Assembly: GCA_947629235.1 (NCBI GenBank)
Contig: CANRCX010000014.1
Coordinates: 1 to 39,169 of the forward strand
DNA: 39,169 bases
Origin: an uncultured Bacilli bacterium
GTDB taxonomy: Bacteria; Bacillota_I; Bacilli_A; RF39; UBA660
Direction of reading: 5' to 3'
Below, piece by piece: positions 1 to 39,169 of this stretch (position 1 is its first letter; every line of letters starts with the position of its first letter). The notes beneath the pieces are model-generated. The model saw nothing but the letters and a program-made list of their open reading frames with translations, ran no database searches and was not told the origin of the DNA. The translations under genes and the position numbers were made by a program.

Positions 1-1245
1 TGGCAAGCAAATAAATATACAGTAACATTTAATGCAAATGGTGGAACAGTTTCTCAAAGTAGTATGACAGTAACATACAATAGTCAATATGGAACATTAC
101 CAACACCAGTAAATAAGGGATATAGCTTTGATGGATGGTATACAGCATCAACAGGTGGAGATAAAATATTGAATACAACAATAGTTAACAGAGCAATGGA
201 TCATATATTATATGCACATTGGACTACATGTGCAGCAGGTACATATAATGATGGAACAACAACAAATTGTCAAACTTGTCCAACAGGATATACAAGTGCA
301 GCAAAATCAACGGCAATAAATCAATGTTATATATCAGTAGGAGCTGGAAAATATTTAACAGCAGCAAAAGGAACAACAAGTGCAAATTGTGCAGCAGGAA
401 CATATAAAGCAGCACATACTGTAAATTATGGAAACTCAGATTCATGTACAGCATGTGCAGCTAATACATATGCAGTAGCAGGATCATCATCTTGTACACC
501 ATGTGCAACAGGATATACAGTAGCAGCAGGTCAGGGAAAAGCAGCAACAAGTTGTATAGTAGTAGTACCAGCAGGAAAGAGAGTAACAGCCGCAGGAAAA
601 GCACCTGAAGATTGCCCAGCAAATACATATGCATCAACATCAAGAACAATAAATCAAACACAAACAGCAACATGTACAAATTGTGCATCAGGATATACAA
701 GTTCACCAGGTGCATCAGTATGTATAGATGCAATAAAACCAACATGCACATTAACAGTTCAAAATGGATTAACTGTATCATTTGCATCAAAATCTGATAA
801 TATAGCTGTAACATCATTTGGTATTAGTACAAGTACAACCCCAGTATATAATAATGCATCATCAGTTGGAGCATCAGCAGCAACATTCTATGGATATGTT
901 AAAGATGCAGCAGGTAATACTGGAACATGTAGTATAAGATTAAAATCACAAGTACAATATAGTCGAGTTGCATGTGTAGAAAAGGGCACAAAGTATGGAA
1001 GTTGGACAGGTTGGGATTGCTATGGTAGTTATTGCCCAGGAAGTTTAAGAACTTCAAGTATAGCAGATGCAACATATGAACAATACTGGTGTGCATCTAC
1101 CAATAGTTCTTGTTGGAGATCTAGACCTGCTTATGATGCATGTAACCGATATGGAACTAACTGGAGTGCATGGGTTAATGGTTCTTGTCCAGCTTCAGGT
1201 ATTGAATATAGTTGTAAAACACAAACAATTTATGTTCAATATTAA
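1..1245 (+). CDS. Cys-rich InlB-repeat surface protein, 5' end missing
   Basis: The frame is open from base 1, so the N-terminus and signal peptide lie outside the window. The visible part starts with an InlB B-type (Flg_new) repeat, roughly residues 6-74, with the hallmarks VTFNANGG, GYSFDGWY and LYAHW. Next is a long Cys/Ala/Thr/Gly-rich region (about residues 75-245) made of ephrin-receptor-like units of the type GTYNDGTTTNCQTCPTGYTS. A short Ig-like stretch follows, ending KDAAGNTGTC. The last ~95 residues are rich in Trp, Tyr and Cys and end TIYVQY. There is no LPXTG motif or C-terminal membrane anchor. It is a tandem paralogue of the next gene, sharing all these parts. Probable role: exported surface or secreted protein, adhesin-like. 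Architecture is clear; function is inference. Confidence 0.8.
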   Translation, partial: WQANKYTVTFNANGGTVSQSSMTVTYNSQYGTLPTPVNKGYSFDGWYTASTGGDKILNTTIVNRAMDHILYAHWTTCAAGTYNDGTTTNCQTCPTGYTSAAKSTAINQCYISVGAGKYLTAAKGTTSANCAAGTYKAAHTVNYGNSDSCTACAANTYAVAGSSSCTPCATGYTVAAGQGKAATSCIVVVPAGKRVTAAGKAPEDCPANTYASTSRTINQTQTATCTNCASGYTSSPGASVCIDAIKPTCTLTVQNGLTVSFASKSDNIAVTSFGISTSTTPVYNNASSVGASAATFYGYVKDAAGNTGTCSIRLKSQVQYSRVACVEKGTKYGSWTGWDCYGSYCPGSLRTSSIADATYEQYWCASTNSSCWRSRPAYDACNRYGTNWSAWVNGSCPASGIEYSCKTQTIYVQY

Positions 1246-1260
1246 TAAAATATATATAAA

Positions 1261-1289
1261 GTTTCAAGTAAATCTTGAAACTTTTTTTT
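1261..1289 (+). terminator. Intrinsic terminator
   Basis: GTTTCAAG (1261-1268), a 5-nt loop, CTTGAAAC (1274-1281), then eight T. It sits just after the stop codon at 1245. The same stem sequence is reused after the next, paralogous gene. Confidence 0.85.
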
Positions 1290-1303
1290 AATTAAAAAAA
1301 ATG

Positions 1304-1332
1304 TTGAAATATTTGAATAAAAATGTTACTAT
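1304..1332 (+). promoter_or_regulatory. Sigma-A-type promoter for the second Cys-rich gene
   Basis: TTGAAA (1304-1309), 17-nt spacer, TACTAT (1327-1332), preceded by TGT as an extended -10. It lies about 20 nt upstream of the ATG at 1352, so the 5' UTR would be very short. Confidence 0.6.
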
Positions 1333-1351
1333 TTATATAGTAGGTGATAAT

Positions 1352-3655
1352 ATGAAAAGGATTTTAAAGAACATGGCGTTCTTAATGCTTTTGGTGGCAA
1401 TAATAGTGCCAATTAATGCAAAAGCAGAATTAGTAAATTATAGTAGAGCTATAATTAATACTAATAATTATATTCTAGATAATAATTATTCAACAAGAAA
1501 TAGGTATATTATTTTTAATGCACCAAATGAACTTAATGATAGTGGTGTATTAGTAACAAATACTAATTTTACTAACGGTAGTATGTTAAGTAAAAAAGAA
1601 TATGAATTGAGTGTAAGCAATGGTAAATCATATTTATCACCAGGTGTAGAATATTGGACATTATCAAGTTTTAATGGAGATGTATCAAGAAGATATTATA
1701 TTGATACAGCATTAAGAGAAAAAAGTTCAACAAGTCAATCTGGTGTAAGAGTAACAGAAAACTTAAAACATGATGTAGAAGTTGAAGGCGTTGGAACATA
1801 TAGTAATCCATTTAGATTTATAGAAACATTACTAGTAAGAGTTGGTAGTAATAGTATACAGTATGGAAAAGTATATGATATAGGAGAAGATGAAAATAAA
1901 GTAACTGGAGAAGGTATAGAAAAAGTTGCAACATTAGAAGGAAGTAATTATATAGCAGACTTTAATGTTAAGCCTTTATTCGGACATAAATATGTTGGAA
2001 ATAGTGGATGTGGAGAATTATCAAAAGTAGGAACAGATGGATATCGATATAGAATAAATAATATAACTAAAGATATAAATTGTATTATTAACTTTAGTCC
2101 AAAAATGATAAAATTCAATTTAGTAGCTGGAATTGATGGCTTAGCAACAGGACCAAATCCAACTGAAATATATTTAAGATATTCTGATAAGTGGTATAAA
2201 GATGCTGCTAGAGGTACTAGTATAACAAAAATTACACCACCAACAAAATTAGGTTATGAATTTTTAGGTTATTATTATAAAAATAATACACTAGCAATTA
2301 AACCAAATGGAGAGATAGTATTAACATCAGATAATATAACACAAGCAGCAGATGATAATGAAAGTCAAGAATTAGTTGGAAAATGGAAAGCTTTATTATA
2401 TACAGTAAATTATGATGGAAATGGACAAACTAGTGGTAGCATGAGTCCATCAACACATTATCAAGATTTGAAATCAAATTTAAGTGCTGTAGGATATAAG
2501 AAAACAGGATATGGATTCTTAGGATGGAGTAGAATAAAAGGTGCTACATCTCCAGAATATACAGATAAAGGAGAAATTTATAATTTAACAACTGGTGGAT
2601 TAAGCATTACATTATATGCAGTTTGGGGTAAGTGTGCAGTAGGTACTTATAGTGATGGTACAACATCAACTTGTCAAGCATGTCCATCAGGATATACAAG
2701 TGCTGTTGGAGCAACTGCTAAAAATCAATGTTATATATCAGTAGGAGCAGGAAAATATTTAACAGCAGCAAACGGAACAACAACAGCAAATTGTGCAGCA
2801 GGAACATATAAAGCAGCACATACTGTAAATTATGGAAGTTCTGATTCATGCCCAGCATGTGCAGCTAATACATATGCTGTAGCAGGATCATCATCTTGTA
2901 CACCATGTGCAGCAGGATATACAGTAGCAGCAGGACAAGGAAAAGCAGCAACAAGTTGTACAATAGTAGTACCAGCAGGAAAGAGAGTAACAGCTGCAGG
3001 AAGAGCACCAGAAAATTGTGCAGCAAATACATATGCAGCATCAGCAAGAACAATAAATCAAACACAAACAGCAGCATGTACAAATTGTGCAGCAGGATAT
3101 TCAAGTGGAGTTGGAGCAACAGGTTGTGTTGATGCTCAAAGTCCAACATGTTCATTAACAATACAAAATGGAGTAACAATTGCATTTGCATCAAAATCAG
3201 ATAATGTAGGAGTAACATCATTTGGTATGGGTACAAGTTCATCACCAGTATATAATAGTACATCATCACTTGGAGCTTATGCAGGAACATTCTATGGTTT
3301 TGTAAAAGATGCAGCAGGTAATACAGGAATTTGTAGTATTACAGCAAGAGCACAAGCTCAATGTAGATCTGTAGGTTGTGCAAGTTATGGTTCTAAACAA
3401 GTAGCTGGTGGTTATGGTGGATGGTACTGCAGTGGTTATTGTCCAGGAAGTTTAAGAACATCAAGTGTTTCATATTATGATTATGAACAATACTGGTGTG
3501 GATCAACTGGTGGTTGGTGTCGACATGATAGACAATATTCTAGTAAAACAATATGTAATTATTATGGAACTAACTGGAGTGCATGGTGGAATGGTTCATG
3601 TCCAGGTACTACAGTATATACAAAATATGAACCTAGAACAATTTATGTTCAATAA
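1352..3655 (+). CDS. Exported Cys-rich InlB-repeat protein
   Basis: I place the start at ATG 1352, which follows the ribosome binding site TAGGTGAT (1341-1348) and gives a clean signal peptide: MKRILKN, a hydrophobic stretch, and a likely cut after NAKA. The longer reading from 1301 would bury that signal. The protein is about 767 residues. After an N-terminal region of unknown fold (to about residue 230) come two InlB/Flg_new-like repeats (landmarks GYEFLGYYY and GYGFLGWS, closing LYAVWG). Then come the Cys-rich ephrin-receptor-like units, an Ig-like segment ending KDAAGNTGIC, and a Trp/Cys-rich C-terminal domain ending RTIYVQ. The second half is highly similar, also at DNA level, to the preceding gene, so they are tandem duplicates. 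No sortase signal is visible. The divergent SecA gene follows directly and may export it (inference). Confidence 0.85.
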   Translation: MKRILKNMAFLMLLVAIIVPINAKAELVNYSRAIINTNNYILDNNYSTRNRYIIFNAPNELNDSGVLVTNTNFTNGSMLSKKEYELSVSNGKSYLSPGVEYWTLSSFNGDVSRRYYIDTALREKSSTSQSGVRVTENLKHDVEVEGVGTYSNPFRFIETLLVRVGSNSIQYGKVYDIGEDENKVTGEGIEKVATLEGSNYIADFNVKPLFGHKYVGNSGCGELSKVGTDGYRYRINNITKDINCIINFSPKMIKFNLVAGIDGLATGPNPTEIYLRYSDKWYKDAARGTSITKITPPTKLGYEFLGYYYKNNTLAIKPNGEIVLTSDNITQAADDNESQELVGKWKALLYTVNYDGNGQTSGSMSPSTHYQDLKSNLSAVGYKKTGYGFLGWSRIKGATSPEYTDKGEIYNLTTGGLSITLYAVWGKCAVGTYSDGTTSTCQACPSGYTSAVGATAKNQCYISVGAGKYLTAANGTTTANCAAGTYKAAHTVNYGSSDSCPACAANTYAVAGSSSCTPCAAGYTVAAGQGKAATSCTIVVPAGKRVTAAGRAPENCAANTYAASARTINQTQTAACTNCAAGYSSGVGATGCVDAQSPTCSLTIQNGVTIAFASKSDNVGVTSFGMGTSSSPVYNSTSSLGAYAGTFYGFVKDAAGNTGICSITARAQAQCRSVGCASYGSKQVAGGYGGWYCSGYCPGSLRTSSVSYYDYEQYWCGSTGGWCRHDRQYSSKTICNYYGTNWSAWWNGSCPGTTVYTKYEPRTIYVQ

Positions 3656-3663
3656 TAAATAAC

Positions 3664-3693
3664 AAGTTTCAAGAATTTCTTGAAACTTTTTTT
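3664..3693 (+). terminator. Intrinsic terminator
   Basis: AAGTTTCAAGA (3664-3674), 3-nt loop, TCTTGAAACTT (3678-3688), running into a T tract. The core stem matches the one at 1261, as expected if the terminator was duplicated with its gene. Confidence 0.85.
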
Positions 3694-3730
3694 GTTTGAA
3701 TAATATTATTAATAAATGTGTAAATATTAA

Positions 3731-3759
3731 TTGAAATAATAATAAAAAAATGGTATATT
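3731..3759 (+). promoter_or_regulatory. Promoter for the SecA-like gene
   Basis: TTGAAA (3731-3736), 17-nt spacer, TATATT (3754-3759), with TGG just before it as an extended -10. The start codon is at 3785, so the SecA-like gene has its own promoter rather than depending on read-through past the terminator at 3664. Confidence 0.65.
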
Positions 3760-3784
3760 TAATAATAGAGAATAGGTGAAAAAT

Positions 3785-6388
3785 ATGGCATTAGCAGAAA
3801 AAATATTTGGAAGTTATACAAGAAGAAATAAAAGAAGAATAGATAATATAATAAAAGATGTTAATTCAAGAAGAGATTCTATGAGAGCTTTAAATCAACG
3901 TGACTTTATAAATAAAACAAATGAGTTTAGAAGAAGATTACGTAATGGTGAACCTATGAGTAACATAGTACCAGAAGCTTTAGCAGTTGTAAGAGAAGCA
4001 ACAAGGAGAATAACTGGTAAAGAACCTTATGATGTACAATTAGAAGCTGCAGCTGCTATGAACGATGAAGCAATAGCAGAAATGAAAACTGGTGAAGGAA
4101 AATCACTTGTTCAAATATTAGTTGCATATTTAAATGCATTAGATGCTACTAAATCAGAAAATAGAAGTGAATGGACTAGTGTTCATATTATGACATCAAA
4201 TGATGCATTATCAAAAAGAGATGCCGAAGACAATAAACAAGTATTTGCATTACTTGGTCTTAGTTGTGATTTCGCAACAAGAGATATTGGAGTAGATGTA
4301 GCTCCAAAAGATGTAAGAAGAGTAAGACAAGAAAATAGATTAAAAAGAATACAAGCTTATAAATGTGATATAGTATATGCTACTTCTAAAACAATAGCAT
4401 TTGATTATTTAGATGATAATAGTGTTTATGATGCTAAAAATAAAATAATTGGCAGAAAATTTAGTCATGCAATAATAGATGAAGCAGATGATATTTTATT
4501 TGATCAAGCAAGAACACCATTAATTTTATCATCATCTGTTAAATTAAATGATGAAATGGAAGCAGAAGAAAATAAAATTAAAGATTATTATGCTGAAGTT
4601 ACAAAACTTTTATATGGTAAAGAAAATAGTATATTACCAAAAAGAGAAGGAAAACCTTTAAAAGGAAATGAAATAAAAAGTTTAAAACCAGGAGAAAAAC
4701 CTCCTATTCAAGACCATTATTGTTATGTTATAGATACTGGTGAAATATTTTTATCAGAAAACTTAGAAAATGCATTATTTAAAGGATTTGAAAGTGCAAA
4801 TGCTAAAGAACAAGGTAGATACCATTTAATTTATGATGCATTACAAAATGCTATTAAAGCAAAACATGCTTATATAAATGGAAAAGAATATTCATTAACA
4901 AATGGTAAAGAAAAAAATACTAAAAAAGTAACTTTAATAGATCAAAATATAGGTAGATTTAAAGAATCTAGTAAATATATTGGAGATATTCAATATGCAA
5001 TTGAAGCAAAAGAAGCATTTCTAGCAGAAGTTGGTAATAAACCATATAAAATTGAGTCTACTGAACGTAAAAAAACAAAAGCTATGATTACATATCCTGC
5101 ATTCTTAAGTTTATATTCTCATGTTTCTGGTATGACAGGAACTAGTGATCAAGAAGAATTTGCAGAATTATATGGATTATCAACTTATCAAGTAAAAACA
5201 AGATTACCAGTTAGAAGAAAAGAAGAACCAGACGAATTATATGTAACTAAAAATGCTAAATATAAAGCAATAGTTGAAGAAATAAAAAAATGTAAAAGTA
5301 CTGGTCAACCTGTTTTAATTGGTACAACTAGTGTTAAAGAAAGTGAAGAGTTATCAAAATTATTACTTGCTAATGGAATTAAACATCAATTATTAAATGC
5401 AACAGTTAGTAAAGAAAAAGAAAATGAAATAATATCACATGCTGGTCAAAAAAATATGATAACTATTGCTACAAATATGGCTGGACGTGGAACAGATATA
5501 AAACTAGATGAAGATATTAAAGATCTTGGATTATATGTAATTGGAACTAGTAAAAATACAAGTGAAAGAATAGATAGACAATTAATAGGTAGATGTGCAA
5601 GACAAGGTGATATTGGTAGAAGTAAATATTTTATGTCTTTAGATGATGAATTAGTTACTAAATATTGTAGAACTTTAAAAGAATTTAAACAAATGTTTAA
5701 AAATGCTCCAAATGGAAAAATTAATAGTAAAAAATTAATGAAAATGGTTAATAAAGCTCAAAGTATTATAGATGGTAAAAATAAACAAAGCAGAAGAATT
5801 AGTGAAAAATGGAATCAAGTAGTTAATACTCATAGAAGTATTATGTATGAAAAAAGAGAAGCAATATTAACAGCATCACCTAAAGATTTAATGCAGTATT
5901 TAAAAGTAAAAGTCATACCAGACTATGCAGAATTTTTAGTTAAAAATAAATCAGTAGAAGAAATTGAATGTTTAGTTGGTCATTTAATAGATGTACAAAA
6001 ATGTTTTTCTAAAAATTCTAAAAACTTTGAAGATAATTTAAAAAGAGAATTATTCTTAAGTTGGAAAAAAACTGTTATAAATAAAAATAAAGAAGAATCA
6101 GAAAAATATATAAAAGATTTAAGAGTTAAAATGTTAAAAGTATTAGATGATTATTGGACAAGTGAAATGGAAAGATTAGAAGATTTAAAGCGTGAAGCTA
6201 GTATGGCTCTTGCATCAGATGATCCATTTAAAAGATATGAATATGCAGCTGCAAAAGAATTTGCTAATGGATTAATGCCTGCAGTTATGAATGAATTTAT
6301 AACATATTCTGTTCAACCTGATCTTCAATATGGAAAATATGTAATAAAAGAATTGCCTTTAGAAGAAGAACAAGAATATGTAAGATAA
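3785..6388 (+). CDS. Divergent SecA preprotein translocase ATPase (SecA2-like)
   Basis: SecA drives secreted proteins through the SecYEG channel with ATP. The start is ATG 3785, since the GTG at 3776 is part of the ribosome binding site ATAGGTGA. Length 867 residues, as in SecA. Walker A is MKTGEGKS (about residues 100-107), the DEAD box begins near residue 232 in DEADDILFDQARTP, and motor domain 2 has GMTGT, GTTSVKESE and NMAGRGTDIKL. Two normally near-invariant stretches differ: the usual ERHES is KNTSE, and RGRSGRQGDPG is IGRCARQGDIG. The C-terminus lacks the CXCX8CC-type zinc tail. These points fit an accessory SecA2-like protein, with the housekeeping SecA presumably elsewhere, but it could be the only SecA of a fast-evolving lineage. 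It lies directly downstream of two exported Cys-rich proteins, possible dedicated substrates. Confidence 0.9.
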   Translation: MALAEKIFGSYTRRNKRRIDNIIKDVNSRRDSMRALNQRDFINKTNEFRRRLRNGEPMSNIVPEALAVVREATRRITGKEPYDVQLEAAAAMNDEAIAEMKTGEGKSLVQILVAYLNALDATKSENRSEWTSVHIMTSNDALSKRDAEDNKQVFALLGLSCDFATRDIGVDVAPKDVRRVRQENRLKRIQAYKCDIVYATSKTIAFDYLDDNSVYDAKNKIIGRKFSHAIIDEADDILFDQARTPLILSSSVKLNDEMEAEENKIKDYYAEVTKLLYGKENSILPKREGKPLKGNEIKSLKPGEKPPIQDHYCYVIDTGEIFLSENLENALFKGFESANAKEQGRYHLIYDALQNAIKAKHAYINGKEYSLTNGKEKNTKKVTLIDQNIGRFKESSKYIGDIQYAIEAKEAFLAEVGNKPYKIESTERKKTKAMITYPAFLSLYSHVSGMTGTSDQEEFAELYGLSTYQVKTRLPVRRKEEPDELYVTKNAKYKAIVEEIKKCKSTGQPVLIGTTSVKESEELSKLLLANGIKHQLLNATVSKEKENEIISHAGQKNMITIATNMAGRGTDIKLDEDIKDLGLYVIGTSKNTSERIDRQLIGRCARQGDIGRSKYFMSLDDELVTKYCRTLKEFKQMFKNAPNGKINSKKLMKMVNKAQSIIDGKNKQSRRISEKWNQVVNTHRSIMYEKREAILTASPKDLMQYLKVKVIPDYAEFLVKNKSVEEIECLVGHLIDVQKCFSKNSKNFEDNLKRELFLSWKKTVINKNKEESEKYIKDLRVKMLKVLDDYWTSEMERLEDLKREASMALASDDPFKRYEYAAAKEFANGLMPAVMNEFITYSVQPDLQYGKYVIKELPLEEEQEYVR

Positions 6389-6411
6389 AAAGGAATTTAT
6401 TTCCTTTTTTT
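6388..6411 (+). terminator. Intrinsic terminator after the SecA-like gene
   Basis: AAAAGGAA (6388-6395), loop TTTAT, TTCCTTTT (6401-6408), with T continuing to 6411. It overlaps the stop codon region. Confidence 0.7.
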
Positions 6412-6452
6412 AATTATTATGTTAAAATTAATAACTGGTGGAGATGTATACT

Positions 6453-7271
6453 ATGATTATATTATATATAATATTAATTTTGATATTACTTCCAATGTTT
6501 ATATCTTGTATAATAAGTCATTATAAATTAGATATAAGTGAATATAATATTAAAAATTCTAAAATAGATAAAAACCTTAAAATAATATTTTTAAGTGACT
6601 TACATAATAGAAATTTAACTAAGAAATTAGATGAAATTATTAATAATGAAAAACCAGACATAATTATTATGGGTGGAGATATGATTAATGAAAGTTTAAA
6701 ATATTCAAATAATTTTATAAATTTATATAAAACACTAGATAAAGAAAATATATATTATACATTTGGTAATCATGAAGATAGATTATATTATGATGAAATG
6801 GATAAATATATTAAAAAAATAAAAAATAGTAATATTAAATTATTAAATAATAAGAAAGATAAATTATCAAAAAATATTAATATTTATGGGCTTAAAAGTG
6901 AAGATGAACAATATTTACCATTTGGAAAATTATTTTTAACAAAAGAATATATAGAATCTAAATTAGAAAAATTTGATAAAAATAAATTTAATATATTAAT
7001 AGCTCATAATCCACTTGAATTTAAGTCTTATACAGATACAGAAGCTGATTTAGTATTAAGTGGACATGTTCATGGTGGCTTAATAAGATTACCATTTCTA
7101 GGAGCATTACTTTCACCTGATTATACATTCTTTCCTAAATATTCTGAAGGCATGTATGAAAAAGATAATACTATGATGATTGTATCAAGGGGACTTGGTT
7201 TTAGTAAAAGATTACCATTTAGAATATTTAATAATGGTGAAGTTGTAATAATAAATTTATCTAAAGAATAA
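6453..7271 (+). CDS. Membrane-anchored metallophosphoesterase (YkuE/YaeI-type)
   Basis: Calcineurin-like phosphoesterase of 272 residues, using a two-metal centre to hydrolyse phosphoester bonds. All family motifs are present in order: SDLHN (D-x-H), GGDM (G-D), GNHED (G-N-H-E), AHNP and SGHVHGG (G-H-x-H-G-G). A single hydrophobic segment (about residues 2-25) precedes the catalytic domain, so it is probably anchored with the enzyme outside or at the membrane. I prefer ATG 6453, since GGTGGAG (6437-6443) then acts as the Shine-Dalgarno and the GTG inside it is not needed as a start. The closest named relatives act on lipid or wall-related phosphoesters, but the substrate cannot be read from sequence. 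Confidence 0.88.
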   Translation: MIILYIILILILLPMFISCIISHYKLDISEYNIKNSKIDKNLKIIFLSDLHNRNLTKKLDEIINNEKPDIIIMGGDMINESLKYSNNFINLYKTLDKENIYYTFGNHEDRLYYDEMDKYIKKIKNSNIKLLNNKKDKLSKNINIYGLKSEDEQYLPFGKLFLTKEYIESKLEKFDKNKFNILIAHNPLEFKSYTDTEADLVLSGHVHGGLIRLPFLGALLSPDYTFFPKYSEGMYEKDNTMMIVSRGLGFSKRLPFRIFNNGEVVIINLSKE

Positions 7272-7290
7272 TTTTAATATTATTCTTTTT
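7263..7290 (+). terminator. AT-rich terminator overlapping the stop codon
   Basis: AAAGAATAAT (7263-7272), loop TTTAAT, ATTATTCTTT (7279-7288), then T. The stem is perfect but contains little G+C, so efficiency may be modest. Confidence 0.55.
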
Positions 7291-7342
7291 ATTCGACAAA
7301 TTTTTTAATATTAAAATTATAAAATATTCTTAGGTGATAAAA

Positions 7343-7777
7343 ATGAGAACATTTTATTTATTTGAAATTAAAGAAAATATATTAAAAAATTATAAAAATA
7401 ATTATGAAGAATTATATAGTTTACTTGAAAATATACATTATTTAAAAACAGAAGATATTGTTCTTGGATATAGTATATTTAATAGTATTGTAAATCCAAT
7501 TAAAAAAGATGATTATAATGAATATATTAAAAGAAAGAACTTAGATAATGAAAGTTATATTTGTTATAATTATACTCATACAATTAATGATTTTTATTAT
7601 GATGAATCTACTAAAATGATTATTAATAACTCTCATATTAAAATTAAAAGTAATAAAAATATACCATCATTCTTTTATAATATTAGAAATTTTAATAATA
7701 TATTTGTATGTGATTTTAATAATCATGATTATTTCTTATTAAATGAAACTATATATACTTCTTGCATAAATGCATAA
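7343..7777 (+). CDS. SirA-like protein (sporulation inhibitor of replication family)
   Basis: A 144-residue soluble protein, the size expected for the SirA (YneE) family. In Bacillus subtilis SirA binds domain I of the initiator DnaA and blocks replication starts during sporulation. The assignment rests on three things: overall length; matching landmark order (Tyr-rich strand FYLFEIKENI at the start, then ELYSLLENIHY, NSIVNPI, and near the end CDFNNHDYFLLN); and genome context, since yneF follows immediately, as in B. subtilis where yneE and yneF are adjacent. Start ATG 7343 follows TAGGTGAT; the in-frame GTG at 7334 is within that ribosome binding site. Similarity is low, so an unrelated small protein cannot be excluded. 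A possible promoter (TCGACA 7293-7298 with a TATAAA-like -10 near 7318) lies upstream. Confidence 0.5.
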   Translation: MRTFYLFEIKENILKNYKNNYEELYSLLENIHYLKTEDIVLGYSIFNSIVNPIKKDDYNEYIKRKNLDNESYICYNYTHTINDFYYDESTKMIINNSHIKIKSNKNIPSFFYNIRNFNNIFVCDFNNHDYFLLNETIYTSCINA

Positions 7778-7809
7778 TAATATGATAAAATTATCTTGGA
7801 GGAATAATT

Positions 7810-8019
7810 ATGTTAGGAGATATATTACACATTTTATTAGGATTAGTTATAGGTTTAGTAGCTGGATTTCTTATTGCTAAAAAATTATTTAAAAAACAAT
7901 TAAAAGAAAACCCACCAGTTAGTGAAGAAATGATAAAGACACTTATGAGAGGAATGGGTAGAAATCCTAGTCAAAAGCAAGTTAATCAATTAATGAAACA
8001 AATGCAAAAATATCAATAG
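7810..8019 (+). CDS. yneF: YneF family (UPF0154) small membrane protein
   Basis: A 69-residue protein with one N-terminal transmembrane helix (about residues 5-26, [18 protein letters not shown]) and a basic cytoplasmic tail. The family signature is clear: [20 protein letters not shown] followed by [12 protein letters not shown]. Its biochemical role is unknown across Firmicutes and Mollicutes, where it is widely conserved. The ribosome binding site TTGGAGGA is strong and well spaced. It lies 32 nt after the SirA-like gene, so the two are probably co-transcribed, the gene order known from Bacillus. Confidence 0.92.
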
Positions 8020-8034
8020 AAATATTGATTTTTT
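8012..8034 (+). terminator. Intrinsic terminator overlapping the yneF stop
   Basis: ATCAATA (8012-8018), GAAA tetraloop, TATTGAT (8023-8029), then T to 8034. The stop codon TAG (8017-8019) lies inside the stem. Confidence 0.6.
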
Positions 8035-8046
8035 AATGGTGAAGTT

Positions 8047-8592
8047 ATGAATTATTTAAAAAAATTTTTTGGACATTTAAATACAATAAATAGACATAGA
8101 TGGGAAGTGTTTAAATTATCTTGTAAAGTTGGAATTCCATTTAGAGGACTTTTACATGATTTATCTAAATATAGTCCTGTTGAGTTTTTTGAATCTGTTA
8201 AATATTATAGTGATGGAAAATATAGTCCTATTATATCTTGTAAAAGAGATATAGGTTATTCTAAAGCTTGGTTACATCATAAAGGAAGAAATAAGCATCA
8301 TTATGAATATTGGTATGATTATGCAACTTTTGAACCAACACCAATAATACCTTTTAAATATATGCTTGAAATGATATGTGATAGGGTTGCTGCATCAAAA
8401 ACATATAATAAAGGACATTATAATGATAAAATGTCACTTGAATATTTTTATAAAGAAAGAGAAAGAATTAAATTAAATCCAAAGTTATTATCATTTTTAG
8501 AAGATGTGTTTAAAAGATTAGGTAAGTATGGTGAAAAAATAGTATTAAATAAAAAATACTTAGAAAAATTATATTTAAAACATATAAAATAA
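8047..8592 (+). CDS. DUF5662 family protein
   Basis: A 181-residue soluble protein whose His/Asp pattern identifies the DUF5662 family: NRHRWEVF near the start, LLHDLSKYSPVEF (about residues 36-48), then WLHHKGRNKHHYEYW (about 78-92) and MICDRVAASKTY. The HD and HH clusters look like a metal site of the HD-phosphohydrolase type, so a hydrolase is plausible, but no activity has been established that I can name. The start ATG 8047 follows GGTGA. It is separated from yneF by a terminator and followed by the promoter of lemA, so it may depend on read-through or an unseen promoter. Confidence 0.75.
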   Translation: MNYLKKFFGHLNTINRHRWEVFKLSCKVGIPFRGLLHDLSKYSPVEFFESVKYYSDGKYSPIISCKRDIGYSKAWLHHKGRNKHHYEYWYDYATFEPTPIIPFKYMLEMICDRVAASKTYNKGHYNDKMSLEYFYKERERIKLNPKLLSFLEDVFKRLGKYGEKIVLNKKYLEKLYLKHIK

Positions 8593-8593
8593 A

Positions 8594-8622
8594 TTGATAA
8601 ATTAATAAATATATGATATATT
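8594..8622 (+). promoter_or_regulatory. Promoter of lemA
   Basis: TTGATA (8594-8599), 17-nt spacer, TATATT (8617-8622), with TGA as an extended -10. The -10 and the bases after it (GATATATTTTTAAT) are identical to those in the three DUF2207 promoters downstream, suggesting common control. Confidence 0.7.
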
Positions 8623-8645
8623 TTTAATATAAGGAGGAATAAGAT

Positions 8646-9200
8646 ATGCCAGTATGGTTAATTGTAGTTTTAGCAGTTTTAGTACTTTTAGTATTATATG
8701 TAATAGTAACTTATAATGGTTTAGTATCACTTAGAAATAAAGTTAAAGATCAACATAGTCAAATTGATGTTGAACTTAAAAGAAGATTTGATTTAGTACC
8801 AAATTTAGTTGAAACTGTAAAAGGTTATGCTAAACATGAAAAAAGTACTTTAGAAGATGTAGTAAAAGCAAGAAATTCTTATGTTTCAGCTGATAATATG
8901 TCTGATCAATTAAAAGCTGATGATGCACTTACTAAAGCAATTAGTAAATTATTTGCATTAAGTGAAGCTTATCCAGAATTAAAAGCTAATGAGAATTTTA
9001 CTAAACTTCAAGATGAACTTTCTGAAATTGAACAAAAAATTGTATATTCTAGACAATTTTATAATGATAGTGTTATGAATTTGAATAATAAAATTGAAAA
9101 ATTCCCATCAAATATCGTTGCAAAGATGTTTAATTTCACAATGAAAGATTTCTTTGAAGCATCTAATGAAGAAAGACAAAATGTAAAAGTTAAATTCTAG
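8646..9200 (+). CDS. lemA: LemA family protein
   Basis: A 184-residue protein of normal LemA length. It has one N-terminal transmembrane helix (about residues 3-22) followed by the signature YNGLVSLRNKVKDQHSQIDV and RRFDLVPNLVETVKGYA, then a helical domain with TKLQDELSEIEQKI and YSRQFYNDSVMNLNNKIEKF. LemA proteins have an extracytoplasmic helical bundle of unknown biochemical function and are often encoded beside DUF2207 or TPM-domain membrane proteins, exactly the context here. The ribosome binding site AAGGAGGA is strong and fixes the ATG at 8646. Confidence 0.93.
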   Translation: MPVWLIVVLAVLVLLVLYVIVTYNGLVSLRNKVKDQHSQIDVELKRRFDLVPNLVETVKGYAKHEKSTLEDVVKARNSYVSADNMSDQLKADDALTKAISKLFALSEAYPELKANENFTKLQDELSEIEQKIVYSRQFYNDSVMNLNNKIEKFPSNIVAKMFNFTMKDFFEASNEERQNVKVKF

Positions 9201-9230
9201 GCATTTAAAAAATGCATCTTATAAAAATAA

Positions 9231-9254
9231 AGGTAATTTTAAATTATCTTTTTT
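9231..9254 (+). terminator. Terminator in cassette copy 1
   Basis: AGGTAATTT (9231-9239) pairs with AAATTATCT (9241-9249) with one G-T wobble, then a T run to 9254. A weaker GCATTT/AAATGC hairpin at 9201-9215 without a T tract precedes it. Confidence 0.65.
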
Positions 9255-9255
9255 C

Positions 9256-9284
9256 TTGTTATAATATAATTAATATGATATATT
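9256..9284 (+). promoter_or_regulatory. DUF2207 promoter, cassette copy 1
   Basis: TTGTTA (9256-9261), 17-nt spacer, TATATT (9279-9284), TGA extended -10. It starts two bases after the terminator T tract. Confidence 0.7.
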
Positions 9285-9310
9285 TTTAATGTAATAATAG
9301 AGGTGAGATT

Positions 9311-11050
9311 ATGAAATTAAAATACTTTTTAGTATTAATTACATCATTTTTCTTTATGAATGTAGTATATGCTAATGATATTAAAAGTATAAGTATGGAT
9401 ATTTATGTTGATAATAATGGAAATGCTCATATTAAAGAAACATGGGTAGCTGATTTAAATAGTGGAACAGAAGGATATAAGCCTTATTATAATTTAGGTA
9501 CTTCTGAAATAAAAGATTTTAAAGTAAAATTAGGTGATAGAGAATTTATTACAATTTCATATTGGAATGTAGATGCATCATTTAATAATAAAAGTTATAA
9601 AGCAGGAATACATAAAATAGAAGATGGATATGAATTATGTTTTGGAATATCTAAGTATGGATTAAATACATATGAACTTAATTATACAATAACAAATTTT
9701 GTAGTAGGACTAAATGATTCTGATATGATATATTGGACACTAGTGCCACATAATTTATCAGATAAACCAGAAAGCGTACATATAAAAATATATAGTGATT
9801 TTAAATATGAAGATACATTAGATGTATGGGGATATGGAAATTATGGTGGTCTTGCATATGTACATGATGGATATATAGAAATGGATAGTGAAGGCGAATT
9901 AGAAACTTATGAGTATATGACTATTTTAGTAAAATATCCAAAAGATACATTTAATACAAATACTAAAATAGATAAAGAGTTTAATTATTATTATGAAATG
10001 GCAGAAGATGGAGCAGAACATTACATAGAACCTGATGATAATATAGATGAAGACGATGATATTATTGATGTAGACGATGATATTCCTGAAGAAGATGAAG
10101 AAGATATTAAAGAATCTAAAAGTGTTTCAAATATCTTTAGATTATTAGTAGTTATTATTTTCTTAGCTTTTCCAATATTAGTAGCAATAATTCTTTTATC
10201 ATTAAATAAAGGTGTATTTTATGGAACTAAAAAATTAAAGTTTAGTAAAGAAATTAAAAAAGTAAAAGATGCTCCATATTTTAGAGATATACCATGTAAT
10301 AAAAATATATTTGAAGCATATTGGATTGCTTGTCAATTTGGATTAGTTAATAGTAAAAATGATTTTTTAGGAGCTGTTCTTCTAAAATGGATAAAAGATA
10401 AAAATATAGAAAAAGTTGTAAAAGATAAGTATGTACTTAAATTTAATAATAAAAAGAATTTAACAGATGTTGAAATAGAACTATATGATATGATGGAAGA
10501 ATCTAGTATTGACGGAATACTTGAGAAAAATGAATTTGTAAAATGGTGTAGAAAACATAGTTCTATGATACTTAACTGGTTTAATAAAATAATAGATGAA
10601 CAAACTATGAATTATGTAAGTAGTGGATTAATATATGAAGAAAAAGCATTATTTAATAAAAAGTATTTAGTTAATTCTGCTATGAAGGAATATGCTCTTC
10701 AAATGTCAGGACTTAAAAAATTCTTAAATGATTTTTCAAATATTAAAGATAGAAAGTCTATAGAAGTAATGTTATGGCAAGAATATTTAATGTATGCTCA
10801 AATATTTGGAATAGCTAAAGAAGTAGCAAGAGAATTTAAAAATTTATATCCAGATGTTATTACAGAAGAAGCATATAGTGACTTTATATTTATAGATAAC
10901 TTATCATATGAAATTATAGAAGCAGCATCACATATAAATAGTAGTTCAAGTTCAAGTAGTTATTCTTCTGGTGGTGGTGGCTTCTCATCAGGTAGTGGTG
11001 GTAGTGGCTCATTTGGTGGTGGCTCATCAGGTGGCGGTGGATTTCGTTAA
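9311..11050 (+). CDS. DUF2207 membrane protein, copy 1
   Basis: A 579-residue protein of the DUF2207 family. A signal peptide (residues 1-21, ending VVYA) leads to an extracellular beta-rich DUF2207 domain (about 22-225) with landmarks MDIYVDNNGNAHIKETWVA and YELCFGISKYGLNTYELNY. A very acidic Asp/Glu linker (about 235-265), a transmembrane helix (about 272-298) and a cytoplasmic region follow. The protein ends in a Gly/Ser-rich tail finishing GGSSGGGGFR. Function is unknown; the family is commonly coupled to LemA, whose gene lies directly upstream. Its own promoter and a GAGGTGA ribosome binding site precede it. Two closely related copies follow in tandem. About 310 bp of its extracellular domain (9590-9900) is nearly identical to copy 3 but not to copy 2. 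Confidence 0.88.
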   Translation: MKLKYFLVLITSFFFMNVVYANDIKSISMDIYVDNNGNAHIKETWVADLNSGTEGYKPYYNLGTSEIKDFKVKLGDREFITISYWNVDASFNNKSYKAGIHKIEDGYELCFGISKYGLNTYELNYTITNFVVGLNDSDMIYWTLVPHNLSDKPESVHIKIYSDFKYEDTLDVWGYGNYGGLAYVHDGYIEMDSEGELETYEYMTILVKYPKDTFNTNTKIDKEFNYYYEMAEDGAEHYIEPDDNIDEDDDIIDVDDDIPEEDEEDIKESKSVSNIFRLLVVIIFLAFPILVAIILLSLNKGVFYGTKKLKFSKEIKKVKDAPYFRDIPCNKNIFEAYWIACQFGLVNSKNDFLGAVLLKWIKDKNIEKVVKDKYVLKFNNKKNLTDVEIELYDMMEESSIDGILEKNEFVKWCRKHSSMILNWFNKIIDEQTMNYVSSGLIYEEKALFNKKYLVNSAMKEYALQMSGLKKFLNDFSNIKDRKSIEVMLWQEYLMYAQIFGIAKEVAREFKNLYPDVITEEAYSDFIFIDNLSYEIIEAASHINSSSSSSSYSSGGGGFSSGSGGSGSFGGGSSGGGGFR

Positions 11051-11076
11051 AAAGATAATTTAAAATTATCTTTTTT
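11051..11076 (+). terminator. Terminator in cassette copy 2
   Basis: AAAGATAAT (11051-11059), loop TTAAA, ATTATCTTT (11065-11073), T tract to 11076. It begins right after the stop codon. Confidence 0.75.
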
Positions 11077-11077
11077 C

Positions 11078-11106
11078 TTGTTATAATATAATTAATATGA
11101 TATATT
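11078..11106 (+). promoter_or_regulatory. DUF2207 promoter, cassette copy 2
   Basis: TTGTTA (11078-11083), 17-nt spacer, TATATT (11101-11106), identical to copies 1 and 3 through the ribosome binding site. Confidence 0.7.
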
Positions 11107-11133
11107 TTTAATGTAATAATAGAGGTGAAAATT

Positions 11134-12792
11134 ATGAAATTAAAATATTTTTTAGTGTTAATTACTTCATTTTTATTAATAAATGTAGTAAATGCAAATG
11201 AAATATCAACTATTAGTATGGATATTTATGTTGATAATAATGGAGATGCTCATATTAAAGAAACATGGGTAGCTACTTTAGATAGTGAAACAGAAGGGTA
11301 TAAACCATATAACAATTTAGATACTGCTGAAATACAAGATTATAGTGTAAAATTAAATGGTGTAGAATATACAACAATTTCTCCTTGGGATGTAGATGCA
11401 ACATTTGAAGATAAAAGTTATAAAGCAGGAATACACAAATCAGATGAAGGATATGAATTATGTTTTGGTATATCAGAATATGGATTAAATACATATGAAC
11501 TTGATTATACAATAAAAAATTTTATAATTGGATTAAATGATTCAGATGTATTATATTGGACACTAATACCACATAATCTATTAAATAAACCAGATAAAGT
11601 AGATATTAAAATATATAGTGATTTTATATATGATAATAATTTAGAAGTATGGGGATATGGTAATTATGGTGGGCTTGCTTATGTATATGATGGTTATATA
11701 AAAGTAGAAAAGAAAAATGGACTTGATAGTAATGAATATATGGCAGTATTAGCAAAATTTCCAAAAGGAACATTTAATACTAATATTAAAAAAGATAATA
11801 ATTTTGATTATTATCATCAAATAGCAGAAAATGATACTACAAAATATGAATACGAAGATGATAGTGAAGATGACGATGCTTTTATAATGTTTATAGTTTT
11901 ATTATTCATTATAATTCCAACAATACTTACATCAATAGTGGCTTCATCAAAATCTAGTTCATATGGAACTAAAAAACTAAAATTTAATAAAGGAATAACT
12001 AAAGTAAAAAATGCCCCATATTTTAGAGATATACCTTGTAATAAAAATATATTCGAAGCATATTGGGTTGCTTGTCAATTTAAATTAGTTAAAAACAAAA
12101 ATGATTTTTTAGGAACAGTTCTTCTAAAATGGATAAAAAATAATAATATAACAAATGTAGGTAAGGATGCTCTTAAGTTTAATAATAAAAAGAATTTAAC
12201 AGATCTTGAAAAAGAACTATATGATATGATGGAAGAAGCTAGTGCTGATGGAGTACTTGAAAATAAAGAATTTGTAGAATGGTGTAAAACTCATTACAAT
12301 AAGATAATTAAATGGTTTAACAAAGTAATAGATGAACAAACTATGAATTATGTAGAATCAGGATTAATTACAGAAGAGAAAAAATTCTTTAGTAAAACAT
12401 ATTTAGTAAAAGATGAAATGAAAGATAATGCTCTTCAAATGTCAGGACTTAAAAACTTTTTAAATGATTTTTCAAATATTAAAGATAGAGAGTCTATAGA
12501 AGTAATGTTATGGCAAGAATATTTAATGTATGCTCAAATATTTGGAATAGCTAAAAAAGTAGCAAAAGAATTTAAAAATTTATATCCAGATGTTATTACA
12601 GAAGAAGTATATAGTGACTTTGTATTTATAAATAATCTATCATATGAAGGAGTACATGCTGTTACTACTGCAAGTAGTTTATCAGAACAAAGAGCTCGTA
12701 ATTATACTGCTGGTGGTGGTGGCTTCTCATCAGGTGGTGGTGGAGCTGGTTCCTTCGGTGGTGGAGGAAGTGGTGGCGGTGGCTTCCGTTAG
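11134..12792 (+). CDS. DUF2207 membrane protein, copy 2
   Basis: A 552-residue DUF2207 paralogue with the same layout as its neighbours: signal peptide (ending VVNA), extracellular DUF2207 domain, short acidic linker, transmembrane helix (about residues 249-270, IMFIVLLFIIIPTILTSIV), cytoplasmic domain and Gly-rich tail ending GGGGSGGGGFR. The start is ATG 11134, because the in-frame GTG at 11125 is the GTG of the ribosome binding site GAGGTGA. The cytoplasmic part is strongly conserved with the other copies (APYFRDIPCNKNIFEAYW; SIEVMLWQEYLMYAQIFGIA), while the extracellular domain is the most diverged of the three. Role unknown; probably acts with LemA at the membrane. Confidence 0.88.
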   Translation: MKLKYFLVLITSFLLINVVNANEISTISMDIYVDNNGDAHIKETWVATLDSETEGYKPYNNLDTAEIQDYSVKLNGVEYTTISPWDVDATFEDKSYKAGIHKSDEGYELCFGISEYGLNTYELDYTIKNFIIGLNDSDVLYWTLIPHNLLNKPDKVDIKIYSDFIYDNNLEVWGYGNYGGLAYVYDGYIKVEKKNGLDSNEYMAVLAKFPKGTFNTNIKKDNNFDYYHQIAENDTTKYEYEDDSEDDDAFIMFIVLLFIIIPTILTSIVASSKSSSYGTKKLKFNKGITKVKNAPYFRDIPCNKNIFEAYWVACQFKLVKNKNDFLGTVLLKWIKNNNITNVGKDALKFNNKKNLTDLEKELYDMMEEASADGVLENKEFVEWCKTHYNKIIKWFNKVIDEQTMNYVESGLITEEKKFFSKTYLVKDEMKDNALQMSGLKNFLNDFSNIKDRESIEVMLWQEYLMYAQIFGIAKKVAKEFKNLYPDVITEEVYSDFVFINNLSYEGVHAVTTASSLSEQRARNYTAGGGGFSSGGGGAGSFGGGGSGGGGFR

Positions 12793-12818
12793 AAAGATAA
12801 TTTTAAATTATCTTTTTT
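12793..12818 (+). terminator. Terminator in cassette copy 3
   Basis: AAAGATAAT (12793-12801), loop TTTAA, ATTATCTTT (12807-12815), T tract to 12818. Confidence 0.75.
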
Positions 12819-12819
12819 C

Positions 12820-12848
12820 TTGTTATAATATAATTAATATGATATATT
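12820..12848 (+). promoter_or_regulatory. DUF2207 promoter, cassette copy 3
   Basis: TTGTTA (12820-12825), 17-nt spacer, TATATT (12843-12848), TGA extended -10, same as the other two copies. Confidence 0.7.
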
Positions 12849-12875
12849 TTTAATGTAATAATAGAGGTGAAAGTT

Positions 12876-14570
12876 ATGAAATTAAAATACTTTTTAGTAT
12901 TAATTACATCATTTTTATTTATGAATGTAGTACATGCTAATGAGATAAGAAGTATAAATATGGATATTTATGTTGATAATAATGGAGATGCTCATATTAA
13001 AGAAACATGGATAGCTACTTTAAATAATGGAACAGAAGGGTATAAGCTATATTATAATTTAGGTACATCTGATATTTTAGATTATAGAGTAAAAATGGAT
13101 AATATAGAATTTACAACTATTTCTAACTGGAATAAAGATGCATCATTTATCGATAAAAGTTATAGAGCAGGAATACATAAAATAGAAGATGGATATGAGT
13201 TATGTTTTGGAATATCTAAGTATGGATTAAATACATATGAACTTAATTATACAATAACAAATTTTGTAGTAGGACTAAATGATTCTGATATGATATATTG
13301 GACACTAGTGCCACATAATTTATCAGATAAACCAGAAAGCGTACATATAAAAATATATAGTGATTTTAAATATGAAGATACATTAGATGTATGGGGATAT
13401 GGAAATGATGGTGGTCTTGCATATGTACATGATGGATATATAGAAATGAATAGTGAAGGTGAATTAGATACTTATGAATATATGACAATACTTGTGAAAT
13501 ATCCAAAAGATACATTTAATACATCAACTAAAATAAATAAAAAATTTAATTATTATTATAAAAAAGCAAAAAAAGGTTCTATAAATAGTAAAAAAATTAT
13601 AGATAAAATTACTAATATTATGTATATTATACTTAATATTATAAAATATATTATTATTTTATTAGCATTAGCTCTTCCATTTATTTGTGGATTAATTTTA
13701 CTTAAAAGAAAGCGTGTTTATGGAACTAAAAATTTACAATTTAATAAAGGTATTACTAAAATTAAAAAAGCTCCATATTTTAGAGATATACCATGTAATA
13801 AAAATATATTTGAAGCATATTGGGTTGCTTGTCAATTTGAATTAGTTGATAATATAAATGATTTCTTAGGATCTGTTCTTCTAAAATGGATAAAAGATAA
13901 AAATATAGAAAAAGATTCTTCAAATAAAGAAGCAATAAGATTTAAAAATAAAAAGAATTTAACAGATGTTGAAATAGAACTATATGATTTGATGAAAGAA
14001 GCAAGTGTTGATGGAGTACTTGAAGCAAAAGAATTTATAAGATATAGTAAAAAACATTATTCTAAATTACTTAAATGGTTTGATAAAGAAATAGATGAAC
14101 AAACTATGAAATATGTAGAAAAAGGATTAATAATTAAGTCTAAAGATACATATTTAGTAAAAGATGAAATGAAGGAATATGCTCTTCAAATGGCAGGACT
14201 TAAAAAATTCTTAAATGATTTTTCAAATATTAAAGATAGAGAGTCTATAGAAGTAATGTTATGGCAAGAATATTTAATGTATGCTCAAATATTTGGAATA
14301 GCTGATAAAGTAGCAAAAGAATTTAAAGACTTATATCCAGATGTTATTACAGAAGAAGTATATAGTGACTTTGAATTTATTAATAATTTATCATATGATA
14401 GTATACATGCCGCTGTAAATGCAAGAACTTCATATCAAAAATCATATCATCAAAGTTCAAGTAAAAAAAGAGATTTTGACTATTCTTCAGGTGGCGGGGG
14501 TTATTCTTCTAAAGGTGGTGGAAGTGGATCTTTTGGTGGTGGATCATCAGGTGGCGGAGGCTTCCGTTAA
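12876..14570 (+). CDS. DUF2207 membrane protein, copy 3
   Basis: A 564-residue DUF2207 paralogue. The signal peptide ends VVHA; the extracellular domain is followed by a linker that is basic and Lys-rich (KKAKKGSINSKK) instead of acidic as in copies 1 and 2. The transmembrane helix is at about residues 248-275, followed by the conserved cytoplasmic domain and a Gly/Ser tail ending GGSSGGGGFR. Start ATG 12876 follows GAGGTGA. Part of the extracellular domain is nearly identical in DNA to copy 1 (13155-13465 against 9590-9900), which suggests gene conversion past the copy in between. Function unknown; last gene of the lemA-DUF2207 array. Confidence 0.88.
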   Translation: MKLKYFLVLITSFLFMNVVHANEIRSINMDIYVDNNGDAHIKETWIATLNNGTEGYKLYYNLGTSDILDYRVKMDNIEFTTISNWNKDASFIDKSYRAGIHKIEDGYELCFGISKYGLNTYELNYTITNFVVGLNDSDMIYWTLVPHNLSDKPESVHIKIYSDFKYEDTLDVWGYGNDGGLAYVHDGYIEMNSEGELDTYEYMTILVKYPKDTFNTSTKINKKFNYYYKKAKKGSINSKKIIDKITNIMYIILNIIKYIIILLALALPFICGLILLKRKRVYGTKNLQFNKGITKIKKAPYFRDIPCNKNIFEAYWVACQFELVDNINDFLGSVLLKWIKDKNIEKDSSNKEAIRFKNKKNLTDVEIELYDLMKEASVDGVLEAKEFIRYSKKHYSKLLKWFDKEIDEQTMKYVEKGLIIKSKDTYLVKDEMKEYALQMAGLKKFLNDFSNIKDRESIEVMLWQEYLMYAQIFGIADKVAKEFKDLYPDVITEEVYSDFEFINNLSYDSIHAAVNARTSYQKSYHQSSSKKRDFDYSSGGGGYSSKGGGSGSFGGGSSGGGGFR

Positions 14571-14584
14571 AAAATAATCAATTA

Positions 14585-14612
14585 AAAATGAGATTTGTAT
14601 AAATCTCATTTT
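14585..14612. terminator. Bidirectional terminator between convergent genes
   Basis: AAAATGAGATTT (14585-14596), GTAT loop, AAATCTCATTTT (14601-14612), with T-rich sequence on both sides. It serves the DUF2207 array on the plus strand and the WG-repeat gene on the minus strand. Confidence 0.8.
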
Positions 14613-16090
14613 ATTTCTTTTTTAAATTCAATTTCATAAATAGTTGATTTATTTTTATTAATACTACTAAAATTATAATTACCTAAATAATCATGAATAT
14701 TATCAAATGTATTTATAAGTTCATCATTCTTATATATTTTAAGTGTATCATTATCTAAAATAAATCCATATCCATTATCAAAATATTCATATACCGCAGT
14801 TTTTTCACTTATTTCTTTTGAATTAAATAAATCTATATAATATGTTTTATCTTTTGAAGTATCTCCTTCAAGAGAATACTTTAAATCAATTTTATAAATA
14901 CAATATTTTTTTAATGGAGTAATATTTATATTATAATTATATATTTTTTCATATGGAATACTTAATTTATAATATTCATAAAAATCATTATCATAAAATA
15001 TAATATTTAATTTATCATTATTTTCAATAACTGTATAGAAATAATAATCTGATTTATTTTCTTCATCTATATATCCTAAATCAAATACTTCATTATTTAA
15101 CTCTTTTTTAATACCTTTAGAATTAATTACATAAGAATTATTTTTATTAATTATATATAGATTATTACCAATCATTTTAAATTTAATATTATTATCAATT
15201 TTATAGTCTACTATTAAATTATTATTGTATATAACACCAAACTTATTATCTTTACTTAATATTTTATAATTATCAATATAGTAAATAGTATCATATTCAT
15301 TATTTAAAATAACTTCATCTTTAGAATTAATTATTCCAAATTTATTATCTTTAAAAAATATAAATTCATCTTTATTAATTGAATTACTTAAATAATCATA
15401 TTTAAAATCAATAACTATATCACCATTTGTATTCATTAAACCAAATTTATTATCTTTATTTTCTATAATTATATAATTTGGATTATTTGAAATAACATAA
15501 TCATTATAATCTTCTTTAATATATAAATTAATAATATTATCATCTAATTTAATAGTTTCATCAGTTTTAATATTTAGAAGTAATAAATTATCTTCATTTT
15601 CAAGTACTAAATAATCAGTTATATATTCACTACCATTATAATATGTTAATGGTTTAATACTAACATAATAATCTGATTTAGTATTTGTTTTAGTATTAAT
15701 ATAATAACTACTATTCTTATTATTAACTATTTCATAATTACCATATTTATTATCATCATCAGTATCTTTTTTAATAGTTTTAAATTCATTATAAAGATTA
15801 CCAATTTCACCAATTATATAATGATCAATATCATCTTCATTACTTGAAAGTAATATTTCATTTGTCTTATCATCTATACTAATAATACCATCATATGTTT
15901 TAATTTCTTTTAAAGATACATTAGTATATTCTTCTTTAATTACAGGTTTAACTATTTCATTATCAATCTTATGTTTAATATTATCTTTTCCATTTAATTT
16001 TATAAATGTATAAATAGAAAGTATAAAAAATATTAATAAAATCCATACAATAAATACTCTAATAATTAATTCCTTTTTATCTTTTTCCAT
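14606..16090 (-). CDS. WG-repeat membrane-anchored protein
   Basis: A 494-residue protein with one N-terminal transmembrane helix (about residues 11-31, FIVWILLIFFILSIYTFI) and a large, probably extracellular domain. Three WG beta-repeats are recognisable in the middle by the pattern KFGLMNTNGDIVIDFKYD, KFGIINSKDEVILNNEYD and KFGVIYNNNLIVDYKID. WG repeats form beta-structures of unknown, probably binding, function. The protein is very rich in Asn, Asp, Lys and Tyr. I take ATG at 16090 with the ribosome binding site GAGGTGA; the in-frame GTG at 16096 is part of that site. It follows the other minus-strand gene by 12 bases, so the two form an operon. Confidence 0.75.
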   Translation of the reverse strand: MEKDKKELIIRVFIVWILLIFFILSIYTFIKLNGKDNIKHKIDNEIVKPVIKEEYTNVSLKEIKTYDGIISIDDKTNEILLSSNEDDIDHYIIGEIGNLYNEFKTIKKDTDDDNKYGNYEIVNNKNSSYYINTKTNTKSDYYVSIKPLTYYNGSEYITDYLVLENEDNLLLLNIKTDETIKLDDNIINLYIKEDYNDYVISNNPNYIIIENKDNKFGLMNTNGDIVIDFKYDYLSNSINKDEFIFFKDNKFGIINSKDEVILNNEYDTIYYIDNYKILSKDNKFGVIYNNNLIVDYKIDNNIKFKMIGNNLYIINKNNSYVINSKGIKKELNNEVFDLGYIDEENKSDYYFYTVIENNDKLNIIFYDNDFYEYYKLSIPYEKIYNYNINITPLKKYCIYKIDLKYSLEGDTSKDKTYYIDLFNSKEISEKTAVYEYFDNGYGFILDNDTLKIYKNDELINTFDNIHDYLGNYNFSSINKNKSTIYEIEFKKEIK

Positions 16091-16102
16091 ATTCACCTCA
16101 TT

Positions 16103-16954
16103 TTATTTAACTCTTTTATTTAAATAATCTTTAGTATCATTAATTCTTTCTAATAAATCTTTATATTCATTTAATAAACCATAATAATCAAAATAATATT
16201 CAATTACATCTTCTTCATTTTTTTTGATAAATATATCTAATTTTTTTATTTGCTTTTCTAAATTTGTTTTTATTTCAGTAATACTTTTATTAAACACATT
16301 TTCAAAGTCATTATCATTATAATCAAAATATTTATTAATTGTATCTTCATCCATATCAACTATATTTAAGTTTAAAGATAAAATTAATGCATCTTTCAAA
16401 GATAAATAGTTTAACAAAAACATAAATGATTTATTAGTTAAAAGAGTATATGCAAATTCTTCATCATTAATTTCATTAAAAATTTTTTTAGTATTTCTTC
16501 TAATATCAAAGAAATATTCAATTCTATCTATAAATTCTTTATATCTTTTTGTATTATCAATTTTAATATCAGGAAAAATACATTTTTCATTTGGAGCATT
16601 TTTTAATCTCTTATATGCTTCTACTCTTAACTTTGGTAAGTTTTCACTTAATACATTATCTATATAATCAATATCAAGATTATAAGCTTCCATTATTTCA
16701 TTTAAATCTAGATTAATTTCTTTAATATAAGAAGCTATAATAAAAGCTGATTTTAAATCTTTAACAATCTTATATATAAAAGTAAAGTCATTAAATACTA
16801 ATTCATCAAAATTAATCTTTCCATCAAATTTTTCTTCAATTTCTTCTCTTAATTCATAAGGGGTTTTAATTTTTGTATTTTCATTTATATTATCAGTATT
16901 ATTGACTTTATTATTACTCTTGTTTTTGTTTTTATTCCTAAACTTTTCAAACAT
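16103..16954 (-). CDS. Protein with two degenerate sigma-region-4-like modules
   Basis: A 283-residue soluble protein that I do not recognise as a named family. Its N-terminal ~30 residues are Asn/Lys-rich and disordered. Two segments resemble each other: FTFIYKIVKDLKSAFIIAS with the following 35 residues (from about residue 57), and SFMFLLNYLSLKDALILSL with its following 35 residues (from about residue 177). The second also resembles the extreme C-terminus of the sigma factor at 32736-35015 (SFAEMLEIMPIKDAIIVALR...). This looks like a helix-turn-helix/sigma-4-like fold that has lost typical DNA-contact residues. The C-terminus is a probable coiled coil. Start ATG follows AGGTGAT. A regulatory or sigma-interacting role is inference only. 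Confidence 0.55.
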   Translation of the reverse strand: MFEKFRNKNKNKSNNKVNNTDNINENTKIKTPYELREEIEEKFDGKINFDELVFNDFTFIYKIVKDLKSAFIIASYIKEINLDLNEIMEAYNLDIDYIDNVLSENLPKLRVEAYKRLKNAPNEKCIFPDIKIDNTKRYKEFIDRIEYFFDIRRNTKKIFNEINDEEFAYTLLTNKSFMFLLNYLSLKDALILSLNLNIVDMDEDTINKYFDYNDNDFENVFNKSITEIKTNLEKQIKKLDIFIKKNEEDVIEYYFDYYGLLNEYKDLLERINDTKDYLNKRVK

Positions 16955-16970
16955 TGTATCACCTATAATA

Positions 16971-16999
16971 ATTATATCATTTATTAATATTATTTTAAA
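16971..16999 (-). promoter_or_regulatory. Promoter of the minus-strand operon
   Basis: Read on the minus strand: TTTAAA (16999-16994), 17-nt spacer, TATAAT (16976-16971), preceded by TGA as an extended -10. The -35 is weak. It lies about 17 nt from the ATG at 16954. Confidence 0.55.
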
Positions 17000-17162
17000 T
17001 TAAATTATAGGTAATTTACATATATGTTTTATTCAGAAAAGTATCTTGTTTTAAAATATAATTTCTTAATTTTAATTATTGCAAATTCATAATAATTAAA
17101 AAAATACAAAAAAATTATTTGAAATAAATATCTAAAAATAAAGTGAAAACTTTTAATTTTTC

Positions 17163-17191
17163 TTTAAAAAATATTAAATATAATATATAAT
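17163..17191 (+). promoter_or_regulatory. Candidate promoter of the RnfC-like gene and holA
   Basis: TTTAAA (17163-17168), 17-nt spacer, TATAAT (17186-17191). The surroundings are almost pure A+T, so chance matches are likely. Confidence 0.35.
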
Positions 17192-17210
17192 TATTAAAGG
17201 AGAAGTAAAT

Positions 17211-18071
17211 ATGAAAAAAGTACAAGAATACATAACATTTTTATCACCTGAATTTATATATGTACCTTTTGATAAACAAGAATTGATTGTTTTACCAAGA
17301 AATAGACAAATATATAACAATACTTTACTTGGACAAAAAGCAAATGGTGAAAAAATATTTAGTCCAATTAGTGGAAAAGTAATTGGTATTAAAGATATGG
17401 ATTACTCAAGTTATACTTCTAAATCTTTGGTTATAGAAAATAACTTTATGGATAAACGTGAGAAATTAAATCCGGTAAGAGATTTAAATAAAATAAAGAA
17501 GAGTGAAATAGTTGAATCATTAGAAAAATATGGTTTAAATAAAAAAATAAATAGTAAAACTACATTAGTAGTAAATTCTTTATATGATAAAAAATATGAT
17601 TTAAAAGATATGGTTATTAACTATGAAAGTTATGAAGAAATATTAGAAGCAATAGATGAATTTATGGAAATATTTAATATGAAAACATGTTATATATGCA
17701 TTGATAGTAATGACTTAGTTTCTATAAATTCATATGAGAAATATATTAATGCATTCTTAAATATATGTATAGTTCATTCAAATAAAAAGTTTAAAGATGA
17801 TACCTGTGTATTTTATAGTATTGAAGAAATACTTGCAATTCATAAAGCTATACATTTAGATTATATGTATGATAATACTATTATTACTATTAATGATGGT
17901 AAAAGTACTATAGTTAAAGTTAAATTATATTCATGCTTAGGTGAAGTATTAAGAGCATTAAAAATAACTTATAGGGGTAAAAAAGTTTTAGTTAATAATA
18001 ATGAAATAGGTAATGTAAATGATTTTGCAATAGATGAAAATGTAAGAAGTGTTATTATAAAGGAAAAATAA
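17211..18071 (+). CDS. RnfC-like protein lacking the iron-sulfur domain
   Basis: A 286-residue protein. It resembles the N-terminal and middle domains of RnfC (NADH-side subunit of the Rnf/Nqr electron-transport complex). There is a barrel-sandwich segment with LLGQKANGEKIFSPISGKVIGI (about residues 44-65) and LVIEN. A Rossmann-like region follows with TLVVNSLYDKKYD, YEEILEAIDEFMEIFNM and TCYICIDSND, and then an SLBB-like end (LGEVLRALKITYRGKKVLVN). It stops where RnfC would begin its CxxCxxCxxxC ferredoxin domain, and the Gly-rich cofactor loop is missing, so redox activity seems lost. It has a strong AAAGGAG ribosome binding site and ends one base before holA, implying co-translation. Distant homology by eye; its present role is unknown. 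Confidence 0.5.
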   Translation: MKKVQEYITFLSPEFIYVPFDKQELIVLPRNRQIYNNTLLGQKANGEKIFSPISGKVIGIKDMDYSSYTSKSLVIENNFMDKREKLNPVRDLNKIKKSEIVESLEKYGLNKKINSKTTLVVNSLYDKKYDLKDMVINYESYEEILEAIDEFMEIFNMKTCYICIDSNDLVSINSYEKYINAFLNICIVHSNKKFKDDTCVFYSIEEILAIHKAIHLDYMYDNTIITINDGKSTIVKVKLYSCLGEVLRALKITYRGKKVLVNNNEIGNVNDFAIDENVRSVIIKEK

Positions 18072-18072
18072 T

Positions 18073-18999
18073 ATGATATATGTATTTCTAGGAAAAGATT
18101 TTAATATTGTTAAAAAACAAATGGATGAATTAATTAAATCACTAAATATTGATAATATTATTAAATATGATTTTACTGAAAGTAATATTAGAGAAATATT
18201 AGATGAAGTAAATTATGTAGATTTATTTAATGAAAAGAAACTTATAATTGTATCTAATTTTTCACTTAAAAAATTAAAAGATAAAGATGAAGAATTATTA
18301 AATAATTATATATTAAATATGAATGATAATATTATTATATTTAGATTAATTGATGAAGAGTTAGATAATAGAAAGTCTATTACTAAAACATTTAAAAATA
18401 AATGCAAAGTTATTGAATGTAAACATTTAGATTATAAGAATTTATATGATTATGTAGCAACTATGTTTAAAGAAAATAAATTAGATATTACATATTATCA
18501 AGTTAAAAAAATATTAGATTTATGTGAATATAATGTAGATTATACAATAAATGAAGTAGAAAAATTGATTATATATAAAATAGGAGATAAAAAAGTAACT
18601 GATAAAGATATAGATGAAGTAATAAGTAAAAATAGAGAAAAAGAAATGTTTACTTTAACAGAAAATGTAATGGATAAAAATATAGCTGGAAGCATTGAAT
18701 CATTTAAAGTTCTTGTTAGTGGTAAAACAGAAAGTGTAGTAATATTAGATAATTTAGCTAAACAATTTAGATTGTTATATCAAACTAAAATATTATCAAA
18801 AACAATGAATGAAACTGAAATATCTAAAAACTTATCAGTAAATCCATTTGTGATTAAAAAATTATATCCATATTTAAATAAATATAAAGAAGAAGAAATA
18901 ATAAATATATTATATAAATTAAGCGATATGGACTTTGATATAAAGGTTAGTGGTTATGATAAAAATAAAGTTTTAGAGTCATTTTTCTTAACTTTATAA
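18073..18999 (+). CDS. holA: DNA polymerase III subunit delta
   Basis: A 308-residue protein with the length and pattern of HolA, the clamp-loader subunit that opens the beta sliding clamp. The N-terminus MIYVFLGKDFNIVKKQMDEL matches the family opening. Next come a clamp-contact region (VNYVDLFNEKKLIIVSNFS), the central domain (NVDYTINEVEKLIIY, the counterpart of the usual GNDL..I.NEIEKL), and the C-terminal collar helices (ILDNLAKQFRLLYQTKIL; NPFVIKKLYPYLNKY). It lacks Walker motifs, as expected for delta. The ribosome binding site AGGAAAA lies within the end of the preceding gene. Confidence 0.9.
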   Translation: MIYVFLGKDFNIVKKQMDELIKSLNIDNIIKYDFTESNIREILDEVNYVDLFNEKKLIIVSNFSLKKLKDKDEELLNNYILNMNDNIIIFRLIDEELDNRKSITKTFKNKCKVIECKHLDYKNLYDYVATMFKENKLDITYYQVKKILDLCEYNVDYTINEVEKLIIYKIGDKKVTDKDIDEVISKNREKEMFTLTENVMDKNIAGSIESFKVLVSGKTESVVILDNLAKQFRLLYQTKILSKTMNETEISKNLSVNPFVIKKLYPYLNKYKEEEIINILYKLSDMDFDIKVSGYDKNKVLESFFLTL

Positions 19000-19081
19000 C
19001 ATATACTTTACATTAAATTAATAAAATTATTATGTAGGATATGAATTTTTAAGTATAATTGTATTAAAGGAGGCACAAAAA

Positions 19082-20074
19082 ATGTTAATATTAGCAAAAA
19101 GTATTTTAGGATTAATGTTAGGATTTTTTATAGCAGTAGTATTTGGTTGGTTTTTAATACCTGTTTTAAAAAAATTAAAATGTAAGCAATCAATTAGTGT
19201 ATTTACTGCATTTAGACATGCAGAAAAGAATGGAACGCCAACAATTGGTGGACTTATATTTATTATACCAACACTTTTAGTTATGCTATTTTTATATTTA
19301 AGGGGTAGTTTAGAAATAACACATAGTTTATTAATTATAATTTTTGTATTTATTTCTTATGCTGCTTTAGGATTTGTTGATGATTATTTAAAAATAAGAG
19401 AAAAAAATAATGATGGACTTTCAATTCCACAAAAATTATTAATTCAAGTTTTAATAGCACTCGTATTTTTCTATATTTATATGCAAGGTGGGGGAGATGC
19501 AAATGTTACTATTACATCTCTTGGAATAGATATAGATATGGGATGGTTATATGGATTATTTATTCTTTTCTTATTAGTAGGTTCATCTAATGCAGTCAAT
19601 TTAACTGATGGTCTTGATGGTCTTGCTGGTGGTCTTTCATTAATTGCATTTCTTAGTTTTGGTATTATTTCTTGGGGTTCAACTTGGATTGAAGGATATC
19701 AAGAAATTGCAATATTTTGTTTCATAGTAGTAGGATCATTATTAGGATTTCTAGTTTATAATACACACCCTGCTAAAGTATTTATGGGGGATACTGGATC
19801 TTTATCTTTAGGTGCAACACTCGCAGCAATAGCAATACTTACAAAACATGAGTTGTCACTTGCATTAATAGGTGGTGTATTTGTAATTGAAACATTATCT
19901 TCAATTATACAATTAACAGCAATAAAAAAATTCCATAAAAAAGTTTTCTTAATGACACCAATACATCATCATTTTGAAAAACTAGGATGGCCTGAAACAG
20001 ATATAGTTAAAATGTTTTATATAGTTGGATTTATGTTAAGTATGATAGCTATATATTATGGAGTATGGATGTAA
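19082..20074 (+). CDS. mraY: Phospho-N-acetylmuramoyl-pentapeptide transferase
   Basis: A 330-residue polytopic membrane enzyme that makes lipid I from UDP-MurNAc-pentapeptide and undecaprenyl phosphate. About ten transmembrane helices are visible. All signature motifs are intact: GTPTIGGLIF, FVDDYLKI (catalytic Asp pair), NAVNLTDGLDGLAGG, FMGDTGSLSLG and the His-rich MTPIHHHFEKLGW. The length matches normal MraY. The ribosome binding site AAGGAGG is near-perfect, and a TATAAT at 19054-19059 may be its -10, without a convincing -35. In most Bacillota mraY is followed by murD and ftsW; here two unrelated small genes stand between mraY and ftsW. Confidence 0.97.
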   Translation: MLILAKSILGLMLGFFIAVVFGWFLIPVLKKLKCKQSISVFTAFRHAEKNGTPTIGGLIFIIPTLLVMLFLYLRGSLEITHSLLIIIFVFISYAALGFVDDYLKIREKNNDGLSIPQKLLIQVLIALVFFYIYMQGGGDANVTITSLGIDIDMGWLYGLFILFLLVGSSNAVNLTDGLDGLAGGLSLIAFLSFGIISWGSTWIEGYQEIAIFCFIVVGSLLGFLVYNTHPAKVFMGDTGSLSLGATLAAIAILTKHELSLALIGGVFVIETLSSIIQLTAIKKFHKKVFLMTPIHHHFEKLGWPETDIVKMFYIVGFMLSMIAIYYGVWM

Positions 20075-20104
20075 AAAAAGTTATTCATTTAAAATAACTT
20101 TTTT
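20074..20104. terminator. Bidirectional terminator between mraY and the HTH gene
   Basis: AAAAAAGTTATT (20074-20085), loop CATTTAA, AATAACTTTTTT (20093-20104). It works in both directions for the convergent pair. Confidence 0.8.
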
Positions 20105-20534
20105 ATTTTCTATTTAATATCCAATCAATTGAACGATTACTTATTTTACTTAAATTTATTAAAATATCACTTTGTATTAAACGTTCTGCTCTTTCATAAC
20201 TTGCAAGTGAAGAAAAAGAACAATTCAATTTATTACCTAAATCTCTTAAAGATAAATTTAAATCTTTTCTTATTTCTTTTAATCTATTTCCAATAGTAAT
20301 TAAATCAATATTATCATTTTTATTAATATGTTTTTTATTATTTGTGATTTGTAATATATAATCAATATTTATTTCATAAAAATTAGAAATTTGAATTAAT
20401 CTTCTAGTAGGAATAGGTATTTTGTTTCTTTCCCATTCAGAATAAGTAGATATTGCAATACCAAGAATTTCAGCCATATCTTTTGACTTTAAATTTCTTT
20501 CTTCTCTTAATTCTTCTAAATTATTTTTATACAT
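20103..20534 (-). CDS. Tandem double-HTH (Xre/Cro type) regulator
   Basis: A 143-residue protein built of two HTH_3 domains. The first (residues 1-62) has LREERNLKSKDMAEILGIAISTYS and the recognition pattern SEWERNK; the second (about 78-140) has LKEIRKDLNLSLRDLGNKLN and SLASYERAER. The two are divergent repeats of one fold, so a single chain may bind DNA as a pseudo-dimer. No other domain is present. The ribosome binding site AGGTGAT precedes the ATG at 20534. It is divergent from the gene at 20642, a typical position for a regulator of its neighbour, and convergent with mraY. The regulated gene is inferred, not shown. Confidence 0.85.
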   Translation of the reverse strand: MYKNNLEELREERNLKSKDMAEILGIAISTYSEWERNKIPIPTRRLIQISNFYEINIDYILQITNNKKHINKNDNIDLITIGNRLKEIRKDLNLSLRDLGNKLNCSFSSLASYERAERLIQSDILINLSKISNRSIDWILNRK

Positions 20535-20609
20535 TTACATATCACCTACAATATAATTTTTACATTTTTAAAAATATTATTTAAAAATCTTCACTAAATA
20601 TGCACAAGA

Positions 20610-20620
20610 TATGATATAAT
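20610..20620 (+). promoter_or_regulatory. Extended -10 promoter element
   Basis: TATGATATAAT: TATAAT at 20615-20620 with TGA just upstream; no good -35 at 16-18 nt. It serves the gene at 20642 and lies between divergent genes, where the HTH protein could act. Confidence 0.5.
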
Positions 20621-20641
20621 TAAATTAATCAGGAGGTTTAT

Positions 20642-21184
20642 ATGGAAAATAGTGATTTAGAAAGAATAAAAGTGGAAATAAAAAATGATGTTAATAATTT
20701 AGAAGATATAAGTTATTTATTAACACTTGATAATATAATTAATTTATATGAAGAAGCTAAAAATGAGAAAAAGGAGTATGAATTTATTAATATTTTAGAT
20801 AATTATTTAAGTTATATTAAAAATAATTATCAATTAAGAAAAATTGAATATCCATTATTAGTTGATATTACTATTTCAAATGAATATTCAAAATTAGAAA
20901 ATAATGAAACCTTTTTTAGAAAAATGTTTTTATCAAATTTTTATGAAAATATAAATTATTATTCTAAATTTTTAGATGATAATACTTATTTACATAAATT
21001 ATATTTAAAATTAAAAGAATATGATTATGACAAAGATATATTAGAAATAGAAAAAATTGTAAAAGAAATTATTAATAATAGAAATATATTAGTATCTAAT
21101 GCATTTATATTACATAATGAAGTTAATAATGATAAATTTTTAATAGTGATAATTGATAGTTTAATAAAAAAATATTTTGAATAA
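20642..21184 (+). CDS. Hypothetical helical protein
   Basis: A 180-residue soluble protein rich in Asn, Lys, Glu, Tyr and Leu, predicted by eye to be mostly helical. I see no signal peptide, membrane segment or known catalytic motif. Landmarks are ISYLLTLDNIINLYEEA, NYQLRKIEYPLLVDIT and an Ile-rich C-terminus LIVIIDSLIKKYFE. The ribosome binding site AGGAGG is strong and well spaced, and a good terminator follows, so it is a real, separately transcribed gene. It is divergent from the double-HTH regulator. I do not recognise the family. Confidence 0.7.
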   Translation: MENSDLERIKVEIKNDVNNLEDISYLLTLDNIINLYEEAKNEKKEYEFINILDNYLSYIKNNYQLRKIEYPLLVDITISNEYSKLENNETFFRKMFLSNFYENINYYSKFLDDNTYLHKLYLKLKEYDYDKDILEIEKIVKEIINNRNILVSNAFILHNEVNNDKFLIVIIDSLIKKYFE

Positions 21185-21213
21185 AAAGACAGAATTTTCT
21201 GTCTTTTATTTTG
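21184..21213 (+). terminator. Intrinsic terminator
   Basis: AAAAGACAGA (from 21184) pairs with TCTGTCTTTT (to 21207) around a short ATTT loop, followed by T-rich sequence. Confidence 0.85.
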
Positions 21214-21234
21214 TTTTAAATCATAAAATTAATT

Positions 21235-22326
21235 ATGAAGAATATGACTAAAACAAATAAACTTATAATTATATCTACTTTATTATTATCATTAATTGGA
21301 ATAATTATGATATATTCTAGTAGTTATATTTGGGCTGAATTTAAATATAATAATCCTTATAAGTATGTATTACAGCAAGGAGTATTCTTTATTATTGGTA
21401 TATTTTTAATGTTTGTATTTTATAAGATTGATTATAATATTTATAAAAAACACGCTAATAAATTTTTGTTAATTTGTTTTATATTGCTTATTTTAGTATT
21501 AATACCAGGAATTGGTAGTGTTAGGAATGGTAGTAGAAGTTGGTTTGGAATACTTGGATTTGGATTTCAACCTAGTGAACTTACTAAAATAGCATTAATT
21601 ATTTTTACATCTAAATATTTATCAAATAATGATAAGTTAAAAAGATATACTTTTAAATTTATGATGCCAATATTTATAATAATATTTATATTTTTTGCTC
21701 TTATAATGTTAGAACCTGATTTTGGTACAGATATGGTTATTATGTGTTCTTTAATTGGTCTTATTTTTATATCAGGAAGTGATGTGTCAATATTTATAAA
21801 ATTAGGTATTCTTGGAGTAATAGGAATAATTATTTTAATTTTAATCGCACCTTATAGATTAGATAGAATTACATCTTTTATAAATCCATGGAGTGATCCA
21901 CTTGGAAGTGGTTTTCAAATGATACAAAGTTTATATGCTATAGGGCCAGGTGGATTTTTAGGATTTGGTTTTTTAAATTCAAGGCAAAAACATTTTTATC
22001 TTCCAGAACCACAAACAGATTTTATATTTTCAATTATTACAGAAGAATTTGGATTTATTGGTGCTTTAATATTAATTATTTTATTTATAACATTATTTTA
22101 TAATATAATTAAAAATTCATTAAAACAAACTGATTTATTTGCTAAATATTTATCATTTGGTCTATCTTTCTTACTTATGTTTCAAACATTATTAAATTTA
22201 TCAGTAGTAGTAGGGTTAGTTCCAATTACAGGTGTAACACTTCCATTTATTTCTTATGGTGGTAGTAGTTTATTAGTTTCCATGATTAGTATTGGAATTA
22301 TTTTAAATACTTCTAAAGATATATAA
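21235..22326 (+). CDS. ftsW: FtsW-type SEDS peptidoglycan polymerase
   Basis: A 363-residue polytopic membrane protein (about ten helices) of the SEDS family, which polymerises lipid II into glycan strands with a partner class B penicillin-binding protein at the division septum. FtsW/SpoVE features are clear: IMIYSSSYIWA, the RNGSRSWFGILGFGFQPSELTK loop, LEPDFGTD, DRITSFINPWSDPLGSGFQ, SLYAIGPGGFLGFG, and the C-terminal TLPFISYGGSSLLVSM. RodA is the main alternative. No good ribosome binding site is visible before ATG 21235, and ATG 21244 is a possible alternative start. The last 93 bp (22234-22326) recur as a decayed fragment at 32561-32653, so the 3' end of this gene looks like an island insertion site. 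Confidence 0.92.
   Translation: MKNMTKTNKLIIISTLLLSLIGIIMIYSSSYIWAEFKYNNPYKYVLQQGVFFIIGIFLMFVFYKIDYNIYKKHANKFLLICFILLILVLIPGIGSVRNGSRSWFGILGFGFQPSELTKIALIIFTSKYLSNNDKLKRYTFKFMMPIFIIIFIFFALIMLEPDFGTDMVIMCSLIGLIFISGSDVSIFIKLGILGVIGIIILILIAPYRLDRITSFINPWSDPLGSGFQMIQSLYAIGPGGFLGFGFLNSRQKHFYLPEPQTDFIFSIITEEFGFIGALILIILFITLFYNIIKNSLKQTDLFAKYLSFGLSFLLMFQTLLNLSVVVGLVPITGVTLPFISYGGSSLLVSMISIGIILNTSKDI
22234..22326 (+). repeat. Left direct repeat (att-like) in the ftsW 3' end
   Basis: 93 bp covering the last 30 codons and stop of ftsW. It aligns without gaps to 32561-32653 with five mismatches (88 of 93 identical). Homology starts abruptly at GTAACAC: the bases before it differ (GGT here, TAA in the right copy). 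Confidence 0.9.
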
Positions 22327-22344
22327 AATTTTTATTCAAGTAAA

Positions 22345-22374
22345 AAAGACTTTTAATTAGTCTTTGTTTTTTTT
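22345..22374. terminator. Bidirectional terminator between ftsW and the LysR gene
   Basis: AAAGACT (22345-22351), loop TTTAATT, AGTCTTT (22359-22365), then G and a run of T. On the minus strand the stem is followed by TTT as well. It isolates ftsW from the convergent LysR gene. Confidence 0.75.
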
Positions 22375-23253
22375 CATAATAATATTCATTAATTGCGAAG
22401 TGGCATAAGTTGGAAAAATCGTTTTATTTGTAATTAACACTAAATTGACTGGTTCAAATTTTTCAACTAGTTTTATTTCATATAAATCTTTAGAATTTAA
22501 GTTATCTTCAATAAATTCTTTTATTACAACACCTAAACCAAATCCTTCTTTAACAAATTCATAAACTAACGAGTGGCTAGCAAGATTTATATGAGCACTA
22601 TAATTCATATCTGAGCCATCATTATTTTGAAGAGATGTTTGTATAGGATTAATAGAATTTAAAATTATACTTTCGTTTTTAATTTCATTAAAATTTACTT
22701 TTTTAGTAGCATATTTTTTATATTTTTTGTTACCAATTAAACAATAATGTAATTTTTTTAATTGATAAATTTTTAAACCATTTAACTTTGGATCATTCTC
22801 ATTAGCATATATTACTGCTACATCAATATTTCCATTTTTAACCATATTTATTAAATTAGGAGTATAACTTTCTTCAATAAAAATATTAACTTTAGGGAAT
22901 TCTGTAGAATATGTTTTTAAGTAAGGCATTAAAAAATATTTTAATATTGTATTACTTGTTCCAATTTTAATTTCACCAGTATCTATTTTACTTATATTGT
23001 TAAAAAACTTTTCTACATCTGCAAGTTGTGATAATGCTGGTGTGATATAATTATAAAGCTTTTTTCCATTTTCTGTTAATTTTACTCCTTTTTTATTTCT
23101 GATAAATAAACTTCCATTTAATTGCCATTCAAGATTTTTAATTGACTTAGTAACAGCGGGTTGTGAAATATTTAATTTTTTTGATGCTTCTGTAATTGTA
23201 GAACAATTAGCTACAACAATAAAAACTTTAAATAAATCATAATTTATATTCAT
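22357..23253 (-). CDS. LysR-family transcriptional regulator
   Basis: A 298-residue LTTR of normal length. The N-terminal winged HTH (about residues 1-60) has TITEASKKLNISQPAVTKSI with the linker FIRNKKGVKLTENGKKLY. The substrate-binding domain (about 88-295) shows GEIKIGTSNTILKYFLMPYL and FVKEGFGLGVVIKEF. LysR proteins sense a small molecule and usually control a divergent promoter. This gene diverges from the peptide/radical SAM operon, and a perfect dyad with T-N11-A spacing lies between them at 23371-23385, so it is the likely cluster switch. The AAAGGAG ribosome binding site is well placed. The effector is unknown; it might be the product or a pathway metabolite such as D-alanine (inference). 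Confidence 0.93.
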   Translation of the reverse strand: MNINYDLFKVFIVVANCSTITEASKKLNISQPAVTKSIKNLEWQLNGSLFIRNKKGVKLTENGKKLYNYITPALSQLADVEKFFNNISKIDTGEIKIGTSNTILKYFLMPYLKTYSTEFPKVNIFIEESYTPNLINMVKNGNIDVAVIYANENDPKLNGLKIYQLKKLHYCLIGNKKYKKYATKKVNFNEIKNESIILNSINPIQTSLQNNDGSDMNYSAHINLASHSLVYEFVKEGFGLGVVIKEFIEDNLNSKDLYEIKLVEKFEPVNLVLITNKTIFPTYATSQLMNIIMKKNKD

Positions 23254-23280
23254 AATCCAACTCCTTTTTTATTGAATGTT

Positions 23281-23286
23281 ATTATA
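23281..23286 (-). promoter_or_regulatory. -10 element of the LysR gene
   Basis: TATAAT on the minus strand (23286-23281), about 28 nt before the LysR start codon, without a clear -35. It lies inside an imperfect palindrome around ACATATGT (23287-23294), a possible autoregulatory site. Confidence 0.4.
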
Positions 23287-23370
23287 ACATATGTAATATA
23301 AAAAATAAATATAAATAAATAAAAAAATAAGTTTTTTTTGTTTGTTTTTTGTTAAAAAAAGATAATATTT

Positions 23371-23385
23371 ATAACTTTAAGTTAT
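23371..23385. promoter_or_regulatory. Predicted LysR operator (T-N11-A dyad)
   Basis: ATAACTTTAAGTTAT: perfect 7-bp arms around one base, with T at 23372 and A at 23384 giving the classic LysR T-N11-A spacing. A TATAAT (23383-23388) overlaps its right arm. It is 74 bases upstream of the peptide start codon and 118 bases from the LysR start. Confidence 0.6.
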
Positions 23386-23419
23386 AATATATATGAAAAA
23401 TCTGTATTATAAATGGCTT

Positions 23420-23440
23420 TTGTAATAAGTTATAATACAA
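23420..23440 (+). promoter_or_regulatory. Second dyad and -10 box of the peptide operon
   Basis: TTGTAATAAGTTATAATACAA is an imperfect dyad (8 of 10 arm positions match) and contains TATAAT at 23431-23436. No consensus -35 lies upstream, as expected for a promoter that needs an activator. Transcription from here would start around the ribosome binding site, so the 5' UTR would be very short; the TATAAT at 23383 is an alternative. Confidence 0.45.
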
Positions 23441-23458
23441 CTGAGAGGAGGGTGTACA

Positions 23459-23539
23459 ATGAAATCAGTAAATAAAAAAGTTGTTGTTAAAGCAGAAAAT
23501 GTAAAAACAAGTAATGCATCTTGTCATTACCATATCTAA
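23459..23539 (+). CDS. Candidate RiPP precursor peptide (26 residues)
   Basis: This short gene encodes 26 residues: MKSVNKKVVVKAENVK, then TSNASCHYHI at the C-terminus. The ribosome binding site GAGGAGGGTG is among the strongest in the window, with good spacing, which argues that it is translated at high level. It lies 70 nt upstream of a radical SAM/SPASM protein of the peptide-maturase type and downstream of LysR-type operator sequences. A Lys/Val-rich N-terminal half would be the leader, and the C-terminal SNASCHYHI, with one Cys, one Tyr and two His, the likely modified core. I know no family with this sequence. It is too short to be recovered by usual gene finders. Leader/core border and modification are inference. 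Confidence 0.75.
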   Translation: MKSVNKKVVVKAENVKTSNASCHYHI

Positions 23540-23561
23540 TTAAAATTAGATGAATCTCATA

Positions 23562-23585
23562 ATATAGGGGAATCTTCCCCTATAT
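23562..23585 (+). promoter_or_regulatory. Strong hairpin between peptide and maturase genes
   Basis: TATAGGGG (23563-23570) pairs with CCCCTATA (23577-23584) around AATCTT, extendable by A-T pairs on both ends. It is unusually GC-rich for this DNA. ACTAAAGG, not a T tract, follows, so it is more likely an attenuating, processing or mRNA-stabilising element that keeps peptide mRNA above enzyme mRNA. Confidence 0.7.
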
Positions 23586-23609
23586 ACTAAAGGAAATAAG
23601 AGGTGTTTT

Positions 23610-24965
23610 ATGTATTTAATTAAAGAAATTGAATTTATAGATTATAATGATAATGAAACTATCATGATTAATCTTATTAATGGTGCTACTGATATAATTG
23701 AGAAAGATATTTATACTAAAATAATTTCTAATAATTTTGATAAACTAGATAAAGAAATAATAAATAGTTTATTAGAAAGAAAATATTTGTTTGAAAATAA
23801 GGAAGATTATGAGCTTTTTATAACAAGTGTTGATAATAAAATAGAAGAATTAGAAAAGAAAGCAACACCTAATTTTTTAGTAGTTCCAAGTTATGCATGT
23901 AATTTACATTGTATTTATTGTTATGAACAAACTTACATGATTAAAGGCACAACAAACATTGATCCTTTGAAGATGGTAGATCTTCAATTTGAAAGAATAG
24001 ATAAAATAATGCAAGTATATGAGAGTAAATATGGTAAAACTACTGATGATATTAGAATTACTATAATGGGTGGAGAACCATTACTTAAATGTAATAAAAA
24101 AACAATTTCATATATTTTTGAACAAAGTAAAAAAAGAAATTATACAATAGATATTGTTTCAAATGGTGTAGATTTGAACCATTATATTGATTTATTTAAT
24201 AAATATAAAGATATCCTTGATCATATACAAATTACTGTTGATGGAGTAAAAGAAATTCATGATAAAAGAAGAATATTCCATGATGGTAGAGGTAGTTTTG
24301 ATTTAATTATGAATAATATTCATTTAGCAATTGAAAATAATATAACAATAGTATTGAGAGTAAATGTAGATGAAACCAATATAAATGAATTATCAGATTT
24401 AGCAAATGTATTAGTAAAAGAATTTAATCATAGTGAGAAACTTTTACCTTATTTGTATTTATTACAAGATGGAGGATGTTCTGGTGAATCAAATATTATT
24501 AATGAAAAAGTTGGAATAGAAAGAATATTTGAATTAGAAGATAAAAACCCAAATATGGCTATATTTAGAAAAAAGTTCCATCCTGCTGATTTTATTGATA
24601 GTATCTTTAAAGATGAGCCTTATCAACCAGTATTAAGACACTGTGGAGCATCAAAAAATCAATTTATTTTGGATTGTAAATCAAATGTATATAAATGTTG
24701 GCATGGTATTGGAAATAATGATTATCGTGTAGGAATATTTTATCCTAAATATGAATTAAATGAAGAAAAAATAAACGCTTGGTTTAATAGAAGTGTCAGA
24801 GTTTTAGAAAAATGCAAAAATTGTAAATATAGATACATTTGTGGTACAGGATGTCCTGCAGCTAAACATATGAGTGAAAATAACATGAATATAAAAGAAC
24901 CGAGTTGTGTTGAATATAACGAATTAATTAAAACTATCATTTTAGAAAAAATGAAAAGGCTTTAG
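23610..24965 (+). CDS. Radical SAM/SPASM peptide maturase
   Basis: A 451-residue enzyme, typical length for RiPP-modifying SPASM proteins. The N-terminal ~85 residues could be a precursor-recognition region. The radical SAM cluster motif is CNLHCIYC (C97, C101, C104), followed by MGGEP (153-157) for SAM binding and ITVDGVKEIHDKRR. The SPASM domain has C345 and C363 for the first auxiliary iron-sulfur cluster, and C402-x2-C405-x5-C411-x3-C415 with a distal C433 for the second. Such enzymes install thioether, C-C or C-O crosslinks, or epimerise residues in a peptide. The 26-residue peptide gene upstream is the natural substrate. The ribosome binding site AGAGGTG supports ATG 23610. The exact chemistry is not predictable; a sulfatase-maturase-like role is unlikely because no sulfatase is nearby. 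Confidence 0.9.
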   Translation: MYLIKEIEFIDYNDNETIMINLINGATDIIEKDIYTKIISNNFDKLDKEIINSLLERKYLFENKEDYELFITSVDNKIEELEKKATPNFLVVPSYACNLHCIYCYEQTYMIKGTTNIDPLKMVDLQFERIDKIMQVYESKYGKTTDDIRITIMGGEPLLKCNKKTISYIFEQSKKRNYTIDIVSNGVDLNHYIDLFNKYKDILDHIQITVDGVKEIHDKRRIFHDGRGSFDLIMNNIHLAIENNITIVLRVNVDETNINELSDLANVLVKEFNHSEKLLPYLYLLQDGGCSGESNIINEKVGIERIFELEDKNPNMAIFRKKFHPADFIDSIFKDEPYQPVLRHCGASKNQFILDCKSNVYKCWHGIGNNDYRVGIFYPKYELNEEKINAWFNRSVRVLEKCKNCKYRYICGTGCPAAKHMSENNMNIKEPSCVEYNELIKTIILEKMKRL

Positions 24966-25020
24966 GCTTTAAGATTTTATTAAATGCATTATTTATAGTA
25001 TAATAGTTGAGGTGATTAAC

Positions 25021-27039
25021 ATGGATAGACAAGATAAAAATGTTTTGACTTTGGGAATATTTGCACATGCTAATGCTGGAAAAACTACAATAACTGAACA
25101 TTTGTTATATCATACAAATGTAATAGATCATATTGGTAGAGTTGATACTGGTAATACTGTAACTGATAATATGAAAGTTGAACAAGAAAGAGGAATTACT
25201 GTTAGAGATTCCATTGTTTCATTTGAATTAGATGGTAAAACAGTTCAACTAATTGATACCCCAGGACATGTAGATTTTTCTGCTGAAGTTGAAAGAGCTA
25301 TAAATGTTTTAGATGGTGCAATTTTAGTTATTTCTGGTGTTGAAGGATTAGAAGCACAAACTTATACAATTTGGAGAGCATTACAAGAAAAAAATGTTCC
25401 AGTTATTATTTTTATTAATAAAATGGATAGACAAGGTGCAGATTTTGATAGAGTTGTTGCAGAACTTCAAACTAACTTAAATGTTCCTACTATGACTTTA
25501 AAACATGTTATTAGAAATAATAATGGTGAATTAAAAATTGAAAATTCAAAAATTGAAGATATTATTGAAGAATTATCGATGGTTGATGATGAAGTTTTAG
25601 AAAAATATCTTAATAGTGAAAATATTGATGGTAATTGGTTAGCTGAAAAAATATGTGTTTTAACCCATAATTGTAAATTATTCCCTATTATTGGTGGAAG
25701 TGCTTTAATTGATGTCGGAGTAACAGATTTAGTAGATGCAATTTCTAAATATATCCCTACTACTATTAAAAATATAAATAGTGAATTATCGGCTTATGTT
25801 TTTATGATAAGAGTTGATGAAAATGGAAAAAATGCTTATGTTAAAGTTTTAAATGGAAAACTTGAAAATCGAGATGCTATTCAGACCTCAGAGGGAACAA
25901 CAGAAAAAGTTAAAAATTTAACTATTTCTAATGGCTCAAAAATGGTATCTGTTGATAAAGTTTATAGTGGTGATATTGCAATAGTTAATGGACTTGATGT
26001 AAAATGTGGACAAATTATTGGTAATCAAAAAGGATTTGATAAATATATAAGCTTTGTTAAGCCATTATTAACAATGGAAGTAAATCCAGAAAAAAAAGAA
26101 GATACAATTGAACTTATGAGAGCTCTAAGAGTTTTAAATGAAGAAGATCCTTATTTGAATGTAAGATACAATGAGAGAACGAATTCTATTTTTTGTAGTT
26201 TAATGGGTGAAGTTCAAGCACAAATAGTTAAATCTCTTCTAGATGAAAGGTTTGGATTAAAGGTTAATATAGAAAATCCAGTAGTTATTCATAAAGAAGT
26301 GCCAACTATTCCATCTAGGGCAAAGGCAAGTTATACAACTGTTTCTGGTATTGAATTAGAAGTAACACCATTAAAAAGAGGTAGTGGTTTTAGATATGTA
26401 TCAAAAGTTTCAACTGATTTTTTACATTTAAAATATCAAAGACAAGTTGAAAGATTGATAAATTATTACTCTAAACAAGGATTAAAAGGTTGGGAACTAA
26501 CTGATATGGAAGTTGCTTTAATTGATGGACAATTTGATTCTATGGGTAGTGATCCCATGCATTTTAATATTATTACCCCTCTTGCACTATTTAGATGCTT
26601 AAAACAATCTAGAATGAAATTATTAGAGCCAATATTAAGGTATATAATAACATTACCAGAAAAAGATTTAAGTGGTGTTATAAAATTACTATATAGTAAA
26701 AGTGCTATGTATGAAATAACAAATCGTTTTGATGAAATAATAACTATTGAGGGTGAAGCACCTGCATCTAATATGATGAATTTTCCATTAGAATTATCTA
26801 TGATGACAAGTGGAAGAGGAACATATACTTCTTATGTTTCTAGATATGATATTAGTAAAAATCAAGATGCAGAATTGGAATATATAGGTGTTGATCCAAG
26901 AAATGAAACTACTTTTATTATTAATGACATGAAAGCAAGTCTTGAGCCATTGGATAAAACATTAATGAAAAAGAAAAAAGAAAGTAGATCAAAATTTGCG
27001 AGACAACAAAAAGAAAAGGAATATGGCATTAAAAGATAA
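25021..27039 (+). CDS. Tet(M)/EF-G-like ribosomal protection GTPase
   Basis: A 672-residue translational GTPase closest in layout to Tet(M)-type ribosomal protection proteins, which bind the 70S A-site region and expel a bound drug. G motifs: AHANAGKTT (15-23), RGIT, DTPGH, NKMD and a GGSAL G5 region. Then come a beta-barrel domain and EF-G-like domains III-V (VRYNERTNSIFCSLMGEVQ; GRGTYTSYVSRYD). A basic tail of about 25 residues extends past the usual end. The P-loop Asp common to EF-G and Tet(M) (HxDAGKT) is Asn18 here. The start is ATG 25021 after GAGGTGAT. A TATAAT at 24999-25004 could give extra transcription. In this cluster it is a good candidate for self-immunity; real tetracycline resistance is possible but not shown. 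Confidence 0.85.
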   Translation: MDRQDKNVLTLGIFAHANAGKTTITEHLLYHTNVIDHIGRVDTGNTVTDNMKVEQERGITVRDSIVSFELDGKTVQLIDTPGHVDFSAEVERAINVLDGAILVISGVEGLEAQTYTIWRALQEKNVPVIIFINKMDRQGADFDRVVAELQTNLNVPTMTLKHVIRNNNGELKIENSKIEDIIEELSMVDDEVLEKYLNSENIDGNWLAEKICVLTHNCKLFPIIGGSALIDVGVTDLVDAISKYIPTTIKNINSELSAYVFMIRVDENGKNAYVKVLNGKLENRDAIQTSEGTTEKVKNLTISNGSKMVSVDKVYSGDIAIVNGLDVKCGQIIGNQKGFDKYISFVKPLLTMEVNPEKKEDTIELMRALRVLNEEDPYLNVRYNERTNSIFCSLMGEVQAQIVKSLLDERFGLKVNIENPVVIHKEVPTIPSRAKASYTTVSGIELEVTPLKRGSGFRYVSKVSTDFLHLKYQRQVERLINYYSKQGLKGWELTDMEVALIDGQFDSMGSDPMHFNIITPLALFRCLKQSRMKLLEPILRYIITLPEKDLSGVIKLLYSKSAMYEITNRFDEIITIEGEAPASNMMNFPLELSMMTSGRGTYTSYVSRYDISKNQDAELEYIGVDPRNETTFIINDMKASLEPLDKTLMKKKKESRSKFARQQKEKEYGIKR

Positions 27040-27050
27040 GGAGAAAGCTT

Positions 27051-28067
27051 ATGCAGTCGTATAATAATGATTTTCCATTAGATTATTATGATGAATTAGA
27101 AAAAAAAGAAATAGAAATATATAATGAAATGTATTTTGATGAAGAAAAGATAAAAACAATTTCTAATATTGATTTAAAGAAAATCTTATCAAGAAAAGCA
27201 ATTATTTTTGAAGATTTTGATTATAATTTACCACAAAATATATTTGTTATAAATTCTTATAAAGGTAAGAAAATAGTTGGAAGAAAAATAAGATCAACAT
27301 TAAGAATTGAAAATAAAATAAATGCTATAAATTGTAGCATGATTACAGCACCTATGCTTTTAGGCTTTTTGAAAACTAGAAGTAAAAAAGGAAGGAAAAT
27401 ATTTGTTGAGTATTTTCCTTTCAATAATGAAGAAAAAAAGTATATTTTCAATGATTTAAAGCAAAACAGATTATATGATATTTATTATCCATATAAATAT
27501 AGAGATTTTTATACAAATCAAGAAGAAAAATCACCAGAAACTGGTTGGACATTTAATCCAGAGAAAAAAGAATATTTAGGATATGGTGAAGTTCATTTTA
27601 GAAATTTTACGACAAAATTTTTTGCAGATAAAAATATGGATGGCAAAAATATTTATGATCCTGCTTGTTCTACTGGGGAATTTTTATCAGATTTTAAAAA
27701 AAATCATCCTACTTCTCATACAATTGGTCATGACTTGAGTCAAGAAATGATTGATTATGCTAAAGATTTTGTAGATGAATCATGTTGTTGTAATGCTATA
27801 AATTCTCCTTTAAAAAATAAAACAATTGATGTTATGTTTTTAAGATTTTTAAATTCAGAAGTGGTAACTACTAAAGATGCTTATAGAATCTTTAAAGTAT
27901 TAATTCAAAAAGTAAAGAAACAAGGATTAATTGTTTGTTTTGGACATACTCCAGTATTAATAACAAAACAATGGTTTATAAAAAATAATTTAAAACCTAT
28001 TATTTGTAATGGCTATGATGCTAAAAGAAATGCAATATTCCAATATTATGTATTTGAGGTAATTTAA
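27051..28067 (+). CDS. Class I SAM-dependent methyltransferase with N-terminal extension
   Basis: A 338-residue protein. The C-terminal half is a Rossmann methyltransferase: motif I DPACSTGEFL (203-212), motif II GHDLSQEMIDYA (226-237) and a later NKTIDVMFLRFLNS stretch. The N-terminal ~190 residues are unfamiliar and contain YFPF, DIYYPYKYRDFY and ETGWTFNPEKKEY; they may bind the substrate. The CCC at residues 245-247 is unusual. It starts 11 bases after the GTPase gene behind an AAGGAGAAAG ribosome binding site, and its stop overlaps the next start, so it belongs to the operon. Candidate tailoring enzyme for the peptide, or rRNA/protein methylation as immunity; the substrate is unknown. Confidence 0.75.
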   Translation: MQSYNNDFPLDYYDELEKKEIEIYNEMYFDEEKIKTISNIDLKKILSRKAIIFEDFDYNLPQNIFVINSYKGKKIVGRKIRSTLRIENKINAINCSMITAPMLLGFLKTRSKKGRKIFVEYFPFNNEEKKYIFNDLKQNRLYDIYYPYKYRDFYTNQEEKSPETGWTFNPEKKEYLGYGEVHFRNFTTKFFADKNMDGKNIYDPACSTGEFLSDFKKNHPTSHTIGHDLSQEMIDYAKDFVDESCCCNAINSPLKNKTIDVMFLRFLNSEVVTTKDAYRIFKVLIQKVKKQGLIVCFGHTPVLITKQWFIKNNLKPIICNGYDAKRNAIFQYYVFEVI

Positions 28068-29143
28068 TGAGAAATACAAAGTTAATAATAGATTTAAAAA
28101 ATATTCAACAAAATATTGATTCATTAAAAAAATATTTAGGAAATGATGTTGAAATTATGCCAGTAGTGAAAGCAAATGGCTATGGTACACATTTGAATTA
28201 TTGTCCTGAAATATTGAATCAATTTGATTATGTAGCAGTTGCTTTATTAGATGAAGCAATTTTGTTAAGGAAAAATGGATATTGTAATAATATATTTATA
28301 TTATATCCATTATCAAAAGAAGAATTGAAAATTGCAGTTAAGGAAAATTTTATTGTAAATGGAAGTAATATATTTGAGATATTTGATAATATAAAAGATG
28401 AAATTAAAATTCATCTTGAAATAGAAACTGGAATGGGAAGAACAGGCTTACAAGAAAATAAAGTTAATGAGTATATTAATAAATTAAAAAGTAATCCTAA
28501 TATTATTATGGATGGTATATTTACTCATTTATCATCTAGTGGTTCGGATCAATTATTTTCAATGAAACAAATTCAAAAATTTGAACAAATTGTAGAAACA
28601 TTTTCAGAAAATAATATCAAACCAAAGTATAAACATGTTTGTTGTAGTGGTGGATTAAAAAACTATAAAAATTATATTTATAATATGGTTAGAATTGGTT
28701 TATTAATTTATGGTTATTATCCCAATGATTCACTAAAAGGTGAAATTGATTTAAAACCATCTATGACCTTAAAATCTAATATAAGTTTTTTGAAAGAAAT
28801 AGATATTAATGATACAGTTGGGTATAATAAAAATTTTATTGCTAAAAGAAAAACAAAAGTTGCAACTATTCCATTTGGTTTTGCAGATGGATTGATTGGG
28901 TTAGAAACTGGAATGCCTTACGTAATTATTAAAAATCAAATTGCTAAAATAATTGGTATTTGTATGGATAATATGATGCTAGATGTTACTGATATTGATA
29001 ATATAAATGTAGGAGATGAAGTGTATATATGGGACAATAAAAACCTAACTATTGAAGAAGTTGCACAATGGTGTAATGGAATTTGTAATTATGAAGTTAT
29101 GGCATCTATTTCTGAAAGAGTACCAAGAGTATTAAAAAAATGA
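28067..29143 (+). CDS. Alanine racemase family protein
   Basis: A 358-residue fold-type III PLP enzyme of normal Alr length, interconverting L- and D-alanine or another amino acid. The PLP lysine is K35 in VVKANGYG, the phosphate-side arginine R209 in VRIGLLIYG, and the catalytic tyrosine Y253 in VGYNKNF; CMDNMMLDVT matches the second-subunit active-site strand. The usual NAYGHG is NGYGTH, so the conserved His is shifted by one, which hints at altered specificity. Its ATG overlaps the preceding stop by one base (TAATG), showing translational coupling. Its place inside an accessory cluster suggests a pathway-specific D-amino acid supply or a resistance role rather than only wall synthesis; it could still be the cell's Alr. 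Confidence 0.85.
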   Translation: MRNTKLIIDLKNIQQNIDSLKKYLGNDVEIMPVVKANGYGTHLNYCPEILNQFDYVAVALLDEAILLRKNGYCNNIFILYPLSKEELKIAVKENFIVNGSNIFEIFDNIKDEIKIHLEIETGMGRTGLQENKVNEYINKLKSNPNIIMDGIFTHLSSSGSDQLFSMKQIQKFEQIVETFSENNIKPKYKHVCCSGGLKNYKNYIYNMVRIGLLIYGYYPNDSLKGEIDLKPSMTLKSNISFLKEIDINDTVGYNKNFIAKRKTKVATIPFGFADGLIGLETGMPYVIIKNQIAKIIGICMDNMMLDVTDIDNINVGDEVYIWDNKNLTIEEVAQWCNGICNYEVMASISERVPRVLKK

Positions 29144-29169
29144 TAATTTAATGATTGTTTGGGGGAAGT

Positions 29170-30147
29170 ATGAAAAATATTGAAATTATTGCCTTATCTA
29201 GAAGTTTAAAAATGATATGTACAGAAAATATAAATCTTGCCGAGAAGAAATTAAAAGAATTAGGTTATAATGTATCTTTTTCTAAAAATTCTAATGTATG
29301 TGATTCATTTATTTCTTCAAGTATTAAAAGTAGAATTACTGATTTGCATAATGCAATAAATAATAAAAATATTGACATTATATTATCAGTATTGGGTGGT
29401 TATAATTGTAATCAACTTTTAGATTATATAGATTATGATTTGTTGAAAAGTAAACCAAAAAAAATATGTGGGTATTCTGATATTACAGTGTTATTAAATG
29501 CTATTTATAAGATGACAGGTATTGTAACTTTTTTGGGGCCAACTTTTCATAGTTTTTCAATGAAAAAAGGATTAGATCCAACAATTGAATCATTTACTAA
29601 AGTAATTAATGGTAATGAGTTCATTTTATCTGATCCAGATTTTTATAGTAGTGATAGATGGTATGATGATCAAGATAATCGAAAATTCATTAAAAATAAA
29701 GGTATGGTAGTAATTAATGGAGGAAAAACTGAAGGTGTTATAATTGGTGGTAATTTATGTAGTTTCAATTTATTACAAGGAACTAAATATATGCCAGACT
29801 TAACCGATAAAATATTATTTTTGGAAGATGATGCACTGGTTGGTAAGGAATTCCCTTACGAATTTGATAGAAATTTAACGTCATTGATACAACAACCAAA
29901 TTTTAATAAGGTAAGGGGTATTGTCATTGGTAGATGCCAGACACAAACTGGTATGACTATAACAAAGTGGAAAAAAATTTTAAATAAAAAAGAATTAAAA
30001 AAAATACCAATTATAATAAATGCCAATTTTGGGCATACCACACCTAATGCTACTATTCCTATCGGAAGAATATGCAAAATTGATACTACATCATTAAATA
30101 AAAAAATAATTTTATGTGGAGAAAATAATGAGGGAAATTATGAATAA
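29170..30147 (+). CDS. S66 family serine peptidase, MccF-like
   Basis: A 325-residue S66 (LD-carboxypeptidase/MccF) hydrolase. The nucleophile is Ser103 in CGYSDIT, with Glu219 in LFLEDDA and His289 in NANFGHTTP completing the Ser-Glu-His triad. Several stretches follow MccF rather than wall-recycling LdcA: LGGYNCNQLLDYIDYDL, IIGGNLCSFNLLQGT, SLIQQPNFNKVRGIVIGR. MccF gives self-immunity to microcin C by cleaving the toxic peptide-nucleotide link. I take ATG 29170 after GGGGGAAG instead of the TTG at 29155. In this cluster it may detoxify the product or trim it; a role in cutting L,D bonds of muropeptides is the alternative. Confidence 0.85.
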   Translation: MKNIEIIALSRSLKMICTENINLAEKKLKELGYNVSFSKNSNVCDSFISSSIKSRITDLHNAINNKNIDIILSVLGGYNCNQLLDYIDYDLLKSKPKKICGYSDITVLLNAIYKMTGIVTFLGPTFHSFSMKKGLDPTIESFTKVINGNEFILSDPDFYSSDRWYDDQDNRKFIKNKGMVVINGGKTEGVIIGGNLCSFNLLQGTKYMPDLTDKILFLEDDALVGKEFPYEFDRNLTSLIQQPNFNKVRGIVIGRCQTQTGMTITKWKKILNKKELKKIPIIINANFGHTTPNATIPIGRICKIDTTSLNKKIILCGENNEGNYE

Positions 30148-31267
30148 AATTTTTAATATGAATGTTGATGGAATATTAGATTATTCTTTAGAAATAAAAA
30201 AAGGTGAAAAGGTATTTGTTTTTGCAGATTTGAATGCTTTAGATTATTGTAATTTAATAGCATCAAAAATAATACAAAGAGGGGCGACCCCATTTATATT
30301 ATGGAATGATTTTACACTTAATCGAGCATTAATAAATTCTAAAAATGATAAAATATATAAAGAAATGTTTAATATGTATGAGAAAATGATAGATAGTTGT
30401 GATGCAGCCATAATGTTAGATAATAATATTGAAGAATATGAAAATATTTCTACAGATGATATATTATTTTTCAAAAATGAATATTATTTAAAAATATTTC
30501 AAAAAATAATGTTATTTGATAGATGGACATATCTTCGTTATCCACAGCAAGAATTAGCAGATTTATTTGGAATTTCTTATGATGAACATTTAAAATTATT
30601 GGAGCAAGTATCTAATTTTGATTATTCAAAAATTGAAAAAAATGCTCAAATATTGAAATCAGTATTAGATCAAACAGATAAAATAAGAGTTATAAATGGA
30701 GATGGAACTGATGTATCTTTTACAAAAAAAGGTATAGATTCAGCAGTATGTTGTGGTAAATGGAATTTACCTGATGGTGAGGTATATACAGCACCAGAAA
30801 AATACTCTATGAATGGTGAAATATATTTTAGTTTTGATACCTTTTTTAGAGGGAAAACTTATAAAGATATCTGGGTAAAAGTTAAAGATGGAAAAATTAT
30901 TGATTCAAAATGTAGTTTAGATGAAGAATTTAAAAAAATTTTAGATTCTGATTCTGGGTCTAGATATTTTGGTGAGTTTGCATTTGGATTAAATCCTTAT
31001 ATTGAAAAAAATTATAATGACAATTTATTTAATGAAAAAATGATTAAAACAGTACACTTTGCAATTGGTGAACCTCATTATAATACTGACAATGGAAATA
31101 AAAGCATTATGCATTGGGATTTAATTGTAAATATGCAAAATGGTGGTTTAATATATTTTGATGATGTGTTAGTTCAAAAAAATGGAATTTTTATAGATGA
31201 AAGATTATCTGAGTTAAATTATGAAAAACAAAATGAAACAAGCAAAAAGTTAGTTAAGAAGATTTAA
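30140..31267 (+). CDS. M29 family metallo-aminopeptidase
   Basis: A 375-residue protein resembling the M29 (AmpS/PepS/aminopeptidase T) family, which removes N-terminal residues using two metal ions. Expected ligands are in place: E214 in LPDGEVYTAP, E279 in YFGEFAFGLNP, H306 in VHFAIGEPHY, and H325 and D327 in MHWDLIV. The start is best at ATG 30140 behind GAGGGA (30130-30135), overlapping the preceding gene by 8 bases. It is slightly shorter than the usual ~410 residues. In the cluster it could trim the leader from the modified peptide, as host aminopeptidases do for microcin C, or degrade the product. Which peptide it cuts is not known. Confidence 0.82.
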   Translation: MNKIFNMNVDGILDYSLEIKKGEKVFVFADLNALDYCNLIASKIIQRGATPFILWNDFTLNRALINSKNDKIYKEMFNMYEKMIDSCDAAIMLDNNIEEYENISTDDILFFKNEYYLKIFQKIMLFDRWTYLRYPQQELADLFGISYDEHLKLLEQVSNFDYSKIEKNAQILKSVLDQTDKIRVINGDGTDVSFTKKGIDSAVCCGKWNLPDGEVYTAPEKYSMNGEIYFSFDTFFRGKTYKDIWVKVKDGKIIDSKCSLDEEFKKILDSDSGSRYFGEFAFGLNPYIEKNYNDNLFNEKMIKTVHFAIGEPHYNTDNGNKSIMHWDLIVNMQNGGLIYFDDVLVQKNGIFIDERLSELNYEKQNETSKKLVKKI

Positions 31268-31290
31268 TAAATTTTAAGGGAGTTTTAGTA

Positions 31291-32049
31291 ATGAAAAAAA
31301 TAGTTGATAAGCCTGATTTATATGATTTATTATATATGGATGTTACAGAAGATATTGGTATGTATAAAAGAATATTAAAAGATGTAAAAAATATTCTTGA
31401 ATTTGGAGCAGGATCTGGAAGGGTTACTATTCCATTGGCTATGGATAATCATTTTATCGATGCAGTTGATATATCTTCTGAAATGCTACAATCTTTAAAG
31501 AATAAAATTAAAAATGATAAATTTTTAAGTAGCCATATTAATCCAATTTTAGCAAATATGTGTACATATACTTCAAATAAAAAATATGATGCAATAATAA
31601 TACCTTTAACTTCCTTTAATTATCTTTTAACGGATCATGAACAAAAACAATGTCTTGGCTCAGTTAAAAATAACTTGTTAGATAATGGTTTTGCCATCAT
31701 TGAATTATTATCTCAAAATACATTTTTAGATACCAATCAATCAGAAGATTTAGCATTTATAAAAAGGTTAAAAGTTGATGATAGTTCTTATTATGATTAT
31801 TATCGAAAAACAATATTAGATTTAGATAATAGAAAAATATATCAGAGAAGATTATTTAAATATTATGTTAATGATAATTATATTTCTGAAGAAGAATTAG
31901 AATGGAAAAATCGTTTTGTAACAATTGATGATTTTGAGCAGTTAGTAAATAAAGTGGGATTAAAAATAGAACAAATTTATGGTAATTGTAATTTAGAAAT
32001 ATATGATTCAACTAGTGAAGATGTATTTGTAAAAGTCAGGAGAAAATAA
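31291..32049 (+). CDS. Class I SAM-dependent methyltransferase
   Basis: A 252-residue small-molecule-type methyltransferase. Motif I is LEFGAGSGRVTIPLA (about 36-50), motif II AVDISSEMLQSL (58-69), and motif IV/post I KKYDAIIIPLTSFNYLL. The second half (YYRKTILDLDNRKIYQRRLF and DDFEQLVNKVGLKIEQIYG) is of the type common in this family of stand-alone methyltransferases. It starts 23 bases after the aminopeptidase gene with AAGGGAG, and the next gene follows its stop by one base. Probable tailoring enzyme of the cluster; target (peptide, rRNA or small molecule) unknown. Confidence 0.85.
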   Translation: MKKIVDKPDLYDLLYMDVTEDIGMYKRILKDVKNILEFGAGSGRVTIPLAMDNHFIDAVDISSEMLQSLKNKIKNDKFLSSHINPILANMCTYTSNKKYDAIIIPLTSFNYLLTDHEQKQCLGSVKNNLLDNGFAIIELLSQNTFLDTNQSEDLAFIKRLKVDDSSYYDYYRKTILDLDNRKIYQRRLFKYYVNDNYISEEELEWKNRFVTIDDFEQLVNKVGLKIEQIYGNCNLEIYDSTSEDVFVKVRRK

Positions 32050-32050
32050 T

Positions 32051-32380
32051 ATGTCAATGGAAGTTAAAAAAACATTTTATAATAATGGTAACCTTAAAAC
32101 AGAAGTTCCTTATGTTGACAATAAAAAAAATGGAAGAGCAAAAAGTTATTATGAAAATGGAAATATTAAGATAGAAGTTGATTATTGTGATGGTATTATT
32201 GATGGTTACATCAGAACTTATTATAAAGATGGAAATTTAGAGTCTGTTGAAACTTATAAACATGGTGAAAGAAACAATGATTTAGTATTATATAGTACGA
32301 GTGGTAATATAACTTACTGTGGGTATGATTATGAATATGATTATGGTGGTGGATGTCATAACTTAATTAAGCATTTATAA
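32051..32380 (+). CDS. MORN-type repeat protein (YwqK-like)
   Basis: A 109-residue soluble protein made mostly of MORN_2 repeats: TFYNNGNLKTEVPYVDNKKN, SYYENGNIKIEVDYCDGIID and TYYKDGNLESVETYKHGERN. Such repeats are annotated as toxin-antitoxin YwqK-family antitoxins, but the usual role is unproven. The C-terminal part (CGYDYEYDYGGGCH) is Tyr/Gly/Cys-rich and not a repeat. It starts one base after the upstream stop with AGGAG inside that gene, so it is translationally coupled to the methyltransferase. It is the last clear gene of the island; a binding or scaffold role is possible. Confidence 0.8.
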   Translation: MSMEVKKTFYNNGNLKTEVPYVDNKKNGRAKSYYENGNIKIEVDYCDGIIDGYIRTYYKDGNLESVETYKHGERNNDLVLYSTSGNITYCGYDYEYDYGGGCHNLIKHL

Positions 32381-32421
32381 AAAATAGGTATATTATAATT
32401 AAGATAAGAAGGTATAAATAT

Positions 32422-32505
32422 ATGGAAACTAGAATTATATTAACAGGAGTTTTAAAAGACAAAGGTAAATATGCTGATAGTAATTTAAATTATTTTTGTC
32501 CTTAG
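32422..32505 (+). CDS. Small 27-codon reading frame, possible gene remnant
   Basis: ATG at 32422 with AGAAGG nine bases upstream encodes 27 residues, beginning METRIILTGVLKDKGKY and ending NYFCP. The opening resembles the first strand of NUDIX hydrolases, so it may be the stub of a deleted gene. Alternatively it is a small peptide ending in Cys-Pro. A TATAAT at 32394-32399 lies upstream and a terminator follows 13 bases after the stop. Together with the terminator and the ftsW fragment it fills most of the 346-base gap 32381-32726. Confidence 0.3.
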   Translation: METRIILTGVLKDKGKYADSNLNYFCP

Positions 32506-32517
32506 TTATAACAAAAG

Positions 32518-32540
32518 TATAGGAAACCCTATATTTTTTT
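32518..32540 (+). terminator. Terminator at the end of the island operon
   Basis: TATAGG (32518-32523), AAAC loop, CCTATA (32528-32533), then a run of T. It is the first terminator on this strand after the peptide gene, so 23459-32505 can be one transcript. Confidence 0.75.
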
Positions 32541-32560
32541 ATTTTATAAATTTAACGTAA

Positions 32561-32653
32561 GTAACACTTCCATTTATTTATTATGATAGTAGTAGTTTAT
32601 TAGTTTCAATGATTAGTATTGGAATTATTTTAAATACTTCTAAAGATATATAG
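32561..32653 (+). pseudogene. Decayed ftsW 3' fragment, right direct repeat
   Basis: Translates as VTLPFIYYDSSSLLVSMISI and on to NTSKDI-stop, against VTLPFISYGGSSLLVSM in the intact FtsW. Three of the changes hit the conserved SYGGS patch, as expected once the fragment was freed from selection. An in-frame TAA (32558-32560) sits directly before it, so it is not translated as part of a gene. It marks the right end of the island. Confidence 0.9.
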
Positions 32654-32658
32654 ATTTA

Positions 32659-32687
32659 TTGACTTCTTTTATAAATTGTTGTATTAT
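32659..32687 (+). promoter_or_regulatory. Promoter of the sigma factor gene
   Basis: TTGACT (32659-32664), 17-nt spacer, TATTAT (32682-32687). It begins six bases after the ftsW fragment. An 8-bp inverted repeat (TATTATAA 32682-32689 and TTATAATA 32705-32712) overlaps the -10 and could be an operator. Confidence 0.75.
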
Positions 32688-32735
32688 AACACGTGCTTTA
32701 AAAATTATAATATTTATAAAAGGTAGGTGAATTCT

Positions 32736-35015
32736 GTGACAAAAAATATTAACAATTTAAATAATAATGAAATATATAATATGTTACTACCTACTATTTC
32801 TAATTATATTTTAAAATATGACTATATTAAAATTGATAATGATTTAATTATGCAAGTTATAGAATCATCAAAAAATGAATATAAAGATACAAAGTATGAT
32901 TTTGATAAATATTTTAAAAACAAATTAGAAAAAACAATCAAAGATGAAATAAGAAAACAATTAAATGATGAAAAAGAATCATTCAATATAATTAATAATT
33001 ATATAAATAAGAAATTAGTATTACCATTAACTTATGAAAATTCTATGAATAGTTTAAAAGACATAAATAAATTTTTATCACAATATTCTTTTGAACCTGA
33101 TATAGAACTCTTAATTGATTTAATAAATAAAAACATTAATTTTAAGAATATGATAAAATTAATTGTTGACTTTAATTATCAAAAAATTATGAATATTGAA
33201 CTTGATAAAATTTTTAATAATGATTTTATATCACAATTAGTTTTAACATATTGTATGATTAATGACATTGAAATTTATTCTACTAAAAATACTGAAAAAA
33301 TTATTAGTGATGATGTTGATATTGATAAACTTGATCTTGAAGGACAATATTTAAAAGAAATAGGTGCTTATCCACTTTTAAGTAAAGAAGATGAAGTAAT
33401 TTTATTTACTAAATTAAAAAATGGAGATACAGGTATATTTAATTATATAGTTAATTGTAATTTAAGATTAGTAGTAAGTGCTGCTAATAGATTTAGTCAT
33501 AGGGGATTAGAATTCTTAGATTTAATACAAGAAGGAAATATTGGTCTTATGACTGCAGTAGAACGATTTGATTATACTAAAGGATATAAATTTTCATCAT
33601 ATGCTATATATTGGATAGAATGTGCAATACGAAGAGCATTAGCATTTAAGAGTAGAGCTATTAGAGTTCCTGTTTATAATCATGTAGCTCTTCTAAAAAT
33701 TAATAAAATAAGAGAAATTCTTATTAATAAATTAGAAAGAGAACCAACAGCAGAAGAAATTGCTAAAGAAACTAATTTGTCTATTGAAAGAGTAAAATAT
33801 CTATTAAAAATACAACCTCCAGTTAGTTTAAATTCAATTGTTGGGGGTGATAAAGATGATTCAGAGCTTGGTGATTTTATATCTGTTGATGATGATACAT
33901 TGGAAAGTCTTTGTATTAATAATATTTTAAAAGAAGAAGTTCAAAAATTAATTGAAGATTGTGATTTAAAAGATCAAGAAAGAGAAGTAATAATATCACG
34001 ATTTGGTTTATTTAATAATGAAAAATTAACTCTTGAAGAGATTGGAAGGAAATACAATGTTACAAGAGAAAGAATTAGACAAATTGAAAAGAAAGTTATA
34101 TATAAATTTATTAAAAATCAAAATACAGATAAACTAGCAGATTATATGGATAATCCTGAAAAAGCAAGAGAAAATTTAAAACAAAAAAGAGAAGAATATT
34201 ATAATGGTATTAAAAAAAAGAGTGAAAAAAAACGTAAAATTATAGATGAAAATAGTAATTATATAGATAATTCTAAAGAAACAGAAGATACTTTAGAGAA
34301 AAAAGAAGAATATTATAGTGATAATGAGAATGAAAAAAATCAACAAAATAAAAGGAGTAATTATATGTCAAAAAGAAAGAATAAAACAAAATATGAATTT
34401 TTTAAAGGTTATTCAAAAGAAGAAGTAGATAAAGTAATTGATACTTTACTTCCTGAAGAAAAATATGTTATTGAATTATGGGAAAAAACTCCATTAGATA
34501 GAGTTTGTTATGTTTTCTTTATTGATACAACTAGAAAAATTGCTCGTCGTCTAGAAAATCCTAATTCAAAAAATCTTGTTAGAAAAAATCCTGGAGAAGG
34601 AATCCTTAAAGTTAGAGAAATAATGAAAGCAGAAGGAAAATATATTCCAAATGAAATTGTTAAGGAAGAAAAAGTATCTAATGAAAATGCCTTAAATGAA
34701 ACAAATAATAATGATAAACATTTATCAAAAGAAGATTATTTATCTATTTTAAAAGCTTTAAGAAGTTCTTCGTTTGCAGAAATGTTAGAAATAATGCCTA
34801 TTAAAGATGCAATTATTGTAGCTTTAAGATTTGGTTATGTTGATGGTAAATGTTTTGAAACTAAAAAAATTGCAGAATTTTTAGAAATTAGTGAAGAAGA
34901 AGTACGTAATACTTCTAAGAAAATATTACTTTTATATAAAGAAAAAATTAATGATATGATTGATAAAATTATAATGTATAATGATAATAATCAAAAATAT
35001 ACTAAAGAAATATAA
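32736..35015 (+). CDS. Sigma-70 family RNA polymerase sigma factor with long C-terminal extension
   Basis: A 759-residue protein; GTG 32736 is chosen because AGGTGA (32725-32730) is its ribosome binding site and the next ATG is much further in. Residues 1-200 are an unfamiliar helical region. The sigma core follows at about 200-465: region 1.2/2 with LVVSAANRFSHRGLEFLDLI, QEGNIGLMTAVERFDYTKGY and FSSYAIYWIECAIRRALA, region 3 with REPTAEEIAKETNLSIERVK, and region 4 with LTLEEIGRKYNVTRERIRQI. Region 2.4 differs from SigA (IYWIECAIRR for TWWIRQAITR). Then come a Lys/Glu-rich linker and about 230 residues with two further sigma-4-like helical modules, the last (about 668-745) shared with the protein at 16103-16954. 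It may be the main sigma factor of the lineage or an alternative one. Confidence 0.88.
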   Translation: MTKNINNLNNNEIYNMLLPTISNYILKYDYIKIDNDLIMQVIESSKNEYKDTKYDFDKYFKNKLEKTIKDEIRKQLNDEKESFNIINNYINKKLVLPLTYENSMNSLKDINKFLSQYSFEPDIELLIDLINKNINFKNMIKLIVDFNYQKIMNIELDKIFNNDFISQLVLTYCMINDIEIYSTKNTEKIISDDVDIDKLDLEGQYLKEIGAYPLLSKEDEVILFTKLKNGDTGIFNYIVNCNLRLVVSAANRFSHRGLEFLDLIQEGNIGLMTAVERFDYTKGYKFSSYAIYWIECAIRRALAFKSRAIRVPVYNHVALLKINKIREILINKLEREPTAEEIAKETNLSIERVKYLLKIQPPVSLNSIVGGDKDDSELGDFISVDDDTLESLCINNILKEEVQKLIEDCDLKDQEREVIISRFGLFNNEKLTLEEIGRKYNVTRERIRQIEKKVIYKFIKNQNTDKLADYMDNPEKARENLKQKREEYYNGIKKKSEKKRKIIDENSNYIDNSKETEDTLEKKEEYYSDNENEKNQQNKRSNYMSKRKNKTKYEFFKGYSKEEVDKVIDTLLPEEKYVIELWEKTPLDRVCYVFFIDTTRKIARRLENPNSKNLVRKNPGEGILKVREIMKAEGKYIPNEIVKEEKVSNENALNETNNNDKHLSKEDYLSILKALRSSSFAEMLEIMPIKDAIIVALRFGYVDGKCFETKKIAEFLEISEEEVRNTSKKILLLYKEKINDMIDKIIMYNDNNQKYTKEI

Positions 35016-35033
35016 AATATTATGTTTCTTTTT
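35004..35033 (+). terminator. Weak terminator after the sigma gene
   Basis: AAAGAAA (35004-35010) pairs with TTTCTTT (35025-35031) across a 14-nt AT-rich loop, followed by T. The large loop makes it doubtful. Confidence 0.4.
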
Positions 35034-35054
35034 ATATTGTATATTAATTTAAAA

Positions 35055-35083
35055 TTTACATATTACTGGTTTTATTATATAAT
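35055..35083 (+). promoter_or_regulatory. Promoter of the NTP pyrophosphatase gene
   Basis: TTTACA (35055-35060), 17-nt spacer, TATAAT (35078-35083); about 50 nt of leader before the ATG at 35138. Confidence 0.65.
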
Positions 35084-35137
35084 ATAAATGTTTTAAATAA
35101 TAAAACTTAATCAATATTTTGAGAAAGGAAATATATT

Positions 35138-35701
35138 ATGATAGCTGCAACTAATAATAAAGGAAAATTAAAAGAAATAAAAGATATATTTAATGATTAT
35201 GAAATTTATTCATTAAAAGACAAAGGAATAGATATAGATGTAACAGAAGATTCTAACACATTTTTTGGAAATGCTAAAAAGAAAGCAATGAGTATTTATA
35301 ATATAGCAAAAGAAAGTGTTATAGCAGATGATTCAGGATTATGTATTGATGCATTAAATGGGTTTCCAGGTGTTATGACTCATAGATTTTTAGGAGAAGA
35401 TGCAACTGATGAAGAACGTAATACATATCTTATTAATGAAGTAAGTAAATGTAATAGTAGAAATGCTAAAGTAGTATGTGTAATTGTTTATTATGATGGA
35501 AATAACATTATTAGTAGTGAAGGTGTTATAGAAGGTAAAATATCTACTGAAAGAAGGGGAAGTAATGGTTTTGGTTTTGATGAAATATTTGAGCTTCCAA
35601 ATGGAAAGACTTTAGCAGAATTAACACCATCAGAAAAAAATAAATTAAGTGCAAGATTTCTAGCACTTAAAGATTTAAGAAAAAAGCTTGAAAATATGTA
35701 A
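35138..35701 (+). CDS. rdgB: XTP/dITP pyrophosphatase (RdgB/HAM1)
   Basis: A 187-residue house-cleaning enzyme that hydrolyses non-canonical purine NTPs (XTP, ITP, dITP) to the monophosphate and pyrophosphate, keeping them out of nucleic acids. The family motifs are intact: ATNNKGKLKEI at the N-terminus, VTEDSNTFFGNAKKKA, ADDSGLCIDALNGFPGV (metal-binding DD), RRGSNGFGFDEIF (base recognition) and the C-terminal ELTPSEKNKLSARFLALK. Length is normal for the family. The ribosome binding site GAAAGGAAA precedes ATG 35138, and the gene has its own promoter. Confidence 0.95.
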   Translation: MIAATNNKGKLKEIKDIFNDYEIYSLKDKGIDIDVTEDSNTFFGNAKKKAMSIYNIAKESVIADDSGLCIDALNGFPGVMTHRFLGEDATDEERNTYLINEVSKCNSRNAKVVCVIVYYDGNNIISSEGVIEGKISTERRGSNGFGFDEIFELPNGKTLAELTPSEKNKLSARFLALKDLRKKLENM

Positions 35702-35720
35702 TAAATTTACTCTAAAATGA

Positions 35721-35750
35721 TTGACGTAAATAGCTAAAAAATGGTATAAT
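35721..35750 (+). promoter_or_regulatory. Promoter and structured leader of the AAA+ gene
   Basis: TTGACG (35721-35726), 18-nt spacer, TATAAT (35745-35750) with TGG as an extended -10. The leader after it has CCC (35755-35757) that can pair with GGG in the GGGGAGGA Shine-Dalgarno (35765-35772), a possible local control on translation. Confidence 0.65.
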
Positions 35751-35783
35751 ATAACCCGTCTTCAGGGGAGGAAAAACGTTTTT

Positions 35784-38096
35784 ATGAGTAATAATTCTTT
35801 TTCATTGTTTGATTTTTCATTGCCTAGTGATCATCAGATTAAAGGATATAATAGTGATGTACTAAAAAAGATTGGACCTTATGCAAAAATAACAGACTAT
35901 GCAATGTTACAAAATAGAGATAAAAGTAGAAGTAGAACAAAAAGGCATATTGATTTTGTCAATGTTGGATCTGAATATATTCGTACATGTAATTACTATT
36001 TAGAACCTCCAGATGAAAAAGAACTTTATCGCATTATACCTTATCATAAATTATTTACTACTAATAATCAAATTAATAAAATCGATATTTTAGATATTGA
36101 TGAAAGATCTGTTGGTATTCGTCCTACATTATTATATTATAATAATTTTGATAAACTTCTTTCAAATGGTGCTAAAATAATTTCAAAACCAGATGATGAA
36201 ATCATAGAAGTAGAATATGGAGAATATCCACAAGATTTAGCTAGTAATGAAATACAAATTGAATTAGATAACGAAGAGAAAAATGGAACATTAAAAAAAA
36301 TAGGTACAGGATATACATATGATAGTGGAACATATATATGGGATTATGGAATTGATGAAAGTAAATTCATTGAAGCAAAAAGTGATGTATATGAATATAA
36401 AGGTGAAAAATATATTAAAGTAGTTAATAGATATAATGATTGCTTTATATTTTCAGATTCATCTCGTAAAATGTGTAAAACAGACGAAAGTGTATGGATA
36501 AAAATTTCACCACTTAAATGGTATAAAGATGAAAAAAATAATATGTTAATATCTGAAAAAATAGTAGCTTCTGGTATAAAATTTTATAATGCACTTGATC
36601 CACATAATTCTAAAACTTATAGACATAATTACAAAACAAGTTCAATGTATGAATTCTTAAATAATTATTTTGCTAATGATATATTACCATTAAGTTATCA
36701 AAAGAGTTTAACTAAGAAATCAAATAATTCAAATAAATCAAATAAATCTAATAAATCAAATAATTCAAATAAATCTAATAAATCAAATAATGTTAATAAC
36801 TCTAATGGTTCTATAAAAAGTGAAGATAAAGAAGATAAATCATTAAAAAATCAAAATGAAGAAAAAATTGATGATAAAAGAGAAGAAAAAGAACAAAATG
36901 TTCAAGAATCTTGTGAACAAGAAGTAAATAAAGAACAAGAAGTAAAACCAAAGACAAATTCAAACCAAATTACTAATAAACCAACTAAAGTTAAAATTCC
37001 TTCTTTAAGTGAACAAGTTATTGAAACAAAAACTATTAATTCAAATTATCAAACACAATCAACTGATAAAGAAAATCCTTATTCTTTAGATTTTAAAAAG
37101 GTAAGTGAAGAAGAAATAATAAAAGGTGCTATTGAAAGTGGAGTAGCTGTATTTTTACATGGACCTTCAAGTGAAGGAAAGAGTGCAAGAGTAAAAAAGA
37201 TTGATCCTGACTGTGTAATAATATATTTAAGAAATGCAACACCAGAAAGTTTAAATGGAAAAAGTGTATATAATGCAGAAAAAGGTGAAATGATAGATAT
37301 AAAACCAACTTGGCTTAAAAAATTAGAAGATGTATGTAATAATGAACCAGATAAATTACATATAGTATTTTTTGATGAAATTACAAATGCTCTTCCAAGT
37401 ATTCAAGGAATTGCATTTAATATAGTTTTAGATAGAGAAGTAAACGGAATATGGAAATTACCAGATAATGCAAGAATAGTTGCTGCTGGAAATGAAATGA
37501 AAGATTCATTATCTGCAAACCAATTAGCAGAACCATTATTTAATAGATTTGCTCATGTATATATATCTACTACACCACAAGGATGGTTAAAGTGGGCAAG
37601 TGAAAATAATATACACCCAGCAATATGTGCATATATTGCATACACAAATGGAAAATCACTTAGAAGTAAATATACAGGAGAAAAACCAAATGCAGATCCA
37701 AGAAAATGGGAAATGGCATCAAAGATGCTTTATCAAACTGGATGTCCAGAAATGATAAGATCATTAGTAGGAGAAGATATAACAAATGAATTTGTAGCAT
37801 TTTGTAAACAAAAAGTTTTAACATTAGAAGATGTTATAAAAGGTAATTATAATATGAGAGAAATACAAGGATTAGATACATCATCTAAATATTTGTTAAC
37901 TACAACTCTTTCTCAAGTAGATGAAAATAATTTTTACAAAGTAAGAGAATTTGTATCACAATTGGGTCCTGAATTCCTAGCAACATTTGAATCATTATGG
38001 GCACAGGGAGATGAAAATAGACTAGGAAAAATAGCAGAAATTAGATATAAAGACCAATATAGAGCACCATATAGAAGTAGAAGTTCATGGATATAG
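35784..38096 (+). CDS. MoxR-type AAA+ ATPase fused to a GEYPQ (DUF6273-like) domain
   Basis: A 770-residue protein in three parts. Residues ~1-310 hold a domain with the signature EVEYGEYPQDLA (GEYPQ near 146) and VWIKISPLKWYKDEKNNMLI, resembling DUF6273/formylglycine-enzyme-like modules. Residues ~310-440 are a disordered Ser/Asn/Lys repeat and a charged linker. Residues ~440-770 are an AAA_5/MoxR ATPase with Walker A GPSSEGKSAR (about 460), Walker B IVFFDEITNA (about 527) and sensor 1 RIVAAGNE. MoxR ATPases remodel partner proteins, often with a VWA-domain protein. The start ATG follows a GC-rich leader. A paralogue starts 15 bases after this gene's stop, so they are co-transcribed. The fusion is unusual and its function unknown. 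Confidence 0.8.
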   Translation: MSNNSFSLFDFSLPSDHQIKGYNSDVLKKIGPYAKITDYAMLQNRDKSRSRTKRHIDFVNVGSEYIRTCNYYLEPPDEKELYRIIPYHKLFTTNNQINKIDILDIDERSVGIRPTLLYYNNFDKLLSNGAKIISKPDDEIIEVEYGEYPQDLASNEIQIELDNEEKNGTLKKIGTGYTYDSGTYIWDYGIDESKFIEAKSDVYEYKGEKYIKVVNRYNDCFIFSDSSRKMCKTDESVWIKISPLKWYKDEKNNMLISEKIVASGIKFYNALDPHNSKTYRHNYKTSSMYEFLNNYFANDILPLSYQKSLTKKSNNSNKSNKSNKSNNSNKSNKSNNVNNSNGSIKSEDKEDKSLKNQNEEKIDDKREEKEQNVQESCEQEVNKEQEVKPKTNSNQITNKPTKVKIPSLSEQVIETKTINSNYQTQSTDKENPYSLDFKKVSEEEIIKGAIESGVAVFLHGPSSEGKSARVKKIDPDCVIIYLRNATPESLNGKSVYNAEKGEMIDIKPTWLKKLEDVCNNEPDKLHIVFFDEITNALPSIQGIAFNIVLDREVNGIWKLPDNARIVAAGNEMKDSLSANQLAEPLFNRFAHVYISTTPQGWLKWASENNIHPAICAYIAYTNGKSLRSKYTGEKPNADPRKWEMASKMLYQTGCPEMIRSLVGEDITNEFVAFCKQKVLTLEDVIKGNYNMREIQGLDTSSKYLLTTTLSQVDENNFYKVREFVSQLGPEFLATFESLWAQGDENRLGKIAEIRYKDQYRAPYRSRSSWI

Positions 38097-38111
38097 AATA
38101 GGAAGTAAAAT

Positions 38112-39169
38112 ATGAATTATGATTTTGAATTAACTTTGCTTAAAGAAGAAGAAATATGGAGAAATAAAAAGTTAGAAGTATTAGAAAAATATGGAACAAT
38201 TGCTGCTATAACTGATTTAGCAATATTAACTGGTGGTTCATATAGCTTTGAGATTAATCGTATACCAGATGATGGTAGTATGAAAGGTAGAACATGTTCA
38301 TATTTTACACAGTCTTCTGATATCCTTGGCAATTCTATAATTAGTAATGAAGCAGGTAATATGGGTTCTACATTACGATTTTTTCGTCAAGTTGCTATTA
38401 GACCAATTATAAAAAATCCTGATATATTTGACTTATTATGGAGAAACAAAATTAATGGATATAATGATTGTGAAGAAGTAGAACTTGGTGAATATCCACA
38501 ATATGTTCCAGATTCTGATATTCAAGAAGTGTTAGAGAATGAATATCATGATGGTAATATGAAAAAAACAGGTAAAAATTATACTTTTAATAAAGCAAAT
38601 GTTGATAATTCTAAAGGATTTCAACCTATTAATTATGATGAATACGAATATAATAATAAAAAATATATTAGAATAGAGTCAGCAAGTTCAATAAAAGCAG
38701 GAACAAATGAATATGTTATTAAGCCATTTATATTATCAGATGGAAAATTATATACAGATTATGGCAGAATATGGATAGAAGTATCACCTGTTAGATGGTT
38801 AATAGATAGAAAAACTAAAACTTTAATATCTAAAAGATGTCTTTTATCTGGTGTACCATTTCAGTCAAAAGATAAAGATTATGATGGTAATTTTTCTACA
38901 ACAGTAATGAAAGAATATTTAGATAATTATATGATAAAAGATTTAGGTTTAGATAATTCATTATCATCAAAAAAGACTAATAGTATAGTGAAAAATACAA
39001 ATAAGGAAAGAAATTTTAAACAGAATCCATATAATTTAACGTTTGATTCAGTAAGTGAAGAAGAAATAATTAAAGGGTCTATTGAAAGTGGAGTAGCTGT
39101 ATTTTTACATGGACCTTCAAGTGAAGGAAAAAGTTCAAGAATAAAACAAATTGATCCAAATGCAATAAT
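38112..39169 (+). CDS. Second GEYPQ/MoxR-type ATPase, 3' end missing
   Basis: An open frame of 352 codons runs from ATG 38112 (ribosome binding site GGAAG) to the window edge without a stop. It opens MNYDFELTLLKEEEIWRNKK and continues EKYGTIAAITDLAI, then VELGEYPQYVP (near residue 125), RIWIEVSPVRWLIDRKT and a short linker. It then reaches the same ATPase start as its neighbour, FLHGPSSEGKSSR (Walker A), and is cut there. From 39050 the DNA is close to identical with 37106 onward of the preceding gene. The linker is much shorter and lacks the Ser/Asn/Lys repeats. It is a tandem paralogue, probably part of the same complex or pathway. Confidence 0.85.
   Translation, partial: MNYDFELTLLKEEEIWRNKKLEVLEKYGTIAAITDLAILTGGSYSFEINRIPDDGSMKGRTCSYFTQSSDILGNSIISNEAGNMGSTLRFFRQVAIRPIIKNPDIFDLLWRNKINGYNDCEEVELGEYPQYVPDSDIQEVLENEYHDGNMKKTGKNYTFNKANVDNSKGFQPINYDEYEYNNKKYIRIESASSIKAGTNEYVIKPFILSDGKLYTDYGRIWIEVSPVRWLIDRKTKTLISKRCLLSGVPFQSKDKDYDGNFSTTVMKEYLDNYMIKDLGLDNSLSSKKTNSIVKNTNKERNFKQNPYNLTFDSVSEEEIIKGSIESGVAVFLHGPSSEGKSSRIKQIDPNAI

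Follow-up and report, generated by a model that had tools for sequence, protein, structure and literature searches.

A conserved peptide and radical SAM/SPASM maturase locus in uncultured gut Bacilli: a plausible new type of RiPP cluster with predicted isonocardicin synthase-like tailoring

The question raised by this locus is what is made by a set of genes in which a 26-codon open reading frame precedes a radical SAM/SPASM enzyme, and how that set is controlled and passed between genomes. The window (the whole stretch of DNA analysed, 39,169 nucleotides) belongs to a genome of 1.43 Mb in 64 contigs from a gut Bacilli lineage. All open reading frames named in an earlier note on this DNA are present and open, and the tight same-strand spacing described there was recovered. 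The most plausible starts are 25021 (GTPase), 29170 (S66 hydrolase) and 30140 (M29 peptidase), each behind a Shine-Dalgarno-like sequence; ATG 30140, which is more likely than the alternative GTG 30116, reproduces the reported 8-bp overlap between the S66 and M29 genes. The best explanation, which we consider reasonably probable, is a LysR-controlled RiPP unit that was acquired as a block and combines a maturase with NAT-type and alanine racemase-type (Alr) tailoring enzymes. Its features are:

22234..22333, +, left direct repeat, 3' end of a rodA/ftsW-like gene (93% over 100 bp with 32561-32660)
22357..23253, -, LysR-type regulator (Pfam HTH_1 and LysR_substrate), divergent to the peptide gene
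23371..23385, no strand, LysR-type box ATAACT-TTA-AGTTAT, conserved among eight upstream regions
23431..23436, +, -10 element TATAAT
23443..23451, +, Shine-Dalgarno sequence GAGAGGAGG
23459..23539, +, 26-aa putative precursor peptide: conserved leader, variable linker, invariant core
23562..23585, +, stem-loop between peptide and maturase
23610..24965, +, radical SAM/SPASM peptide maturase (NCBIfam, Pfam Radical_SAM, cysteine alignment)
25021..27039, +, EF-G/Tet(M)-like translational GTPase (tet_protect score, TetM in the PDB, orthologues)
27051..28067, +, homologue of isonocardicin synthase (NAT)-type 3-amino-3-carboxypropyl transferases (sequence and fold match to PDB 8zhu)
28067..29143, +, Alr-fold PLP enzyme, overlapping the preceding gene by 1 bp
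29170..30147, +, S66 serine hydrolase (MccF/LD-carboxypeptidase type)
30140..31267, +, M29-type metallo-aminopeptidase (accessory; Pfam PF02073, 125 bits)
31291..32049, +, class I methyltransferase MT2 (accessory)
32051..32380, +, MORN_2 repeat protein (accessory; PF07661)
32561..32660, +, right direct repeat after the MORN gene, remnant copy of the rodA/ftsW-like gene end

With the maturase as query, we found eight distinct loci (the window included) in which the upstream side of the maturase gene was sequenced; the relatives of the window's genome recovered in this way include 'Candidatus Pelethosoma' and other Bacilli MAGs. The earlier note had staked its reading on the peptide always preceding the maturase and on its frame being conserved beside related maturases, and both hold: the same 26-codon frame ends 61-84 bp 5' of the maturase start in 8/8 loci, and the copies at the other loci are 77-96% identical to that of the window. 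The window peptide, MKSVNKKVVVKAENVKTSNASCHYHI, contains a single Cys. Across the eight loci, residues 1-3 and 5-10 are constant, residues 11-17 vary except for V15, residues 18-25 (SNASCHYH) are invariant and residue 26 is I or V, a pattern that fits the previously suggested modification around SNASCHYHI. The pN/pS of the peptide (0.23) is like that of the maturase (0.21), so its amino acid sequence appears to be under selection. A degenerate pattern of the core motif was present in 4/291 family genomes, every one with the maturase; the locus of the fifth maturase-bearing family genome is cut at the contig start. Because the peptide is conserved in eight loci with this pN/pS and the core motif is confined to maturase genomes, the combination of peptide, SPASM maturase and tight operon is confirmed as real and beyond chance. 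The locus thus holds a conserved short gene beside a modification enzyme, as RiPP clusters do, and its conservation and co-occurrence strongly support the peptide as a putative RiPP precursor in a cluster of this type.

The maturase carries the radical SAM motif CxxxCxxC (C97, C101, C104) and seven SPASM cysteines (C345, C363, C402, C405, C411, C415 and C433), the complement expected of a radical SAM/SPASM enzyme; as the earlier note had read, the cysteines are all in place, and they are invariant in eight orthologues. The SPASM domain scores 49.1 bits with TIGR04085 (cut-off 27), and the best NCBIfam model is CefB (NF038107) with 144.2 bits, below its cut-off of 600. Domain layout is common to this enzyme and to CefB and related RiPP maturases (NF038107, TIGR04463, Clo7bot), all of them peptide maturase families; it differs from the CefB type in that score and in the single Cys of its precursor. 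The maturase is rare, being found in 5/291 family genomes. Beyond the family, a search of 395 genomes of the class returned only one 29%-identical protein, plasmid relatives reach at most 29% identity, and a search for viral relatives found none. The class-level match (L021/L025) was set aside as a different system, with AMP-ligase-like and carrier-like proteins as neighbours; at L025:2628-6141 these genes are followed by the 29%-identical SPASM maturase, possibly another peptide-maturation locus in the same class.

Two methyltransferases had been described in the cluster. The second (MT2) stands, with daptide_MTase as its nearest family (76 bits with NF041820, under the cut-off of 175), whereas the first is, by sequence and fold, a homologue of the NAT-type aminocarboxypropyl transferase. 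Of all solved proteins, only isonocardicin synthase (8zhu, 8zhv, 9upq) matches it strongly: phmmer gave an E-value of 1.2e-34 over residues 53-335 against 8zhu and a profile search gave 1.4e-39, while generic methyltransferases reached only about 0.04. The predicted model, of moderate confidence (mean pLDDT 63), matched 8zhu with Z 19.6 over 252 residues, the next unrelated chain scoring 11.2 over 144. The homology is near full-length and includes the N-terminal part beyond the generic methyltransferase domain, and the motifs ACSTG.FL, R.LN..VV.T and GHTPVL are common to the protein and the NAT family. NAT transfers the 3-amino-3-carboxypropyl (ACP) group (PMC10491745). Entry 8zhv contains nocardicin G, which the title of the structure gives as the NAT acceptor. 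None of the 392 other genomes sampled from the phylum held a homologue in our search. Among plasmids, tblastn matched a relative in three records, two from Pantoea and one from Acinetobacter.

The Pantoea eucrina record (NZ_CP083450.1, L059:7375-9591) has a 43-aa open reading frame, then a YcaO gene, then a NAT-like gene whose product has NAT as its best PDB match (E 2.3e-15). Because the NAT-like gene there adjoins a YcaO gene and a short frame, NAT-like enzymes occur in another RiPP-like setting, possibly a second RiPP type. The likeness to our cluster lies in a NAT-like gene near a short frame and beside a RiPP-type enzyme; the difference is that the enzyme is YcaO and not radical SAM, that the short frame is unrelated and that no further genes are common to both.

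NAT alkylates nocardicin G at its phenol. Because NAT acts at a phenol and the invariant core holds only one, Tyr24 within CHYH, the homology suggests that the enzyme would form a homoseryl ether on Tyr24; Cys22, His23 and His25 are kept as alternative candidate acceptors in the core.

The adjacent Alr-fold protein scores 275.5 bits with TIGR00492 (cut-off 168) and has the catalytic PLP lysine and tyrosine of alanine racemases; a second Alr homologue, 33% identical, is encoded elsewhere in the same genome (G000:C6). In the cluster copies, the PLP lysine and catalytic tyrosine, the arginines and the CMD motif are all retained. The GHG motif is altered, however, and where standard Alr has the tyrosine of 'YRVPR' these copies have E, Q or D; the Geobacillus-type reference of this pocket comparison serves as a guide only. 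Since catalytic residues are kept and substrate-pocket positions are changed, the substrate has likely changed, and the PDB matches include histidine and lysine racemases. In the nocardicin A pathway NocJ, a PLP enzyme of another fold than Alr, acts after NAT and epimerises the homoseryl arm. Because NocJ performs this analogous step, the simplest reading of the NAT-Alr pair is that Alr may epimerise the appended homoseryl group, although no Alr-fold enzyme is known to us whose substrate is a peptide-attached amino acid. Nocardicin A tailoring likewise pairs a NAT-family ACP transferase with a PLP enzyme capable of amino acid racemisation; it differs in serving an NRPS beta-lactam through NocJ, whereas in our cluster the peptide is ribosomal, a radical SAM maturase is present and the PLP enzyme has the Alr fold.

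The GTPase scores 539.2 bits with the tetracycline-protection model NF012153 (cut-off 775) and 331 bits with the EF-G model (cut-off 659). Its best PDB match is TetM (E 4e-103), TetM and TetO being its closest solved relatives; it differs from these ribosomal protection proteins in lying under the family cut-off and in sitting in a biosynthetic operon. Orthologues are 72-86% identical among loci, with GTP-binding motifs intact, and by analogy the protein could protect the producer's own translation. The S66 hydrolase matches both domains of its family (PF02016, 112 bits; PF17676, 103 bits); its nearest relatives are the MccF-like proteins BA_5613 and Lmo1638 (PDB 5usd and 4e5s, E 5e-95), and the conventional reading would be hydrolytic detoxification. 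Microcin C offers a parallel here, in that it too has a short, ribosomally made peptide, SAM as the donor for ACP (aminopropyl) transfer and an S66 MccF-type hydrolase, but its adenylating enzyme MccB/ThiF is absent from our cluster, where NCBIfam and Pfam gave a ThiF-family match to 0/9 proteins, and its enzyme MccD is not homologous to NAT (PMC10491745).

Comparison of the loci shows which genes belong together. The core order is LysR / peptide - maturase - GTPase - NAT homologue - Alr, usually with S66 next (6/7 loci with that region sequenced), and it is kept with proteins 55-90% identical. After Alr, the window continues S66-M29-MT2-MORN, L016 has S66-MT2-MORN-M29, G261 (L013 plus L038) has S66-MT2-MORN, and L015, L019 and L020 have S66; G272 (L024 plus L039) reads NAT-Alr-M29, without S66 at that place. 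Judged by these gene orders, which cover the loci where the 3' part was sequenced, the fixed set consists of LysR, peptide, maturase, GTPase, NAT and Alr; S66 and M29 (L016 and L039 besides the window), both peptidase-type, are partly exchangeable, and MT2 and MORN (L016 and L038 besides the window) go together. Of the gene set given in the earlier note, maturase, GTPase, 'methyltransferase 1' and Alr are therefore conserved, while M29, MT2 and MORN vary among loci and are not fixed members.

From the observed conservation, co-occurrence, family assignments and operon anatomy we infer the chemical steps, acceptor residue, target and immunity as follows. The ribosome would make the 26-aa precursor, and the maturase, probably after binding the conserved leader (MKSxNKKVVV), would alter the core SNASCHYH(I/V) by radical chemistry. 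Next, the NAT-type enzyme would move the 3-amino-3-carboxypropyl (homoseryl) group of SAM onto a core nucleophile, most likely the Tyr24 phenol. Inversion at the alpha-carbon of this group, which the homoseryl arm of nocardicin A likewise undergoes, may be the work of the PLP racemase. S66 and/or M29 could trim or detoxify the product and, should the product inhibit translation, the Tet(M)-like GTPase may shield the ribosome of the producer. Against this explanation, the invariant core differs from the variable cores of many bacteriocins, and the GTPase, being under the Tet cut-off, could have another role. No exporter was seen within the cluster, as had been reported, which is unusual for an antibiotic. 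The cluster is of the radical SAM RiPP type, with predicted chemistry, and plausibly represents a new class. The fuller proposal, that this class consists of SPASM-modified peptides with a Tyr O-homoseryl group added by a NAT-type enzyme, epimerised by an Alr-fold enzyme and acting as translation inhibitors with a dedicated GTPase protector, is put forward tentatively. In the open-access literature, a coverage outside which most subscription papers lie, we found no description of this gene combination or of NAT in RiPPs, and nothing relevant on Tet(M)-like RiPP immunity. If the proposal is true, nocardicin-type aminocarboxypropyl transfer extends to ribosomal peptides and, in uncultured gut Bacilli, is tied to radical SAM chemistry. 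Should the GTPase serve self-protection, it would take ribosome protection beyond tetracycline biology and be a pointer to the target of the product. With so short and invariant a precursor, the idea lends itself to direct testing.

The same invariant core and missing exporter would also suit a conserved small molecule other than an antibiotic, cut from the end of the peptide in the manner of PQQ or mycofactocin and serving as redox cofactor, metallophore or signal; ACP transfer and racemase would then follow a staphylopine-like logic on His. Metal could be bound by the Cys and the two His that surround Tyr, the histidine and lysine racemases among the Alr matches point the same way, and ACP groups are common in metallophores, but NAT has no homology to NAS and CntL, the ACP transferases of metallophores (PMC10491745). 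The GTPase and S66 genes are hard to account for under such a product, the patchy distribution (5/291 genomes) also speaks against it, and we regard it as possible but rather doubtful.

The tailoring genes could also be read differently within a RiPP cluster, with the NAT homologue as a methyltransferase or an enzyme for another substrate and Alr merely supplying a free D-amino acid for an ATP-grasp ligase elsewhere. The NAT homologue does have generic methyltransferase Pfam matches. In L015, L019 and L020 the protein behind LysR, which has no Pfam match, gave a model (mean pLDDT 61) that fits RimK/LysX/ArgX-type ATP-grasp ligases with a best Z of 12.6, while its profile found no match among PDB sequences; an amidohydrolase lies nearby at these loci (Amidohydro_2 in L015), and G272 also carries the ATP-grasp gene beside LysR. 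We found no homologue of this protein in the window's genome, however, and the NAT match lies far above generic methyltransferases (E 1e-34 against 0.04; Z 19.6 against 11.2), which makes this arrangement unlikely.

The earlier note began the unit at the peptide gene and overlooked the divergent LysR gene, which belongs to it, adjoining the peptide at every locus with that side sequenced (orthologues 68-82% identical). The palindrome ATAACTnnnnGTTAT is present in 8/8 upstream regions, 87-89 bp 5' of the peptide ATG, a position that suits a LysR-type activation site. The -10 element is invariant in the same regions, 28-29 bp 5' of the ATG, and the Shine-Dalgarno sequence, the very strong ribosome binding site noticed earlier, is invariant in all eight loci. 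Control of the RiPP unit by LysR through this box and promoter would be the best explanation of these elements. Between peptide and maturase, a stem of 10-13 bp without a T-run is possible in 8/8 loci, and its arms co-vary (ATATAGGGG.../...CCCCTATAT against TATAAGGGAGA.../...TCTCCCTTATA); stems were judged by folding each locus separately, the MAFFT alignment of the region being poor, and z-scores of -1.3 to -3.9 are modest at some individual loci. The hairpin probably sets the peptide:enzyme ratio, leaving more peptide than enzyme message. Leader peptides of the attenuator kind exist for tet(M), and a short frame with a stem-loop, placed 5' of a gene set with a Tet(M)-like GTPase, could be such a leader of a resistance operon and no substrate at all, but we rejected this highly improbable reading because purifying selection acts on the peptide sequence, the hairpins of the eight loci have no T-run, the next gene encodes a SPASM peptide-maturase-type enzyme and the LysR-type box and promoter already account for control.

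The unit, of about 10 kb, was most likely gained as a block and at different sites in different genomes, because direct repeats flank it and three same-genus genomes without the maturase have other genes after the rodA/ftsW orthologue. In G261 the repeat on either side of the cluster is 452 bp of the dacF 5' end, at 97% (L013:8123-8574, L038:5010-5461). The repeat pair 22234-22333/32561-32660 of the window can be read as the scar of a block insertion. dacF also follows S66 in L015 and L019. At 32422-32505 a 27-codon frame (METRIILTGVLK...) resembles the start of a NUDIX-like gene at L020:6291-6707 (METKIVLTGILK...) and is probably a gene remnant. Elsewhere in the window, two adjacent large secreted-looking proteins have repeated Cys-rich modules (64-3655; CAAGTYKAAHTVNYG...), and three tandem paralogous membrane-type proteins end in long Gly/Ser-rich tails (9311-14570; GGGGFSSGSGGSGSFGGG). 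A 762-aa protein at 32727-35015 has a sigma-70-like middle and long extra ends, and four more sigma-like matches occur in the genome.
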